64,000 nucleotides of DNA from Streptomyces sp. ICC1 (GTDB lineage: Bacteria; Actinomycetota; Actinomycetes; Streptomycetales; Streptomycetaceae). The stretch spans positions 7,634,869-7,698,868 of the forward strand of contig NZ_CP030287.1 in NCBI RefSeq assembly GCF_003287935.1, read 5' to 3'. The position numbers and the translations under genes were made by a program. The notes under the pieces are model-generated. The model saw only the letters and a program-made list of their open reading frames with translations, did not search any database and was not told where the DNA came from. Positions 1 through 64,000 of this stretch are shown here, piece after piece (position 1 is the first letter of the stretch; every line of letters starts with the position of its first letter).

Positions 1-200
1 TCTCCGTGACCTTCGACGGCCAGGTCGTCGGCGAGGTCACCTCGGGCGCCCCGTCCCCGACGCTGGGCAAGCCGATCGCGATGGCCTATGTCGACGCGGC
101 GCACGCCGCGCCCGGCACCTCCGGCGTCGGCGTGGACATTCGCGGTACGCATGAGGCGTACGAGGTCGTGGCTCTGCCGTTCTACAAGCGGCAGAAGTAA
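1..200 (+). CDS. gcvT: Glycine cleavage system T protein (aminomethyltransferase), C-terminal part
   Basis: This is the last 65 codons of a gene that begins before the window, ending in TAA at 198. T protein transfers the methylene group of lipoyl-bound aminomethyl to tetrahydrofolate in the cytoplasmic glycine cleavage complex. The visible part has the family's C-terminal barrel, including [20 protein letters not shown] and a closing V-A-L-P-F-Y. gcvH follows 127 bases later and glyA after that, the usual actinomycete order for one-carbon metabolism, which supports the call. Catalytic residues lie upstream and cannot be checked. Confidence 0.93.
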
Positions 201-327
201 TCCTTTCCGCTGTGCACGGAGGCCCCCGGTCCGCCCGGACCTCCCGCACGGCCACTCCCCCGCGCCCCGTCTCGGTACGCGAGACCACCGTTCGTATCCA
301 CTCCCCCGCATCCAGGAGAATCAGGTC

Positions 328-708
328 ATGAGCAACCCCCAGCAGCTGCGTTACAGCAAGGAGCACGAGTGGCTGTCGGTCGCCGAGGACGGCGTCTCGA
401 CGGTCGGCATCACGGAGTTCGCGGCCAACGCGCTCGGTGACGTCGTCTACGCCCAGCTCCCCGAGGTCGGTGACACGGTGACCGCGGGCGAGACCTGCGG
501 CGAGCTGGAGTCGACCAAGTCGGTCAGCGACCTGTACTCCCCCGTCACCGGCGAGGTCGTCGAGTTCAACCAGGACGTCGTGGACGACCCGTCCCTGGTG
601 AACTCCGCCCCGTTCGAAGGTGGCTGGCTCTTCAAGGTGCGCGTCACGGGCGAGCAGGACGACCTGCTCTCCGTCGACGAGTACGCCAAGCTCACCTCCG
701 GCAACTGA
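328..708 (+). CDS. gcvH: Glycine cleavage system H protein
   Basis: This is a 126-residue lipoyl carrier that shuttles the aminomethyl intermediate between the P, T and L proteins of the glycine cleavage complex. The length is normal for the family. The lipoylation site lies in [10 protein letters not shown], with the modified lysine at residue 64. ATG 328 was chosen over the longer upstream frame because a purine-rich site (GGAGAA) sits about 10 bases before it and [15 protein letters not shown] is the standard H-protein N-terminus. It lies between gcvT and glyA, and glyA starts 17 bases after its stop, so the genes are probably cotranscribed. Confidence 0.96.
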
Positions 709-724
709 CCCCAGGGGATCGAAG

Positions 725-1981
725 ATGTCCGTACTGAACACCCCGCTCCACGAGCTCGACCCGGCCGTCGCCGCCGCCGTCGACGCGGAACTCGTGCGCC
801 AGCAGTCGACCCTGGAAATGATCGCGTCGGAGAACTTCGCCCCGGTCGCCGTCATGGAGGCCCAGGGCTCGGTCCTGACCAACAAGTACGCGGAGGGCTA
901 CCCGGGCCGCCGCTACTACGGCGGCTGCGAGCACGTCGACGTCGTCGAGCAGATCGCGATCGACCGCATCAAGGCGCTGTTCGGCGCCGAGGCCGCGAAC
1001 GTGCAGCCCCACTCGGGCGCGCAGGCCAACGCGGCCGCGATGTTCGCGCTGATCAAGCCGGGCGACACGATCATGGGCCTGAACCTGGCCCACGGCGGTC
1101 ACCTGACCCACGGCATGAAGATCAACTTCTCCGGCAAGCTCTACAACGTGGTCCCGTACCACGTCGACGAGACCGGCGAGGTCGACATGGCCGAGGTCGA
1201 GCGCCTCGCCAAGGAGTCCAAGCCGCAGCTGATCGTCGCGGGCTGGTCCGCCTACCCGCGCCAGCTGGACTTCGCCGCCTTCCGCCGCATCGCGGACGAG
1301 GTCGGCGCGTACCTGATGGTCGACATGGCACACTTCGCCGGCCTGGTCGCCGCGGGTCTGCACCCGAACCCGGTGCCGCACGCCCACGTCGTGACCACCA
1401 CCACGCACAAGACCCTCGGCGGTCCGCGCGGCGGTGTCATCCTGTCGACGCAGGAGCTGGCCAAGAAGATCAACTCCGCGGTCTTCCCGGGTCAGCAGGG
1501 CGGCCCGCTGGAGCACGTGATCGCGGCCAAGGCGGTCTCCTTCCTGGTCGCGGCCTCGCCCGAGTTCAAGGAGCGCCAGGAGCGCACCCTCGAGGGCGCG
1601 AAGATCCTCGCCGCCCGCCTGGTCCAGGACGACGTCAAGGCCGTGGGCGTGGACGTCCTCACCGGCGGCACCGACGTGCACCTGGTCCTGGTCGACCTGC
1701 GCAACTCCGAGCTGGACGGCCAGCAGGCCGAGGACCGCCTCCACGAGGTCGGCATCACGGTCAACCGCAACGCCATCCCGAACGACCCGCGGCCGCCGAT
1801 GGTCACCTCGGGTCTGCGGATCGGCACGCCGGCCCTGGCCACCCGCGGTTTCGACGCCGAGGCCTTCACCGAGGTCGCCGAGATCATCGCGCAGGCGCTG
1901 AAGCCCGCCTACGACGCGGACGACCTGAAGGCGCGCGTCTCGGCGCTCGCCGCGAAGTTCCCGCTGTACCCGACGCTCTGA
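725..1981 (+). CDS. glyA: Serine hydroxymethyltransferase
   Basis: This 418-residue PLP enzyme interconverts serine and glycine with transfer of a one-carbon unit to tetrahydrofolate. Family signatures are clear: EMIASENF near residue 30, [26 protein letters not shown], and the PLP-binding lysine in [14 protein letters not shown] at about residue 229. ATG 725 follows a GGGATCGAAG leader and matches the family start; a longer frame from 620 overlaps gcvH and is discarded. It works with the glycine cleavage system upstream and serine deaminase downstream in glycine-serine flux. Confidence 0.97.
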
Positions 1982-1990
1982 CGTCACCGA

Positions 1991-2038
1991 GAGGGGCCCG
2001 GCGCCCGCCTGTCTGTCCACAGGCGCCGGGCCCCCCTC
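1991..2038 (+). terminator. Hairpin terminator after glyA
   Basis: Ten bases after the glyA stop, GGGGCCCGGCGCC pairs with GGCGCCGGGCCCC across a loop of about 15 bases. There is no long T-run, which is usual for Streptomyces terminators. It separates the gcv/glyA unit from the permease. Confidence 0.7.
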
Positions 2039-2162
2039 ATGACCAATGGCCTGGTGGAACCTGCCGATCGCCACTGATTTGTTTAATTTCATGGCAAATA
2101 GGCTGCAGATAAAGGAGTGACCGGACCCGACGGTCTCCCCGGCAGGACGGACAGCACACCTC

Positions 2163-3824
2163 ATGGACATGAGCGCAGCCAACAGGAAGGGACTCAGTCT
2201 CTTCGCGCTGATCATGATCGGTCTCGGCTCGATCTTCGGCTCGGGGTGGCTCTTCGGGGCCGGCCAGGCCGCCGCGGTCGCGGGGCCGGCGGCCATCGTC
2301 GCCTGGATCATCGGCGCCGTCTTCATCGGCATGATCGCCATGTCCTACGCGGAGGTGGGCGCCGCCTACCCGCTGCCCGGCTCGATGGCCCGCTTCGGCA
2401 CCATCTCGCACGGGCCCGTGCTGGGCTTCATGACCGGCTGGGCGGTCTGGATCGCCATCGCCGCGCTGATCCCGATCGAGTCCATCGCCGGTACGCAGTA
2501 CATGTCCTCCTGGAACTTCGGCTGGGCCAAGGGGCTGGTCGAGAACGGCGGCCTGACGACCTCCGGCATGGCGATGGCGCTGTTCCTCACCGTCGCGCTG
2601 TGGCTGGCCTGCTATTGGTCGGTCGCGCTGCTCGCCAAGGCGAACAACCTGCTCACCCTGGTCAAGTTCGCCATCCCGGTGCTCGCCGTGATCGCCCTGA
2701 TCGCCTCCGGCTTCCACACGGGGAACTTCACCGACCACGGCGGCTTCGCACCCAACGGCTGGCCCGCGGTCATGACCGCCGTCACCACCTCCGGCGTGGT
2801 CTTCGCCTTCAACGGCTTCCAGGCCGTCGTCAACCTCGGCGGCGCCGCGAAGAACCCCGGCCGCGCCATTCCGCTGGCCCTGGTCGGCGCGCTCTCCCTC
2901 GGCCTGGTCATCTACCTGGCCCTGCAGATCGCCTTCATCGGCGGTGTCCCGCCGGAGAAGCTGGCCGAGGCCGGCGGCTGGAGCGGCATCAACTTCTCCT
3001 CGCCGTTCGCCGACCTGGCCAAGATGCTGATGCTGCACTGGGTCGTCACGATGCTCCAGTTCGGTGCCTTCATCTCGCCCTCCGGCGCCAACATCGGCAA
3101 CGTCGCCTCGGCCTCGTACATGGCGCAGAACCTCGCGGAGACCGGCTTCTTCCCGAAGAAGATCCGCGAGGTCCACCCCAAGTACGGCACCGCCCGTCCC
3201 GCGATGTGGCTGAACCTCGGCTTCTCGATCCTGCTCCTGGTCACCGTCGGCCACAGCTGGGAGGCCCTGGCCAGCGTCGTCTCCGCCGCGATGGTGGTCT
3301 CGTACCTGATCGGCCCGATCGCGGTCGGCGTCTTCCGCAAGACCAAGCCCGAGCTGCCGCGCCCCTTCCGCCTCCCGGCCGCCAAGATCCTCTGCCCGAT
3401 CACCTTCGCCTTCGCCGCCTGCGCCCTGTACTGGTCGAAGTGGCCGGACACCGGCAAGGTCGTCCTGCTCACCCTGGTCGCCGCCCCGATCGCGGCCGTC
3501 GTGCTCAAGCGCAAGGGCGAGAAGAGCCTGCTCAAGCAGTTCGCCCCGGCCTGGTGGATGATCGCCTTCCTGCTGTGGCTGGGCACGCTCTCCGCGCTCG
3601 GCAGCAAGGAATTCGGCGGCAACGGGCTCATCCCGGGCGGCCTGGACATCGCCATCGTGGCCGTCTCGGCCCTGGGCTTCTACTTCTGGGCCGTACGCTC
3701 CGGCGTCAAGGCCCACCACGCGGGCCTGCCGGGCCCGGACCCGATCCTGGACGGCGACGGCGACGGCGCCGTCGAGGCGTCCGCGGCGGCCGGCGCACCG
3801 GAGCGCGAACTGACCCACGCCTGA
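2163..3824 (+). CDS. APC-family amino acid permease
   Basis: This 553-residue integral membrane protein has about twelve hydrophobic helices. Its N-terminal segment (LIMIGLGSIFGSGWLFGAGQ) carries the GSGWLFG signature of APC-superfamily amino-acid:proton symporters, and it resembles the aspartate/proton symporter group. The C-terminal tail is acidic (DGDGDGAVE) and cytoplasmic in character. It lies between glyA and sdaA, so serine, glycine or aspartate are plausible substrates, but the sequence alone does not decide. The start is ATG 2163 (or 2169). A strong AAAGGAG lies about 45 bases upstream, too far to serve this ATG directly. Confidence 0.85.
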   Translation: MDMSAANRKGLSLFALIMIGLGSIFGSGWLFGAGQAAAVAGPAAIVAWIIGAVFIGMIAMSYAEVGAAYPLPGSMARFGTISHGPVLGFMTGWAVWIAIAALIPIESIAGTQYMSSWNFGWAKGLVENGGLTTSGMAMALFLTVALWLACYWSVALLAKANNLLTLVKFAIPVLAVIALIASGFHTGNFTDHGGFAPNGWPAVMTAVTTSGVVFAFNGFQAVVNLGGAAKNPGRAIPLALVGALSLGLVIYLALQIAFIGGVPPEKLAEAGGWSGINFSSPFADLAKMLMLHWVVTMLQFGAFISPSGANIGNVASASYMAQNLAETGFFPKKIREVHPKYGTARPAMWLNLGFSILLLVTVGHSWEALASVVSAAMVVSYLIGPIAVGVFRKTKPELPRPFRLPAAKILCPITFAFAACALYWSKWPDTGKVVLLTLVAAPIAAVVLKRKGEKSLLKQFAPAWWMIAFLLWLGTLSALGSKEFGGNGLIPGGLDIAIVAVSALGFYFWAVRSGVKAHHAGLPGPDPILDGDGDGAVEASAAAGAPERELTHA

Positions 3825-3958
3825 TCCCCGCCTTCCCGACCCGTCCGGCAGCCGAGCTGTTCACCTCACCGCGTTAAGCTCGTCTGCCGGACAAAATCCG
3901 CAGATCCACCCCTCCTGCCCCGCTTCCCACCCACGAGCAGACATAGGAGTCCGCAACC

Positions 3959-5341
<1,383 letters not shown>

Positions 5342-5380
5342 CGAGGCCCTCCCGGCGCCTTCGCCCCTCCGCGTGACCCC

Positions 5381-5427
5381 GGACGGCCCGGGGACCCGAT
5401 GCTCGGCATCGGGTCCCCGGGCCGTCC
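5381..5427 (+). terminator. Very long perfect hairpin terminator after sdaA
   Basis: A 22-base arm (5381-5402) pairs perfectly with 5406-5427 across a three-base loop (TCG). It begins 40 bases after the sdaA stop. The perfect stem and absence of a T-run fit a strong actinobacterial terminator; it may act in both directions. Confidence 0.85.
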
Positions 5428-5464
5428 GCGTTGCCGTCGCCGTCGCCCTCCGCCGCATGGGTGG

Positions 5465-5478
5465 GTTACGCCAGTAAC
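5465..5478. promoter_or_regulatory. Inverted repeat upstream of the small secreted protein
   Basis: GTTAC-GCCA-GTAAC is a perfect 5-base inverted repeat in an AT-richer stretch about 190 bases before the next gene. A second hairpin (GGCGGTT-CGGCC-AACCGCC, 5613-5631) lies in the probable leader. Operator function is a guess from symmetry only. Confidence 0.25.
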
Positions 5479-5669
5479 TGAGTTCGAAATTGGGTGGGAT
5501 ATGAGGTTTGGCGACAAGTTGATCACGCTTGAGAGGGAACCAGGCGGTCTGGGCTGGTTTCTTGATGATCACCTGCGGCAGGGTGGGGGCACGACGTCGC
5601 GTCCGCACCCGGCGGTTCGGCCAACCGCCTTGGACCACAGCCTTTTTGCTTAACTGGAGGACTAGAAAC

Positions 5670-5984
5670 ATGGCAAGCACCCGCAGCATCCGTGTGATGG
5701 CGGCTGTCGCATCGCTCCCCCTCGCCTTCGCGCTCCTCTCGGGCGTGGCCCAGGCCGACAACGGGGCCGGTGCGGCCGGGACCGCGTCGAACGCGGCCCT
5801 CGCCGGCATCCTGGGCAGCGGGGTCGGAGGCAGCAACCTCGGAAACTCCTCCACCGCCCAGCAGGTCGCCTCCGGCTTCGGCGCGTCCAACCAGAACAAC
5901 GGCGCGCAGTCCAACGGCTCCGGCTTCACCGCGATCGGCCAGTCCAACGCGCACGAGTCCTTCATCTACAACCCCCTGCCGTAG
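5670..5984 (+). CDS. Small secreted Gly/Asn/Ser-rich protein
   Basis: This is a 104-residue protein with a Sec signal peptide: charged MASTRSIR, a hydrophobic core, and a likely cut after GVAQA at about residue 29. The mature part is low in charge and rich in Gly, Ala, Asn, Ser and Gln, with repeated GFGASNQNNG and GFTAIGQSN-like segments, and has no cysteine. ATG 5670 follows CTGGAGG by ten bases; a longer upstream frame is ignored. The composition recalls cell-surface or aggregating proteins of aerial hyphae, but it is not a recognisable chaplin or rodlin. The function is unknown. Confidence 0.75.
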   Translation: MASTRSIRVMAAVASLPLAFALLSGVAQADNGAGAAGTASNAALAGILGSGVGGSNLGNSSTAQQVASGFGASNQNNGAQSNGSGFTAIGQSNAHESFIYNPLP

Positions 5985-6046
5985 TCCGGCGCCCCGGTCC
6001 GGCCGCCCCCGCGGTCAGGTCCGGGGCCGCGGCCGCAGTGCTCCCG

Positions 6047-6080
6047 CCGAGCCCGCCCTCCCCCCGGAGGGCGGGCTCGG
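6047..6080 (+). terminator. Hairpin terminator after the small secreted protein
   Basis: CCGAGCCCGCCCTC (6047-6060) pairs perfectly with GAGGGCGGGCTCGG (6067-6080) around a six-base loop, 63 bases after the stop codon. Confidence 0.75.
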
Positions 6081-6171
6081 CCCGTTGCGGGCCCGGCCCC
6101 TCGCCGGAGGTCGGGCCGAGGGGCCCGGCGGGACGGGACCTTTGGACGGCGGCGGCGGCCCGGGGGTGGGC

Positions 6172-6300
6172 TAGTGCTGTGACCGGAAAGGTTTGCCGGG
6201 TCGCGGTGTCCGGTGCGGTGCATCGCAAGGCGGAGGACCACGCCTCGTACTGGACGTACCGGTGTGGTCCGACAACGCGGCGAGGTGCCGTGCCGGGCCC
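6172..6300. mobile_element. Possible insertion-sequence remnant at the left edge of the accessory block
   Basis: The 374 bases between the terminator and the first accessory gene carry no convincing ORF. The segment starting TAGTGCTGTGACCGGAAAGG resembles, from memory, a dispersed sequence found at ends of Streptomyces insertion elements, but no transposase frame or matching inverted end is visible. Apart from an AGGAGGAG ribosome site before 6455, nothing else is recognised in this gap. This is a weak call. Confidence 0.3.
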
Positions 6301-6454
6301 GCCGCCCACGCCTGGCCGTCTTCCTGCTACGCCGCTACCTCCGCACAGTGACCGCCGGCTCAGTCGGCCGACACAACCCGCTCGCCACTGGCCCGTTCGG
6401 AGTGCTGGACGAGTCCCGGCGTACAGGCACCACCGCCGAGAGACCAGGAGGAGC

Positions 6455-6829
6455 ATGACCATCCACGACCCAGACGCCCTGACCCGGCACATCGCACAGC
6501 AGATCGCACTGCTCAACGAACACCTGGTCACGGCTCCGCCCCGCCAGGCAGCCCGGACCCTCAGCCAGGTCCTTGACCACGAAGACGGCATCCTCGGACA
6601 GCTGACCACCTTGATGGTCACCGGATCGCGTTTCGCCCAGGACCGGGCGACCGCCGGAGTACTGCCGCCCGAGGCATGGCTCGCCCTCGGCCGGGCCGCG
6701 AATGAGCTCCACGACATCGGCCTCGACCTCGACGACCACACGGAAGACCTCCGCCGACTCGCTCAAGCCCCGGCAAGCACCCCGATTCCGGCCACAGCCT
6801 CGGCTCTCGTCGCCAGGAGGCACCGGTGA
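6455..6829 (+). CDS. Hypothetical protein, first gene of the accessory block
   Basis: This is a 124-residue soluble, mostly helical protein with no signal peptide, membrane segment or recognised domain. It starts at ATG 6455 four bases after AGGAGGAG, the best ribosome site in the block. The sequence has regularly spaced leucines and charged residues (LTRHIAQQIALLNEHLV) suggesting a helical bundle. Its stop overlaps the GTG of the first DUF317 gene (GTGA), so the two are translationally coupled and probably work together. It has the same size class as the 115-residue protein at 7668, also paired with a DUF317 gene. Confidence 0.65.
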   Translation: MTIHDPDALTRHIAQQIALLNEHLVTAPPRQAARTLSQVLDHEDGILGQLTTLMVTGSRFAQDRATAGVLPPEAWLALGRAANELHDIGLDLDDHTEDLRRLAQAPASTPIPATASALVARRHR

Positions 6830-7632
6830 AGAAGACCTGGACAGGCTGGGGGCCGACCGCCGACCAGCCGCAGCAGCACTACCTGGTCGAGCCCCGCCAC
6901 CTCGGAGGCGGAGGCGATCTCCGCTTCGTCGCCGAGTACCTGCGCGCCTCCGGCTGGAAGGACATCTCCCGCACCGGCGGCCCAATCGCCTTCGACAGCC
7001 CCGACCGCACGGTGCGGGTCGGCTTCGACCCGACGGCGATGCCCGGTGGCTGGACCATCTCCGGAAAGGCTGTGGGGCAGCAGCCGGCCTGGCACGCCAC
7101 GTTCACCATGGCCGTGCCGATCGAGATCGTCGCGGGCTTCACCGACACCCTGACCAAGTCCCGCTCGGCCCATGCCCCAAACGTGTGGGCTCCGCTGGAG
7201 GAGAACGGGTGGGAGACCGAACGCGGGCAGCACTTCACCGCCGTGTCGCCGGACCGTAATGCCTGGCTGCAGTTCCACCAGAGCGAACCCGGCCAGGCGC
7301 ACTGGTGGGCCGGGGCCCGCACCGAGCACGGCCGGGCCTGGGACGCGGTCTTCACCCCGACGACGCCGATGCACCTCGTCCAGGGCTTCTCGGCCGCTCT
7401 GTCGGACCCGACTCCGGTCCTGCGCCAACGCGGCGAGGTCCCCGCAACGAAGTGGATCCGCACCACTTCGGTGTCCGTACGCCCCTCCGAACTCGGAGGC
7501 TGGCAGCAGGCCCGGATCACCGCCGCCCGCGCCGCCACCTGGGCCCGCAACTCCTGGAGCGCCGCCCGCCCCCGCCAGCGCACTCCCGCCAGCCCCTACA
7601 CGTCAGCCGGCGCAAGCAAGTCCCGCCGCTGA
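6826..7632 (+). CDS. DUF317 domain protein (copy 1)
   Basis: This 268-residue protein has two DUF317-like halves. Each half has a GW motif, a line of the type SPDRxxxxxxxP, a WxxxF/FT core and an AGFTDxL or QGFSAAL helix. The N-terminal half contains ASGWKDI and IAFDSPDRTVRVGF; the second half contains ENGWETE and FTAVSPDRNAWL. The C-terminal 40 residues are basic and probably disordered. DUF317 has no known activity but recurs in Streptomyces plasmids and conjugative elements. The GTG 6826 start overlaps the preceding stop. Confidence 0.8.
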   Translation: MKKTWTGWGPTADQPQQHYLVEPRHLGGGGDLRFVAEYLRASGWKDISRTGGPIAFDSPDRTVRVGFDPTAMPGGWTISGKAVGQQPAWHATFTMAVPIEIVAGFTDTLTKSRSAHAPNVWAPLEENGWETERGQHFTAVSPDRNAWLQFHQSEPGQAHWWAGARTEHGRAWDAVFTPTTPMHLVQGFSAALSDPTPVLRQRGEVPATKWIRTTSVSVRPSELGGWQQARITAARAATWARNSWSAARPRQRTPASPYTSAGASKSRR

Positions 7633-7667
7633 CCGCCCGGCCCACACCACGACCACCGAGGAACCCC

Positions 7668-8015
7668 ATGACGGCACTCTCCAATGCCCCCCTTCCGGAG
7701 AAGATCGACCAGGCCGTCGACATCCTCCTGGAGCTCAGGGACCACCTGCGGTCCGAGCCGCCCACCGACGAGGTCCTGACGCTGCTGATACCGCTTGTCG
7801 ACGAAGACCTCGGCATCCCGATGCTCCTGTCCGACGTCCTGCGCGCATCCGCCCGAGCCATCGCCACCGACGCCGACCCGTACAGCGAGGAGGTCAGCTC
7901 GGTGGTCGCCACCCTCCGCGAAGCGGCCACCGAGATCATGCAGTGGTACTCGCTGCACTGGGAGGTCCGCCGTCTGGACACTGTCATCGACGACACGCCG
8001 GGAGCGACGTCCTGA
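7668..8015 (+). CDS. Hypothetical protein between DUF317 genes
   Basis: This is a 115-residue acidic, helical protein starting at ATG 7668 with a weak GAGGAA site. It has no recognisable domain, signal peptide or membrane segment. Hydrophobic heptad-like spacing (IDQAVDILLELRDHL) suggests a coiled coil or helical bundle. The gene ends in CTGA, where the CTG can serve as start of the following DUF317 gene, repeating the small helical protein plus DUF317 arrangement seen at 6455/6826 and 13274/13912. Confidence 0.6.
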   Translation: MTALSNAPLPEKIDQAVDILLELRDHLRSEPPTDEVLTLLIPLVDEDLGIPMLLSDVLRASARAIATDADPYSEEVSSVVATLREAATEIMQWYSLHWEVRRLDTVIDDTPGATS

Positions 8016-8836
8016 GCCAGCGGCCCTTCATCCACACCCGCGCCGACGAACCGCACAGCCGGATCTGGTTCGAGACCAGCCCCCGCCACCTCGCGGGTCG
8101 CGGCGACCCCCGCCACATCACCCAAGCTCTGCGTGCAGCAGGGTGGTCCAACCACTCCGACCCGGACTACCCGCACGTGATCCTGGCCAGCCCCGACCAG
8201 CGTTACGCCCTGGCCCTGGAACCGGAGAACGAGTCGTACTCCAAATGGTGGCGGATCAGCTGCACCAGCGACACCGAGAACTGGTATGCCCAGTTCGGCG
8301 GGAACACCCCGGTCGAGATCCTCGCCGGATTCACCGACGCCCTCCTCGCGCCCATACCCCAGACCGCCCCCGACGTGTGGTCCACCCTCACAGCGGCGGG
8401 CTGGAGTTACACCAGGGACGAGCGCGGCCACGAGCTCGCCGAACACCCCGACGGCATCATGCAACTCCGTCGGTGGAACAGGACGACCAGCTGGAACACC
8501 GGCTTCATCGCCTGCGCCCTGCTCCCCGACAGCCTCGGCGGGCAGGAAACGGTGTGGGAGGCCCACCTCGGAAACGCCCCACACCTTGCCGCCGCGTTTG
8601 CCACCGCACTGGTCGATCCCGCGCCGGTCGCACGGGCCGAGTTCGACGTCCCGCACAGCCACCTCGTCACCCAGAAACCCGGTGGCCGCCAGGGCAACGA
8701 CCTCGCGAAGCAGCACGCCGCGCGCCTGGCCCAAGCCCGTGCCGCCGCCGTACGCAACCGGCGTACCGCCCTCACGACCCAGCCAATCCCCAGCTCGGCC
8801 CCGGCGGCGCCCATCGCCGCCGGGCCCCGGCGCTGA
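8012..8836 (+). CDS. DUF317 domain protein (copy 2), probable CTG start
   Basis: This is a protein of about 274 residues. The first half contains SPRHLAGRGDPRHITQAL, AGWSNHSDPDYP, ASPDQRYAL and KWWRISC; the second half contains AAGWSYTRDERG and EHPDGIMQL. No ATG, GTG or TTG lies near the conserved N-terminus. The CTG at 8012 overlaps the upstream TGA (CTGA), so translation probably starts there by coupling. The basic, alanine-rich tail matches the other copies. It is closely related to copy 3. The function is unknown, presumably accessory to conjugation. Confidence 0.72.
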   Translation: MSQRPFIHTRADEPHSRIWFETSPRHLAGRGDPRHITQALRAAGWSNHSDPDYPHVILASPDQRYALALEPENESYSKWWRISCTSDTENWYAQFGGNTPVEILAGFTDALLAPIPQTAPDVWSTLTAAGWSYTRDERGHELAEHPDGIMQLRRWNRTTSWNTGFIACALLPDSLGGQETVWEAHLGNAPHLAAAFATALVDPAPVARAEFDVPHSHLVTQKPGGRQGNDLAKQHAARLAQARAAAVRNRRTALTTQPIPSSAPAAPIAAGPRR

Positions 8837-8874
8837 CAGCGCCACCCCGACCGGTCTTCAAGGAGCCGTCCCCT

Positions 8875-9702
8875 CTGTCCATCACCGACCGGCAGCTCGC
8901 CGCCTTCGCCCACGACCACGAGAACCTCGGCTCGGCCATCACCCCGCGCTACCTCGCCGACGCAGGAGACCCCCGCCACGTCACCCACGCCCTGCGGGCC
9001 CGCGGATGGAGTCTGGACTCCGACCCGCTGCACCCGGCGATTCGGATGACCAGCCCCGACTACGCCTTCCGGCTCGACCTCACGCCGACGCCCAGCAGCT
9101 TTCACCGCTGGTGGCGCATCGACAACAACTACGGGTCCGGCTTCTGGTCCGCCACGTTCAACGGCGACACCCCCGCGGAGATCGTGGCCGGCCTGACCGA
9201 CGCACTCATCCGGCCCGAGCCCGAAGAACCAGCCCCCTCCGTGATCGACGTCCTCACCGGCCGCGGCTGGGAACACACCACGTCCGAGACCGGCTCGCAG
9301 AGGCTGACCTCGCCCGACGCCATCGTCCAGGTGGAGCTGTACGTCTCGCCCTCCCTGGGCGTCATGGGCTGGGAGATCGAGGCCGCCCACCACTTCGGTC
9401 AGTACGGCCCGGAGCAACGCATCTGGCGGGCCCACCTCGACGCGGCGACCCCCGCTCACCTGCTGGCCGCCGTCGCCGAGGCGATCTCCAACCCCACGCC
9501 GGTACTGCGCGCCCGATTCAAGATCAACGACAGTGCCCACCTGACGCAGGGCCCGGAGTTCGCGATCGGCTCCGAGGTCGTCGGCGCACACAAGAAGCGC
9601 CTGGCGGAGGCCCGCCGCCACCGGCCCAAGCCGCGCCTCACGACCACCGCCGTGGCCGCGCCCGCACTTCCCACCGCCTCATCGCCCAGGCCCGCCCGGT
9701 AG
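8875..9702 (+). CDS. DUF317 domain protein (copy 3), probable CTG start
   Basis: This is a protein of about 275 residues, paralogous to copy 2 (ITPRYLADAGDPRHVTHAL, RGWSLDSDPLHP, TSPDYAFRLD, RWWRIDN, AEIVAGLTDAL). AAGGAG at 8860-8865 is placed nine bases before CTG 8875, and no standard start codon lies between them, so a CTG start is the best reading. The two DUF317 halves are followed by a basic tail. Its neighbours are copy 2 upstream and a 194-residue hypothetical downstream. Confidence 0.72.
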   Translation: MSITDRQLAAFAHDHENLGSAITPRYLADAGDPRHVTHALRARGWSLDSDPLHPAIRMTSPDYAFRLDLTPTPSSFHRWWRIDNNYGSGFWSATFNGDTPAEIVAGLTDALIRPEPEEPAPSVIDVLTGRGWEHTTSETGSQRLTSPDAIVQVELYVSPSLGVMGWEIEAAHHFGQYGPEQRIWRAHLDAATPAHLLAAVAEAISNPTPVLRARFKINDSAHLTQGPEFAIGSEVVGAHKKRLAEARRHRPKPRLTTTAVAAPALPTASSPRPAR

Positions 9703-9737
9703 CCGCCGGCCACGAACTCCCCATCCCCGAAGGACCC

Positions 9738-10322
9738 GTGACAAATCCCGACCCCCACGCCGGGCACCAACTCCTCCTGGGCCAGCTCGCCCTCTACCTC
9801 CGCGAGGCGGAGCAGATCCTCGCTGCCTGGGACACCTACTCCGACAAGCACAGCGACCCCGACGGCTGGCCGCACGACGAGAGGGCCTACGGGTTTCGCC
9901 AAGCCCAGCGCGACGCCGACACGTGGCGGTCCTTCAATCGGATCCGCTCCGGTGCCGGCGGCCTAGTCGCCACAGCCGAGGTCCAGCTGCAGAAGCTTCC
10001 GAAGCGGAGCCTCCACCAGCGCTGGGCCTGGCAGATCGGCGCCCTCCGCACCGCCCAGGAACGGATCAGTGCCCTGCAGAGCGAGTGGCTCAAGTTGCGC
10101 GCCACCCTGCCGGAGTCTGTACGGCCCGGGGTCGAGGAGTACGGCGTTCCGCTCGCCGAGCGGAACGCCGAGGCCTGGCACTACCTGGACGAATGGGCCC
10201 TGCACGGCCAGGCCGTCCTCGACATCCACACGGCCTTCCGGCGCAGTCAGTCCCGGCCGGCCGCCGTTCCCGTTCCCGCGCACCCCGGCCGGGACACCAG
10301 CCCGGCAACACCCCGCCGGTAG
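9738..10322 (+). CDS. Hypothetical helical protein
   Basis: This is a 194-residue soluble protein starting at GTG 9738 with GAAGGA a few bases upstream. Long charged helices (LYLREAEQILAAWDTYSD, RTAQERISALQSEWLKLRA) suggest a coiled-coil protein, followed by a Pro/Ala-rich tail. No domain is recognised. It lies directly before the TraG-like ATPase gene, with 34 bases between, and is on the same strand as the rest of the block; a role with the transfer apparatus is possible but not shown. Confidence 0.62.
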   Translation: MTNPDPHAGHQLLLGQLALYLREAEQILAAWDTYSDKHSDPDGWPHDERAYGFRQAQRDADTWRSFNRIRSGAGGLVATAEVQLQKLPKRSLHQRWAWQIGALRTAQERISALQSEWLKLRATLPESVRPGVEEYGVPLAERNAEAWHYLDEWALHGQAVLDIHTAFRRSQSRPAAVPVPAHPGRDTSPATPRR

Positions 10323-10356
10323 ACGCCCACCGCCCCCTTCCCCTGGAACCGCCCTC

Positions 10357-12150
10357 TTGTCCAGCACCTCCCCCAACTCCAACTCCGACGGCTACGACAT
10401 AGCCTCCAAGGCCCTCCTCGGCGCCTTCGCCGTCGCCCTGCCTCTGTCCACCCTGGCCTGGCTGGGCGGCAACGCGACCGCCTGGGTCACCGGCAGCGGC
10501 CCCTGGGTCCCCTACCAGCCAGCGGAAGCACTTCTCCACCCCGAACGCCTATGGCCCGCGGCAGGAGAAACGTCCCTGCTGATCGGAACCCGCGTTCTCC
10601 CCACCGCGGTTCTCCTCACCCTCACCGTCTTCGGATACCTGTGGTGGTCCCGGCGCCGGGGCACCAGCGGGAAGAGGAAGCGTGTCGCCGGGATGGCCAA
10701 GCAGAGGGACATCGAGCCGCTGCTCGCCAAGGCCATCACCGCCAAAGCCCGCTCCCTGCGGCCCAGCCTGAAGGAGGTCAAGGCCATCGACGCCTCCGAC
10801 ACCGGCGTCCTGCTCGGCAACCTGCAGGGCAGCCGCTCCGAGGTCCGGATGGGCTTCGAGGACGTCGCGGTCGCGATCATGGCCCCCCGATCCGGCAAGA
10901 CGACCTGCCTGGCAATTCCCGCGATCCTCGCCGCCCCCGGCCCCGTGCTGCTCACCTCGAACAAAGCAGCCGGTGACGCCTACACCGCCACCCTCGACGC
11001 CCGCGGGGAGGACGGCCGGACCTGGAGCATGGATCCGCAGCAGATCGCCCACGCGGCCCGTGAGATGTGGTGGAACCCGCTCGCCACCGCCAAGTCCCTA
11101 GATGGGGCCGGTAGGTTGGCCGGGCACTTCCTCGCCGCGAGCGTGGATGCCTCCCAGCAGGGCGACTTCTGGTCCAAGGCCGGATCCAACATCCTGAGCC
11201 AACTGTTCCTGGCCGCAGCTCTCGACGAACGCCCCATCACCGACGTCATGCAGTGGCTGGCCTTCCCCGCCGACCGCAGGCCTCTGGACATCCTCCGCGA
11301 CCACGGGTTCTCGGCCGTCGCCGCACAGCTCAAGGGCACCGTCGAAGGCCCGCCGGAGACCCGCGACGGCATCTACGAGACCGCGAGGCAGTACGCCTCG
11401 GCGCTCCTGAACAGCGAGATCGCCGCGTGGGTCACCCCTCAGAAGGGGGTCGCCGAGTTCAAGCCCGCCGACTTCGTGACCAGCAAGGACACCTTGTACC
11501 TGCTGTCGAAGGACGGAGGCGGCGGAGCCAGTGCGCTGATCGCCGCGTGCGCGGACTCCGTGATGCGGGCCGCGACCACCCAGGCCGAACGGGCCGGCGG
11601 ACGCCTGGACCCGCCCATGCTTGCGATCCTCGACGAGGCCGCCAACGTGTGCAAGATCAGTGACCTCCCCGACCTGTACTCCCACCTCGGGTCCCGCGGG
11701 ATCATCCCGATCACCATCCTGCAGTCCTACCGGCAGGGGCAGAAGGTTTGGGGCGACGCAGGCATGGACGCCATGTGGTCCGCGTCCACCGTGAAGGTGA
11801 TCGGCTCCGGCATCGACGACCCGGACTTCGCCGACAAGCTCAGCAGGCTGATCGGTGACCACGACGTCGAGACGAAGTCCACCTCCATCTCCGACTCGGG
11901 GAAGTCCACCAGCATCAGCATGCGCCAGGAGCGGATCCTTCCCGCGGACGCGATCCGCGCCCTCCCCAAGGGAACCGCGCTCTGCTTCGCCACCGGCATG
12001 CGCGCAGCCATGCTCGACCTGCGCCCCTGGTACCTGGAGCCCGGCGCCGGCACCCTCGCCGCCGCTTCCGCCGCCGCGTCCAAGGGCATCACCGACCGAG
12101 CGGTCGCCAAAGCCTCGCCACAGAAGGACGGCTTCGGGAAGGCGGCGTGA
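10357..12150 (+). CDS. TraG/VirD4-like conjugation coupling ATPase
   Basis: This is a protein of about 597 residues with two N-terminal membrane helices (near residues 15-35 and 70-95) and a cytoplasmic motor. Walker A is APRSGKTT, with its lysine at about 181; Walker B is ILDEAAN, with D426-E427. It is followed by the TraM-recognition region (YSHLGSRGIIPITILQSYRQ), typical of TraD/TraG coupling proteins that bring DNA to a transfer channel. The TTG 10357 start is inferred because the frame upstream lacks family features. It is shorter than many VirD4 proteins but keeps all motor motifs, and is the best evidence that this block is conjugative. Confidence 0.85.
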   Translation: MSSTSPNSNSDGYDIASKALLGAFAVALPLSTLAWLGGNATAWVTGSGPWVPYQPAEALLHPERLWPAAGETSLLIGTRVLPTAVLLTLTVFGYLWWSRRRGTSGKRKRVAGMAKQRDIEPLLAKAITAKARSLRPSLKEVKAIDASDTGVLLGNLQGSRSEVRMGFEDVAVAIMAPRSGKTTCLAIPAILAAPGPVLLTSNKAAGDAYTATLDARGEDGRTWSMDPQQIAHAAREMWWNPLATAKSLDGAGRLAGHFLAASVDASQQGDFWSKAGSNILSQLFLAAALDERPITDVMQWLAFPADRRPLDILRDHGFSAVAAQLKGTVEGPPETRDGIYETARQYASALLNSEIAAWVTPQKGVAEFKPADFVTSKDTLYLLSKDGGGGASALIAACADSVMRAATTQAERAGGRLDPPMLAILDEAANVCKISDLPDLYSHLGSRGIIPITILQSYRQGQKVWGDAGMDAMWSASTVKVIGSGIDDPDFADKLSRLIGDHDVETKSTSISDSGKSTSISMRQERILPADAIRALPKGTALCFATGMRAAMLDLRPWYLEPGAGTLAAASAAASKGITDRAVAKASPQKDGFGKAA

Positions 12151-12269
12151 ACAACCCGGACCGCTCGCCGAAGCACGCTCCGTGCCGGTCGCAGTGACCT
12201 TCCCGAAGACACCGGGAGGGGTCTCGCCCTGGCCCCCGACAGCCTGCCCCCTCGAACAGAAGGAGCCCT

Positions 12270-13166
12270 GTGCCTGATTCGCACCCGCCGCCCCTGGAAT
12301 ACCCCGGCCTGTCTGACTTCATCGACGACATCATCGAGGATCTTCGCCGGCACCCGATTGGCATCGACCACGTCTCCGTCAGCACCGTCACACGGCACAT
12401 CAGCCAAGTCAGTGCACTCCTCGCACGGGTAGCCGACGAGGCTCACGCCCACAGCGACCACGCCCGCCGTCACCCCGAGCCCAGCATCTGGCGGCCGACC
12501 CACATCCTTTCGATGACGACGGTCTCGCTGGCCGAGGCGCTGTCCGGCTATACGAAGATCCTCGCCCCCCTAACCATCGCCTGCGAGCCCACCCCGTACG
12601 GCACGGTCGACGACGCCATGGACCGCTTCGACTTCTACGAGGCCACCGATGAGCACCTGCCCGTCATCCGCCGGGCACTGTCCGAGGCCCGCGACCACAT
12701 AAGGCCGGACGCGACCGCCCCCCAGCCGTCGTCAGCGCCCAGCTCCCCAACCCGGCCGCCCGCAATGGACGACGCACCCGGGCGCCCCGACCCTTCGCCG
12801 GCAGACACGAACTCCGACCGCGGTCCGCAACCATCCCCACCCCGGGTCCCGGCCAAGTTGAACGACGCCCAGCACCGCGCGCTCCAGGTCATCGCCGAGC
12901 ACGAGATCACCGTGTATCTGAGCAGGCACAAGCTGGCCCTGTCCGGCCAGCCCGGCCCTCACCGGTTCACCATGCGCACGGTGGAGGCCTTGGAGGCGCA
13001 AGATCTGGTGAAGCGTAGTTCCGCCACCACCCTCGTGACGGGCCAGCGACTGCACCTCACTCCCACTGGCCGCCAGGCCCTCGACAGCCTCGGCCCGGTC
13101 CCACTGCCCGCTCCGGCTTCCGCTCCCGTACGTCCGGTCCGCCCACCGGCGGCCCGCACCCGCTAG
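12270..13166 (+). CDS. Hypothetical protein with C-terminal winged-helix-like region
   Basis: This is a 298-residue protein starting at GTG 12270 after GAAGGAGC. The N-terminal 140 residues are helical and unrecognised. Residues about 145-195 are a Pro/Ser/Asp-rich linker. The C-terminal part (LNDAQHRALQVIAEHEIT, FTMRTVEALEAQDLV, LHLTPTGRQAL) has the pattern of a MarR/winged-helix DNA-binding fold. A regulatory or DNA-binding role within the element is inferred, not shown. A 120-base gap separates it from the TraG-like gene. Confidence 0.6.
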   Translation: MPDSHPPPLEYPGLSDFIDDIIEDLRRHPIGIDHVSVSTVTRHISQVSALLARVADEAHAHSDHARRHPEPSIWRPTHILSMTTVSLAEALSGYTKILAPLTIACEPTPYGTVDDAMDRFDFYEATDEHLPVIRRALSEARDHIRPDATAPQPSSAPSSPTRPPAMDDAPGRPDPSPADTNSDRGPQPSPPRVPAKLNDAQHRALQVIAEHEITVYLSRHKLALSGQPGPHRFTMRTVEALEAQDLVKRSSATTLVTGQRLHLTPTGRQALDSLGPVPLPAPASAPVRPVRPPAARTR

Positions 13167-13273
13167 CCGGGATGCGCGACAACGCCCCGGACCGCCCGTA
13201 GGCACCAGCGTCGACACCTTCGTGCCCGCGCCCTGGAACCCAACCTGTGCCCGATACCCCATGAGAGTTCGCC

Positions 13274-13915
13274 TTGCAGATCATCGACCTTGCAGAACAG
13301 ACCCGCTTCCTCGGCCAGGTGGCCCCCACTCTGAAGGCCCTGCGCGAGGAGGTGGAGAGCGTGAGGGCGGGAGAGATAGCCAAACCCCTTCGCGAGATCG
13401 GGCCGACCGCCGTCCGCGTACAGGACTTCGCGATGCAGTGCACCCAGCAGGCCCTCACGCTGTCGACCAGCCAGTACGCCGCCATGAAGGACGGCCACGA
13501 GAACCTCGCCGAACTCGTCGAAGCCACAACCCAGATATCTCTCGCCGCCACCCTGTGCACGCTCGCCATCCACCGCCGCACCGAAGTCCTGCTGTACGAC
13601 GACGCTGATGAGACCCCCGCGGCGAGCCGCAGCAGGCTGAGTGAGGCCACCGAGGAACTGGATCGAGCGGCGAAGACGTACCACCGGCTGGCACAGCGCC
13701 TGTCCCATCGCCTGGCCTCGTTCGCCGCGCGACGCGAGGACCAACAGCTGATCGCCCGGGCAGCGGGTAGTCCCGGCGTGACCACGACGCCGAAGGCGCA
13801 TGCGGCACGGCCTGAAGTCCTCGGTCCGCCAGCAGGCGTCGTCGGGGCACCTCACCCCACCGACACGGCACCCGCAGCCTCGCCGCCCACACCGCGAAGC
13901 CCGGGGCGCAGGTGA
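13274..13915 (+). CDS. Hypothetical helical protein upstream of DUF317 copy 4
   Basis: This is a 213-residue protein with a TTG start at 13274. It is almost entirely alpha-helical in pattern (LKALREEVESVRAGEIAK, LSEATEELDRAAKTYHRLA), with a disordered Pro/Thr/Ala tail of about 50 residues. No known domain or membrane segment is present. Its stop overlaps the GTG of the last DUF317 gene (GTGA), giving the third case here of a small helical protein coupled to a DUF317 protein. Confidence 0.6.
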   Translation: MQIIDLAEQTRFLGQVAPTLKALREEVESVRAGEIAKPLREIGPTAVRVQDFAMQCTQQALTLSTSQYAAMKDGHENLAELVEATTQISLAATLCTLAIHRRTEVLLYDDADETPAASRSRLSEATEELDRAAKTYHRLAQRLSHRLASFAARREDQQLIARAAGSPGVTTTPKAHAARPEVLGPPAGVVGAPHPTDTAPAASPPTPRSPGRR

Positions 13916-14655
13916 CCGGCCTCGCCCCCACCGATCGCGTCCTCGTCTCCCCGCGCTACCTGGCCGGCGCGGGTACCGACAAGATCACCGACGTCATCGG
14001 GCCGCTCGTCCGCCTCTTCGACTGGCGGGCAGAACAGAACCAGCAGCATGTGAGGCTTACCCATCCCCAGGGCACAGCAGCGCTGGACTTCACCCCCGAG
14101 AGCCCCGACGGCCTGTGGTGGAAGATAGAGAACGTCGAGCCCCACTGGCAGATCCAGATCAGCCGCCAGGCCCCGATCGAGGCGGTATCGGCCGTCGCCC
14201 AGAGCCTGCCGCAGCTCCTCGGCGACCACCGTCACGCCGAACAGATCTCCATCACCAGGCTCTCGCTCCGCGAGATCGCCGTCACCAACCGGTGGGTCCG
14301 CGCGCCCGACAACAGCGCCTACAGCTCCCCGGACAGCCACTGCTCGGTGCACCACCGCCCCCGCCCCGGCGTCGGCTGGTCCTTCGAGCACTCGGTCTAC
14401 GACGGGTTCGACACGCACTGGAGCGCCACCTTCACCGACGCCGTGCCCGCGCCGCTGGTCGCCCAGTTCTTCTCCCACCTGGCGTCCAGCACGCCCGTGG
14501 AGCGCCAGTACCGCGAGATCCCCTTCCTCTCCCGCGACCTGAGCGCCGCGATCATCACGCCCGCCCACTCCGCAGGCCTCGGCGCCCACGTACACCACGC
14601 ACTCGCCCAGATCCCTCAGCCCCGCCCACCTGCGGCACCGCCCCGCCGTCCCTGA
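13912..14655 (+). CDS. DUF317 domain protein (copy 4, divergent)
   Basis: This is a 247-residue protein starting at GTG 13912. It has the DUF317 plan (SPRYLAGAG, FDWRAEQNQQHVRLTHPQGTA, LWWKIENV, then WSFEHSVYDGFDTHWSATF and a VAQFFSHL helix) but is more divergent than copies 1-3 and lacks the GDPR motif of copies 2 and 3. It is the last gene of the block. Its 3' end overlaps by about 100 bases, in antisense, the downstream end of the secreted-protein gene read on the other strand. Confidence 0.68.
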   Translation: MTGLAPTDRVLVSPRYLAGAGTDKITDVIGPLVRLFDWRAEQNQQHVRLTHPQGTAALDFTPESPDGLWWKIENVEPHWQIQISRQAPIEAVSAVAQSLPQLLGDHRHAEQISITRLSLREIAVTNRWVRAPDNSAYSSPDSHCSVHHRPRPGVGWSFEHSVYDGFDTHWSATFTDAVPAPLVAQFFSHLASSTPVERQYREIPFLSRDLSAAIITPAHSAGLGAHVHHALAQIPQPRPPAAPPRRP

Positions 14656-15133
14656 TCGGACCGCCAGAAGCGGCCTCGCCTGATTGACGACTGCCCCCGC
14701 TACCGCACCGAAGAGCACCGCACGACGCTAACCAGCCGCCCCCGTGGAGTACCCCTGAGTCCGCCCCGTGGTGGTGGCCGTGACCGTGGTGGTGGCCGTG
14801 ACCGTGACTGTTGCCGGGGGCCCCTTGGTTGCCGTTGCCGTTGCCGTGGCTGTTGCCGTTCGCTTTGCCGCCCTGGCCGTTTCCGCGGCCGTTCCGGCGG
14901 TCGTCGTCGGCGCTTCGGGCGCCCGGGCCGCCTGGAACGCCGTGATGTCCGCCACCCCGACCGCCCCCGGCCGCGGTGGCGACGGCGGAAGCGACCAGCC
15001 TGACGGCGCTCGCACCGTCCTCGGCGTCGGTCGTCGCGGAGGCGCGGCTATCGGCCATGGCCGGTGTCGCGGACAGGGCGGCCCACAGCAGGACCGGGAC
15101 CGCCAGGAGGCGCCTGGAAGAGGCTCTTTTCAC
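14555..15133 (-). CDS. Secreted His/Gly/Asn-rich protein, 3' end possibly rearranged
   Basis: The frame encodes up to 192 residues with a convincing signal peptide (MKRASSRRLLAVPVLLWAAL, cut near TPAMA). The mature part is a low-complexity region of Gly-Asn-His runs (for example GNSHGHGHHHGHGHHHG) that could bind metal ions. After about residue 140 the frame runs antisense into the DUF317 gene, and the composition changes to Gly/Ser/Arg, so the native C-terminus may have been lost when the accessory block entered. The start is ATG 15133. The function is unknown. Confidence 0.5.
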   Translation of the reverse strand: MKRASSRRLLAVPVLLWAALSATPAMADSRASATTDAEDGASAVRLVASAVATAAGGGRGGGHHGVPGGPGARSADDDRRNGRGNGQGGKANGNSHGNGNGNQGAPGNSHGHGHHHGHGHHHGADSGVLHGGGWLASCGALRCGSGGSRQSGEAASGGPIRDGGAVPQVGGAEGSGRVRGVRGRRGLRSGRA

Positions 15134-15447
15134 CCCGGGATCATGGGTTCACGCGCGCTCGCGCGCGGGAAGGTTTCCCCTGGTTCGCCTGAACGGGTGA
15201 GGTCTTGGCTACGGAGGTTTGAGCCAGATCCTGATCGAGTCCGATCGGGCATCTGCCTTTTCTCAAAAGGTATTTGTCGGTTTCGGTCATTCCGCAACAC
15301 CGTCCGCGCGCACCTTTGGCGTGTGACGAAGAACGGATCGGCAATTTCCGCTTTCGCTCGCTCCGTTGGGCAATGATCAGTAGATTCGGCTCGGACAGGA
15401 GTCCGACCCCGTCCGGACCGCTGCAGGACTACGGCTTGGAGACCCCG
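15134..15447. other. Divergent intergenic region with inverted repeat
   Basis: No gene is seen in these 314 bases between the secreted protein and the methyltransferase. An AT-richer core holds CCTTTT-CTC-AAAAGG (15256-15270), a perfect 6-base inverted repeat suited to a dimeric regulator. Promoters for both divergent genes should lie here. Confidence 0.4.
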
Positions 15448-16278
15448 ATGGAGCGCCCCGCCTGGGCCCCGCCAGGCATCGACATATCGGTGCCGAGTGT
15501 GTCCCGCATCTACGATTACTACCTGGGCGGCTCCCACAATTTCGAGGTCGACAGGCAGGCAGCCCGTCGAGCCATGGAATTCATGCCGGGCCTGCCCAAG
15601 ATCATGCAGGCCAACCGGGCATTCATGCGCCGCGCCGTCCGCTACGCCGTCGGCGCCGGCGTCACGCAGTTCCTCGACATCGGCTCCGGCATCCCGACCT
15701 TCGGCAACGTCCACGAGATCGCGCAGGCCGCCAGCCCCGAGGCGCGCGTGGTCTACGTCGACCACGACCCGGTGGCCGTTGCCCACAGCCAGGCCGTCCT
15801 CGGCAACACCGAGCGGACCGGCGTCGTCGCCGCCGACCTGCGCAAGCCGCAGGAGATCCTGACCGCCCCCGAGGTCGGCCGGGTGCTCGACCTGAGCCGC
15901 CCCGTGGCCCTGATGCTCGTCGCCGTCCTGCACTTCCTGGAGGAGGCGGACGATCCCTACGCCGCCGTCGCCGAGCTGCGCGAGGCGCTGGCCCCCGGCA
16001 GCCTCCTGATCGTCACGCACGCCTCGTACCAGGGGATCCCGCTCTCGGAGGAGGTCGCGAGCGGAACCGTCGGCGTCTACCGCGACATCCGCAACCCGCT
16101 CGTCATGCGCGACGCGGAGCAGATCGGGCGCTTCTTCGAGGGCTTCGACCTGCTCGAACCCGGTCTGGTGGCCATGCCGAACTGGCGGCCCGACGGGCCC
16201 GACGGACCCGACGGCGACACCACGGACGAAGACCCCTACGCCTTCTCGGGCTTCGCCGGCGTGGGACGCAAGGCGTGA
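15448..16278 (+). CDS. S-adenosylmethionine methyltransferase of the DUF574/Methyltransf_19 family
   Basis: This is a 276-residue cytoplasmic protein with the family hallmarks: PSVSRIYDYYLGGSHNFEVD near the N-terminus, MQANRAFMRRAVRY, the SAM-binding FLDIGSGIPTFGNVHE, and VVYVDHDPVAVAHS. These families are greatly expanded in Streptomyces and their substrates are unknown. ATG 15448 follows GGAG by six bases and matches the family N-terminus; an upstream ATG at 15373 is possible. The stop overlaps the GTG of the GGDEF-EAL gene, so the two products are translationally coupled. Confidence 0.88.
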   Translation: MERPAWAPPGIDISVPSVSRIYDYYLGGSHNFEVDRQAARRAMEFMPGLPKIMQANRAFMRRAVRYAVGAGVTQFLDIGSGIPTFGNVHEIAQAASPEARVVYVDHDPVAVAHSQAVLGNTERTGVVAADLRKPQEILTAPEVGRVLDLSRPVALMLVAVLHFLEEADDPYAAVAELREALAPGSLLIVTHASYQGIPLSEEVASGTVGVYRDIRNPLVMRDAEQIGRFFEGFDLLEPGLVAMPNWRPDGPDGPDGDTTDEDPYAFSGFAGVGRKA

Positions 16279-18470
16279 GACTGCCGGCACAGCAGACGGC
16301 GGGCGACCCGAGTGCGCCGCAGGGCGCCCTGGAGGACCGCATCGGCCGGTTCGCGACCATCTGGGGACGGGCGATCTTCCCCGTCACGGCGACCTCGCTC
16401 ACCCGTGTCGAGTTCGAACGGCACCTCGTGCCGCTCACCCGCACCCTCGTCGAGGCCCTGCGCGCGCGCCCCTTCGACGCCGCCGTCGGCCAGCGGGTCG
16501 GTACGGAGCTCGTCGCCGTCCACTGCACGGATCCGGAGGCCCTCGCCGGCACCCTCGGCGTGGTCGAGTCCTACCTGGTGCTGTACTGCGGGCCGGTCGG
16601 GCCCGACGCCGACGGAAGCGGGGGCGCCGAGGAGTACCGGTCGCGCTGCGCCCGCCTCCAGCACGGCATCGCGGCCGGGTTCGCCCGCGCACTGCGCGAG
16701 CGCACCCTCAAGGAGCAGGAGGCCATCGCCCGCTCCGCGCTGACCGCCCGCATCGACGCCCAGCAGGCACTGCACGCCAGCGAGGCCCGCTTCCGGGCCG
16801 TCTTCGAGGGCGCGGCCATCGGGATCGGCATCGCCGACCTGGAGGGCAACGTCCTGGAGGTCAACGACGCGCTGCTGCAGATGTTCGGCGGCATGGACGG
16901 GCACGTCCGCGGCCGCAACGTCAGCGAATGGGGCCACCCCGACGACACCCCGCACGTATGGCGGATGTACGGCGAACTCGTGCGCGGCGAACGAGAGAGC
17001 TACCGCGTCGAGAAGCCCTACTACCGGCACGACGGGACGGTCCTGTGGACCAACCTGACGGTCTCGCTGCTGCGCGACGCCGAGGGCGTCCCGCAGTACC
17101 AGCTGGCCCTGATGGAGGACACCACCGAGCGCCGGCTGCTCAACCTGCGCCTGCGCTACGAGGCCACCCACGACGCCCTGACCGGCCTGCCCAACCGGAC
17201 GCTGTTCTTCGAGCGGCTGGAGAAGGCGCTCAGCGGGGCCGGCGGCACCCGGTTCGGCCTGTGCTACCTCGACCTCGACGGCTTCAAGGCGGTCAACGAC
17301 AGCCTCGGCCACTCGGCGGGAGACCGGCTGCTGGTGGAGGTCGCCGACCGGCTGCAGAGCTGCGCGACCGGCCCCGGCGAGGTCGTCGCCCGGCTCGGCG
17401 GAGACGAGTTCGTGGCGCTGACCACCGGGCCCGACACCGAGGAGAAGGCCACCGAGCTCGCGGTCCGGATCCTCTCCGCCCTCTCGGTCCCGATCCGGCT
17501 GGAGGGCCGGGAGCTGACCGTCCGGGGCAGCATCGGCATCGTCGAGGGAGCGGCGCGCGAGCGCACCCCCGCCGAGGTGCTGCGCAGCGCCGACATCACC
17601 ATGTACCGGGCCAAGGCGGCCGGCGGCAACCGCTTCGAGTTCGCGGACGCCGAGGCCGACGCGCGCGCCATCACCCGGCACGGGCTGACCAACGCCCTGC
17701 CCGCGGCGCTGGAACGCGGCGAGTTCTTCATCGAGTACCAGCCGCTGGTGCACATGCACGACGGCAGCGTGCACGGCGCGGAGGCGCTGGTGCGCTGGTC
17801 GCATCCGCAGCACGGGGTCCTCGGCCCGGACCGCTTCATCCCCCTCGCCGAACGCACCGGGCTGATCGTGCCGCTCGGGCGCTGGGTGCTGGAGGAGTCC
17901 GTGCGCCAGGCCCGCACCTGGCAGCACCAGCGCGGCGGCGCCACCCTGCGGATCAACGTCAACCTGTCGCCGACCCAGCTGCACCACCCGGGCCTGGTCG
18001 CCGACACGATCCGGGTCCTGGAGTCCTCGGGCCTGGCCCCGGGCACGCTGTGCCTCGAAGTCACCGAATCGGCCCTGATCGGCGCCGACGACGAGCTCCT
18101 CGAACCGCTGCGCCGGCTCGCCGCCCTGGGCGTGGACATCGCCCTGGACGACTTCGGCACGGGGTACTCGAACCTTGCCAATCTGCGCCGGCTGCCCGTC
18201 AGCGTCCTGAAGCTGGACCGTTCCTTCACCAAGGGGATGCAGCAGGAGCCGGCCAATCCGGTCGACGTCAAGATCGTGGAGGGCATCGTCGCCCTGGCCC
18301 ACAGCCTCGAACTCGCCGTCACGGTCGAGGGAGTGGAAACCGGCGCCCAGGCCGCCCAGCTCCGGGCGCTGGGCTGCGACACGGCCCAGGGCTGGTACTA
18401 CGCCCGCCCCGGAGCCCCCGACCGCATCCACACCCTGTCCCTCTCCGACGCGGTGCCGACGGCCTCCTGA
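16275..18470 (+). CDS. PAS-GGDEF-EAL cyclic-di-GMP enzyme
   Basis: This is a 731-residue cytoplasmic protein. An unrecognised N-terminal region (1-160) is followed by a PAS domain (about 167-285, starting ASEARFRAVFEGAAIG), a GGDEF domain with an intact GGDEF at 375-379, and an EAL domain with EALVRW at 503 and DDFGTGYS at 625. Both active-site sets look intact, so it could make and break cyclic di-GMP, a regulator of Streptomyces development. I see no RxxD inhibitory site just before GGDEF. It overlaps the methyltransferase gene by four bases. There are no membrane helices. Confidence 0.92.
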   Translation: MRLPAQQTAGDPSAPQGALEDRIGRFATIWGRAIFPVTATSLTRVEFERHLVPLTRTLVEALRARPFDAAVGQRVGTELVAVHCTDPEALAGTLGVVESYLVLYCGPVGPDADGSGGAEEYRSRCARLQHGIAAGFARALRERTLKEQEAIARSALTARIDAQQALHASEARFRAVFEGAAIGIGIADLEGNVLEVNDALLQMFGGMDGHVRGRNVSEWGHPDDTPHVWRMYGELVRGERESYRVEKPYYRHDGTVLWTNLTVSLLRDAEGVPQYQLALMEDTTERRLLNLRLRYEATHDALTGLPNRTLFFERLEKALSGAGGTRFGLCYLDLDGFKAVNDSLGHSAGDRLLVEVADRLQSCATGPGEVVARLGGDEFVALTTGPDTEEKATELAVRILSALSVPIRLEGRELTVRGSIGIVEGAARERTPAEVLRSADITMYRAKAAGGNRFEFADAEADARAITRHGLTNALPAALERGEFFIEYQPLVHMHDGSVHGAEALVRWSHPQHGVLGPDRFIPLAERTGLIVPLGRWVLEESVRQARTWQHQRGGATLRINVNLSPTQLHHPGLVADTIRVLESSGLAPGTLCLEVTESALIGADDELLEPLRRLAALGVDIALDDFGTGYSNLANLRRLPVSVLKLDRSFTKGMQQEPANPVDVKIVEGIVALAHSLELAVTVEGVETGAQAAQLRALGCDTAQGWYYARPGAPDRIHTLSLSDAVPTAS

Positions 18471-18474
18471 CACC

Positions 18475-18499
18475 CCCCGGGCGGCCGGTCCGCCCGGGG
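18475..18499. terminator. Hairpin between convergent GGDEF-EAL and lysR genes
   Basis: CCCCGGGCGG pairs perfectly with CCGCCCGGGG across CCGGT, five bases after the GGDEF-EAL stop. It can serve both convergent genes. Confidence 0.65.
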
Positions 18500-18571
18500 T
18501 CCCGCTCCCGGCCCGGTCCCGGCGGGGGCTCGAACCGGCCCGTGGCGGACCGTTCCCGGAGGGGCCCGCGC

Positions 18572-19450
18572 TCAGCTCAGCAGCATGCGCTTGAGTTCGC
18601 GGGCCGCGCGCGGGGGCGCCACGTCCGTGCGGTGGGCCAGGGCGATCGTGCGGCGCAGCGGGGAGCCGGCCAGGGCGGTGGCGCGCAGGCCCGGGCCCGC
18701 GTGGTCGACCACCATCGCCGGGACCACCGCGATGCCGAGCCCCGCGCGGACGAACCCCAGCACGGCGTCCATCTCGCCGCCCTCCACCGTGAACACCGGC
18801 TCGAAGCCCTCCGCCCGGCACGCCGCCACCGTCAGGTCCCGCAGGTCGTAGCCGTGCCGGAACATCACCATCGGCTCGTCGCGCAGCGCCCGTACGGTGA
18901 GCGCGCCGCCGCCCGCCGGTGCCGGGAGGGCCGCGGAGGAGACCACCACCAGGTCCTCCGTCAGCAGCTCCACCGTGGTCAGCGCCGGAGCCGAGGGCGG
19001 CAGCGGCAGGGCGATCAGCGCGAGGTCCAGGGCCCCGCGCGCGAGCTCCCGCACGAGGTCGAGCGAGCCGCTCTCCTCGATCAGCAGCTCGATCCCGGGA
19101 TGCGCGGAGTGGAAGGCCCGCAGCACGTCCGGCAGCAGGCCCGTGCACACGCTCGGAGTGGCCCCCAGCCGGATCCGGCCGCGCCGCAGCTGCGCCAGCT
19201 CCTGCACCTCGAGCCGCGCGGTGTCGGCGTCCGCGAGGATCCGGCGGGCCAGCGGCAGCAGGGTCTCGCCCGCGTCGGTGAGCGCGATGTTCCCGCGCGC
19301 CCGGCTGAACAGCTCGGCGCCCAGCTCCCGCTCCAGGGCTTTGATCTGCTGGGACAAGGAGGGCTGGGCCACGTGCTCGCGCTCGGCCGCGCGGGTGAAG
19401 TGGCGGGTCTCGGCGACGGCGACGAAGTACACGAGCTGCTGGAACTGCAT
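18572..19450 (-). CDS. LysR-family transcriptional regulator
   Basis: This is a 292-residue regulator with the standard N-terminal winged helix (MQFQQLVYFVAVAETRHFTR, then AAEREHVAQPSLSQQIKALE) and a C-terminal effector-binding domain (about 90-290). It is divergent from the sdhCAB operon, with 95 bases between starts. A LysR-type box lies in that gap, so it probably controls both itself and the succinate dehydrogenase/fumarate reductase genes. The effector is unknown; a C4 dicarboxylate would be a natural guess. Confidence 0.9.
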   Translation of the reverse strand: MQFQQLVYFVAVAETRHFTRAAEREHVAQPSLSQQIKALERELGAELFSRARGNIALTDAGETLLPLARRILADADTARLEVQELAQLRRGRIRLGATPSVCTGLLPDVLRAFHSAHPGIELLIEESGSLDLVRELARGALDLALIALPLPPSAPALTTVELLTEDLVVVSSAALPAPAGGGALTVRALRDEPMVMFRHGYDLRDLTVAACRAEGFEPVFTVEGGEMDAVLGFVRAGLGIAVVPAMVVDHAGPGLRATALAGSPLRRTIALAHRTDVAPPRAARELKRMLLS

Positions 19451-19471
19451 CGTCCCAGGCTAGCGGGGTAC

Positions 19472-19486
19472 ATAGGCTTTGCCTAT
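19472..19486. promoter_or_regulatory. LysR-type operator between lysR and sdhC
   Basis: ATAGGC-TTT-GCCTAT is a perfect inverted repeat of the T-N11-A type bound by LysR regulators. It is 22 bases from the regulator start and 60 from the sdhC start. Confidence 0.65.
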
Positions 19487-19545
19487 CGACTTCAGCTCCA
19501 CCATGTCTTGGACCTTTCGGGACCTTCGTCCCTACGGTCTGTCCC

Positions 19546-20250
19546 ATGGCTCTGGCAACGCGGACGGGTCGACGGCCGTCCACCACGCGCACGCTCTGGG
19601 ACTCCTCCGTCGGCAAGAAGTCCGTCATGGCCGTCTCCGGCCTGATCATGCTCGGCTACCTCGTCGCGCACATGCTCGGCAACCTCAAGATCTTCTTCGG
19701 GGCGGAGGAGTTCAACGGCTACGCGCACTGGCTGCGCACCCTCGGCGCCCCCGTCCTGCACCACGAGTGGGCCCTGTGGATCGTCCGCGCGGCCCTGGTC
19801 GCCGCCGTCGTCGCGCACGCGGTCTGCGCCTGCCAGCTCAGCCGCCGCGACATCAAGGCGCGCCCGGTGAAGTACGCCCACAAGCGCCGCCGGGCGAGCT
19901 ACGCCACCCGCACCATGCGGTGGGGCGGTGTCATCCTCGCCCTCTTCATCGTCTGGCACCTGCTCGACCTCACCACGCTCACCGTCAACGAGCGCGCCTG
20001 GGCGGGGCATCCGTACGAGAACGTCCTGGCCACCTTCTCCACCTGGTACGGCAACACCATCTACCTCGTGGCGATGGCGGCCCTCGGCCTGCACGTGCGC
20101 CACGGCTTCTGGAGCGCCGCCCAGACCCTGGGCGCGGGCAACGCCCGGCGCGAGCGGACCCTGAAGTTCCTCGCCAACGCCCTCGCCCTCGTCCTCTTCG
20201 CGGGCTTCGTGTCCGTACCCGTCGCCGTCATGACCGGAGTGGTGAGCTGA
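19546..20250 (+). CDS. sdhC: Succinate dehydrogenase/fumarate reductase cytochrome b subunit
   Basis: This 234-residue membrane anchor has five hydrophobic helices, the plan of the single-subunit diheme cytochrome b anchor in B-type complexes (Bacillus, Wolinella). Likely heme-ligand histidines are in [31 protein letters not shown] and [10 protein letters not shown]. It carries electrons between the flavoprotein/iron-sulfur head and menaquinone. ATG 19546 was chosen because the protein begins normally there. The flavoprotein gene starts two bases after its stop. Confidence 0.92.
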
Positions 20251-20252
20251 CC

Positions 20253-22249
<1,997 letters not shown>

Positions 22250-22253
<4 letters not shown>

Positions 22254-22996
22254 AGCTCACCCTGCGCGTCTGGCGCCAGCGGCACGCCGGCGCCCCCGGC
22301 GCCATGGCCTCCTACGAGGTCGACGGCATCTCCACGGACATGTCGTTCCTCGAGATGCTCGACACCCTCAACGAGGACCTGATCCTGCGCGGCGAGGACC
22401 CGGTCGCCTTCGACCACGACTGCCGCGAGGGCATCTGCGGCGCGTGCAGCCTCGTCATCAACGGCGACGCCCACGGGCCGGAGCGCACCACCACCTGCCA
22501 GCTCCACATGCGCTCCTTCGCCGACGGGGACACCATCGACGTCGAACCGTGGCGGGCCTCCGCCTTCCCCGTCGTCAAGGACCTCGTGGTCGACCGGGGC
22601 GCCTTCGACCGGATCATCCAGGCCGGCGGCTACATCACCGCGCCGACCGGCGCGGCCCCCGAGGCGCACGCCACCGCCGTGCCCAAGCCGGTCGCCGACC
22701 TCGCCTTCGAACACGCCGAGTGCATCGGCTGCGGGGCGTGTGTGGCGGCCTGCCCCAACGGCTCCGCGATGCTCTTCACCTCCGCCAAGGTCAACCACCT
22801 GAACGTGCTGCCGCAGGGCTCGCCGGAGCGCGAGACCCGCGTCCTGGACATGGTGGCCACCATGGACGCGGAAGGCTTCGGCGGCTGCACACTGGCCGGC
22901 GAATGCGCGACCGCCTGCCCCAAGGGCATCCCGTTGCCGTCGATCGCGGCCATGAACAAGGAGTGGCTCAAAGCGGTGCGCCACGGGCCGCGCTGA
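22250..22996 (+). CDS. sdhB: Succinate dehydrogenase/fumarate reductase iron-sulfur subunit
   Basis: This 248-residue subunit has an N-terminal [2Fe-2S] domain ([10 protein letters not shown] followed by a fourth cysteine in TTTCQLHM) and a C-terminal ferredoxin domain ([14 protein letters not shown] and [14 protein letters not shown]) for the other two clusters. It relays electrons from the flavin to the cytochrome subunit. Start codon and upstream stop overlap in ATGA. It is the last gene of the sdhCAB operon. A GC-rich stretch without a gene follows. Confidence 0.95.
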
Positions 22997-23254
22997 GCTG
23001 AGAGTTCCGGCGGGGCCGCTTCCCCGTACCGGGCCGCGGACGGGCCGGCGCGGGCCGGGTCGGGCCGGCGCGTACCGGGCCGCCCCGGGCGGTCGGGCCG
23101 CCGCCGGCGGCCGCGCGCAGTCCGCCGATCGGATGACCCGCGCGGTGCCCGCCGTGCCGTGACCGGCCGCCCTCCCGAACATGGGCGACAGTGAGCCCCA
23201 TGCCCCAAGCCCCCGCCGGATCCCCCGCCGCCGACGGCCCCGCAGCTCCCCGTC

Positions 23255-24064
23255 CTGCGGGCGGAGTGCGCCGACTGCTTCGCCCTGTGCTGCGTCGCCC
23301 TGCCCTTCGCCAAGTCCACCGACTTCGCCGTGAACAAGCCCGCCGGCACCCCCTGCAAGAACCTCCGGCAGGACTTCCGCTGCGGCATCCACACCCGGCT
23401 GCGCGACTCCGGCTTCCCGGGCTGCACCGTCTTCGACTGCTTCGGCGCGGGCCAGCAGGTCTCACAGGTCACCTTCGAAGGCCGCGACTGGCGCGCCCAC
23501 CCCGGCACGGCCGGCGCGATGTTCGAGGTCTTCCCGTTGATGCGGCAGCTGCACGAGCTCCTCTTCTACCTCTCCGAGGCCCTCGCCCTCACCGAGGCCC
23601 TGCCCCTCCCGGCGGCCCGCCCGGTCCACACGGACCTGCGCACCGCGCTGGCCACCACCGCCCGATGGACCGAAGCGGCCCCGCGGGCCCTCGCGGACTT
23701 CGACATCAACCCCCTGCGCCAGGAGGTCAACACCCTCCTGCTGAAGACCAGCGAACTCGTACGGGCCAAGGTGGCGGGCCGCAAGAAGAACCACCGCGGC
23801 GCCGACCTGATGGGCGCCCGCCTCTCCGGCGCGGACCTGCGCGGCGCCAACCTGCGCGGCGCCTACCTCATCGCCGCCGACCTCAGCGGCGCGGACCTGC
23901 GCACGGCCGACCTGATCGGCGCGGACCTCCGCGACACCGACCTGCGGGACGCCGACCTGCGCGAGGCCCTCTTCCTCACCCAGGCCCAACTGGGCGCGGC
24001 CCGGGGCAACCCCGCGACCCGCCTCCCGGACTCCCTCACGCACCCCGCGCACTGGCTCCCGTAA
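23255..24064 (+). CDS. Pentapeptide-repeat protein with N-terminal cysteine cluster; start disrupted by a probable frameshift
   Basis: The frame gives CADCFALCCVALPFA, then CKNLRQDFRCGIH and FPGCTVFDCFGAG, a cysteine pattern suggesting metal binding, followed by a helical middle and a pentapeptide-repeat beta helix (A-D/N-L-R-G units, about 12 repeats, from GADLMGARLSGADLRGANLR). The conserved part has no ATG, GTG or TTG start upstream of the first CxxC; the nearest is CTG 23255. ATG 23200 opens another frame whose peptide (MPQAPAGSPAADGPAAP) would join it if one C of the C-run near 23248-23251 were removed. This is a likely frameshift or sequencing error. The function is unknown. Confidence 0.75.
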   Translation: MRAECADCFALCCVALPFAKSTDFAVNKPAGTPCKNLRQDFRCGIHTRLRDSGFPGCTVFDCFGAGQQVSQVTFEGRDWRAHPGTAGAMFEVFPLMRQLHELLFYLSEALALTEALPLPAARPVHTDLRTALATTARWTEAAPRALADFDINPLRQEVNTLLLKTSELVRAKVAGRKKNHRGADLMGARLSGADLRGANLRGAYLIAADLSGADLRTADLIGADLRDTDLRDADLREALFLTQAQLGAARGNPATRLPDSLTHPAHWLP

Positions 24065-24259
24065 CGCTCCGCCCGAGCAGGGCCAGTACACCCCCACACC
24101 CACAGGACGGCGCTCACAGAACGGCGCTCGCCGGAGAGATGTGCGCCCCTCGCGCATCCACCCGCCGCCCACCTGACGTGACGCTGGGCAACGCACCCCA
24201 TACGGTGAGCCACGCAACCGGAAGATGATCGTCATCGGACGGCTCCCTGGAGGTTTCCC

Positions 24260-24568
24260 ATGCGACGACGAGCGACCACGCCCCTCAGCACTCGCGGCAC
24301 CCTCGGCACCCTCGCGGCCGCCGCCGCCCTCGTCCTCGGCGCCGGTGGCGCCGCGCACGCGTCCTCGGGCGATCTGGTCATCAACGGCCGCGCGATCCAC
24401 GAGCCGTCCGGCTGCATCGCGCACAACGGCCCCGCCGCGGTCGCGAACCACACCGACAACCCGGTCTTCATCACCAGCGGCCGCTGGTGCAGCGGGGCGA
24501 TCATCGGAGTCATCCACCCCGGCGACACCCGCTTCGCCCCGTTCACCTCGAACATCTACGTCCCGTAA
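24260..24568 (+). CDS. Small secreted protein with one cysteine pair
   Basis: This is a 102-residue protein with a signal peptide (MRRRATTPLSTRGTLGTLAA, cut near GAAHAS at about residue 35). The mature part is about 67 residues with two cysteines (SGCIAHN and GRWCSGA) that probably form a disulfide, and several short beta-like segments. TGGAGG lies seven bases before ATG 24260. It resembles small extracellular inhibitor-like or structural domains only in size; the function is not recognised. Confidence 0.75.
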   Translation: MRRRATTPLSTRGTLGTLAAAAALVLGAGGAAHASSGDLVINGRAIHEPSGCIAHNGPAAVANHTDNPVFITSGRWCSGAIIGVIHPGDTRFAPFTSNIYVP

Positions 24569-24575
24569 CCACACC

Positions 24576-24693
24576 CCGTCCGCCCGTCAGCCCGTCAGCC
24601 CGTCAGCCCGTCCGCCCGTCAGCCCGTCCGCCCGTCAGCCCGTCCGCCCGTCCGCCCGTCAGCCCACCCGGACACCCGGACACCCGGACACCC
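24576..24693. repeat. Eight-base tandem repeats
   Basis: About eleven units of CCGTCAGC or CCGTCCGC run from 24576 to about 24664, followed by three units of ACCCGGAC. They lie between two convergent genes in a gap of about 180 bases that holds nothing else recognisable. Slippage would easily change copy number. Confidence 0.8.
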
Positions 24694-24750
24694 CGCTGGT
24701 GCCGCGCCCGGCTCGTGCCCCGGGCGCGGCACCGGCGGGGAGGCCGGCCG

Positions 24751-25329
24751 TCACGGCTTGACGACGGCCTGCCAGCCGAGCGGGCAGAGGACGCCCATGG
24801 CCGAGTAGTCGCAGAAGATCTCCGAGACGTCCCCGCCCGTCGTCAGCACCTTCACGTACGCCCGGTAGTTGGTGTACGTGATGGACACTCCGCACGCGTC
24901 CCTCGGGTAGCCGGGGTTGGCCCGCGTGGTCAGGTCCCTCCAGACGTACGCCCCGACCATCGCCCCGGCCACGGTCCGCCGGCCGATGTACACCCGCCCC
25001 CGGCTCAGCGCCGCACTGAGCTCCTGGTCACCCATCGCCTTGATCGAGTCCAGGTCGGCGCACGGCCCGGTCGGACCCCGCTCCCCCTTGAGCCCCCGGT
25101 CACCCTTCGGACCCCGGTCACCCTTGGGCCCCTTCGGCCCCGGACACCCACCGCCGGGCGCCGCCGCCTTCGACCTCAGGCCCTCGTCCCCGGAGGGCTT
25201 CGCACACGTACCACCGCCGGCAGCCGACGCCTCCGGGACCGAGGCACCCGTGAGCACGAGCGCCAGCGGCAGCGCGAGCCCGCCGGCCAGCCAGGCCGCC
25301 CGCCGCCCCGCCTTGGTGAAGTAACCCAT
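24751..25329 (-). CDS. Secreted collagen-like protein
   Basis: This is a 192-residue protein with a signal peptide (MGYFTKAGRRAAWLAGGLAL, cut near ASAAG). Next comes a cysteine, then a short collagen-like Gly-X-Y stretch (GPKGPKGDRGPKGDRG and on for about eight triplets), and a C-terminal domain of about 115 residues with cysteines (DACGVS, IFCDYS, VLCPLG). Such exported proteins are probably surface-attached or trimerising. ATG 25329 is preceded by GAGGAG about ten bases upstream and gives the natural signal peptide; a longer frame is unlikely. Confidence 0.78.
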   Translation of the reverse strand: MGYFTKAGRRAAWLAGGLALPLALVLTGASVPEASAAGGGTCAKPSGDEGLRSKAAAPGGGCPGPKGPKGDRGPKGDRGLKGERGPTGPCADLDSIKAMGDQELSAALSRGRVYIGRRTVAGAMVGAYVWRDLTTRANPGYPRDACGVSITYTNYRAYVKVLTTGGDVSEIFCDYSAMGVLCPLGWQAVVKP

Positions 25330-25738
25330 CTGTCGCCCACTCCTCACGTCGTCGTACCGAACGACGTGGAGCATCCCCCGCAACCCCCCACCCGGGTGGA
25401 ACGACTGACGGAATGTCGGACATATGTCAGCGGAACGGTCGAACGACACGCACTCCCGTTGCGCCGAACGGCGGCCCCTCGGCAGGCACCCCGTACGGCG
25501 AGACGACAATCATTGCCCGCGGTCACCCCTCGTGATACACAGAGTGACCATACGTTCTTTCCCCCACACGCCGCCCGAGCCCAGGTCAGGGCATACGAGC
25601 GGAACCCGGCGCGACAGATCGGGTAAAGAGAGCCGCGAAGTCGACATACGACGGCGGTTTCATCAGCGAAGATAGTGCGTGACCCCTGCCGTCCGGGCGA
25701 GGGCAACCGGAACTACCCATACAGGGGCGGTGAGTTAC
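25330..25738. other. Divergent promoter region with 10-base palindrome
   Basis: No gene is supported in these 409 bases between the collagen-like gene and the T4SS-like cluster. GACATATGTC at 25419-25428 is a perfect palindrome and a candidate operator. The region is less GC-rich than its surroundings, as expected for divergent promoters. Confidence 0.4.
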
Positions 25739-26047
25739 ATGATCCTGGCAGCTGAAAAAGGCGACATCACCACCATCATCGGCGGAATCGCCCCGAACTG
25801 GGGGCCGTTCGGCAGTCTCGGCAATGAAGCGAAGATCATGGTCGAGGTGGTCATGGCCGTCGCGATCCTGCTCTGCCTGGGCATCGCCATCTGGGGCGCG
25901 GCCAAACAGCGCATCGGCGCGACCGCACTGCGCGACACCTTCAGCGCGGAACAGGGCAAGGGCCTCATCGTGGCCGGCCTGACGGGCGTCTTCATCATCG
26001 GCTCCCTGGGCACCCTCTTCACCATCGTGTACGGAATGGCCGTCTAG
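25739..26047 (+). CDS. Small two-helix membrane protein of a T4SS-like cluster
   Basis: This is a 102-residue protein with two hydrophobic helices (about 37-58 and 78-100) separated by a short polar loop containing KQRIGATALRDTF. Size and topology resemble VirB2/TrbC pilin-type subunits, though there is no cleavable signal peptide. It heads a run of five genes on the same strand ending with a VirB4-like ATPase, so a structural role in that machine is inferred. ATG 25739 is preferred; a GTG at 25679 would add 20 residues. Confidence 0.7.
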   Translation: MILAAEKGDITTIIGGIAPNWGPFGSLGNEAKIMVEVVMAVAILLCLGIAIWGAAKQRIGATALRDTFSAEQGKGLIVAGLTGVFIIGSLGTLFTIVYGMAV

Positions 26048-26131
26048 CCAGAGCCCTGATGAGGACCCAGCACGCCGCGCCTGCGCGGATACCAGCGCTA
26101 CCGTCGTACGACGCGGAGGGGGCGACACCGA

Positions 26132-26971
26132 ATGAGCAGCGACGACCAGTACGGTGGCAGCGGCGCGGGCCACGGCGAGGTCGGCGGCACGGGCCAGACC
26201 CGTACCCGCTTCCCGGAATCCGCCTCGGACCCGTACGGCACCCCCCGCCGCACCCCCCGCGCCTCGCGCGGCCTGATCACGGTCGTCGGCGTGGTGGTCC
26301 TCCTGATCGCGGCCATCGCCTTCGCGAACCAGTCCCACTCCCCCACGTCCCCTCCCACCACCTCGAACAAGGCCCCGTCGACCGACCCGACAGCCGTAAC
26401 GGGCGTCCCTCCGGTGGGGAGCAAAGCGTCCGGGGTGCCCTCCGGCTTCCCTCAGGACCAGCAAGGCGCCCAGTCGGCGGCGACCAACTACGCCGTGGCG
26501 CTGGGCTCTGACGGCATGTTCAATACGCCGCGCAGACACGCCATCGTCGATGCCGTCGCAGACGAGAGCACCCGGGCGAAGCTCCAGAGCGGATTCGACG
26601 CCGACTACTCCGCCGGGCTCCTCTCCCAGATCGGTCTGACCAAGGACGGCTTGGCGCCTACGGGTTCCACGTTCGTCAACCGGACCGTGCCGGCCGGCGC
26701 CAAGGTCAAGGGCTTCTCCGGCGGGACCGCCGCGGTCGACGTCTGGTGCATCGGCATGTTCGGCCTGACCGGTGAAAAGTCCACGCGCCCCGTGACCAGC
26801 GGCTGGTTCACCATCTCCCTGACCCTCAAGTGGAACGGGTCCGACTGGAAGATCGTCGAGACCGCACAGGCCGACGGTCCCACCCCGGTCACCGGGGACA
26901 ACCCCGTATCCACCTCCGACGAGATCGGCCGCGCCGTCACCGAATTCGGAGGCTTCACCTATGCCCGGTAG
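26132..26971 (+). CDS. Membrane-anchored extracytoplasmic protein of the T4SS-like cluster
   Basis: This is a 279-residue protein with a charged cytoplasmic N-terminus (about 45 residues), one transmembrane helix (LITVVGVVVLLIAAIAFA), a Pro/Ser/Thr-rich linker and an outer domain of about 170 residues. The outer domain ends in strands such as WFTISLTLKWNGSDWKIVE, the pattern of NTF2-like folds seen in VirB8/TcpC proteins. The likeness is structural inference, not a recognised signature. Its 3' end overlaps the next gene by 11 bases. Confidence 0.68.
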   Translation: MSSDDQYGGSGAGHGEVGGTGQTRTRFPESASDPYGTPRRTPRASRGLITVVGVVVLLIAAIAFANQSHSPTSPPTTSNKAPSTDPTAVTGVPPVGSKASGVPSGFPQDQQGAQSAATNYAVALGSDGMFNTPRRHAIVDAVADESTRAKLQSGFDADYSAGLLSQIGLTKDGLAPTGSTFVNRTVPAGAKVKGFSGGTAAVDVWCIGMFGLTGEKSTRPVTSGWFTISLTLKWNGSDWKIVETAQADGPTPVTGDNPVSTSDEIGRAVTEFGGFTYAR

Positions 26972-28274
26972 CCGCAGGCTCTCACTCCGCGGCATCGGTG
27001 CCACGGCAGCAGCCGTTCAGACCACGGTCATCCTCCTCGCCACCCGCGCGGTGGCCGCGCCGACACCAACGCCGTCACCCTCACCGAGTGCGAGCAAGGA
27101 CCCCTGCGCGCTGATCGCCGGCCCGGCCCGGGAATACTGCGAACGAGGCGAAAGCACCACCCAACCCCCCCGCACGGGCCTCGCCCCCAGCGACCCCACG
27201 GACGCCCTCAACCCCCTCTCCTCCCTCGCCAAGGGCTGCGCCGACGCCGCGGCCTGGATCGTCGGCGAACTCAGCAAAGCGGTCAACGGCACCGCCAACG
27301 TCGACTTCACCAACGGCGCCTTCCTCAAGCAGTACGCCATCGTCTTCGCCGCCTCCACCATCCTCACCCTCGTCCTCTGGCTCTTCGCCGTCGCCAAACG
27401 AGCCATCCGCGGCGTCCCCTTCGCCACCGCCATGTCCGAAGCCATCGGCTTCCTCTGGCTCACCGTCATCGCCTCCGCCTTCACCCCCCTCGTCCTCTAC
27501 ACCGTCGTCTCCGCCACCGACGGCGTCACCGAGGTCATCGCCTCCGCCACCGGCGGCCAGACCGACGTCTTCTTCGGCTCCTTCGCCGAAGCCCTCAAAA
27601 AGGGCGACGACATCGGCGGCGGCCCGATCATGCTGATCGTCGTCGCCCTCGTCACCGTCCTCGCCGCCGGCATCCTCTGCCTCGAGCTCGTGATCCGCGC
27701 CGCGCTCCTGTACGTCGGCGCCCTGCTCGGCACCGTCGTCTACGCCGGCCTCGTCGACCGCAACCTCTGGGGCCACGTCCGCCGCTGGGCGGGCATCATG
27801 ATCGCCGTCATCCTCGTGAAGCCGGTCATCGTCATCGTCCTCGGCCTCGCCGGAGCCCTCGCGGGCGACAAGGGCCCCAACGCCTTCTCCGCCGTCGTCT
27901 CCGGCCTCGCGATCATCCTGCTGGCGATCTTCGCCTCCGCGATGATCTACCGCTTCGTACCCGGCTTCGGCGACGAGATCGCCTCCGCCCGCACCAACCG
28001 CAGCAAGGCCACCGACGGCGCCCAGGCAGCCGCCGTCATCAGCTCCCCCGCCTCCCTCGTCTCCCAGGGCATCAAAACCCACAGCAGCCGCGGCGGCGGT
28101 GGCGGCGGCGCCCACCGCGCGAGCGGCGGCGGCGACGCCAACCAGATCTCCGGAGGCATGGCCGCGCACAGCAGCCGCGGCTCCGGCGGCGGAAACGGCG
28201 GCGCCGGCCCGGCCGCCGCACCCCCGCCCCGTACGGGCTCCAGCACGAGGAACACAGGAGGTGACGGGCGGTGA
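26961..28274 (+). CDS. Polytopic membrane protein of the T4SS-like cluster (VirB6/TrbL-like)
   Basis: This is a 437-residue protein with a signal-like N-terminal helix, a Pro/Ser linker, then about six membrane helices between residues 120 and 325. The tail of about 100 residues is rich in Gly, Ser and Ala (RGGGGGGAHRASGGG). Position between the anchored protein and the SCO6880-family gene, and the overall plan, suggest the inner-membrane channel component. ATG 26961 lies inside the end of the previous gene. The stop overlaps the next GTG (GTGA). Confidence 0.72.
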   Translation: MPGSRRLSLRGIGATAAAVQTTVILLATRAVAAPTPTPSPSPSASKDPCALIAGPAREYCERGESTTQPPRTGLAPSDPTDALNPLSSLAKGCADAAAWIVGELSKAVNGTANVDFTNGAFLKQYAIVFAASTILTLVLWLFAVAKRAIRGVPFATAMSEAIGFLWLTVIASAFTPLVLYTVVSATDGVTEVIASATGGQTDVFFGSFAEALKKGDDIGGGPIMLIVVALVTVLAAGILCLELVIRAALLYVGALLGTVVYAGLVDRNLWGHVRRWAGIMIAVILVKPVIVIVLGLAGALAGDKGPNAFSAVVSGLAIILLAIFASAMIYRFVPGFGDEIASARTNRSKATDGAQAAAVISSPASLVSQGIKTHSSRGGGGGGAHRASGGGDANQISGGMAAHSSRGSGGGNGGAGPAAAPPPRTGSSTRNTGGDGR

Positions 28275-29833
28275 CGACCCAGTCCCACCAGCTCCACCCG
28301 GTCGCGCCCCGCCGCACGTATCTCATCGGCCGGGCCCGGCCGAACGCGATCGTCGGCAAGAACCGCGAGACCGGCGAGATCGCCCTGATCATCGCCGGCG
28401 CGTTCCTCGGCATGATGAGCGGACTGCTCGTCCCCTCCCTCACCCTGCGCATCGTCTCCCTCGCCGGCTTCCCCATGCTCGCCCTCACCGCCGTCTACGT
28501 CCCCTACCGCGGCCGCACCTTCTACCGCTGGTTCGAGATCAACCGCAGCTTCAAGCGCACCCTGCGCCGCGGCACGACGTTCCGCTCGGGTGCCATGGAA
28601 GCCGGCATCCGCGCCGCCGACGGCCGCGAGGTCGAGGTCGGCCCGCCCCCCGGCATCGGCCGCATCAACTGGCTCGCCGCACCCTTCGGCCCCGACGAGA
28701 TCGCCGTCCTGCTCCACGCCGACCGCAGAACCGTCACCGCCGCCATCGAGATCGAGGGCCCCGGCGTCGGCCTGCGCGACAGCGAGGACCAGGAAGCCCT
28801 CGTGGACCGCTTCGGCACGCTCCTCAAGCACGTGGCCAACGGCGACGGCTTCGTCACCCGCCTCCAGATGCTCGTACGCACCCTGCCCGCCGACCCGGAG
28901 GCCCACGACAAGGACGTCGCCGCCCGCGGCAACACCAACGCCCCCGTCTGGCTGCGCGATTCGTACGACCAGCTCCAGTCGATGGTGTCCACCTCCTCCG
29001 AGCAGCACCGCGCGTACCTCGTCGCCTGCATCCACTTCACGCGCGAACTCGCCGCCGAGGCCCACACGATCGCCCGCGCCGGCACCCCCCACAAGGGCCG
29101 CAAGCTCGACCGCGACGCCGGCCTCGCCATCGTCATGGCCCGCGAGCTCACCGACATCTGCGCCCGCCTCGCCGAAGCCGACATCCGCGTCCGCCAGCCG
29201 CTGGGCCAGGGCCGCCTCGCCTCCCTCGTGCACTCCATGTACGACCCCGACCACCCCATCGACCACATCCAGGCCATGACCAAGCGCAACGCCTGGCCCG
29301 CCGAACTGGACGCCGTCGAACCGACCTACCTCCAGGCCAAGACCCGCGAGTCCTCCACCCGCGCCCCCTGGTGCCACGCCACCGCCTGGGTGAAGGAATG
29401 GCCGATGACCCCGGTCGGCGTGAACTTCCTCGCCCCGCTCCTCGTCCACACCCCCGACGTGATCCGCACGGTCGCCGTCACCATGGACCTCGAGCCCACC
29501 GAGATCGCCATCGAGCGGATGCTCACGGAGAAGACCAACGACGAGGCCGACGCCAGCCGCGCCGCGAAGATGAACCGCACCGTCGACCCCCGCGACATCG
29601 CCGCCCACGGCCGGCTCGACCAGCGGGGCGAAGACCTCGCGAGCGGCGCGGCGGGAGTCAACCTGGTCGGCTACATCACGGTCTCCTCCCGCTCCCCCGA
29701 AGCCCTCGCCCGCGACAAGCGCACCATCCGTGCCTCGGCGGGCAAGTCGTACCTGAAGCTCGAATGGTGTGACCGCGAGCACCACCGCGCCTTCGTCAAC
29801 ACCTTGCCGTTCGCCACCGGCATCCGACGCTAG
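28271..29833 (+). CDS. SCO6880-family membrane protein
   Basis: This is a 520-residue protein with two adjacent N-terminal helices (IALIIAGAFLGMMSGLLVPS and a second one ending near VYVPYRG) followed by a large cytoplasmic domain. The N-terminal layout is PrgI-like, as in other SCO6880-family proteins of Streptomyces, which sit next to VirB4-like ATPases. The cytoplasmic part contains WHVK-type helices but no Walker motif. The role is unknown, presumably assembly of the transfer or secretion complex with the ATPase encoded 19 bases downstream. Confidence 0.82.
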   Translation: MTTQSHQLHPVAPRRTYLIGRARPNAIVGKNRETGEIALIIAGAFLGMMSGLLVPSLTLRIVSLAGFPMLALTAVYVPYRGRTFYRWFEINRSFKRTLRRGTTFRSGAMEAGIRAADGREVEVGPPPGIGRINWLAAPFGPDEIAVLLHADRRTVTAAIEIEGPGVGLRDSEDQEALVDRFGTLLKHVANGDGFVTRLQMLVRTLPADPEAHDKDVAARGNTNAPVWLRDSYDQLQSMVSTSSEQHRAYLVACIHFTRELAAEAHTIARAGTPHKGRKLDRDAGLAIVMARELTDICARLAEADIRVRQPLGQGRLASLVHSMYDPDHPIDHIQAMTKRNAWPAELDAVEPTYLQAKTRESSTRAPWCHATAWVKEWPMTPVGVNFLAPLLVHTPDVIRTVAVTMDLEPTEIAIERMLTEKTNDEADASRAAKMNRTVDPRDIAAHGRLDQRGEDLASGAAGVNLVGYITVSSRSPEALARDKRTIRASAGKSYLKLEWCDREHHRAFVNTLPFATGIRR

Positions 29834-29852
29834 CTGGAGGGAATGGCCGCCC

Positions 29853-31268
29853 ATGCGAGATCCCATGTCCGCCCTGACGGACGCCTTCACCAGCTTCCTG
29901 TTCGGCAAGGTCGAGACCACCAGACTCCCCGTCCGCACCTCCACGGGCCAGGCCCAGGCGGTCTACCTGCCCACCGCCGCCCCCGGACTCGGCGACTCCG
30001 GGGTGATCATCGGCCGTGAGGTCTACAGCGGCAAGGGCTACATCTACGACCCCTTCCAGCTGTACGGCCAGCAGCTGCCGGCCCCCCACTGGCTGGTCCT
30101 GGGCGAGTCGGGCAACGGCAAATCAGCCCTGGAAAAGACCTACGTCCTGCGCCAACTGCGCTTCAGGGACCGCCAGGTCGTCGTGCTCGACGCCCAGGGC
30201 GAGGACGGCGTCGGCGAATGGAACCTCATCGCCCAGCAGCTGGGAATAACCCCCATCCGCCTGGACCCCATCGCCGCCAACGACGACGGGATCCGCCTCA
30301 ACCCCCTCGACCCGGCGATCACCGCGACCGGTCAGCTCGCGCTGCTCCGGACCATCATCGAAGTCGCCATGGGCCACGGCCTGGACGAACGCTCGGGTTT
30401 CGCCCTGAAGGTCGCCCACGCCTACGTCGTCGACACGATCCGCGACCGCCAGCCGGTCCTGATGGACATCGTCGAACAACTCCGCCACCCGGAAGCCGAA
30501 TCGGCGCTCGCCATGAACGTGGCCATAGACGACGTCCGCGCCTGGGGCCTGGACGTCGCGCTCGTCATCGACCGCCTCGTCGACGGCGACCTGCGCGGCA
30601 TGTTCGACGGCCCGACCACCGTCGGCATCGACCTCGACGCCCCGCTGATCGTCTTCGACCTCTCGCACATCGACCGCAACTCCATCGCCATGCCGATCCT
30701 GATGGCGATCGTCGGCGTCTGGCTGGAACACACCTGGATCCGCCCGGACCGCAAGAAGCGCATCTTCCTCGTCGAAGAGGCCTGGCACATCATCAACAGC
30801 CCCTTCGTGGCCCAGCTGTTCCAGCGCCTCCTCAAGTTCGGCCGCCGCCTCGGCCTGTCCTTCGTGGCCGTCGTCCACCACCTCTCGGACGTGGTCGACG
30901 GCGCGGCGGCCCGCGAAGCGGCAGCGATCCTCAAAATGGCCTCGACCCGCACGATCTACGCCCAGAAGGCGGACGAGGCCCGCGCCACGGGCCGGGTCCT
31001 CGGCCTCCCCCGCTGGGCGGTGGAAATCATCCCGACCCTGACCCCGGGCATCGCGGTCTGGGACGTGAACGGCAACGTCCAGGTCGTGAAACACCTGATC
31101 ACCGAGGCCGAACGCCCGCTCGTCTACACGGACCGCGCGATGACCGAGTCCTCGGTCCAGCACCGCCTGCCCGACGACCTCCTCGCCGCCGAACTGGAAA
31201 CCGAGGAACGTGCCCTCCTGATGGAACGCCACCGCAACGGCGGTGGCTCGGCGACAACGGTGGCCTGA
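29853..31268 (+). CDS. VirB4/TraC-like ATPase
   Basis: This 471-residue cytoplasmic ATPase has Walker A GESGNGKSALEK (84-91 core) and Walker B RIFLVEEAW (E308, E309), followed by GLSFVAVVHHLSDV and FLRPxWAVEI-like segments typical of the VirB4 motor domain. It powers assembly or transport in type IV secretion systems. The protein is shorter than classical VirB4 because its N-terminal half is apparently replaced by the separate SCO6880-family partner. GGAGG lies 12 bases before ATG 29853; ATG 29865 is an alternative start. Confidence 0.88.
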   Translation: MRDPMSALTDAFTSFLFGKVETTRLPVRTSTGQAQAVYLPTAAPGLGDSGVIIGREVYSGKGYIYDPFQLYGQQLPAPHWLVLGESGNGKSALEKTYVLRQLRFRDRQVVVLDAQGEDGVGEWNLIAQQLGITPIRLDPIAANDDGIRLNPLDPAITATGQLALLRTIIEVAMGHGLDERSGFALKVAHAYVVDTIRDRQPVLMDIVEQLRHPEAESALAMNVAIDDVRAWGLDVALVIDRLVDGDLRGMFDGPTTVGIDLDAPLIVFDLSHIDRNSIAMPILMAIVGVWLEHTWIRPDRKKRIFLVEEAWHIINSPFVAQLFQRLLKFGRRLGLSFVAVVHHLSDVVDGAAAREAAAILKMASTRTIYAQKADEARATGRVLGLPRWAVEIIPTLTPGIAVWDVNGNVQVVKHLITEAERPLVYTDRAMTESSVQHRLPDDLLAAELETEERALLMERHRNGGGSATTVA

Positions 31269-31269
31269 C

Positions 31270-31734
31270 ATGCCCGACCACACGGACCGCCGTCCCCAGG
31301 GCGGCATCCCGGACGGCCTCCTGGTCGGCCTCCTGGCCTTCCTCCTCGGCCTGGCCGTCCTCATCTGGACGGCCACCGGCCTGGCGGCCCTCTTCACCAA
31401 GGGCGCCTGGCCGGACACGGTCACCTTCACGCGCACCCCGACCGCGGTCCGCTCGCTGATAGCCCAACCCCAGGACATCGCGGCGGCCTGGCCCGACACC
31501 GCCCCCTCGGCCCTCTCGAACTGGGGCCTGTTCTGGGGCCTCTTCATCAGCCAACTCCTGGTCCTGCTGGTCCTCACGATCTTCCTCTTGGGCGTGGTGG
31601 CCCGCACCAAATCCCGCCGCACCCAACCGCCCACCAGCGCGGACACCGCCAGCAACCGCGCGGCCTCCTGCGCATCCGGCGACCAGGCCCGCGCATCCCC
31701 CACCAGATCACTCACACACCGTCAACGAGCCTGA
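31270..31734 (+). pseudogene. Truncated VirD4-type coupling protein (N-terminal membrane part only)
   Basis: This is a 154-residue frame, of which the first 118 residues look native: LLVGLLAFLLGLAVLIWTAT (helix 1), a periplasmic loop containing WPDTVTFTRTP, and [20 protein letters not shown] (helix 2), followed by a basic RTKSRR. This is the usual N-terminus of the coupling ATPase that ends such Streptomyces clusters. The expected 400-residue motor is absent; after about 31,620 the frame gives an unrelated Ser/Arg-rich tail. On the minus strand, 31,715-31,612 reads as a plausible foreign coding fragment. I interpret this as truncation at an island junction. Confidence 0.6.
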
Positions 31735-31921
31735 ACTCAAAGCGTTTCGGATCAATAAGCGTCTGTCGGTGGCGAATCTAGAGCTCATTCGTGCGGCCGC
31801 ACCTACCGGCCGCCGCCCGTTGCTGCCCGCTGGACGCTGGAGGAATCGCCCTCCCGCCTCTGACCGCAGCAGCCGGCGAGATGCGCACAGAAGCAGCCAT
31901 CTACGCATGAGAGCCGAGAAG

Positions 31922-33049
31922 ATGACCACTCTTCCCACTGCTGACAACCCGTCCGCCCGGTCCTCCCTGTCCGGGCTGGTCGGCAACACACCGCTCCTCC
32001 GGGTAACTGAGCCGTTCACCCGGGAAGGCCGCGGTTTCTGGGCGAAGCTGGAGGGCTTCAACCCCGGCGGGATCAAGGACCGTCCGGCCCTGCACATGGT
32101 CGAGCGGGCCCGTGCCCGCGGCGATCTGCTCCCCGGCGCCCGGATCATCGAATCCACCAGCGGCACCCTCGGCCTCGGCTTGGCCCTGGCCGGCATGGTC
32201 TACGGCCATTCGGTCACCCTGGTCACCGACCCCGGGCTCGAAATGTCCATGAACCGGCTGTTGACCGCGTACGGCGCCCAGGTCAACCTCGTCTCCGAAC
32301 CCCACCCGACCGGCGGCTGGCAGCAGGCCCGCCGCGACCGGGTGACCCGGCTGATGCAGCAGCACCCGGGCTCCTGGTGCCCGGACCAGTACAACAACCC
32401 CGACAACACCACCGCGTACACCCCGCTGGCACTGGAGCTGGCGGCCGAACTCGGCCACATCGACGTCCTGGTGTGCAGTGTGGGGACCGGTGGTCACTCC
32501 GCAGGTGTCTCCCGCGTCCTGCAGCAGCTCTACCCGGGACTGACGCTCGTGGGAGTGGACACCATCGGCTCGACGATCTTCGGCCAGCCGGCCCGCTCCC
32601 GCCTGATGCGCGGCCTCGGCTCCAGCATCTACCCGCGCAATGTCGCGTACGAGAACTTCTCCGAGGTGCACTGGGTCGCCCCGGGCGAAGCGGTGTGGAC
32701 CTGCCGGCAGCTCGCGGCCTCCCACTACGCCACCGGCGGCTGGAGCGTGGGCGCGGTCGCCCTGGTCGCGGGGTGGCTTGCCCGTACGCTGCCGGCGGAC
32801 ACCCGTATCGCGGCGGTCTTCCCGGACGGGCCGCAGCGCTACCTGGGCACGGTGTACGACGACGACTACTGCGCCGCCCACGGACTGCTCGACGGCCCGC
32901 CGGCCCTCGAGCCGGAGACCGTGGGCCGGATGGACGAGAAGGAGGTCACCCGCTGGACCCGGTGCACCACCGTGGTCGACCCGCTCACCCTCACCGACGA
33001 GTCCGAGGCGAACCCGGACTCCGCCGCGGTGGAGGAGGACGCCCGGTGA
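31922..33049 (+). CDS. PLP-dependent cysteine-synthase-family enzyme
   Basis: This is a 375-residue fold-type II PLP enzyme. Signatures are [10 protein letters not shown] near residue 25, the PLP lysine in [15 protein letters not shown], the substrate loop [12 protein letters not shown] (where CysK has TSGNTG) and [11 protein letters not shown] for phosphate binding. The change of N to L in TSGTLG suggests a substrate other than O-acetylserine, as in specialised CysK homologues. The last 40 residues are an acidic extension. Its stop overlaps the GTG of an MFS transporter, so it may make a small amino-acid-like product that the transporter exports. Confidence 0.85.
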
Positions 33050-34353
33050 GGAGCACCCTGGTACAAGTACGTTCCTATGAGCGCAGCGTCCAGCTGTTGA
33101 TGGTGAATCAGTTCACCATCAACCTCGGCTTCTACATGCTGATGCCGTACCTCGCGCAGCATCTCTCCGGATCGCTCGGTCTGGCGGGCTGGGTCGTCGG
33201 ACTCGTCCTGGGCGTACGCAACTTCAGCCAGCAGGGCATGTTCCTGATCGGCGGGACACTGGCCGACCGCTTCGGCTACAAGCCGATGATCATTGCCGGG
33301 CTCGCGCTGCGCATCGTAGGCTTCGCAACCCTCGGCATGGTCGACTCCGTGCCCGCACTGATCGCCGCCTCCGCCGCGACAGGCCTGGCCGGGGCCCTGT
33401 TCAACCCCGCGACCCGAGCGTACCTGGCCGCGGACGCGGGTGAACGCCGAGTCGAGGCCTTCGCCCTGTTCAACGTCTTCTACCAGGCCGGCATCCTGCT
33501 GGGCCCCTTGGTGGGCATGGTGCTGACCGGGGTCGACTTCCGCGTCACCTGCCTGGTCGCCGCCGCGATCTTCGCCCTGCTGAGCATCGTGCAGATCCGT
33601 GCCCTGCCCGCCCGCCGGGGCAACGACGCGAAGGACCGGGCGGAGGGCCCGCGCGAGAGCGTGCTCACCCAGTGGCGCGGCATCCTGGCCAACCGCCCGT
33701 TCCTGCTCTTCTCCGTAGCCATGATCGGCTCGTACGTGCTCACGTTCCAGGTGTATCTCGCCCTGCCCTTGGAAGTCCGGCGCCTCGGCGGCGACGGGAC
33801 GTTCGGTACAGCCGCCGCGGCGATGCTCTTCGCCGTATCCGGGCTCAGCACGATCCTCTTCCAGACCAAGGTGACGGCCTGGTGCAAGGCCCGGATGGAA
33901 CCGGGCCGCGCGCTCACCTGGGGACTGCTCGCCATGGGCACCGCGTTCATACCGCTGCTCATCGCCACGGCCGTCCCCGTGCCGGACGGCGGGGCAGGGC
34001 GTTGGCTGCTCGCGGCCGTGCCCTCGACACTCGCGGCGCTGCTGCTCGCCGTGGGCACGATGATCGCCTACCCCTTCGAGATGGACACCATCGTGCGACT
34101 CTCCGGCGACCGGCTCGTCGCCACCCACTACGGGCTGTACAACACCATCTGCGGCATCGGCATCGCCCTGGGAAACCTGGGGATCGGCGCGGCCCTGGAC
34201 GCTGCCCGCGCCTCCGGAATGTCCGCGCTGCCGTGGACCGCGCTGGCCGCCCTCGGCCTCGCGTGCGCCGCCGCGCTGCACGGGCTGCACCGCACCGGCC
34301 GCCTCAAGCCGCCGCCGCTGCCTGAGGCGGAGAAGCAGCCTGCGACGGCCTGA
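33046..34353 (+). CDS. Major facilitator superfamily transporter
   Basis: This is a 435-residue protein with about twelve transmembrane helices. The MFS motif between helices 2 and 3 is present as [13 protein letters not shown], and a long basic loop ([12 protein letters not shown]) lies between the two six-helix halves. The GTG 33046 start overlaps the stop of the CysK-like gene, so the two are a unit. Export of the enzyme's product, or of a related toxic amino acid, is the simplest role. The C-terminus is Pro-rich. Confidence 0.9.
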
Positions 34354-34362
34354 ACCGACGGC

Positions 34363-34406
34363 CCCGGGGGAGGGGCGGGTGGCACAGCGCCCGCCCCTCC
34401 CCCGGG
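34363..34406 (+). terminator. Strong hairpin terminator after the MFS gene
   Basis: Seventeen bases (34363-34379) pair perfectly with 34390-34406 around a ten-base loop, beginning ten bases after the stop. The rest of the 281-base gap before the next gene shows nothing recognisable. Confidence 0.85.
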
Positions 34407-34634
34407 CATGCCCACGCATCCAGGAACGCCCCACGCCCAGCCCACCCGCGCCGCTCTCAACCGGCCGGCTCATACAGCCCTTCCGGGCGGTCCGATATCG
34501 ACCAGACCCACGCGGGCGACCTGTCCCACATCGTCTGCCCGCAATGCGAGCGGAGGGCGGGCGCCTGTTCGAAGGATTGCTCCGAAGGGCGGACGGCGCG
34601 GGCCGCGCGCGGAGCCGGATCGTACGCTGAGCCC

Positions 34635-35048
34635 ATGACCTCAGCCGAGCGCCTGACGAGCCGCCGCCCTGCCGGGCGCGGCTTTGTCCTGCTCGTGCTG
34701 GCAGTGCTGGCAGGCGTACTGGCGATGCACGGCCTCGGCCCGAAGCCGATGTTCGCGGCGGCGTCCTACCCGGCCCAGGTGCGGCATGCAGCGCCCGTGC
34801 CCCATGAGCAGGCCGCGCATCAGGCCGACGGGAACTGCTCTCACTCGGCCGGCGGATCGGAACACCTCGATCACGCGGACGCGATCTGCGCGGCGACCGG
34901 TGTCGGTGTCCCGTACTCGCCGCCCCCGCTGATCAGCGCCGTGGACACCGCCCTTCCCGCCGCAGCACTTCTCGGTGGGGTCCAGGTCGGCACGGCGAGT
35001 GGCCGGGCTCCGCCCGACCTGTCCGAACTGCAACTCCTGCGGATATAG
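34635..35048 (+). CDS. DUF6153-like secreted or membrane-anchored protein
   Basis: This is a 137-residue protein with a hydrophobic N-terminal segment (GFVLLVLAVLAGVLAMHGLG), a His-rich extracytoplasmic stretch (HAAPVPHEQAAHQADGNCSH) with two cysteines, and the ending PPDLSELQLLRI characteristic of small actinobacterial DUF6153 proteins. It is placed 127 bases upstream of a DUF305 lipoprotein gene, a recurrent pairing in Streptomyces. The His/Cys content suggests metal binding outside the membrane. The function is unknown. Confidence 0.65.
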   Translation: MTSAERLTSRRPAGRGFVLLVLAVLAGVLAMHGLGPKPMFAAASYPAQVRHAAPVPHEQAAHQADGNCSHSAGGSEHLDHADAICAATGVGVPYSPPPLISAVDTALPAAALLGGVQVGTASGRAPPDLSELQLLRI

Positions 35049-35175
35049 GACCGCCCGCACGGCACCCCCTCGCCGCCTGCTTCTGCCTGGTGGCGGGTGC
35101 CGCGCTCCGGCACACCCTCATTTCCGCAGATTGACGCGCACCCATGGCGGTTGCGCGTGAAGGAGTTGCACCACT

Positions 35176-35784
35176 ATGACCGCGAACCGTTCCCTCGTCC
35201 GCCGTACCGCCGCCGTGATCGCTGCCGGCGCGGCCGCACTCGTCCTGGCCGCCTGCGGCTCCAGCGACGACAGCTCCGCTTCCCCGTCCGCCAGCGCATC
35301 GGCCCCGGCCGCGCAGGGGCAGCACAACGCCGCCGATGTCGCCTTCGCCAAGGGCATGATCCCCCACCACCGCCAGGCCATCGAGATGGCCGACCTCGCG
35401 CCCAGCCGGGCGGAGTCGGCGGAGGTGAAGACGCTCGCCGAGCAGATCAAGAAGGCCCAGGACCCGGAGATCAAGACCCTGTCCGGATGGCTGACCTCCT
35501 GGGGCGAGCAGGTGCCGGCCGAGGGCGCCGCAGACCACGGCGCGCACGGCACGGGCGGCATGATGACCGCCGAGGAGATCGACAACCTGAAGGCAGCCTC
35601 GGGCAAGGCGTTCGACACCGCCTTCATGGAGCTGATGATCAAGCACCACGAGGGCGCGGTCGAGATGGCGAAGACGGAGAAGGCCGACGGCTCCTTCCCT
35701 GACGCCAAGACCATGGCCGACGCGATCATCACCTCCCAGTCCGCCGAGATCGACAAGATGAACACCCTCCTCGGCAAGAACTGA
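35176..35784 (+). CDS. DUF305 lipoprotein
   Basis: This is a 202-residue lipoprotein with lipobox LAAC (cysteine about residue 27), a Ser/Ala linker and a DUF305 four-helix domain with its duplicated motif: FAKGMIPHHRQAIEMADL and FMELMIKHHEGAVEMAK. The paired His-His-Met motifs recall ferritin-like bundles and are often found near copper or silver resistance genes. A short His/Met segment (DHGAHGTGGMM) lies between the halves. AAGGAG is ten bases before ATG 35176. Confidence 0.92.
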   Translation: MTANRSLVRRTAAVIAAGAAALVLAACGSSDDSSASPSASASAPAAQGQHNAADVAFAKGMIPHHRQAIEMADLAPSRAESAEVKTLAEQIKKAQDPEIKTLSGWLTSWGEQVPAEGAADHGAHGTGGMMTAEEIDNLKAASGKAFDTAFMELMIKHHEGAVEMAKTEKADGSFPDAKTMADAIITSQSAEIDKMNTLLGKN

Positions 35785-35884
35785 CCCGGTCGCCGGCGGG
35801 GGCGGGCGCCACACAGCGCCCGCCCCCGCGCCCGCACGCCCACCCGCATCCGCGTCACTTCGCCGACAGCTTGGTCCTCCTCAC

Positions 35885-36790
35885 GTGATCACCCACGCCC
35901 TTTCACCGCGCCGCCGCGGGCTCACCGCGGCCGCCGTGGCAACTGCGGCCGGCCTGTTGCTGGCCGCCTGCTCCGCACCCGACGCCGACAAGCGGAGTTC
36001 GACCACACCTGACCCGGGGACCGGGCATCTGCACGGCCTCGGCGTCGATCCGGCCGACAACACCGTCTACGCCGCAGGCCACCTCGGCGTCTTCCGCCTG
36101 GCCGACGGCACAGCGCTCCGGGTCGCCGACCGCTACCAGGACACGATGGGCTTCACCGTCACCGGCCCCTCCACCTTCCTCGGCAGCGGCCACCCCTCCC
36201 CGTCAGACCCGAACGCCCGCTCACCCCACCTGGGCCTGATCCGCAGCACCGACGCGGGCCGGACCTGGCAGACCCTCTCCGCCGAAGGTGAAGCCGACTT
36301 CCACGCCCTTGAGCAGGCCGGCGAGAGCTTGTACGGCTTCGACAGCCAGAGCGGGAAGATCTGGGCCAGCGTCGACGGCGGACGCACCTGGGACAAGCGC
36401 GCCCAGCAGCCGCTGCTCGACCTCGCCGCACATGCCGAGAACCCGCAGCAGGTGTGGGCCGCCACCGGCAAGGGCCTGGAGACCAGCAGCGACGGCGGAC
36501 GCAGCTTCCGCCCCGTCGCCGGAGCCCCCGCTCTGGTCGCCGTCGATGCGCCCGAGCCCGGACTACTGGTCGGCCTGGCCGCCGACGGCCGGGTGATGAG
36601 CAGCCGCGGGGGCCAGGCGTGGACCGAGCAGGGCCGCCTGCCCGCAGGCGCAAAGCCCACCGTGCTCACCGCCGTGACCGGTCAGCGGCTGCTCGCCGCC
36701 GACACCACGGACACCGTCTACGAATCCACCGACGCCGGCCGCACCTGGATGGTGCTCCACCAGCCTTCCGCCGGAGCGGAATACCCCTAG
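35885..36790 (+). CDS. BNR-repeat lipoprotein (F510_1955-type glycosylhydrolase family)
   Basis: This is a 301-residue lipoprotein with lipobox LLAAC (about residue 29) and a beta-propeller containing Asp-box repeats: STDAGRTWQ, SVDGGRTWD, SSDGGRSFR and STDAGRTWM. The N-terminal blade HLHGLGVDPADNTVYAAGHL is typical of F510_1955-type proteins that accompany DUF305 genes. No sialidase catalytic set is visible, so enzymatic activity is doubtful. It starts at GTG 35885. The ending overlaps a CsoR-like half site. Confidence 0.8.
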   Translation: MITHALSPRRRGLTAAAVATAAGLLLAACSAPDADKRSSTTPDPGTGHLHGLGVDPADNTVYAAGHLGVFRLADGTALRVADRYQDTMGFTVTGPSTFLGSGHPSPSDPNARSPHLGLIRSTDAGRTWQTLSAEGEADFHALEQAGESLYGFDSQSGKIWASVDGGRTWDKRAQQPLLDLAAHAENPQQVWAATGKGLETSSDGGRSFRPVAGAPALVAVDAPEPGLLVGLAADGRVMSSRGGQAWTEQGRLPAGAKPTVLTAVTGQRLLAADTTDTVYESTDAGRTWMVLHQPSAGAEYP

Positions 36791-36794
36791 AGGA

Positions 36795-36811
36795 ATACCC
36801 CCTAGGGGTAT
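36795..36811. promoter_or_regulatory. CsoR-type copper operator
   Basis: ATACCCC-CTA-GGGGTAT is a perfect 7-base inverted repeat matching the known actinobacterial CsoR operator pattern (TACCC...GGGTA). An imperfect copy (ATACCCCTAGAGG) begins at 36781. It lies four bases after the lipoprotein stop and about 60 bases before the DUF4396 gene, so copper-responsive control of that gene is likely. Confidence 0.75.
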
Positions 36812-36871
36812 AGGGTTCTGGTGTGGGTGCCGCGCAGGGGCCCACACTGGACGGGAATGGGGATGAGGGTC

Positions 36872-37393
36872 ATGGACCACAGCACTCACCACGCCGGAAC
36901 CACGCACGACCACGCCACCCACGAGGACCACCACGGACACGGCGAGCCCGCCCACGGGGGCGCCTCCTGGAGCATGGCGGCGAAGGCGACCCTGCACTGC
37001 CTGACCGGGTGCGCCATCGGCGAGATCCTCGGCATGGTCATCGGCACCGCCCTGCTGTGGGGCAACGTCCAGACGATGATCCTCGCGATCACGCTGGCGT
37101 TCATCTTCGGCTACTCGTTCACCCTCTTCGCCGTCCGCAAGGCCGGCCTGGACTTCAAGAGCGCCGTCAAGGTCGCCCTGGCCGCCGACACCGTCTCCAT
37201 CGCGGTGATGGAACTGGTCGACAACGGCATCATCGCGCTCACGCCGGGGGCGATGGAAGCGCACCTGTCCGACGGACTGTTCTGGGCCGCGCTGCTCGGC
37301 GGATTCGCGGTCGCCTTCCTGATCACGACCCCGGTCAACAAGTGGATGATCGGCCGCGGCAAGGGCCACGCCGTCGTCCACACCTACCACTGA
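36872..37393 (+). CDS. DUF4396 membrane protein
   Basis: This is a 173-residue protein with a His-rich cytoplasmic N-terminus (MDHSTHHAGTTHDHATHEDH) and four membrane helices. The first carries the DUF4396 hallmark LHCLTGCAIGEILGMVIGTA, with a cysteine pair; a later one contains SIAVMELVDN. The family is often found with copper genes, and a CsoR-like operator lies just upstream. In-frame ATGs at 36857 and 36863 are alternative starts; none has an ideal ribosome site. A role in copper transport is inferred. Confidence 0.85.
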   Translation: MDHSTHHAGTTHDHATHEDHHGHGEPAHGGASWSMAAKATLHCLTGCAIGEILGMVIGTALLWGNVQTMILAITLAFIFGYSFTLFAVRKAGLDFKSAVKVALAADTVSIAVMELVDNGIIALTPGAMEAHLSDGLFWAALLGGFAVAFLITTPVNKWMIGRGKGHAVVHTYH

Positions 37394-37414
37394 CACCCAC
37401 CCCTCAGGGCAGCA

Positions 37415-37454
37415 GCGCGCCCCGGACGCACCACGAAGGTGCACCCGGGCGCGC
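37415..37454. terminator. Imperfect hairpin between convergent genes
   Basis: GCGCGCCCCGGACGCACC pairs imperfectly with GGTGCACCCGGGCGCGC 21 bases after the DUF4396 stop. The remaining gap to 37,619 contains only a 22-codon frame with a good GAGGAGG site (ATG 37550), probably a remnant. Confidence 0.5.
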
Positions 37455-37619
37455 CGCTCTGCGAAGAGGGGTTGACCGGATGCGTCCTGGGACTTTCCGT
37501 CGACCGCCCCGGATCCGCCGGGTCCGCGGCGTGAGGAGGCAATCCGCGATGAGCCCGGGCCGGGCTCACCGGACGGCAGGGTCAGTCGGCGCCGCTCCGA
37601 CCCCTGGCTGGCGCTGAAG

Positions 37620-38159
37620 TCACTGCGCGGCCTGCTGCGGCAGCAGACGTGGCTCTCGCTGCCGACGGCGCCCATAGCGGGTCACCCCGCGCGGTTTGAA
37701 CACCGACAGCGCGGCGGCCGTCAGCAGCACCACGAGCGCGGCGGCCGCGTCCGCGATCAGCTGGATGCGCATGCCCTCCAGTTCGCCGCCCGCGAGGGAG
37801 GCCTGCGCCGCAGCTTCGGCCAGGTGCCCGACCGGCTGCATGTGGACCAGGAGAAGCAGGGTGGCGAGCACCGTGATCAGCAGTTTCGCGATCAGCCAGT
37901 AGTGGCGCAGCAGCCCCCACACCGTGCCCGGGGACTGCACCACCCCGGTCAGCAGCGAGGCGACACTGAACGGCACGATGACGAACCAGCCCACCAGCTC
38001 CATCGCCAGATATGAGGCGCGTACCGTCTCGGGCGCGCTGCCTGCCAGGCCGGCGACGGCGAGGGCCAGGAAGGCGGCGACCGCACCGAGCCAGCCGACC
38101 GAAGCGGTGACATGCGCGGTCAGCGTCAGCTTGCGCAGCCGCGGGCCGAACGGCGTCAT
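37620..38159 (-). CDS. Four-helix membrane protein (DUF2269-like)
   Basis: This is a 179-residue protein with four hydrophobic helices and conserved-looking histidines (LTAHVTASVGWLGAV, LLLLVHMQPV). The helix pattern, with an early histidine followed by a GW motif, resembles the DUF2269 and CopD-like families of small membrane proteins. ATG 38159 starts within the stop of the upstream 48-residue gene, so they form a two-gene unit running toward DUF4396. In this context copper or redox functions are possible, but not shown. Confidence 0.65.
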   Translation of the reverse strand: MTPFGPRLRKLTLTAHVTASVGWLGAVAAFLALAVAGLAGSAPETVRASYLAMELVGWFVIVPFSVASLLTGVVQSPGTVWGLLRHYWLIAKLLITVLATLLLLVHMQPVGHLAEAAAQASLAGGELEGMRIQLIADAAAALVVLLTAAALSVFKPRGVTRYGRRRQREPRLLPQQAAQ

Positions 38160-38302
38160 GGCGTGTGCCCGACCATGCCTCCACCGGCCAGGTGGACGAT
38201 CAGGAACACCGCGACCAGAACGACCGCGATCGCCGCGGACACCTTCACCCAAGGCGGCGCGCCCGCGCCGTCATCCTCGCGACGAGTCGGTGAGCCGGCC
38301 AT
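38156..38302 (-). CDS. Small single-helix membrane protein
   Basis: This 48-residue protein has a charged N-terminus (MAGSPTRREDDGAGA), one helix (VSAAIAVVLVAVFLIVHLA) and the ending GGGMVGHTP. Its stop overlaps the start of the four-helix protein. Such tiny proteins often precede membrane proteins in metal-related actinobacterial operons. The start ATG 38302 faces the TetR remnant, so a divergent promoter lies in fewer than 25 bases. Confidence 0.6.
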   Translation of the reverse strand: MAGSPTRREDDGAGAPPWVKVSAAIAVVLVAVFLIVHLAGGGMVGHTP

Positions 38303-38323
38303 GACGCCCTCCGGAGTTTTCGG

Positions 38324-38782
38324 ATGCGGCCCCACGAGCCCGCACCACCATTTTCCGACGTCGAGGCGGTCCTGCTCGCCTGGCACGAACGTCAGGTCAC
38401 CGGGCACCTCCACCACCTCGCGGAGATCAGCGGCCGGCCCGGCACCCCCACACGGCGACTGGCGGCGGTGCTTGAGGCGTACGCGGGCATCGCCCAGCAG
38501 CGGCACGGCGGCGAACTCGCTGCCCTTCTCCACCAGGGCGACCACATCACCCACGCCCAACAGCACCTCGAAGGCATGCTCCAGAACCTTCTCGCCGAAG
38601 GCGCCCGGGCAGGCGACCTGCGCGATGACGTCCCGCCCGCCGAACTCGCCCAGTATTGCCTCCACGCCCTGACCGCGGCCTCCGGCCTGACCTCCCGGGC
38701 CGCGCTCCGCCGCCTGGTCGCCGTCACCCTCGACGGCCTGCGCCCGGTTCCCCGAACACCCCAAGATCACCACTTCGCGTGA
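38324..38782 (+). pseudogene. TetR-family regulator remnant lacking the DNA-binding domain
   Basis: The 152-residue frame matches only the ligand-binding part of TetR regulators (AVLLAWHERQVTGHLHHLAE, then HGGELAALLHQ and LRDDVPPAELAQYCLHALTA). There is no helix-turn-helix before it, and the frame is closed by a stop 31 bases before ATG 38324. It is probably a decayed or truncated gene, its 5' part replaced by the divergent pair on the other strand. If expressed it could not bind DNA by itself. Confidence 0.6.
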
Positions 38783-38835
38783 TCATTTACGGGGTGGCTG
38801 TACAGGGCGCTCCACCTGCCGGATAGGCTCGCGGC

Positions 38836-39273
38836 ATGGTCACGGCCCGGACTGCATTCGGCACGTCGCGGACCCGCTACACGGCGGGCCCGCTGCGCCT
38901 GCTGTGGCTGGCCGCCCTGCTGTTCGCTTTCCTCTACACCCACGCCGCCGGAGCCGACAGCGCCTCCGCGCACGTCACCGGCGGCGCAGTCGACGTGTCC
39001 TACCCGACGCCCACCGGCCATGGCAACGCCCATGATCACGACACCGAGGCACCCGACGAACCCGACGGCGGCAGTGGGCACTCCCACCCCGCCGAAGCCT
39101 GCGCCTCCGGCCACCCTCAGCAGGGCCTGGACCTGCCCAACCCACAGCTGACGGCCCTCGCGCGGCTGACCCCCGCCGTCGGCGCGATGAAGCCGCAGCC
39201 CTGGGTGGGGACCATCCCATCCGGCCTTCCTCCGTTGCGAAGCTCCCTCGGTTCCGTGGTGCAGCAGGTATAG
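38836..39273 (+). CDS. His-rich exported or membrane-anchored protein
   Basis: This is a 145-residue protein with an N-terminal hydrophobic segment (LRLLWLAALLFAFLYTHAA), then a His/Asp-rich region (GHGNAHDHDTEAPDE, GHSHPAEACASGH) with one cysteine, and a Pro/Leu-rich tail. Layout and size resemble the DUF6153-like protein at 34,635, but the family ending is not conserved. The His clusters suggest extracytoplasmic metal binding. ATG 38836. Confidence 0.6.
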   Translation: MVTARTAFGTSRTRYTAGPLRLLWLAALLFAFLYTHAAGADSASAHVTGGAVDVSYPTPTGHGNAHDHDTEAPDEPDGGSGHSHPAEACASGHPQQGLDLPNPQLTALARLTPAVGAMKPQPWVGTIPSGLPPLRSSLGSVVQQV

Positions 39274-39385
39274 ATCCGGGCAGTTTGCCCCGATCCGTCC
39301 TGACTCTCATCGCCGATCCCGGCCAGCCCCACGCAGTGGTGCGCCGGGTGATGAGCCACGCACGCACCACCGAAGGAACTCGCAC

Positions 39386-40045
39386 GTGACCTCGACCCAG
39401 CTCCTCGACGCCCGGACCCCGGAACCGACGTCGATCTCTCCCGCCGAGGGACGGGCCGCCCGGCGCACGCGCCTGGCCCGCAAGCGGTCGCTGGCCGCCC
39501 GCTACCTCGGCTACGTCGGCTACTTCGTCGGCGCCGGCCTCATCAGCGGCGCCGTCGTCCACCACCCGCTCGACCCCGACCGCTACACCCGCATCGCCGC
39601 GTACGGCGCCTTCGTCTTCCTCGCGGCCACCATCCTCAACGAGTTCATCCTCACCAGGGAGCGGCCGGGCCTGCCGCGCATGCTGGTGGTGATCGGCGCC
39701 TCCCTGACGCTGTCCTTCGGCATCGGCATGCTCAGCGGCGGCCTCCAGCACTTCGACGACTTCCCCGCCCGCGGAGCCGTCCTCGTCCCCGCCGGACTCC
39801 TCGTCTCCTTCATCGCCTACGTCATCAAGGACGCGGACACCCCCACCCGCCGCATCTTCAGCCTCGTCGGCCTGGCCGTCCTCGCCACCGCCGCCCTCGC
39901 CTTCTTCGGCCTACGCGAGGTCGCCGCCTCCATGGAAAACACACCCGGCGGCGGGCACAGTCACGGCACCGCGGAAGAACCCGCCGCTGGGCCGTCAAGG
40001 CCAAGCTCATCGAGCAGCCCGACCTCACCGGCATCTACGACCTGA
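39386..40045 (+). CDS. Membrane protein with C-terminus run into the ssuA remnant
   Basis: This is a 219-residue frame, about 170 residues of which form five hydrophobic helices (YLGYVGYFVGAGLISGAVVH at the first), followed by GGGHSHGTAEE. After about residue 200 the frame is an out-of-register reading of the ssuA fragment and gives a Ser/Pro tail, so the native C-terminus was probably lost at the island junction near 39,988. GTG 39386 is preceded by GAAGGAA. The family is not recognised. Confidence 0.6.
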   Translation: MTSTQLLDARTPEPTSISPAEGRAARRTRLARKRSLAARYLGYVGYFVGAGLISGAVVHHPLDPDRYTRIAAYGAFVFLAATILNEFILTRERPGLPRMLVVIGASLTLSFGIGMLSGGLQHFDDFPARGAVLVPAGLLVSFIAYVIKDADTPTRRIFSLVGLAVLATAALAFFGLREVAASMENTPGGGHSHGTAEEPAAGPSRPSSSSSPTSPASTT

Positions 40046-40116
40046 CGCTCCTCAACAAGGTCCTCAAGGCCGCCGGCAAGCCCGAGGTCTCCGACGCCGA
40101 CCTCGGCGCCAAGTGA
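39988..40116 (+). pseudogene. ssuA: 3' remnant of ssuA (aliphatic sulfonate-binding protein)
   Basis: Forty-two sense codons ending in TGA 40114 encode WAVKAKLIEQPDLTGIYDLT and onward to ADLGAK, the usual C-terminus of SsuA-type sulfonate-binding proteins. ssuB follows 40 bases later with its own AGGAGG, the normal spacing in this operon. The upstream 300 or so codons are missing and replaced by the membrane-protein gene of the island. Without SsuA this transporter should lack its substrate-binding subunit unless another one serves it. Confidence 0.72.
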
Positions 40117-40156
40117 TCCCCTCTTCCCCGTCCCGAATCCCCAGGAGGTGACGACC

Positions 40157-40951
40157 ATGGCCACCACGCTTGCCAAGGCTGCCGAGGGCACCGTAGCGGA
40201 GCAGACGCACGCCGCCCGTATCGAGCACGTCTCGAAGTCCTTCTCCGGCCCGGCCGGATCGCAGCTCGTCCTGGACGACATCAGCCTCGATGTCGCTCCC
40301 GGAGAGTTCGTCACCATCCTGGGCGCCTCGGGATGTGGAAAGTCCACCCTGCTCAACCTCGTCGCGGGGCTCGACAAGCCGACCGCCGGCGCCATCGAGA
40401 CGCCCGGCGGGCGGCCGGCCCTGATGTTCCAGGAGCACGCCCTCTTCCCCTGGCTCACCGCGGGCAAGAACATCGAACTCGCCCTGCGGCTGCGCGGGGT
40501 GGCCAAGGCCGACCGCAAGCCGGAGGCCGAGCGGCTGCTCGAGCTGGTGCGGCTCGGCGGCTCGTACGGCAAGCGGGTCCACGAGCTGTCCGGCGGCATG
40601 CGCCAGCGCGTGGCCCTGGCCAGGGCGCTCGCCCAGGACAGCCAGCTGCTGCTGATGGACGAGCCGTTCGCCGCGCTCGACGCCATCACCCGGGACGTGC
40701 TGCACGGCGAGCTCACCCGCATCTGGGAAGAGACGAACCTGTCCGTCCTGTTCGTCACGCACAACGTCCGCGAGGCCGTACGGCTCGCGCAGCGTGTGGT
40801 CCTGCTGTCCTCGCGGCCCGGGCGGGTCGCGAAGGAGTGGACCGTGGGCATCCCGCAGCCGCGCCGCATCGAGGACGCGGACGTCGCGGAGCTGTCCCTT
40901 GAGATCACTGAACACCTGCGTGGGGAGATCCGCCGCCATGGCCAGCACTGA
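40157..40951 (+). CDS. ssuB: Aliphatic sulfonate ABC transporter ATPase
   Basis: This 264-residue ABC ATPase has Walker A GASGCGKST, signature LSGGMRQRVALARAL and Walker B LLLMDEPFAALD, with the switch histidine in FVTHNVREA. The FQEHALFPWL segment is typical of the SsuB/TauB/NrtD group. It energises sulfonate or taurine uptake with SsuC. AGGAGG (40143-40148) is eight bases before ATG 40157, preferred over a GTG inside the ribosome site. It overlaps ssuC by 14 bases. Confidence 0.9.
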   Translation: MATTLAKAAEGTVAEQTHAARIEHVSKSFSGPAGSQLVLDDISLDVAPGEFVTILGASGCGKSTLLNLVAGLDKPTAGAIETPGGRPALMFQEHALFPWLTAGKNIELALRLRGVAKADRKPEAERLLELVRLGGSYGKRVHELSGGMRQRVALARALAQDSQLLLMDEPFAALDAITRDVLHGELTRIWEETNLSVLFVTHNVREAVRLAQRVVLLSSRPGRVAKEWTVGIPQPRRIEDADVAELSLEITEHLRGEIRRHGQH

Positions 40952-41834
40952 CACCAGCCCCAAGACCTCGGCCAGGAGCGACGACCTCGCCGGCCTGGAG
41001 GCGGGGCTCGACGCCCTCGACGCCGTCCAGACCCACCGCACCCCGGTCCGCGAGGTGCTCCTCAAGAAGGTCCTGCCGCCGATCCTGGCCGTCGGCCTGG
41101 TCCTCGTCGTGTGGCAGATCCTCGTCGCGGCGAAGGTCACCGACGAGACCAAGCTCCCCGCCCTGTCCTCCGTCTGGGACAGCCTGTCCGACATGTGGCT
41201 CAAGGGGACCCTGCTCGAGGTCATCTGGACCAGCGTCTCGCGCGGTCTGCTCGGCTTCCTGCTGGCCCTGGCCATCGGCACCCCGCTCGGCCTGCTGGTC
41301 GCCCGGGTGAAGTTCGTGCGCGCCGCGATCGGCCCGATCCTCCAGGGGCTGCAGTCGCTGCCCTCGGTCGCGTGGGTGCCGCCGGCCGTGCTCTGGTTCG
41401 GACTCAACGACGCGATGATGTACACCGTCATCCTGCTCGGCGCCGTCCCCTCCATCGCCAACGGCCTCGTCTCCGGCATCGACCAGATCCCGCCGCTGTT
41501 CCTGCGGGCCGGCCGCACCCTCGGCGCCACCGGCCTGCGCGGGGCCCGGCACGTGGTCATGCCCGCCGCACTGCCCGGATACCTGGCGGGCCTCAAGCAG
41601 GGCTGGGCCTTCTCCTGGCGCTCGCTGATGGCCGCCGAGATCATCGCCAGCTCGCCCGACCTGGGCCTCGGCCTCGGCCAGCTGCTGGAGAACGGCCGCA
41701 ACAACATCGACCTGCCGGGCGTGTTCCTCGCGATCATCCTGATCCTGGTCGTCGGCATCGCGATCGACCTGCTGATCTTCAGCCCGATCGAGCGGTGGGT
41801 GCTGCGCACCCGCGGCCTGCTGGTCAAGAGCTAG
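40938..41834 (+). CDS. ssuC: Aliphatic sulfonate ABC transporter permease
   Basis: This is a 298-residue permease with six membrane helices and the BPD-transport EAA-type loop (GLKQGWAFSWRSLMAAEIIA). The signature QSLPSVAWVPPAVLWFG is typical of SsuC/TauC proteins. ATG 40938 lies inside the end of ssuB. It forms the transmembrane path for sulfonates, with SsuB as ATPase. The chelatase gene starts four bases after the stop, keeping the sulfur-assimilation order known from Streptomyces. Confidence 0.9.
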   Translation: MASTDTSPKTSARSDDLAGLEAGLDALDAVQTHRTPVREVLLKKVLPPILAVGLVLVVWQILVAAKVTDETKLPALSSVWDSLSDMWLKGTLLEVIWTSVSRGLLGFLLALAIGTPLGLLVARVKFVRAAIGPILQGLQSLPSVAWVPPAVLWFGLNDAMMYTVILLGAVPSIANGLVSGIDQIPPLFLRAGRTLGATGLRGARHVVMPAALPGYLAGLKQGWAFSWRSLMAAEIIASSPDLGLGLGQLLENGRNNIDLPGVFLAIILILVVGIAIDLLIFSPIERWVLRTRGLLVKS

Positions 41835-41838
41835 TCCC

Positions 41839-42660
41839 GTGTTCAGCGCCCACCACGCCCGCCAAGCCGGCCGGCACGACAGGCACGACCGGCAGGACCG
41901 CCACGACCGGCCGGCCCTGCTGGTCATCGCCCACGGCAGCCGCGACCCGCGGCACGCGGCGACCGTGCACGCCCTCACCCGGCGGGTACGGGCGCTGCGG
42001 CCGGGGGTGCGCGTGGAGACGGCCTTCCTGGACTTCGACGGCCCGACCGTCGACCAGTGCGTGGCCTCCCTCCACCTGGCGGGCGTCCGGGAGATCGTGG
42101 CCCTCCCGCTGCTCCTGACGCGGGCGTTCCACGCGAAGTCCGACATCCCGGCGGTCCTCGCCGCGGCCGCGTCCCACCTGCCGGACCTCTCGGTCCGTAC
42201 CGCGGACGTGCTCGGCCCGTCCCCGCTGCTGCTGGCGAACCTCGAACGCCGCCTGTGGGAGGCCGGCCTCACCCCGGCGGACCGCGCCACCACCGGTGTG
42301 GTGCTCGCGTCCGCCGGTTCCTCAGACCCGGAGGCGATCGCAGTGATCGCTGAAACCGCGCGGGAGTGGCGGCACACCGGTTGGTGCGCCGTGCGGCCTG
42401 CGTTCGCCTCCGCTGTTCTCCCCCGTACGGAAGACGCCGTACGGGCCCTGCGCGCGGAGGGCGTCCGCCGGATCGCGGTGGCGCCGTACGTGATCGCCCC
42501 CGGCCGGCTGCCGGACCGCATCGCGGCGGGCGCGGAAGCCGCCGGCGCGGACGTGGTGGCCGACGTCCTGGGGCCCTCCCCGGAACTGGCCCGCCTGCTG
42601 CTGCGCCGCTACGAGGACGCGCTGCGCGCCCCGGCCCGCTTGTCGGCCCTGGCGGCGTAG
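41839..42660 (+). CDS. Sirohydrochlorin chelatase (CbiX/SirB-like)
   Basis: This 273-residue protein has two CbiX halves. The N-terminal half holds LLVIAHGSRDPRH (metal-binding histidine about 32) and LLTRAFHAKSDIP (H98); the second half is degenerate. It inserts cobalt or iron into sirohydrochlorin; here, next to sulfonate uptake genes, iron insertion to make siroheme for sulfite reductase is the likely role. The N-terminus carries an unusual His/Arg/Asp repeat (GRHDRHDRQDRHDR) that may buffer metal. It starts at GTG 41839. Confidence 0.87.
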   Translation: MFSAHHARQAGRHDRHDRQDRHDRPALLVIAHGSRDPRHAATVHALTRRVRALRPGVRVETAFLDFDGPTVDQCVASLHLAGVREIVALPLLLTRAFHAKSDIPAVLAAAASHLPDLSVRTADVLGPSPLLLANLERRLWEAGLTPADRATTGVVLASAGSSDPEAIAVIAETAREWRHTGWCAVRPAFASAVLPRTEDAVRALRAEGVRRIAVAPYVIAPGRLPDRIAAGAEAAGADVVADVLGPSPELARLLLRRYEDALRAPARLSALAA

Positions 42661-42669
42661 CCGGTCTCT

Positions 42670-42703
42670 CCAGCCCCGCCGGCGTTTGAGGCGCGGGGTC
42701 TGG
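42670..42703. terminator. Hairpin after the chelatase gene, common Streptomyces intergenic type
   Basis: CCAGCCCCGCC...GGCGTTTGAGGC...GCGGGGTCTGG forms an imperfect stem ten bases after the stop. Similar GGCGTTTGAGG hairpins are widespread in Streptomyces intergenic regions. Confidence 0.6.
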
Positions 42704-42751
42704 AGTGGAACCAACACCCTGGGGCGGGCATTTGGAAGGACTGGTGGATCG

Positions 42752-43858
42752 TCAGGACTCTTCAATCTCCGACATGAGCAGTCTCAGCGTGAGGGAATGC
42801 TTCTCCGGCGGCAGGGCATCCAGCGCGCCCCGTGCGTAGGCCACCCCGCCGGACACGTCGCCGGACCGGGCGAGCATCAGCCCCCGGTGCATTTCAAGGT
42901 GAGTGGCGAACCGGGGCAGCTCTGCAGGGAGTTCGCGGCGTGCTGCCTCCTGTGCCTCAACGGCTCCGTGCTCGTCACCCAGACGGGCCAGAAGAAGCGA
43001 CAAGAAGACGTTCATCCGCCACCAGGGCACGGCGTAGTCGCTGGTCTGCTCGTACGATCCAGCCTTGTCGAAGATTCGCCGGCCGTCGTCGGCAAGCTTG
43101 AGTGCCGTGGCTCGGTCACCGCGAAGCGCGGCGGCATGGGCCTTACCCATCACAGCATTCAGGAGGCCGAGGGAGGGCCGTTCCGATATGGCCAAGGCTT
43201 GGTCTGCAAGCACGTCAGCCACTCCCAGCGATGCCCCCTCGTAGCCCAGGGCGATAGCTGCACGTCCACGTACCCACACGCGCGCGTCATCGTCTCCAGA
43301 CTCGTCTGCGGCTCTCGCTGCCATCCGGTACCAGTGGACCGCTTTGGAGCCGTCCGACCCGGGAAACGTCTTTGCGTACAGAGTCATCAGCCGGGAAGCC
43401 ACCGACCACAGCCGGGGGTTCTCCAACTGCTGCTGCACGGCGACGAGTTCACCGGAAACCCGACGCTGGATGTCCGCCGCACCCATCGACATGTACTCAG
43501 TGCCGTACGTAGTCAGTTTGGCTTCCCATGTGTCCACTGACGGTCCGCCCCGTAGTCGGGCGGCGAACCCTGCGCTGATCAGATCAGAGGCGATCACGGG
43601 GGCTATGGCAGCCCCGGCGACGTCGGTAAGGAACTCGCGTCGGTCCACTTCACCTTCAAGGACAGCTAGGGGAACGTCGAGAACGGCAGAGAGCGCGGCT
43701 AGGTAGAACGGGCCTGGCCTGACCTTGGAACACTCCCAGTTGCTGACGTACTCCCGCGTCAGCGTCGTGCCGTGCGCGTTGTTGATCTCCGAAGCTAACC
43801 GCCCTTGGCTCCAGCCGCGAGCCTTGCGGAGATCACGGATCAGTTCCCCGATGTCCAT
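42752..43858 (-). CDS. XRE-family regulator with TPR-like C-terminal domain
   Basis: This is a 368-residue protein with an N-terminal helix-turn-helix (IRDLRKARGWSQGRLASEIN, residues about 6-60) and a long helical C-terminal region built of TPR-like units (WYRMAARAADESGDDDARVW; LLNAVMGKAHAAALRGDRA), the plan of peptide- or partner-sensing regulators in actinomycetes. It is divergent from a cluster of small genes. Its own start is preceded by two copies of TGCYACTAG, probably its operator. It may control the small-gene cluster and itself. Confidence 0.85.
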   Translation of the reverse strand: MDIGELIRDLRKARGWSQGRLASEINNAHGTTLTREYVSNWECSKVRPGPFYLAALSAVLDVPLAVLEGEVDRREFLTDVAGAAIAPVIASDLISAGFAARLRGGPSVDTWEAKLTTYGTEYMSMGAADIQRRVSGELVAVQQQLENPRLWSVASRLMTLYAKTFPGSDGSKAVHWYRMAARAADESGDDDARVWVRGRAAIALGYEGASLGVADVLADQALAISERPSLGLLNAVMGKAHAAALRGDRATALKLADDGRRIFDKAGSYEQTSDYAVPWWRMNVFLSLLLARLGDEHGAVEAQEAARRELPAELPRFATHLEMHRGLMLARSGDVSGGVAYARGALDALPPEKHSLTLRLLMSEIEES

Positions 43859-43868
43859 GCGCCCATCT

Positions 43869-43927
43869 TGCTACTAGGGCTGCCACTAGACCGAGGGATT
43901 CTTCGCCTTCCGAGCCGGTTGCCACTA
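43869..43927. promoter_or_regulatory. Repeated TGCYACTAG motif in the XRE/small-gene intergenic region
   Basis: TGCTACTAG (43869-43877) and TGCCACTAG (43881-43889) are direct repeats 12 bases apart, and TGCCACTAC follows at 43920. CTAG is rare in this GC-rich DNA, so the clustering is notable. The first two lie 11-31 bases upstream of the XRE start. Binding by the XRE protein is inferred. Confidence 0.5.
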
Positions 43928-43999
43928 CGGATCACACTGGGCCGGGCTTCCTCGGCAGCGAGACGATCCCGAGCACCGAACGCGACGCGAGGGGTGCGC

Positions 44000-44188
44000 A
44001 TGGTGACGGCAGCACAGCAGGAGACGGCACGGACCGATCAACTCGAACCGGTGCCCGTGTCTGGATGCGGGGTGTGCCTCGCGCTGGTCACGGCGCGTGA
44101 GATCTCGCGGGAAGCCGGCGATCCGTGCGCGGTGGCGGTGCAGAACGAGGAGCTTCGCAACCACCCGCACCGCCGGGCCACGGTATGA
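44000..44188 (+). CDS. Small hypothetical protein
   Basis: This is a 62-residue protein starting at ATG 44000, preceded by GAGGGG. It contains SGCGVCLALVTAREISREAG, with a CxxC pair, and ends in basic residues. It has no signal peptide or membrane segment. The stop overlaps the next ATG (ATGA), the first of several couplings in this small-gene run. The function is unknown. Confidence 0.55.
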   Translation: MVTAAQQETARTDQLEPVPVSGCGVCLALVTAREISREAGDPCAVAVQNEELRNHPHRRATV

Positions 44189-44412
44189 GCGTGATTTCGG
44201 TGATGCGCTACATCCCGTATGTCATGCGGCGGCACCCTTCCGCCGAGACGACAGCGACCGCGCGGTGCCTGGCTCCTGAGTGCGGTTGGTCTGCGGAACC
44301 GACGTCGAACGCTGATGTGTGCAGCGATATGTGCATTCAGCACACTGGCCGCACGGGCCACATGACGTTCGTCCGGGAGTTCTCGGAAGTAGCCGTTGTG
44401 GAGCGTGCCTAG
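44185..44412 (+). CDS. DUF7848-type small protein
   Basis: This is a 75-residue protein with four cysteines spaced as in a zinc ribbon (TARCLAPECGW and NADVCSDMCIQHTGRTGH), matching the small DUF7848-type proteins common in Streptomyces. HTGRTGH is the most conserved segment of that group as I know it. It is probably a metal-binding regulatory or adaptor protein. The start overlaps the previous stop and the stop overlaps the next GTG. Confidence 0.65.
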   Translation: MSVISVMRYIPYVMRRHPSAETTATARCLAPECGWSAEPTSNADVCSDMCIQHTGRTGHMTFVREFSEVAVVERA

Positions 44413-44540
44413 TGACCGACGGCAACGAGCACCAGGACCACGTGCAGCCCAGCCGGCGAAGCGCGCTAGCCGTGACCCTCGGAGCGATCGCATGGATTGG
44501 AGTGGTCGCCTGCATCGTGGCCAAGGGGTGGGGCGCGTGA
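44412..44540 (+). CDS. Tiny single-helix membrane protein
   Basis: The 42-residue product has a hydrophilic N-terminus (TDGNEHQDHVQPSRRSA), one helix (LAVTLGAIAWIGVVACIVAK) and a short end. GTG 44412 overlaps the upstream TAG (TAGTG) and its TGA overlaps the next GTG, so it is embedded in a coupled series. It would be missed by length filters. The function is unknown. Confidence 0.55.
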   Translation: MTDGNEHQDHVQPSRRSALAVTLGAIAWIGVVACIVAKGWGA

Positions 44541-44890
44541 TCCCGGCTGAGCAAGCCCGGGAAGTCCGCTGCGCTCTTCGGGAGATTGCTGCCGAGGATG
44601 CGATGCGTAAGCCGCCCCCGCCGTTCCCGTCGGGCTCGGGTGGCGTGTCGAGCCGTTCCCGGATGACCCTACAGATCACCCGTGTGGTGCTCGTTCGGTT
44701 GGCTCCCGGGGACTCCGAGCTGTTCGCACGGACCGGCGAGACGCGCGTAATTCGGTCCGGCAGACAAGGCCCGGTCATTCACCGGTCGGCAGCCGAACGA
44801 GCACGGTTCCGTGCTCTCGGCTACTGGGACGGGTTCGGAGTCGAGTTCCCGCCGTGCCAGTGCGCGTGGTGCGGGCCGACCCTCCACTGA
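44537..44890 (+). CDS. Small hypothetical protein with C-terminal CxC..C motif
   Basis: This is a 117-residue protein starting at GTG 44537, which overlaps the preceding stop. The N-terminal helix (IPAEQAREVRCALREIAAED) is followed by a linker, a beta-rich part and a C-terminal FPPCQCAWCGPTLH that may bind metal. No known domain is recognised. It belongs to the coupled small-gene run opposite the XRE regulator. Confidence 0.55.
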   Translation: MIPAEQAREVRCALREIAAEDAMRKPPPPFPSGSGGVSSRSRMTLQITRVVLVRLAPGDSELFARTGETRVIRSGRQGPVIHRSAAERARFRALGYWDGFGVEFPPCQCAWCGPTLH

Positions 44891-44946
44891 TCTCCCGTCC
44901 TTCACGGGGCGGGCAACACAACACCTTCAACAGCAACGGAGTTCAC

Positions 44947-45438
44947 ATGTCACAGACCACAGCCCATGAGACCGCTTTACCTTCGTCCAGCCTCCTCACG
45001 GCCACGGCCTTTGCAACCGCCGTTCGTACCGTCGAGAAGGCCAACCCCGAGCTGACGGACGGTATGGCCGATCGGATCGTCAGCGAGGCCGTGAAGTTCG
45101 TCGCGGCGGCAGCACTGAACAGCACTCCGGGCCTGGCACTGCGCCCGTCCCAAGTTGTCGATGAAGGCTGGCACGCGCTCATCACGGACACGAAGTCATA
45201 CGCCGAGCTGTGCCAGCTGCTGGGCCGGTTCGTCCACCACGTCCCGGAAACCCCAGCAACGAAGAAGCACGACACAGCCACTGTCGACCGGACGCTCAAG
45301 GCGATCCGCGAAGCGGGGCACGAACCCGACGAGTACCTGTGGAGCCTGGAAGCACAATCGTCAGTTCTCGTCTCGGCCGATTGCATGCACAGCGAGTGCA
45401 CGGACGGAGGGTCTGGCTGTGCGGCTCCGCCGAGCTAG
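44947..45438 (+). CDS. Glycine-rich-domain-like (GRDP-type) small protein
   Basis: This is a 163-residue protein whose middle (RPSQVVDEGWHALITDTKSY) resembles the V-D-x-x-W-H-x-x-I motif of the glycine-rich-domain-containing protein family (DUF1399-like), followed by GRFVHHVPETP. Helices before and after complete a domain of about 120 residues, and the cysteine-rich end (DCMHSECTDGGSGCA) may bind metal. Similar proteins accompany XRE regulators in Streptomyces. ATG 44947; a 56-base gap separates it from the run upstream. Confidence 0.62.
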   Translation: MSQTTAHETALPSSSLLTATAFATAVRTVEKANPELTDGMADRIVSEAVKFVAAAALNSTPGLALRPSQVVDEGWHALITDTKSYAELCQLLGRFVHHVPETPATKKHDTATVDRTLKAIREAGHEPDEYLWSLEAQSSVLVSADCMHSECTDGGSGCAAPPS

Positions 45439-45499
45439 CAAGGACTCTGGGCGGACAGCATCGTGGACGCACTCTGACCCGCTACCGTTGGCTACGTTC

Positions 45500-45508
45500 T
45501 GCCACTAG
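45500..45508 (+). promoter_or_regulatory. TGCCACTAG motif overlapping a ribosome-binding site
   Basis: The motif found upstream of the XRE gene recurs here, directly joined to AGGAGG and nine bases before GTG 45518. GCTAC precedes it, as in the XRE copy. A bound repressor would block the ribosome site or transcription start. Confidence 0.45.
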
Positions 45509-45517
45509 GAGGATGCG

Positions 45518-45727
45518 GTGAGCGAAGAAGCGCGTCGGGGCGACTGGGCGGATCCTCGGTACCGCGAGGCGGTCACACTGCTGGGCACCTGCCGGACCGT
45601 GAAGAGCCCCAGCCAGCGGCGACGCCGAGTCTGCCCGCACGGCGAGGGTGTGACGGTCATCGTTGACCCGGTCACCGGGCAGGCTCGCAACGTGGCCTGC
45701 GCGGCTTGCTGCTCGTCAACGACCTGA
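45518..45727 (+). CDS. Small hypothetical protein with CAACC end
   Basis: This is a 69-residue protein starting at GTG 45518 with AGGAGG six bases upstream. It contains a basic segment (SPSQRRRRVCPHGEGVTVIV) and ends in VACAACCSSTT, giving four cysteines that could bind zinc. It is the last gene of the XRE-associated group and is closed by a terminator. The function is unknown. Confidence 0.55.
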   Translation: MSEEARRGDWADPRYREAVTLLGTCRTVKSPSQRRRRVCPHGEGVTVIVDPVTGQARNVACAACCSSTT

Positions 45728-45732
45728 GGCGA

Positions 45733-45772
45733 CGAAGAGCCCCATCCGAGCACACGCCGCACGGGGCTTTTC
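45733..45772 (+). terminator. Hairpin terminator with T-run
   Basis: CGAAGAGCCCC pairs with GGGGCTTTTCG (one G-T pair) around a 19-base loop, immediately after the 69-residue gene. TTTT is in the 3' arm, giving a near-canonical intrinsic terminator. Confidence 0.75.
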
Positions 45773-45864
45773 GAGCCTACTGACCTGGTGTTTTTCTAGA
45801 TACCGGGGTGTAGGGTCCGCCGGGGCGGAGCCCCAGGAGACGCGGCGGCACCCGTACCCGGCGG

Positions 45865-46866
45865 CTACGCCCTCGACGCGGCCTCGTCGGCCAGGGCCGT
45901 CAGGTCCTCGACGGACATCGCACCCGGCGGGAGGCCCTCGCGGGCGAAGATGTTCGCGGCGCGCCGGAGCGTGTCGTTGACCGGCGTCGCCACCCCGTGC
46001 AGCCGCCCCAGCAGGACGACCTCCCCGTTGAGGTAGTCGGCCTCCACCGAGCCCGTGCCCCGGGCCAGGCTCTGCCAGGACGACCCTCCCCGCACCCCGG
46101 CCGGCTGCTCCACCCTGCCGTCGCGGGCCGCCGCCTGCTCGGCGTCGGAGGCGTAGGCGATCCCGGCGGCCTCGAAGGCGGCCTTCGCCTCGCGGACCGC
46201 CCGCAGCAGCAGCGCGGCCTTCGCCGGCTCCGGCTCGGGACCGGTGGTCGCCTGGATCGCGTTGCCCAGGTTGCCCAGCAGCTTGGCGTGCTTCCACCGC
46301 ATGACGTCCTCGGCGACCGGCGCCCCGAACCCGGCCTTCTCCAGGTCGGCGGCGATCCGCCGGGCCCGCCCGTCCGCGCCGCCGGCGGCCTTGCCGATGT
46401 GCAGGATCCCGGTCAGCGGCGCGCACAGCGCGGAGACCACCCCGGGCTCCAGGAACGTCGCCGGCAGCCACACGCAGACCCCGTACACGCGGGCGAAGCG
46501 CCGCAGGGCGAGGCGCTCGCTCTCGACGCCGTTCTGCGCGCACAGCACCGGCAGCCGCTGGGCCGCCGTCCCGCCGCCCGCGACCTCCGCATCGCCCCAG
46601 GCGTCGAGCGCGGCGAGCGCGTCCTGGGTCTTGACCGTCAGCAACAGCACGTCGTCCGGGCGCAGTTCGCCGAGCTCGGCCGGGCCGGCGACCACGGGCA
46701 GCCGGTGCACGCGCTCCCCGTCCGCCGTGGTGAGCCGCAGCCCGTCGGCCCGCAGGGCCTCCGCGTGGGCGCCGCGCGCGACGAGGACGACCTCGCCGCC
46801 CGCTTCCGCGAGCCGTCCGCCGATGGTCGCGCCGATCGCCCCGGCGCCGATGATGATGTAACGCAT
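45865..46866 (-). CDS. 2-Dehydropantoate 2-reductase-family oxidoreductase
   Basis: This 333-residue NADPH-dependent enzyme starts with MRYIIIGAGAIGATIGGRLA (dinucleotide-binding GxGxxG). It has the conserved lysine-containing helix RWKHAKLLGNLGNA and a C-terminal helical domain with SSWQSLARGTGSVEADYLNG. The family reduces ketopantoate to pantoate for coenzyme A, but Streptomyces encode several paralogues with unknown substrates, so no gene symbol is given. ATG 46866 gives the standard start; a longer frame adds six residues. It is divergent from the aldo/keto reductase, 44 bases apart. Confidence 0.87.
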   Translation of the reverse strand: MRYIIIGAGAIGATIGGRLAEAGGEVVLVARGAHAEALRADGLRLTTADGERVHRLPVVAGPAELGELRPDDVLLLTVKTQDALAALDAWGDAEVAGGGTAAQRLPVLCAQNGVESERLALRRFARVYGVCVWLPATFLEPGVVSALCAPLTGILHIGKAAGGADGRARRIAADLEKAGFGAPVAEDVMRWKHAKLLGNLGNAIQATTGPEPEPAKAALLLRAVREAKAAFEAAGIAYASDAEQAAARDGRVEQPAGVRGGSSWQSLARGTGSVEADYLNGEVVLLGRLHGVATPVNDTLRRAANIFAREGLPPGAMSVEDLTALADEAASRA

Positions 46867-46910
46867 TCCCCGAGCCTGGCACATCCCGGCTCCTGGGCTA
46901 CCGTCGGGCC

Positions 46911-47768
46911 ATGTCTGTTCATGCGGATGCGACGTTCCTCCTCGGTGGCGACCTGCCCGTACGCCGCCTCGGTCTCGGGACGGGCGGGCTGGTCGGCGAC
47001 GGCTACTGGGGCCCGCGGGCGGGCCGCGCCGAGGCCCGTGCGCTGCTGCGCGCGGCGGTCGAGCGCGGGGTCACCCTGATCGACACCGCCGACAACTACG
47101 GCCCCCACCTGGCCGAGGAGCTGGTCGCCGAGGCCCTGCACCCGTACGGGGAGCGGCTGGTGGTCTCCACCAAGGGCGGGGTGGTGCGCACCGGCCCGGA
47201 CCAGTGGCACCCCGCGGGCCGGCCCGAGCAGTTGCGGGCGATGTGCGAGGCGAGCCTGGCCAGGCTCCGGCTGGACCGGATCGACCTGTACCAGCTGCAC
47301 CGCTTCGACCCGGCCGTCCCGGCGGCGGAGCAGCTGGGGACGCTGGCCGAGCTCCGGGCGGAGGGGAAGATCCGCCACATCGGGCTGAACACGGTGACGG
47401 CGGACCGGCTGCGGGAGGCGCTGGAGACCGTCCCGGTGGCCTCGGTGCAGAACCCGTACAACCTGCTGGACCGCTCCTCGGCGGAGCTCCTCGCACTGTG
47501 CGAGGAGCGCGGGATCGCCTTCCTGCCGTACTACCCGCTGGGCAGCGGCGCCCTGACCCGCGAGAGCGCGGCCGCGCTGACGACGGTCGCCGCCGAGCAC
47601 GGCGCGTCCACCGGCCAGATCGCCCTGGCCTGGCTGCTGCACCACTCCCCCGTGCTGTGCCCCACGCCGGGCACGGGCTCCCCGGACCACCTGGCGGAGA
47701 ACCTGGACGCGGCGACGGTCCGCCTGACCCCGCGCGAGGTGGCCCTGCTGGACGCCCTGACGGGCTGA
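46911..47768 (+). CDS. Aldo/keto reductase
   Basis: This 285-residue TIM-barrel NADPH oxidoreductase has the catalytic tetrad: Asp and Tyr in LIDTADNYGPH, Lys in VVSTKGGVV and His in DLYQLHRFDP. Cofactor-binding segments near the C-terminus (LPYYPLGSGALT and PTPGTGSPDHLAENL) are normal. The substrate is unknown; such enzymes reduce a range of aldehydes and ketones. It is divergent from the ketopantoate-reductase-like gene, so the two may share regulation. Confidence 0.92.
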   Translation: MSVHADATFLLGGDLPVRRLGLGTGGLVGDGYWGPRAGRAEARALLRAAVERGVTLIDTADNYGPHLAEELVAEALHPYGERLVVSTKGGVVRTGPDQWHPAGRPEQLRAMCEASLARLRLDRIDLYQLHRFDPAVPAAEQLGTLAELRAEGKIRHIGLNTVTADRLREALETVPVASVQNPYNLLDRSSAELLALCEERGIAFLPYYPLGSGALTRESAAALTTVAAEHGASTGQIALAWLLHHSPVLCPTPGTGSPDHLAENLDAATVRLTPREVALLDALTG

Positions 47769-47796
47769 GCGGACCCGGGCACGGCGGCCGGCGCAC

Positions 47797-48306
47797 TCAC
47801 CAGTAGGCCGTCGCGTCCCAGGGCTCGAAGAGCGCGAACTCGACCGGGTCGTCGTCCCGGTCGAGGCCGGGCAGCCCCTCGGTCTCGAACCGGCCGCGCT
47901 GCCAGGCGAGCAGGGTGTCGACGAGCCCGTACGGCAGCGGCGGCCCCTGCGGGGCGTGCCGGGGCCAGACGACGAGCGGCCAGGCGTCCGGGTCGGGGCC
48001 CTCGGTGAGCCAGCCGAGCACGTCCGCGTCGTTCGAGGTCGCGAAGGCCAGCAGCCCGCCGGGCTCCGGCCACACCGGGAAGGGGTCCTCGGCCCGCCAT
48101 CCGCCGATGGCCCCCCGGTAGGCCTCGGCGTTCTGCTCCGCGAGCCGCCGGAATCCGCCGTCGGTGCGCAGCGGGGTGTGGAAGCGCAGCCAGTCGCCCC
48201 AGCAGCCGGCGCCGTACCGGTCCATGAGGGCCACGTACTCGGCGGGGAGGCGGGTGCCGAGCTCCTCGAAGAGCCGCTCCCAGGTGCCGCCCCCGAGGTA
48301 CGGGCC
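47797..48306 (-). CDS. SMI1/KNR4 (SUKH)-family protein, 5' end lost at adapter sequence
   Basis: About 170 residues are readable: LFEELGTRLPAEYVALMDRY, the start of a SUKH domain, then GCWGDWLRFHTP, a WPEPGGLLAFATSNDAD strand pair and FEPWDATAYW at the end. SUKH proteins are often immunity proteins or polymorphic-toxin partners, and in Streptomyces many stand alone. Upstream of residue G-G-T-W the frame runs into adapter-like sequence at 48,306, so the native start codon is not in the window. The stop is TGA at 47797. Confidence 0.72.
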   Translation of the reverse strand, partial: GPYLGGGTWERLFEELGTRLPAEYVALMDRYGAGCWGDWLRFHTPLRTDGGFRRLAEQNAEAYRGAIGGWRAEDPFPVWPEPGGLLAFATSNDADVLGWLTEGPDPDAWPLVVWPRHAPQGPPLPYGLVDTLLAWQRGRFETEGLPGLDRDDDPVEFALFEPWDATAYW

Positions 48307-48337
48307 GTCTCTTATACACATCCGAAGCTGCCGACGC
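48305..48337. other. Nextera/Tn5 adapter-like sequence inside the assembly
   Basis: GTCTCTTATACACATC (48307-48322) is identical to the Tn5 mosaic end used in Nextera libraries, and the next 15 bases (CGAAGCTGCCGACGC) match 12 of 15 positions of the adapter continuation TGACGCTGCCGACGA. The translated frames give SYTH.KLPT and MCIRD, known marks of this contaminant in databases. The flanking genes are both cut or altered here, so the join is suspect. Confidence 0.85.
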
Positions 48338-48388
48338 ACCAGAGCACCGATGTCCCCATCCTTGCCCTGGTCCAGAGCAGCCAGGTCC

Positions 48389-50083
48389 GTGTCCGCGTCC
48401 GTGTCCGCGTCCGACCCGTCCCCGGCCGGCCCGCCCGCCGCCCGCCGCCGCTCCGCGCGCGGCCGGTACGCGCTCCCCGTCGCGGCGCTGGCCGCCCTCA
48501 GCCTGGTCACCGCATGCTCCGGCCCGCCCAAGGCGGGCGGCGGGACCACGTCGGACGCCGGCTTCAAGCTCTCCGCGGGCACTCCGGCCGCCGCGGGCGA
48601 GCTGGACTCCTTCACCTGGGCCCTGTACGCGGAACCCCCGACGCTGGACTACATCTCGGCCTTCGACTACCCGCAGAACACGATCCTGTCGAACGTCTGC
48701 GAGAGCCTGATGCGGTGGACCCCGCAGCTCACCATGGCTCCGGGTCTGGCCGAGAAGGCCTCCAACCCCACCCCCCTGACGTGGGTCTACGATCTGCGCG
48801 CGGGCGTGCGCTTCCACGACGGCGGCACGATGACCCCCGAGGACGTCGTCTACAGCCTCGGCCGTCAGATGGACCCGGCGAACGGGGCGGCCTGGAACAG
48901 CAACTTCTCCAACGTCGAGTCCGTCACCAAGACCGGCCCGCTCCAGGTGACCGTCTCGCTGAAGCAGCCCGACTCGCAGTTCCCGCAGTACATGGCGACG
49001 GCGGCCGGCGTGGTCGCCTCCGAGGCCGGCGTGGAGAAGGCCGGCGAGGACTACGGCACCGCCGGCAGCCTCGACTGCACCGGCCCCTTCTCGCTGGGCA
49101 GCTGGAACAAGGGCCAGTCCATCGAGCTCAAGCGCTTCGACGGCTACTGGGGCCCCAAGGCCAAGTCCGCGAAGGCCGTCTTCACCTTCCTCACCGACCC
49201 CTCGGCCCGTACCAACGCCATGCTGAGCGGCGAGGCGGACGGCGGGTACCTGATCCCCACCGAGAGCTACTCCCGGCTGAGCAACAGCGGCACGGGCAAG
49301 CTCTACTTCGGCGAGGGCCTCAGCACCGTCAACGTCAACGTGACCAGCATGAAGGGCGCGCTCGGCGACGTCCGCGTCCGCCGGGCACTGTCCCTGGCCC
49401 TGGACCGGCGCGGCTTCGTCAAGGCGGGCCTGGGCGGCGCGGGCACCGTCACCACCTCGCTCACCACCAAGGCCGCCTGGGCCGAGGCTCCCGAGGACGT
49501 CCGCAAGGCCGCCTTCGACGGGCTCCCCTCGCCCGAGCAGAACATCGAGGCCGCCAAGCGGATGATCGAGGAGGCGGGGGCCACCGGGAAGACGGTGACC
49601 ATCGCCACCAGCTCGATCGGCCAGGACGTCTCGCTGCTGGCCACCGCCGTCCAGGACGCCGGCACCAAGATCGGGCTGAAGGTCGTGCTGAAGACCATCG
49701 CCCCCAACGCCTTCACCTCGCTGTTCACCGATCCCGCGGCGCGCGAGGGCCTCGACATGTTCCCGGAGACGTACTACGACTCCATCACCGACCCGATGGA
49801 CCTGCTGAGCAACTTCCAGACCGGGGCCTACCAGAACTACGCCGGCTACAGCGACGAGGCGTACGACGCGCTGAACGACAAGGCCCGGGCCGAGTACGAC
49901 CCCGCCAAGCGCTTCGCGACCGCCGCCGAAATGCAGAAGAAGGCCGCCGACCAGGTGCTGTGGATCCCGGTCGCCGAGTGGCCGACCGCCGTCTTCCTGA
50001 ACAAGCGGATCACGGGCGCGCCCACCACCATCTCCTACCTCTACCACCCGTGGGCGGCGGACGTCGGGGCGGCCGCGAAATGA
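48389..50083 (+). CDS. Peptide/nickel-type ABC transporter substrate-binding lipoprotein
   Basis: This is a family 5 (DppA/OppA-like) solute-binding lipoprotein of about 564 residues. Lipobox LVTAC is followed by a Gly/Ser linker, then TFTWALYAEPPTLDYI-type start and RAGVRFHDGGTMTPEDVVYS, the family signature. The C-terminal part holds YAGYSDEAYDAL and VLWIPVAEWP. It captures oligopeptides or related solutes for the permeases downstream. Start uncertain: GTG 48389 or 48401, and bases upstream adjoin adapter-like sequence, so the true N-terminus may differ. The stop overlaps the next ATG. Confidence 0.85.
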   Translation: MSASVSASDPSPAGPPAARRRSARGRYALPVAALAALSLVTACSGPPKAGGGTTSDAGFKLSAGTPAAAGELDSFTWALYAEPPTLDYISAFDYPQNTILSNVCESLMRWTPQLTMAPGLAEKASNPTPLTWVYDLRAGVRFHDGGTMTPEDVVYSLGRQMDPANGAAWNSNFSNVESVTKTGPLQVTVSLKQPDSQFPQYMATAAGVVASEAGVEKAGEDYGTAGSLDCTGPFSLGSWNKGQSIELKRFDGYWGPKAKSAKAVFTFLTDPSARTNAMLSGEADGGYLIPTESYSRLSNSGTGKLYFGEGLSTVNVNVTSMKGALGDVRVRRALSLALDRRGFVKAGLGGAGTVTTSLTTKAAWAEAPEDVRKAAFDGLPSPEQNIEAAKRMIEEAGATGKTVTIATSSIGQDVSLLATAVQDAGTKIGLKVVLKTIAPNAFTSLFTDPAAREGLDMFPETYYDSITDPMDLLSNFQTGAYQNYAGYSDEAYDALNDKARAEYDPAKRFATAAEMQKKAADQVLWIPVAEWPTAVFLNKRITGAPTTISYLYHPWAADVGAAAK

Positions 50084-51039
50084 GCTTCCTGCGCTTCGCC
50101 GCACGCCGGCTGGCCGAAATGGCGGCCACCCTGCTCGGCGCCTCCTTCGTGATCTTCGGCGCCCTGTACCTGGCCCCCGGCAACCCGGCGAGCTTCCTCC
50201 TCGGGGGCCGCTCCGCCTCCCCGGAGGCCCTGCAGGCGATCAACGAGCACTACCACCTGGACGACCCGTTCGCGGAGCGGTACCTGCACTGGCTCGGGCA
50301 GGTCGTCCAGGGCGACTTCGGCCGCTCGATCACCTACCGCACCGACGTGTCGCGGCTGCTGGCGGACCGCCTGCCCAACACCCTGATGCTGATCTCGATG
50401 GCGCTCGTACTGGTCCTCGTGTTCGGGCTGATCCTGGGCTGGACCGGCGCGGTCCGCGGCGGGAGCACCGACTCGGCGATCCTGGTGACGACCACCTTCG
50501 CCATCGGCACCCCGTCGTTCGTCGCCGCCGTCCTGCTGCAGGGCCTGTTCGCGGTGCGGCTGCACTGGTTCCCCACCGGGGGAACCGGCGACGGGTTCGG
50601 GCAGATGCTGTGGCACCTGACCCTGCCGGCCGTCGCGCTGGCGCTCTACCTGATCGGCATGCTCGCCCGCGTCACGCGCGCCGCGATGCTCGACGTCCTG
50701 GGCCAGGAGCACGTCACGGTCGCCCGGAGCCGGGGGGTCCGCGACAGCCTGGTCATCCGGCGCCACGTGTTCCGCAACGCCCTGGGCACCGTGCTCACCA
50801 CCGGCGGGCTCATCGTCTCCACCCTGCTCGTCTGCACCGTCCTGGTGGAATCGGCGTTCAGCGTGGGCGGCATCGGCCAGCTCCTCGAACTGTCCACCAC
50901 CACCAAGGACTTCCCCACCGTGCAGGCCATCTCCCTCATCATGGTCGCGCTGTTCATGACGGTGAACCTCGTCGTGGACCTGCTCCACCCGCTGGTCGAC
51001 CCCCGGGTCTCCCTCGACCCCTCGAAGAAGGCCGCGTGA
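50080..51039 (+). CDS. Peptide ABC transporter permease (DppB-type)
   Basis: This is a 319-residue permease with six membrane helices. Typical elements are the N-terminal RLAEMAATLLGASFVIFGAL, the periplasmic HLDDPFAERYLHWLGQVVQG and the EAA loop ending TVARSRGVRDSLVIRRHVFR. It forms half of the transmembrane channel with the DppC-type subunit encoded next. ATG 50080 overlaps the binding-protein stop; its own stop overlaps the next GTG. Confidence 0.92.
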   Translation: MSFLRFAARRLAEMAATLLGASFVIFGALYLAPGNPASFLLGGRSASPEALQAINEHYHLDDPFAERYLHWLGQVVQGDFGRSITYRTDVSRLLADRLPNTLMLISMALVLVLVFGLILGWTGAVRGGSTDSAILVTTTFAIGTPSFVAAVLLQGLFAVRLHWFPTGGTGDGFGQMLWHLTLPAVALALYLIGMLARVTRAAMLDVLGQEHVTVARSRGVRDSLVIRRHVFRNALGTVLTTGGLIVSTLLVCTVLVESAFSVGGIGQLLELSTTTKDFPTVQAISLIMVALFMTVNLVVDLLHPLVDPRVSLDPSKKAA

Positions 51040-51890
51040 GTGCCGTCCTGGTGCGCCGGCCGGGCCTCTCCCGGTTCCGGACCACTCGCGCCCCCCTCTC
51101 CGTGCTCTGCGCCGGGTTCGTCGCCGTCGTCGTCCTCGTCGCGGTGCTCGCCCCCTGGATCACCCCCTACGATCCCAACACCGCCGACCTGGGCAACGCC
51201 CTCGCGGGCCCTTCCGCCGACCACCTCCTCGGGGTCGACGCCTCCGGCCGCGACACGCTGTCGCGGCTGATCCTGGGAGCCCGCACCTCCCTCCTCGGCC
51301 CGCTCGGCGTGGTCGCCTTCTCCACCGCGGCCGGCGTGGCCATCGGCACCGCCGCCGCGTGGCGGGGCGGCTGGCTTGACTCGGTCCTGTCCCGCAGCAC
51401 CGAGCTGGTCTTCGCCTTCCCCGGCATGCTGCTCGCCATCCTGATCGTCTCGGTGTACGGCGAGGGGCTGCTCGCCCCCGTCATCGCCCTGGCCATCGCC
51501 TACCTGCCCTACGTCAGTCGGCTCACCCGCTCCCTCGTCCTGGCCGAACGCTCCCGCCCGTACGTGGAGGCCTACCGGGTGCAGGGCCACTCGGGGGCGC
51601 AGATCTGCCTGCGCCACGTCATCCCCGCCGTCATGCCCGTCGTCCTGGCCCAGTCCACGATCAACTTCGGCTACGCCCTGATCGACCTGGCCGGGCTCTC
51701 CTTCCTCGGGCTGGGCGTACCGGCCCTGACCCCCGACTGGGGCCGCATGGTCTTCGACGGCAACGCCGCCATCCAGGCCGGGTACCCGCTCTCGGCGGTC
51801 GTGCCGTGTGTGGCCATCGTGCTGACCGTGGTCGCCTTCAACGTCGTCGGCGAGCGCTGGGCCGACAAGGTAGCCAGGAGGACCCCATGA
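51036..51890 (+). CDS. Peptide ABC transporter permease (DppC-type)
   Basis: This is a 284-residue permease with six helices. LLGVDASGRDTLSRLILGAR is the hallmark of the DppC/OppC group, and the EAA loop is in YVEAYRVQGHSGAQICLRHV. It pairs with the DppB-type subunit. GTG 51036 overlaps the previous stop and its own TGA overlaps the ATG of the first ATPase gene, so all five genes are translationally coupled. Confidence 0.92.
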   Translation: MSAVLVRRPGLSRFRTTRAPLSVLCAGFVAVVVLVAVLAPWITPYDPNTADLGNALAGPSADHLLGVDASGRDTLSRLILGARTSLLGPLGVVAFSTAAGVAIGTAAAWRGGWLDSVLSRSTELVFAFPGMLLAILIVSVYGEGLLAPVIALAIAYLPYVSRLTRSLVLAERSRPYVEAYRVQGHSGAQICLRHVIPAVMPVVLAQSTINFGYALIDLAGLSFLGLGVPALTPDWGRMVFDGNAAIQAGYPLSAVVPCVAIVLTVVAFNVVGERWADKVARRTP

Positions 51891-52933
51891 GCCCGGTGCA
51901 CACCCTTGAGATCCAGGGGCTGCGGCTGCGCCTGCCGGACACCGCCCGGCCCGTCCTGGACGGGGTCGACCTCGCCGTCGGCCCCCGCGAGACGGTCGCG
52001 CTGGTCGGCGAGTCCGGATCCGGCAAGAGCCTCACCTCGCGGAGCGTGCTGGGGCTGCTGCCCGGGGGCGCCCGGGCGGAGGGCCGGGTGCGGGTGGTCG
52101 GCGATGACGTGCTGACGATGACGCCCGCGCAGCTGCGGGTGCTGCGGACCGGCACGGCGGCCATGATCTTCCAGGATCCCCGGGCGGCCGTGAACCCGAT
52201 GCGCCGCGTCGGCGACTTCCTCACCGAGAGCCTGCGGCTGAACGCCAAGGCGTCCAAGGCGACCGCCGAGGAGCGGGCGGTGGAGATGCTGGAGGCCGTC
52301 GGCCTCACGGCGGGGGCGCTGCGCAAGTATCCCGGCCAGTTGTCCGGCGGGATGCTGCAACGGGTCGTGATCGCGGCCGCGTTGATGGGCGATCCCGCCC
52401 TGATCCTCGCCGACGAGCCCACCACGGCTCTGGACGTCACCACCCAGGCCGAGGTGGTCGCCCTCCTCGGTGATCTGCGCGAACGCTTCGGCACCGGGCT
52501 GCTGTTCGTCACGCACGACCTCGGACTCGCCGCCGCGATCAGCGACCGCGTGTACGTGATGTACGCGGGCCGGATCGTGGAAACGGGCCCGGCCGACGAG
52601 CTGTTCACCCGGCCCCGCCACCCGTACACGGTGGCGCTGCTGGACTCCACCCCGCGCCTGGACGGGCCGCGGGGGCGGCTCGCCGCCATCGACGGCCGGC
52701 CCCCGGGCCTGCGCGAGGAGCTCACCGGTTGCCCCTTCGCGGCGCGCTGCGCGTTCGCCACCGACGTGTGCACGCGCGAGGCACCGGAGCTCCTCCCGGT
52801 CGCCGGCGAGCCGGGCCGGCTGACCTCCTGCCACCACGGCGACCTGGTCGCGCGGGCTGAACGGGACCGCGCGGAGCGTACGGAGCGTACGGACGGCACG
52901 GAAGGTACGGAACGGAAGGAACTCCACTCATGA
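51887..52933 (+). CDS. Peptide ABC transporter ATPase (DppD-type)
   Basis: This is a 348-residue ABC ATPase: Walker A GESGSGKSLTSR, signature LSGGMLQRVVIAAAL, Walker B LILADEPTTALDV and H-loop FVTHDLGLA. The C-terminal oligopeptide/dipeptide extension carries the cysteine motif CPFAARCAFATDVC, found in this group and thought to bind a [4Fe-4S] cluster. The final 25 residues are a charged repeat (RTERTDGTEGTERKE). The stop overlaps the DppF-type ATG. Confidence 0.93.
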   Translation: MSPVHTLEIQGLRLRLPDTARPVLDGVDLAVGPRETVALVGESGSGKSLTSRSVLGLLPGGARAEGRVRVVGDDVLTMTPAQLRVLRTGTAAMIFQDPRAAVNPMRRVGDFLTESLRLNAKASKATAEERAVEMLEAVGLTAGALRKYPGQLSGGMLQRVVIAAALMGDPALILADEPTTALDVTTQAEVVALLGDLRERFGTGLLFVTHDLGLAAAISDRVYVMYAGRIVETGPADELFTRPRHPYTVALLDSTPRLDGPRGRLAAIDGRPPGLREELTGCPFAARCAFATDVCTREAPELLPVAGEPGRLTSCHHGDLVARAERDRAERTERTDGTEGTERKELHS

Positions 52934-53748
52934 CGACGACGACGGCGACCGCGGCGAAGACCGTCCTGGAAGTCGCGGGCCTGTACCGGTCCTTCGGCGG
53001 TGTCCGGGCCGTGGACGACGTGTCGTTCGTGCTGCCCGAGGGCGGCTCCCTGGGCATCGTCGGCGAATCGGGGTCGGGCAAGACGACCACCGCCCGCATC
53101 GTGGTAGGCCTGGAGCGCGCGGACACGGGCCGGGTCCTGATCCACGGCCGCGACCGGGGCGAGCACCGGCGCGGCAAGGCCGGGCGCCTGGAGCGGGCCC
53201 GGGAGATCCAGATGGTCTTCCAGGACCCCTTCCTGTCCCTGGACCCGCGCACCACGGTGGGCGGAGCGCTGTGGGAGACCCTGAAGCTGCACTTCCCCGG
53301 CACCGACCACACCCGCCGGATCACCGAACTGCTCGACCAGGTCGGCCTCGGGGCCCGCGAGGCCGACGCCCTGCCCCGACGGCTCTCGGGCGGGCAGCGC
53401 CAGCGCGTCGCGATCGCCCGGGCGCTGGCGGTCGAACCGTCCGTCCTCGTCCTGGACGAGGCGGTGGCCGCCCTGGACGTCTCGGTGCAGGCGCAGATCC
53501 TGAACCTGCTCTTCGACATCCGCGAACAGACCGGCATCGGCTACCTGTTCATCACCCACGACCTCGGCGTCGTCCGCTGTGTCACCGATGAAGTGATCGT
53601 CATGCGGAACGGCCGGATCGTGGAGGCGGGACCGACGGCACAGGTCCTCGCCGACCCCCAGCACCCTTACACGCGCCTGCTCCTGGAGTCCGTACCCCGC
53701 CCGGGGTGGGACCCGCGGGGCATCGCCGCCGCGCGCCGCGCCTTGTGA
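52930..53748 (+). CDS. Peptide ABC transporter ATPase (DppF-type)
   Basis: This is a 272-residue ABC ATPase: Walker A GESGSGKTTTAR, signature LSGGQRQRVAIARAL, Walker B VLVLDEAVAALDV (with Ala-Val where most have Pro-Thr/Val-Ser) and H-loop FITHDLGVV. It lacks the cysteine-rich C-terminal extension of its partner and is on the short side for DppF. It is the last gene of the operon; five-base-repeat-like low-complexity DNA follows. Confidence 0.92.
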   Translation: MTTTTATAAKTVLEVAGLYRSFGGVRAVDDVSFVLPEGGSLGIVGESGSGKTTTARIVVGLERADTGRVLIHGRDRGEHRRGKAGRLERAREIQMVFQDPFLSLDPRTTVGGALWETLKLHFPGTDHTRRITELLDQVGLGAREADALPRRLSGGQRQRVAIARALAVEPSVLVLDEAVAALDVSVQAQILNLLFDIREQTGIGYLFITHDLGVVRCVTDEVIVMRNGRIVEAGPTAQVLADPQHPYTRLLLESVPRPGWDPRGIAAARRAL

Positions 53749-53782
53749 GGGGGCCGTGGGCGCGGCGGCGCCCACGGCCGCC

Positions 53783-53822
53783 ACGCCAGCACGCCAGCAC
53801 GCCAGCACGCCAGTACGCCAGC
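53783..53822. repeat. Five tandem copies of an eight-base unit
   Basis: ACGCCAGC is repeated five times (fourth copy ACGCCAGT) between the ABC operon and the deiminase gene. It resembles the eight-base tandem repeats near 24.6 kb in period but not in sequence. Confidence 0.8.
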
Positions 53823-53869
53823 ACCTCAACGCATTCGACCGTCCACGCACGACTGATCGGAGAGCAGAG

Positions 53870-55015
53870 ATGAACGAGCACACCGTACGGACTCTGGACA
53901 GACGGGGTTTCCTGACCGCGGCGGGCGTCACCGCCGCCGGCGCCGCCATCGCGGCGGTCGGCGGGCAGGCCTTCGCGGCCGTCCGCCCGTCGGCTGCGGC
54001 CGCCGCCGGGAGCTTCGCCGTCCCGATCGACACCGTCCGGCACACCCGGACCTGGATGGCGTGGCCCGACAGCTCCGCCATCTGGGGCCGCCAGCTGGCC
54101 GGCGTACAGGCGAACATAGCCCTCATCGCGAAGACCATCGCGAAGTACGAGCCGGTCGTCATGTGTGCCAACTCCGCGAGCGTCTCCAAGGCCAGGAGCG
54201 CCTGCGGTTCGGCCGTCACCGTCATCAGCACGATCCCGGTCGACGACTGCTGGATGCGCGACAGCGGCCCGGTGTTCCGTACCAACGGGGCGGGCGGCCT
54301 GGACGCGGTCGGCCTGAACTTCAACGGCTGGGGCAACCAGCAGACCCACGCCAAGGACTCCCTGGTCGCCGGCCGGGTCGCCGCCTACGCCGGAGTGCCG
54401 TTCTCCACCGCGGGCTTCATCGGCGAGGGCGGCGCGGTGGAGACGGACGGCGCCGGCACCCTCATGGCCACCCGCAGCTCCCTCATCAACCCGGACCGCA
54501 ACCCGAGCCTCAGCCAGGCCCAGCTGGAAGCGGCCATGTGCGCCGCCTTCGGCGCCTCCAAGGTCGTCTGGTTCAAGGGCGTCCTCGGCCGGGACATCAC
54601 CGACGACCACGTCGACGCGACGTCCCGGTTCCTCTCGGAGGGCTCGGGCCTGGTGCAGTGGCCGCTCGCCAGCGACACGGACGCCTGGTCTAAGGACGCG
54701 CGCCAGCAGTTCCAGATCCTGTCCACCACCACCAACGCCCAGGGGCACCCGGTCGCGGTCACCAAGATCCAGGGCCCGAACTACGACAAGATCCGCTCCA
54801 CGAGCCCCGACTTCGTGGCCGCCTACGCCAACTACTACGTGTGCAACGGCGCGGTCATCTCCTCGCAGTTCGGTGACGCGAGCGCGGACGCCGCGGCCAG
54901 GGTCACCCTCCAGCGGGCCTTCCCGGGCCGGACCATCGAGCAGCTCAACACCGACAGCCTCGGCGCGGGCGGCGGCGGCATCCACTGCGTCACCCAGCAG
55001 CAGCCGGTCCCGTAA
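53870..55015 (+). CDS. Tat-exported agmatine deiminase/peptidylarginine deiminase-family enzyme
   Basis: This is a 381-residue protein with a twin-arginine signal (DRRGFLTAAGVTAAGAAIAA, cut near AFAA). The deiminase core follows: TWMAWPDSSAIW, DDCWMRDSGPVF, FIGEGGAVETDG, DDHVDATSRF and the nucleophile cysteine C373 in GGGGIHCVTQQQP. It hydrolyses the guanidine group of agmatine or peptidyl-arginine, here outside the cell. All catalytic residues I can place (Asp, Glu, His, Cys) are present. ATG 53870 follows GGAGAGCAGAG. Confidence 0.92.
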   Translation: MNEHTVRTLDRRGFLTAAGVTAAGAAIAAVGGQAFAAVRPSAAAAAGSFAVPIDTVRHTRTWMAWPDSSAIWGRQLAGVQANIALIAKTIAKYEPVVMCANSASVSKARSACGSAVTVISTIPVDDCWMRDSGPVFRTNGAGGLDAVGLNFNGWGNQQTHAKDSLVAGRVAAYAGVPFSTAGFIGEGGAVETDGAGTLMATRSSLINPDRNPSLSQAQLEAAMCAAFGASKVVWFKGVLGRDITDDHVDATSRFLSEGSGLVQWPLASDTDAWSKDARQQFQILSTTTNAQGHPVAVTKIQGPNYDKIRSTSPDFVAAYANYYVCNGAVISSQFGDASADAAARVTLQRAFPGRTIEQLNTDSLGAGGGGIHCVTQQQPVP

Positions 55016-55091
55016 CGGCGGGCCCCGCCCCGCCACCCGAGGACGGAGCCACCCGACCGCCGGGCCGCCAGGCCGCCGGACGGGAGAACGC

Positions 55092-55124
55092 GTCTGGCCC
55101 CCTGCTGACCACGGGGGGCCAGAC
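55092..55124 (+). terminator. Hairpin terminator after the deiminase gene
   Basis: GTCTGGCCCCC pairs perfectly with GGGGGCCAGAC around an 11-base loop, 77 bases after the deiminase stop and ahead of the PNPOx-family gene. Confidence 0.75.
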
Positions 55125-55229
55125 AGCCTTTCCGGCCCTTCCGCCGGGTCCGCGCGTCGGACGGGGGCGGAGGCGGGAGGCCGCGTTCTACTGGCAGGCA
55201 CGGAGATCCGTCCCCGCTGTGGAGGTCGC

Positions 55230-55967
55230 ATGAGCAACGCCCCGGACAGCCCGCCCGCCGCCCCCACGGGGTCGTACGCGCCGACCGACCTGACCGTTCC
55301 GGGCCGGATGCGGGAGTGGGCTTCGTACGACCGGAACCTGGTGCACGCGATCCTCGACGAGGCGTTCGTCTGCCACCTGGGCTTCGTCCGCGACGGCAGG
55401 CCCGTGGTCCTGCCCACCCTGTACGCCCGGGTCGGCGAACGCCTCTACCTGCACGGCGCGGTGGACTCCCGGCCCATGCGGCTGGCCGAGGCGGGCGGGA
55501 GCCGGTCCGACGGGGAGGACTCCGGCCTGGACGTCTGCGTGACCGTCACCCACCTGGACGGGCTGATCCTGGGCCGGTCCGCCTTCCGGCACTCCGTCAA
55601 CTACCGCTCCGTGGTCGCCCACGGCCGCGCGCACCGCGTGACCGATCCCGAGGAGAAGGGCCGGGCGCTCCGGACGATCGTGGAACACGTCGTCCCGGGC
55701 CGGTCCGCGGACACCCGCCCGCCCGACGCGCGGGAGCTCGACGGCGTCGCCGTCCTGCGCCTCGACCTGAACGAGGTCTCCGCGAAGTCCCGCGTCGGCG
55801 GGCCGAACGACGAGCCCGGGGACGCCGGCCTTCCGCACTGGTCGGGGCAGGTCCCGCTGATCCGGGGGTACGGCACGCCGGTCCCCGCGGCGGACATCAC
55901 CCCCGGAGTCGCCCTGCCCGAGTACCTCATGCGGCTGGTCCGCCCCGCGGGACCGGCCACCGCCTGA
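55230..55967 (+). CDS. Pyridoxamine 5'-phosphate oxidase-family (split-barrel FMN) protein, copy 1
   Basis: This is a 245-residue split beta-barrel flavoprotein of the PNPOx-like superfamily. Key segments are YDRNLVHAILDEAFVCHLGF, GRPVVLPTLYARVGERLYLH and GRSAFRHSVNYRSVVAHG. Members bind FMN, heme or F420, and only some are true PNP oxidases; the substrate is not evident. GGAGG lies four bases before ATG 55230. It is clearly paralogous to the protein at 59,055, with the same length, domain order and ending (PVPAADITPG against [10 protein letters not shown]). Confidence 0.85.
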   Translation: MSNAPDSPPAAPTGSYAPTDLTVPGRMREWASYDRNLVHAILDEAFVCHLGFVRDGRPVVLPTLYARVGERLYLHGAVDSRPMRLAEAGGSRSDGEDSGLDVCVTVTHLDGLILGRSAFRHSVNYRSVVAHGRAHRVTDPEEKGRALRTIVEHVVPGRSADTRPPDARELDGVAVLRLDLNEVSAKSRVGGPNDEPGDAGLPHWSGQVPLIRGYGTPVPAADITPGVALPEYLMRLVRPAGPATA

Positions 55968-56041
55968 GCGGCACCGTACGACGGGCCGCACGACGGACCG
56001 TACGACCAGTGGATGCTCTTCATCGAGAAGTCCGGAAACGC

Positions 56042-56067
56042 AAAAGAACCCCACCGAAGTGGGGTTC
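56042..56067 (-). terminator. Intrinsic terminator of tRNA-Leu
   Basis: Read on the minus strand, GAACCCCAC-TTCG-GTGGGGTTC-TTTT is a perfect nine-base stem with a UUCG tetraloop and a T-run, immediately downstream of the tRNA. Confidence 0.9.
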
Positions 56068-56071
56068 CTGC

Positions 56072-56159
56072 TGGTGTCCGAGGGGGGACTTGAACCCCCA
56101 CGCCCGATAAAGGGCACTAGCACCTCAAGCTAGCGCGTCTGCCATTCCGCCACCCGGAC
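56072..56159 (-). tRNA. tRNA-Leu (anticodon GAG)
   Basis: Read on the minus strand the gene begins GTCCGGGTGGCGGAATGG. The acceptor arm GTCCGGG pairs with CTCGGAC. The anticodon arm CTAGC-TTGAGGT-GCTAG places GAG at positions 34-36, reading CUC and CUU leucine codons. A long variable arm (TGCCC...GGGCG) makes it class II as expected, the T arm is GGGGGTTCAAGTCCCCC, and CCA is encoded. Confidence 0.96.
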
Positions 56160-56373
56160 CAGGTGGTCGGCCCCGGTTTCCCGCGGCGACATGGACAACA
56201 ATAGCAAAGGTTCGGCGCGGTTCCGACCAGGTATTTCACCCGGGCCGAGTCCGACGCGCCGCGCTGACCTGCGGGCATGTCCGGGGGCGGGCCCCGCGGG
56301 TCAGGCGAGACGGGGCGTCTCTCGATCGGGCGGCGCCGTGGGTGCGCTCCCCCGCGGCCGGTGCCGGTTCTCG

Positions 56374-57561
56374 ATGCCGACCCACGGGCGCGGGGTGCTC
56401 TGGTTTGCGCTCCCCAACGCCCTCTCCGTGCTGTCGGTGACGGCCGCCGGGGTCGCCTGCTACCTGGCCGGGGACACCGCTTTCCGGCTGGTGCCGGGGA
56501 TCAGGCCGGTACGGTTCCGCGCGCTCGCGGTGGTGCCCGTACTGGCGACCGCGGCTGCGGGCATGCGGCTCGGGGCCGCCTGCCAGCTGACCGGGCTCGT
56601 CCTGGTGCTCCTGGGCGCGCTGGCGGCGGAGGCGCGCGCCGTGGGCACGGCCCACGCCGAGGCCCCCGCCCCGCCGAACCCCGCCGCCGGGCGGCTCGAC
56701 TGGCGCCTGCGCTTCGCCGTCCTGTCCGCGGTCTGGGGCTTCAGCTTCCTCCTGATCAAGGTGGGCACGGAGGCGTACGCCCCCTTCCAAGTCGCCCTCG
56801 GCCGGGTCTCCTTCGGCGCGCTCGCCCTGCTCGGCGTCCTCCTGATCCGCCGCGAGCGACTCCCCCGGGGCCGGCGCACCTGGGCCCACCTGACGGTGGC
56901 GGCGCTGCTGCTCAACGCCCTGCCTTTCTCGCTCTTCGCGTACGCGGAGCTGACCATCCCCTCGAGCCTGGCCGGCATCTGCAACGCCACCTCGCCGCTG
57001 TGGGGCATGGCGCTCTCCCTGGTCGCCCTCTCCGAGGACCGCCCGACGCGCCGCCGCTTCGCGGGCCTGGGCCTCGGTTTCCTCGGCGTGCTCACCGTCC
57101 TCGGCGCCTGGCAGGGCTTCTCGGGCGTCGACGCCAAGGGCACCGTGCTCGCCCTGCTGGCCTCGCTCAGCTATCCGATCGGCTGGATCTACATCCGCCG
57201 TACGATGGCCTCCACCCCGGGCTCGCCGCTGGCCATGACGAGCGCCCAGCTCATGATCGCCACCGTCCAACTGGCCGTGGTGAGCGCCCTGTTCACCTCC
57301 GCCCCGACCTCCTTCCCGCTCTGGCCGACCCTGTCGGTGATCGCGCTCGGCGCGCTGGGCACGGGGATGGCGCTGCGGATGCAGTACGGCCTGGTCGCGG
57401 AGGTCGGCCCGACCACCGCGCAGATGGTCACCTACTTCATCCCGGTCATCGCGACGACGGCGGGCGTCCTGTTGCTGGACGAGCAGCTCCACTGGAACAC
57501 CCCGGTCGGCGCGGCCGTCGTCCTGGCGGGCGCCGCCCTGAGCCAGCCCCGCCGCACCTGA
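56374..57561 (+). CDS. EamA-family transporter with extra N-terminal membrane segment
   Basis: This is a 395-residue protein. The last 290 residues form the ten-helix EamA drug/metabolite-type fold (AVLSAVWGFSFLLIKVG; PSSLAGICNATSPLWGMAL; MVTYFIPVIATTAGVLLLDE). About 90 N-terminal residues add three hydrophobic helices and a Pro/Ala linker, an unusual fusion. ATG 56374 was chosen from a longer frame because upstream residues are Arg/Pro-rich and atypical; the start may be later, near residue 98 where EamA begins. Substrate unknown. Confidence 0.8.
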   Translation: MPTHGRGVLWFALPNALSVLSVTAAGVACYLAGDTAFRLVPGIRPVRFRALAVVPVLATAAAGMRLGAACQLTGLVLVLLGALAAEARAVGTAHAEAPAPPNPAAGRLDWRLRFAVLSAVWGFSFLLIKVGTEAYAPFQVALGRVSFGALALLGVLLIRRERLPRGRRTWAHLTVAALLLNALPFSLFAYAELTIPSSLAGICNATSPLWGMALSLVALSEDRPTRRRFAGLGLGFLGVLTVLGAWQGFSGVDAKGTVLALLASLSYPIGWIYIRRTMASTPGSPLAMTSAQLMIATVQLAVVSALFTSAPTSFPLWPTLSVIALGALGTGMALRMQYGLVAEVGPTTAQMVTYFIPVIATTAGVLLLDEQLHWNTPVGAAVVLAGAALSQPRRT

Positions 57562-57577
57562 GCCCGCGGTGCGGGAA

Positions 57578-57683
57578 GCGCCCGGGCACATCCGTACCCG
57601 GGCGCGCGGGCACGTGCGCCCTCAGGCGCCCGGGTACATCCGCCCTCGGGCGCCCGGGTACATCCACCCTCGGGCGCCCGCGC
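57578..57683. repeat. 24-base tandem repeat between convergent genes
   Basis: Four full units (57578-57601, 57602-57625, 57626-57649, 57650-57673) and a partial fifth follow the pattern GCGCCCGGGTACATCCGCCC-TCGG, the second unit being most diverged. It fills the gap between the EamA and MocR stops and is a likely variable-number repeat. Confidence 0.85.
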
Positions 57684-57685
57684 GT

Positions 57686-59023
57686 TCAGTCGAAGCGACC
57701 GCCGGCCGCCGGGCGGACGGCCGCGGCCACCGCCGCCGCCAGCCCCGGCACCTCCGACAGGTCCAGCCCCGACACCGTGATCCGCACGGCGGGCACCGAC
57801 GCCACCCGGAACCGGGCCCCGGGCGAGACCGCCCAGCCCGCGCCGAGCAGACTCGCCACCGCCGCCGTCTCGTCGGCGACGGGCACCCACACGTTCATCC
57901 CGCTCCGCCCCTGGGCCCGCACCCCCCGCTCCGCCAGCGCCGCGACCAGGCCGTCCCGCCGCGCCCCGTAGGACCGCGCGACCGCCGTGGGGTCGACCGC
58001 CCCCGCGTTCCACAGCTCCACGACCGTGTACTGCAGCAGCCGGCTCACCCAGCCCGGCCCCAGCCGCTGCCGCCCCCGCACCCGGTCGAGCGTCACGCCG
58101 TCGCCGGTCAGCACCGCGAGCCGCAGGTCCGGTCCGTACGCCTTCGCCGTGGAGCGGATCAGCGCCCAGTGCCGGGTCACCCCGCCCAGCGAGTGCAGCG
58201 GCAGGTCCACGATGCCGTGCCCGTGGTCATCGTCGATGACGAGCACCTCCGGGTGCGCGGACAGCACCGCCCGCAGCTCCGCCGCCCGCTCCGCGCTCAC
58301 CGCCGCCCCGGTCGGGTTCTGTGCGCGGGCCGTCACGAGCAGCGCCCGCGCGCCCTCCTCCAGCGCCCGCGCCACTGACCCGGGCACCGGCCCGTCGTCG
58401 TCCACGGCCACCGGGAGCACCCGCAGCCCCAGTCCCGGGACCAGGTCCAGCACGCTCCCCCACCCCGGGTCCTCGACCGCCACCGCGTCCCCGGGCCGCA
58501 GGTGCGCGGCCAGCACCCGTTCGATGCCGTCCAGCGCGCCCGAGGTCACCGCGATCGCACCGGCCGGCACCCCGTCGGCGTCCAGGCCCGCCCTGGCCAG
58601 CCGCGCCAGCTCCGGAACGACCGGCTCCTGCCCGTAGAGGGTGGGCTCCAGGGCGTAGCGGCGCGCCGCGACCGCCAGCGCGTCGCCCAGCGCGGGCAGC
58701 AACGTCACGTCCGGGTTGCCGGAGGTGACGTCGCGCACCCCCGCCGGCACGGCCATCCGCATGCCGTCGCGCGGCGCGGTCGCCGGCCGGGGCCGCACCC
58801 GGCTGCCGCGCCGCCCGTCGGTCTCGATGACACCGCGCTCGCGCAGCGTCCGGTACGCCGCGGCCACGGTGTTGGGGTTCACCCCCAGCACGCCCGCGAG
58901 CTCCCGCATCGGGGGCAACAGAGTTCCCGGCGCGAGCGCGCCCGATCCGACACCCGCCTCGACACTGGCCGCGATGTCCGATGCGCGGCGCCCGCTGATC
59001 AGATAGTCTCCTAGCACAAACAC
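57686..59023 (-). CDS. MocR/PdxR-type GntR regulator with aminotransferase domain
   Basis: This is a 445-residue protein with an N-terminal GntR winged helix (LPPMRELAGVLGVNPNTVAA, residues about 10-75) joined to a fold-type I aminotransferase-like domain. The PLP lysine lies in STAKAYGPDLR, with QNPTGAAVS and DDDHG as other cofactor contacts. Such regulators sense PLP or amino acids. It is divergent from the second PNPOx-family gene, 31 bases apart, so that gene is the probable target. GTG 59023 start; the following GTG at 59017 is an alternative. Confidence 0.9.
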   Translation of the reverse strand: MFVLGDYLISGRRASDIAASVEAGVGSGALAPGTLLPPMRELAGVLGVNPNTVAAAYRTLRERGVIETDGRRGSRVRPRPATAPRDGMRMAVPAGVRDVTSGNPDVTLLPALGDALAVAARRYALEPTLYGQEPVVPELARLARAGLDADGVPAGAIAVTSGALDGIERVLAAHLRPGDAVAVEDPGWGSVLDLVPGLGLRVLPVAVDDDGPVPGSVARALEEGARALLVTARAQNPTGAAVSAERAAELRAVLSAHPEVLVIDDDHGHGIVDLPLHSLGGVTRHWALIRSTAKAYGPDLRLAVLTGDGVTLDRVRGRQRLGPGWVSRLLQYTVVELWNAGAVDPTAVARSYGARRDGLVAALAERGVRAQGRSGMNVWVPVADETAAVASLLGAGWAVSPGARFRVASVPAVRITVSGLDLSEVPGLAAAVAAAVRPAAGGRFD

Positions 59024-59054
59024 AAGTATGCACTAATACAACGGAGATCGCACG
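59024..59054. promoter_or_regulatory. Compact divergent promoter/operator between mocR-like and PNPOx genes
   Basis: The 31-base gap is AT-rich for this genome and contains GTATGCACTAATAC, with GTAT/ATAC arms, and nested AGT-ATGC-ACT symmetry. Both transcripts must start in or near it. The MocR-type protein is the natural binder; this is inferred. Confidence 0.4.
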
Positions 59055-59765
59055 ATGAGTGCCAACCCTGCCACGACGCCGACCACGGAAACGGCCGCGG
59101 AGACCGAGGCGGCCGCCGGGTACGCCCCGACCGACCGCACCGTCCCCACCCGGTCCCGGGACCGGGCGCGCTACGACCGCGAGACCGTCCACTCCATACT
59201 CGACGAGGCCTACGTCTGCCACCTCGGATTCGTCCGCGACGGCGCGCCGGTGGTCCTGCCGACCCTCTTCGGCCGGGTCGGCGAGACCCTCTACATCCAC
59301 GGCTCCACCGGCTCCCGCCCCCTCCTCGCGGCCGGCAAGGCCGATCCGGGGCTGCCGGTCTGCCTGACCGTGACGCACGTCGACGGCCTGGTCCTGGCCC
59401 GCTCGGCCTTCCACCACTCGATCAACTACCGCTCGGTGGTCGTGCACGGCACCGCCTACGAGGTGACCGACCCGGACGAGCGCCGGATGGCGCTCGACGC
59501 CCTCGTCGACCACGTCGTGCCGGGCCGCTCCGCCGATTCGCGGCCGGCCAACAACAAGGAGCTCGCGGCCACCGCCGTGATCCGCCTCGACCTGAACGAG
59601 GTGTCCGCCAAGCTCCGCACCGGCGGGCCGAACGACGACCCCGAGGACCTGGGGCTGCCGTTCTGGTCCGGTGTGGTGCCGGTCGCGCCGGCGTACGGGA
59701 CTCCGGTCCCGGCCGCCGACCTGACCCCGGGCATGACGACCCCGGACTACGTCACCGCGCTCTGA
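59055..59765 (+). CDS. Pyridoxamine 5'-phosphate oxidase-family (split-barrel FMN) protein, copy 2
   Basis: This is a 236-residue paralogue of the protein at 55,230: [58 protein letters not shown], and ending [15 protein letters not shown] is eight bases before ATG 59055. A divergent MocR-type regulator suggests control by PLP or a related amine, so a role in vitamin B6 handling is possible, though many family members act on other substrates. It ends 19 bases inside a convergent EamA gene. Confidence 0.86.
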
Positions 59766-60814
59766 ACCCGGTCGGCGGGCCGCTCCCGCGGCCCGTCGGC
59801 AGGCCCGTCGGCAGGCCCGTCCGCCGACCCCTCGGCCGACCCGTCCGCCGCTCCGTCCGCCGGGCGCCGCGACTCGGCGGCGATCAGCGCCCCCACCGCC
59901 GCGAGCAGCAGTACGGTGCCCAGCACCACCGCGCCGGTCAGCCGCTCCCCGAGCACCAGGACGGCGATCGCCGCCGCACCGACGGGCTCGATCAGCATGA
60001 TCACGGACACCGTCGCGGCCCGCACCGCGGCGGCCCCGCTGAAGTAGAGGGCGTACGCGAGCGCGGTCGGCACGGTGGCCATGTACGCGAGCAGCCAGAG
60101 CACCCGTACGGGCTCGCCGGTGTGCGGCAGCAGCCCCTCCACCAGGGCGGCCGGCAGCAGGCACACCGTGCCCACGCCGACCGACCAGACGGTGGTGAGC
60201 AGCGGGTCCCCGCCGGTCCCGCGCTGCCCGAGCAGCCTGGCCCGCAGGGTCATCGCCCCGTATCCGGCCGCGGACAGCAGCGCCCAGCCGACACCGAGCG
60301 GGCGCACCTCGCCGCCGCCGCTGCCGAGGACGAGCACGGCCAGCCCGGCCAGCGCCCCGCCGACGGCGACGGTCCCGCCCCGGCCGAGCCTCTCGCCCAT
60401 CCAGTGCCGGGCCCCGAGCGCGATGAGCACGGGCCCGGCCCCGAGGGTGACCACGGTGCCGACCGCGAGGCCCGTCTCGCGCACCGCGGCGAAGTAGGCG
60501 GACTGGAAGAGCGTGAAGAGCAGCCCCGTCCCGATGAGCGACCCCACCGAGGGCTTCGCCCGGGCCGCGCCCGCCCCGGCCCGGTCCGCCCGGCCGTCGC
60601 GCGCCCCGGGTCCGCCGCCCCGCAGGCGGCGCAGGGCGAGTACGGCGAGCAGCACCGCCAGTCCGCCCGCGCACCTCCAGAACGACAGGGCGAGCGGGCC
60701 GAGATCACTGGCGAGGAAGAGCAGCGAGGCGGCCGCCCCGGCGGTCCCCCAGGCGGCTCCGGCGACGACGAGGTACAGCAGACTGCGCCCGATGGCGGGC
60801 GAATGGTTCGACAC
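59747..60814 (-). CDS. EamA-family transporter
   Basis: This is a 355-residue protein with ten helices in two EamA repeats ([40 protein letters not shown] near the end). A Gly/Arg/Ala-rich loop ([16 protein letters not shown]) is inserted after helix 3. The C-terminal 35 residues are a Gly-Ala/Pro-Ala-Asp repeat ([20 protein letters not shown]), coded by a short tandem DNA repeat near 59,790-59,860. The start is GTG 60814. Substrate unknown, as for most of this family. Confidence 0.87.
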
Positions 60815-60977
60815 GTGAGATCTCCGCGCGTGCGTGAAGGATGAATGGTGCAGGTCATCGCATCGCGGGCAGCGCGGACCCGCCCGGGGCACTGCCCGGG
60901 CCGGGTTCTCGTACGAAGGGGGCCGCCCGCGCTAGGCGGCGGGAGGCGGAAGCACAGTCAGCGGCATGGTCGGCAGC

Positions 60978-61937
60978 CTAGACCTTGCTCGGATCGCGGT
61001 CCAGGGTGGCTGCCGGCTCCGCCGCCAGGTGCGCGGCCGGCCGGGAGGTCTGCGCGATGAAGGCCCCGCCCAGCACCAGCGCGCCGCCGACGATCTGCCA
61101 GGTCGCGAGGTGCTCGCCGAGCAGCACCCAGGCCAGTACGGTCGCCACGACCGCTTCCAGGCAGGCCACCACCCCCGCGACCTGCGGCGACAGCTTGCGT
61201 ACGGAGACCACACCGGTCAGGTACGCGAGGACGGTGGCGATCAGCACCACCCAGCCCAGCAGCACCGACGCGGGCACCATCACCTCACCGAGGGCCGCGT
61301 CGCCGCCCAGCACCCGCCAGTCGATCCGCCAGGGCCGGGCGATGGCGGTCATCACGAGCGTGCCGACGATCATGCCGTACGCGATCACGCCCATCGGGTC
61401 GGGCACGTCGTCCCCGTCGCTGCCCTGGTCCGCGAAGACGAAGTAGAAGGCCTGGCAGCAGGCCGCCGCGAGGCCGAGCAGGACCCCGAGCAGGTCGAGG
61501 CTCAGCCCGGCCCAGATCTGGACCACGCAGGCGAGCCCCACGACGGCCACGGCGGCGCCGGCCGCGGCGGCCCGGGTCACCGGCTTGCGCTGGACGAACC
61601 GGATCCAGCCGAGCAGCAGCGCGGGGCCCAAGTACTCCAGCAGGAGGGCCACCCCGACCGGGATCCGGGACAGCGAGGCGAAGTAGAAGGCCTGGACTCC
61701 GGCCACCGCGATGAGCCCGAAGCCGGCGAGCAGCAGGGGTTTGCGCCGTACGAGATCGCGATGGCGCCAGGCCAGCGGGGACAGCACGAGGGCTGCCCCG
61801 GCGACCCTGAGCCAGACCATGTGCAGCGGGTCCAGACCCGCCTCGATCAGCGGCTTCGCCGCCACACCGGAACCACCGAACGCGATCGCCGAACCGAGGG
61901 CGAGGCCCAGTCCGGCATGTCTCCCTGACGCTTGCAT
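60978..61937 (-). CDS. EamA-family transporter
   Basis: This is a 319-residue protein with ten helices and the EamA features GSAIAFGGSGVAAKPLIEAG and LLLEYLGPALLLGWIRFV, the latter resembling the RhtA-type amino-acid exporter subgroup. It lies head-to-tail behind the other EamA gene on the same strand, with 163 bases between them. ATG 61937 gives a normal N-terminus; the longer frame adds 20 unlikely residues. It is the third EamA-type transporter within six kilobases. Confidence 0.87.
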   Translation of the reverse strand: MQASGRHAGLGLALGSAIAFGGSGVAAKPLIEAGLDPLHMVWLRVAGAALVLSPLAWRHRDLVRRKPLLLAGFGLIAVAGVQAFYFASLSRIPVGVALLLEYLGPALLLGWIRFVQRKPVTRAAAAGAAVAVVGLACVVQIWAGLSLDLLGVLLGLAAACCQAFYFVFADQGSDGDDVPDPMGVIAYGMIVGTLVMTAIARPWRIDWRVLGGDAALGEVMVPASVLLGWVVLIATVLAYLTGVVSVRKLSPQVAGVVACLEAVVATVLAWVLLGEHLATWQIVGGALVLGGAFIAQTSRPAAHLAAEPAATLDRDPSKV

Positions 61938-62117
61938 TCGGACATCATGACAGGGCTCGTCAGGAGCGTCACGACCATGACACCTGTTGAGACACACCCG
62001 ATACCGGACGCGGCACAGCGGGCCCGTCCACCGATATCTGACAGGTCGTCAGTCTTGAATGTTGAGTCTGCCGGGACTACCTTCCGCCGCACGTACCTGA
62101 CGAGAAGGGGTGGTCGC

Positions 62118-62546
62118 ATGGCTGAAGTCACCGCGGAATCACGCATCGAGGCGTCCGCCGCGAAGCTCTGGTCCCAGCTGACCGACTGGGACGCTTACGG
62201 CCAGTGGAGCATGACCCACACCAACTTCCCGAAGGGCGGCCCCGAGACCCTCGCGGTCGGATCCACCTTCGCCGAGAACATGAAGATGATGGGCTTCCCC
62301 GCCGAGATCCTCTGGACGGTCTCGGAGCTGGAGGAGGAGCGCGTCATCGCCATCACCGGCAAGGGCCCGATGGGCGTGGCGGTCCTGACCCGGTACACCC
62401 TGGTCCCGGACGGCGGGGCCACCACGGTGCGCATCGACGGCGAGTTCTCGGGCGCCGCGGTCTCCCTGATGGCGGGCAAGCTCAAGGACTCGGCCACCGC
62501 CGCGCTGAACGAATCGCTCCGCAAGCTCGCCGGCCTGGTCTCCTGA
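62118..62546 (+). CDS. SRPBCC/START-like (polyketide cyclase-type) protein
   Basis: This is a 142-residue helix-grip fold protein: AESRIEASAAKLWSQLTDWD at the start, WSMTHTNFPKGGPETLAVGS, and a C-terminal amphipathic helix (AALNESLRKLAGLV) that closes the pocket. Members bind hydrophobic ligands, and some act as cyclases or ligand carriers; no catalytic set is evident. AAGGGG is seven bases before ATG 62118. A 17-base-stem terminator follows. Confidence 0.85.
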   Translation: MAEVTAESRIEASAAKLWSQLTDWDAYGQWSMTHTNFPKGGPETLAVGSTFAENMKMMGFPAEILWTVSELEEERVIAITGKGPMGVAVLTRYTLVPDGGATTVRIDGEFSGAAVSLMAGKLKDSATAALNESLRKLAGLVS

Positions 62547-62593
62547 CCGCCGGCCCACCCGTACGCGCACACGACGGCACACGACAGCCGACG

Positions 62594-62634
62594 ACGGCGC
62601 GCCCCGCGAGAGGACTCGCGGGGCGCGCCGTTTT
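62594..62634 (+). terminator. Strong intrinsic terminator with T-run
   Basis: ACGGCGCGCCCCGCGAG (62594-62610) pairs perfectly with CTCGCGGGGCGCGCCGT around AGGA and is followed by TTT. It separates the SRPBCC gene from the convergent PadR gene. Confidence 0.9.
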
Positions 62635-62660
62635 CGTGCGGGAGGTCCCGCCGGACGGGC

Positions 62661-63281
62661 TCAGTGCTCGTCGGCGAGGATCAGGTAGAGCTTCTTGCGC
62701 GTGTCGTTGATGACGGCGAGGGCCTTCTCCCGCTGCGCGGGGGTACCGGTCTTGAAGACCTGGCCGAAGGCTTCCATCAGGCCGAATCCGGCCGTCCGGA
62801 CCTCGTTCATCGCCTCGAAGTCGAACCCGCGCCCGACTTCCGCCCAGGGGGCGTCCGGGCCGGACTCGGCCTCGGCGCGACCGGCCTCGGTGAGCGTGAA
62901 CAGCTTCTTGCCGCCCTCGCTCTCGCTGGTGATGAGCCCCTCGTCCTCGAGCATCTGCAGGGTCGGGTAGACCGACCCCGGGCTGGGCTTCCAGGCCCCG
63001 CCGCTGCGCTCGCCGATCTCCTGGATCATCTCGTAGCCGTGCATCGGCCGGTCGGCGAGCAGCGCCAGGATGGAGGCGCGCACGTCACCCCGCCGGGCCC
63101 GCCCGCGCGGTCCGCCGCGGCCGCCGCGCCCACCGAAGGGCCCGCCGCCGAAGGGCGGCCCGAACGGCCCGAAGGCGGCGCGCCGCCCCGTGAACTCCTC
63201 CCGACGGTCCGGCCCGCAGTGGCCGTGACCCCGTCCGTGCTCGTGCTCGTGGTCGTGTCCGTGCTGTCCGTGTGAACGCAT
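62661..63281 (-). CDS. PadR-family regulator with His/Gly-rich N-terminal extension
   Basis: This is a 206-residue regulator. The PadR winged helix (about 65-145) contains LALLADRPMHGYEMIQEIGE, SPGSVYPTLQMLEDEGLI and GGKKLFTLTEAGR, with a C-terminal dimerisation helix. The first 60 residues are unusual: a His/Glu/Gly cluster (HGQHGHDHEHEHGRGHGHCG) and Phe/Gly repeats, possibly a metal-sensing tail. Two palindromes upstream suggest autoregulation. ATG 63281. Confidence 0.9.
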   Translation of the reverse strand: MRSHGQHGHDHEHEHGRGHGHCGPDRREEFTGRRAAFGPFGPPFGGGPFGGRGGRGGPRGRARRGDVRASILALLADRPMHGYEMIQEIGERSGGAWKPSPGSVYPTLQMLEDEGLITSESEGGKKLFTLTEAGRAEAESGPDAPWAEVGRGFDFEAMNEVRTAGFGLMEAFGQVFKTGTPAQREKALAVINDTRKKLYLILADEH

Positions 63282-63348
63282 GACTGCGCTCCTTTCCTCA
63301 TCAGGTGATCTCGTTGTCGCTGTTGCGATGTCTCCACTATCTCTGACC

Positions 63349-63374
63349 CATCGCGATGCGTCAACGATATATCG
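63349..63374. promoter_or_regulatory. Two palindromes upstream of the padR gene
   Basis: CATCGCGATG (63349-63358) and CGATATATCG (63365-63374) are perfect 10-base palindromes with centres 16 bases apart, 68-93 bases from the PadR start. PadR regulators bind such dyads, so these are likely autoregulatory sites. Confidence 0.55.
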
Positions 63375-63542
63375 GAAACTTCCTCAACGAACCCCCCGAC
63401 CCGAGAACAGGCCGCGCACTGTCCCGACCCCGACGCGCTGCTGCCTCGGCTCCGGCCCGGCTGGAACAGTTCGCGCCGCCGGCGGAAGTCGGGTCGCCCG
63501 GGAAGGCTCTGGACCAGACGGTCACGGCACTAAGCTCGCGCC

Positions 63543-64000
63543 ATGTCTAACGATCTCGGTTTCACGTGCTCGTGCTGCGGCGAACACCACGCAGAGCTCC
63601 CCATGAGCTACTCGGCCATGGCCCCCGACGTCTGGGATCCCAGCTTCGAGAGCGATCCGGACAGCATGCTGTCGTCCGACCAGTGCGTGATCAAGGGCCA
63701 GCACTTCTTCATCAGGGGCCTGATCGAGATACCCGTACACGGCGGCCAGGACGTCTTCTCCTGGGGCGTCTGGATCTCTCTGAGCAGGGACAACTTCGCC
63801 CGTGCGGTCGAGGTGTGGGACGCGGAGGGCCGTGAGGCCGAGAAGCCGTACTTCGGCTGGCTCAGCACCGAGCTCGCGCTCTACTCCGAGAGCACCACCG
63901 ACCTGAAGACCAACGCCCACACGCGACCGGTCGGCAAGCGCCCCTCCATCGAGCTGGAGCCGACCGACCACCCGCTCGCCGTCGAACAGCGCACCGGGAT
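63543..64000 (+). CDS. DUF2199 protein, 3' end beyond the window
   Basis: The frame is open from ATG 63543 to the window end, 152 codons. It has the DUF2199 plan: FTCSCCGEHHAELP (zinc-ribbon-like), QCVIKGQHFFIRGLIEIPV, FSWGVWISLS, PYFGWLSTEL and a conserved ELEPTDHPLAVEQRTGI segment near the end of the visible part. DUF2199 proteins are small cytoplasmic proteins of unknown function. No strong ribosome site is seen; the upstream gene is the divergent PadR regulator. Confidence 0.85.
   Translation, partial: MSNDLGFTCSCCGEHHAELPMSYSAMAPDVWDPSFESDPDSMLSSDQCVIKGQHFFIRGLIEIPVHGGQDVFSWGVWISLSRDNFARAVEVWDAEGREAEKPYFGWLSTELALYSESTTDLKTNAHTRPVGKRPSIELEPTDHPLAVEQRTG

Follow-up and report, generated by a model that had tools for sequence, protein, structure and literature searches.

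Do the genes that face each other near 48.3 kb belong side by side in the chromosome of Streptomyces sp. ICC1? The window, by which we mean the whole stretch of DNA that was analysed, comprises 64,000 nucleotides (G000:C1:7634869-7698868) of a genome (G000) that is presented as one contig of 9,034,319 bases. A SUKH-type gene on the minus strand (47797-48304) loses its start here, and the gene of an ABC solute-binding protein starts with an ATG at 48350 on the plus strand. The first-pass annotation had placed a piece of sequencing adapter exactly between the two, and this placement held. The following features are referred to in the text.

39988..48304, no strand assigned: left contig, continuous in reverse with sequence at G000:C1:8275.5 kb; one stretch in the relative G280 apart from indels, and G232 and G344 share its neighbours
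39988..40114, plus strand: exact 127-bp repeat, read as a contig-end overlap; an ABC substrate-binding protein gene loses its start at this point, and the homology of the relatives switches here
45865..46884, minus strand: ketopantoate-reductase-like gene (Pfam ApbA), a true neighbour on the left contig in 3/3 aligned relatives
46911..47768, plus strand: aldo/keto reductase gene (Pfam PF00248), true neighbour of the SUKH gene, with the order kept in 3/3 aligned relatives
47797..48304, minus strand: C-terminal portion of a SUKH (SMI1/KNR4-like) gene with two domains, lacking a start, assigned by homology
48305..48340, plus strand: degraded Nextera read-through adapter, with mosaic end (48305-48323), i5 tail (48324-48337) and three extra bases
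48341..55016, plus strand: right segment, colinear with G280, G089 and G098 to about 55.0 kb; true left neighbour at G000:C1:4695.5 kb
48350..50083, plus strand: oligopeptide-type ABC solute-binding protein gene (SBP_bac_5; Pfam PF00496, E 9.6e-67)

Alignment of window 48305-48337 with the Nextera read-through adapter (mosaic end followed by the i5 tail) showed 29/33 identical bases. Bases 48305-48323 (CCGTCTCTTATACACATCC) agree with the mosaic-end reference used (CTGTCTCTTATACACATCT) at 17/19 positions, with an exact run of 16 bases, and the 14 bases directly 3' of the mosaic end match the i5 tail at 12 positions. A search for the 19-mer allowing up to three mismatches revealed this single match in the window and no match in 100 dinucleotide shuffles. 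The mosaic end starts straight after genomic sequence: homology to G280 extends to 48304, and alignments of the other two aligned relatives reach 48014 and 47772. To the right, alignment resumes at 48341 in three of four relatives and at 48415 in G098. Since homology ends at 48304 and resumes at 48341, the foreign piece extends from 48305 to about 48340.

The earlier reading of the adapter, 16 identical bases and then 12 of 15, was right in identity and coordinates; its limits of 48305-48337 are correct for the adapter identity, but the true foreign piece is a few bases longer. The final three bases after 48337 may be a miscalled index; bases 48338-48345 of the window copy match the i5 index TCTACTCT at 2/8 positions. 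The copy at window 48305 and another at G000:C1:8903553 have identical miscalled bases (CATCCGAAGCTGCCGACGCACCA), which perhaps represent a systematic miscall in which T is often read as C. The peptides encoded by this piece had been called known contaminant signatures. That they are adapter-encoded is evident directly from the sequence, but their status as signatures in print was not confirmed: a literature search returned, by title, no paper on adapter contamination and one on in vitro transposition.

The sequence to the left of the adapter has its continuation elsewhere in the genome. We found the N-terminal part of the SUKH gene at about G000:C1:8274968-8275490 on the plus strand, 592 kb from the window part. 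Among the 12 best non-own loci covering most of the query (a partial second match in G048 was excluded), 11 carry a second SUKH-like domain about 640 bases upstream of the homologous part, with G102 as the exception. The gene is whole in G280, where it encodes 395 residues, and split in two in G000. Contig C9 of G280 holds, in one stretch, the counterpart of C1:8270199-8275490, a gene that we labelled DUF1697-like, the SUKH gene and the counterpart of window 48304 to 39988; DNA identity is 84-91%, and the stretch is continuous apart from indels. The order is kept in G232, where the SUKH region is shortened, and G344 has these neighbours but lacks most of the SUKH gene. The Pfam model SMI1_KNR4 scored 21.6 bits (E 3.5e-4) for the window part and 24.7 bits for the intact G280 protein, both under the curated cut-off of 25.4, and a Pfam search with the N-terminal part alone gave no match. 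Most of the listed homologs carry PF09346 and PF14568, and several are named SMI1/KNR4; the SUKH label is therefore based on homology.

Two further observations concern this side. Window 42657-45841, a stretch of 3.2 kb with lower G+C (mostly about 0.64-0.66) and, by eye, a regulator-like gene and small ORFs, is absent from 3/3 aligned relatives and may be a natural insertion. At G000:C1 ~8275.5-8276.0 kb, the N-terminal part of the SUKH gene is followed by GC-rich junk and then by other genes; several tiny contigs have possibly been joined there.

An ortholog of the SBP_bac_5 gene to the right of the adapter was detected in four of seven closer relatives, with 88-90% DNA identity; G232 and G061 showed no match to the gene, and G344 only a paralog. 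In all four relatives with the ortholog, the directly upstream gene shows 90-92% protein identity to an agmatine-deiminase-like gene of G000 at C1:4695519-4696526, which lies 2.99 Mb from the right flank in the window. The gap between the agmatine-deiminase-like and the solute-binding genes is about 110-135 bases in these relatives. An agmatine-deiminase-like gene (Pfam PAD_porph) was likewise found upstream in 7/7 loci with 62-78% identical solute-binding proteins, adjoining in two and about 1.1-1.2 kb off in five, and none was found within the stretch examined at four loci with 37-50% identical paralogs.

An agmatine-deiminase-like gene at 990 kb was also considered as the partner of the right flank and rejected: identity to the G014 protein is 46% for this gene and 76% for the 4.696-Mb copy, and it is the latter that the four close relatives match at 90-92%. 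As a counter-sign, of the two adjoining amidohydrolase-like genes, the neighbour of the 990-kb copy is closer to that of G004 (89% identity) than the neighbour of the 4.696-Mb copy (85%). On its downstream side the C1:4695519-4696526 gene adjoins ComF/HPF-like sequence (labels by eye). At about C1:4695.4-4695.5 kb the agmatine-deiminase-like gene meets these ComF/HPF-like genes, and a further join between them is probable. At the far end of the right segment, alignments to three relatives end near 55.0-55.1 kb (window 55016-55136), with an extra 316-base match to G098 at 56.0 kb; this stop represents either natural divergence or another join.

Linkage across 48.3 kb is thus unsafe, as the first-pass annotation had warned, since the true partners of both flanks are elsewhere in the genome (8.275 Mb and 4.696 Mb). 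The warning was right but too narrow: adapter remnants occur genome-wide, and the same window holds a join that is free of adapter. At 39987/39988 the homology of the relatives switches. In five of seven, the window sequence as far as 39978-39987 is found at a single locus (in G061 the match is shorter and ends at 39969), and from 39964-39988 onward it is found in all seven at a different locus. Bases 39988-40114 match C1:4997808-4997934 exactly over 127 bases. The same region matches C1:8999422-8999549 exactly over 128 bases, at the end of a piece of ~1.0 kb (C1:8998550-8999549). This piece in turn starts with 127 bases identical to C1:2454625-2454751. In G280 the pieces are united in a single gene, which encodes an ABC substrate-binding protein of 377 residues (sulfonate type, judged by eye) and has a GTPase-like gene upstream of it. 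No Ns are present in the window.

De Bruijn contigs assembled with k=127, a usual largest k of SPAdes, leave exact 127-base shared ends. The case described here is alike in that exact 127-bp ends are common to pieces that are neighbours in G280; it differs in that these ends are buried within one molecule, presumably by the stringing of contigs. Judged from these sequence comparisons, 39987/39988 is a second false join, without adapter, so that 'everything before 48.3 kb', in the words of the earlier warning, is itself not one piece. Three or more segments that are not true neighbours make up the window: the sequence to 39987, 39988-48304 with the adapter to 48340, and the sequence from 48341 on.

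A search of the whole genome for the 14-base core of the mosaic end revealed 13 occurrences, compared with 0 for the control. With up to three mismatches allowed, the 19-base mosaic end was found 162 times (74 plus, 88 minus), compared with one match for the control, the pattern read backwards. None of the 162 is exact; three have one mismatch, 89 have two and, by subtraction, 70 have three. The absence of exact mosaic ends suggests that clean adapters were removed by trimming and damaged ones left. Five pairs of sites with up to two mismatches lie less than 100 bases apart. Four of these are plus-then-minus pairs (33-94 bases apart), the facing orientation expected where two contig ends abut, and the fifth consists of two minus copies in tandem. 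Of the remnants with up to two mismatches, 75/92 are in the second half of the molecule, and their spacing against order gave a rho of -0.73.

Any mosaic-end match was detected in 13 of the 61 genomes of the relatives search, the own genome included. Eight relatives identified as consisting of one contig (G005, G007, G009, G012, G014, G026, G033 and G046) have 0 copies, and the 12 other genomes with matches have about 60 to 1140 contigs each. The highest count after 162 was 16 (G030), and some of the draft relatives, unlike G000, have exact copies. In the 12 drafts, 55/56 minus-strand matches begin within 112 bases of a contig start (sole exception G019:C14:53076), and of the 48 plus-strand matches the 20 checked all stop no more than 65 bases short of a contig end.

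The tails following the mosaic end were read at 43 distinct sites, a subset of the 162, with at least nine matching bases as threshold. Five sites go straight into Ns. Among the 38 readable tails, 29 match an adapter tail (18 i5, 11 i7) and nine match neither; for random tails, nine matching bases were reached by 219 of 8959. All four perfect i7 tails (15/15) are followed by the index TAGGCATG, which is tabulated as N706 (PMC7589761), and two perfect i5 tails differ in their index, one having TCTACTCT and the other GCTACCCC. Several copies continue with noisy primer-like bases and A runs, and primer-like sequence and A runs after the adapter have been described for short Nextera XT inserts (PMC3906532). 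The succession of genome, mosaic end, i5 or i7 tail, index, primer and A run is the same as in the Nextera and Nextera XT read-through of that description. The difference from it is that the read-through survives here inside an assembled one-contig genome and that each copy has at least one mismatch. Adaptors are among the common contaminants of submitted assemblies (NCBI screening, FCS-GX; PMC10898089); compared with the contamination described there, the present remnants are degraded and located inside one molecule. It is for the window copy that a remnant was demonstrated to mark a false join.

A real chromosomal rearrangement, which brought half of a SUKH gene beside an oligopeptide operon and in which the adapter-like bases are incidental, would explain why both parts of the SUKH gene are in the genome, since both would persist after an inversion or translocation. 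We nevertheless consider it very improbable in view of the 36 foreign bases of adapter identity between the flanks, the 162 mosaic-end-like pieces genome-wide, the exact 127-bp contig overlap at the second junction in the same window and the different true partners of the flanks, 0.59 and 2.99 Mb away. The position of these partners also makes it highly improbable that the adjacency is correct, with neighbouring contigs well ordered and the adapter filling just the small gap between them. A correct order would likewise put an adapter between two real segments, but the left flank continues in G280 and G232 into sequence that is at 8.275 Mb in G000, and the 4.696-Mb sequence lies before the right flank in all four relatives that have the ortholog.

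Tn5 has the 19-base mosaic end as its recognition end, and a match of 17/19 could be a mosaic end left in the chromosome by a Tn5/IS50 element or a laboratory Tn5 insertion. This origin is extremely improbable, as the mosaic end is followed by an i5 tail and other copies enter a library index, primer-like sequence and A runs, which to our knowledge no transposon carries. A natural family of short repeats resembling the mosaic end by chance could account for 162 copies in one genome. Its probability appears vanishingly small given the 0 copies in the 8/8 relatives identified as one contig, with the 12 other bearers consisting of about 60 to 1140 contigs, the contig-end position of 55/56 minus-strand and 20/20 checked plus-strand matches and the i7 index common to copies.

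The best explanation of the adapter-marked adjacency is almost certainly a laboratory or assembly artefact that joined unrelated segments. A short Nextera insert would have been read through into the i5 adapter, and the degraded adapter copy, missed by trimming, would have remained as the right-hand terminus of a short-read contig, window 39988-48340. This contig would then have been abutted, with no Ns in between, to an unrelated one (from 48341 on) as contigs were strung into one 9.03-Mb molecule. We infer that clean adapters were removed by trimming, that assembly was run with k=127, and that the contigs were concatenated without supporting evidence. The 9.03-Mb 'chromosome' probably consists of concatenated short-read contigs, and it is quite likely that the whole genome represents at least a hundred of them placed end to end in an order unrelated to the chromosome.

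Given these results, a gene neighbourhood and a truncated gene can be dismissed as false, and gene order should not be read across 39987/39988 or 48305-48340. If the whole genome is concatenated, claims on gene order, operons, gene clusters and pseudogenes are unsafe at marked and unmarked joins alike. The genome scores 100% for completeness and 1.19% for contamination. These values failed to reveal the joins, which suggests that a finished-looking genome with good completeness and contamination scores can hide many of them. Two cheap screens could be applied to other single-contig genomes, one for degraded mosaic ends and one for exact 127-bp internal repeats at synteny switches.

A strict ordering of the contigs by size was refuted by the 8.35-kb contig at 7.68 Mb and by the 55-kb spacing in the first Mb. 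Near window 14-15 kb, where size order had predicted another join, inspection revealed a repeat-rich stretch near 14.77 kb and nothing decisive, and no join is proposed at this site. Elsewhere in the window, a tandem array with an 8-base unit (CCCGTCAG/CCCGTCCG type) is located at 24564-24681.
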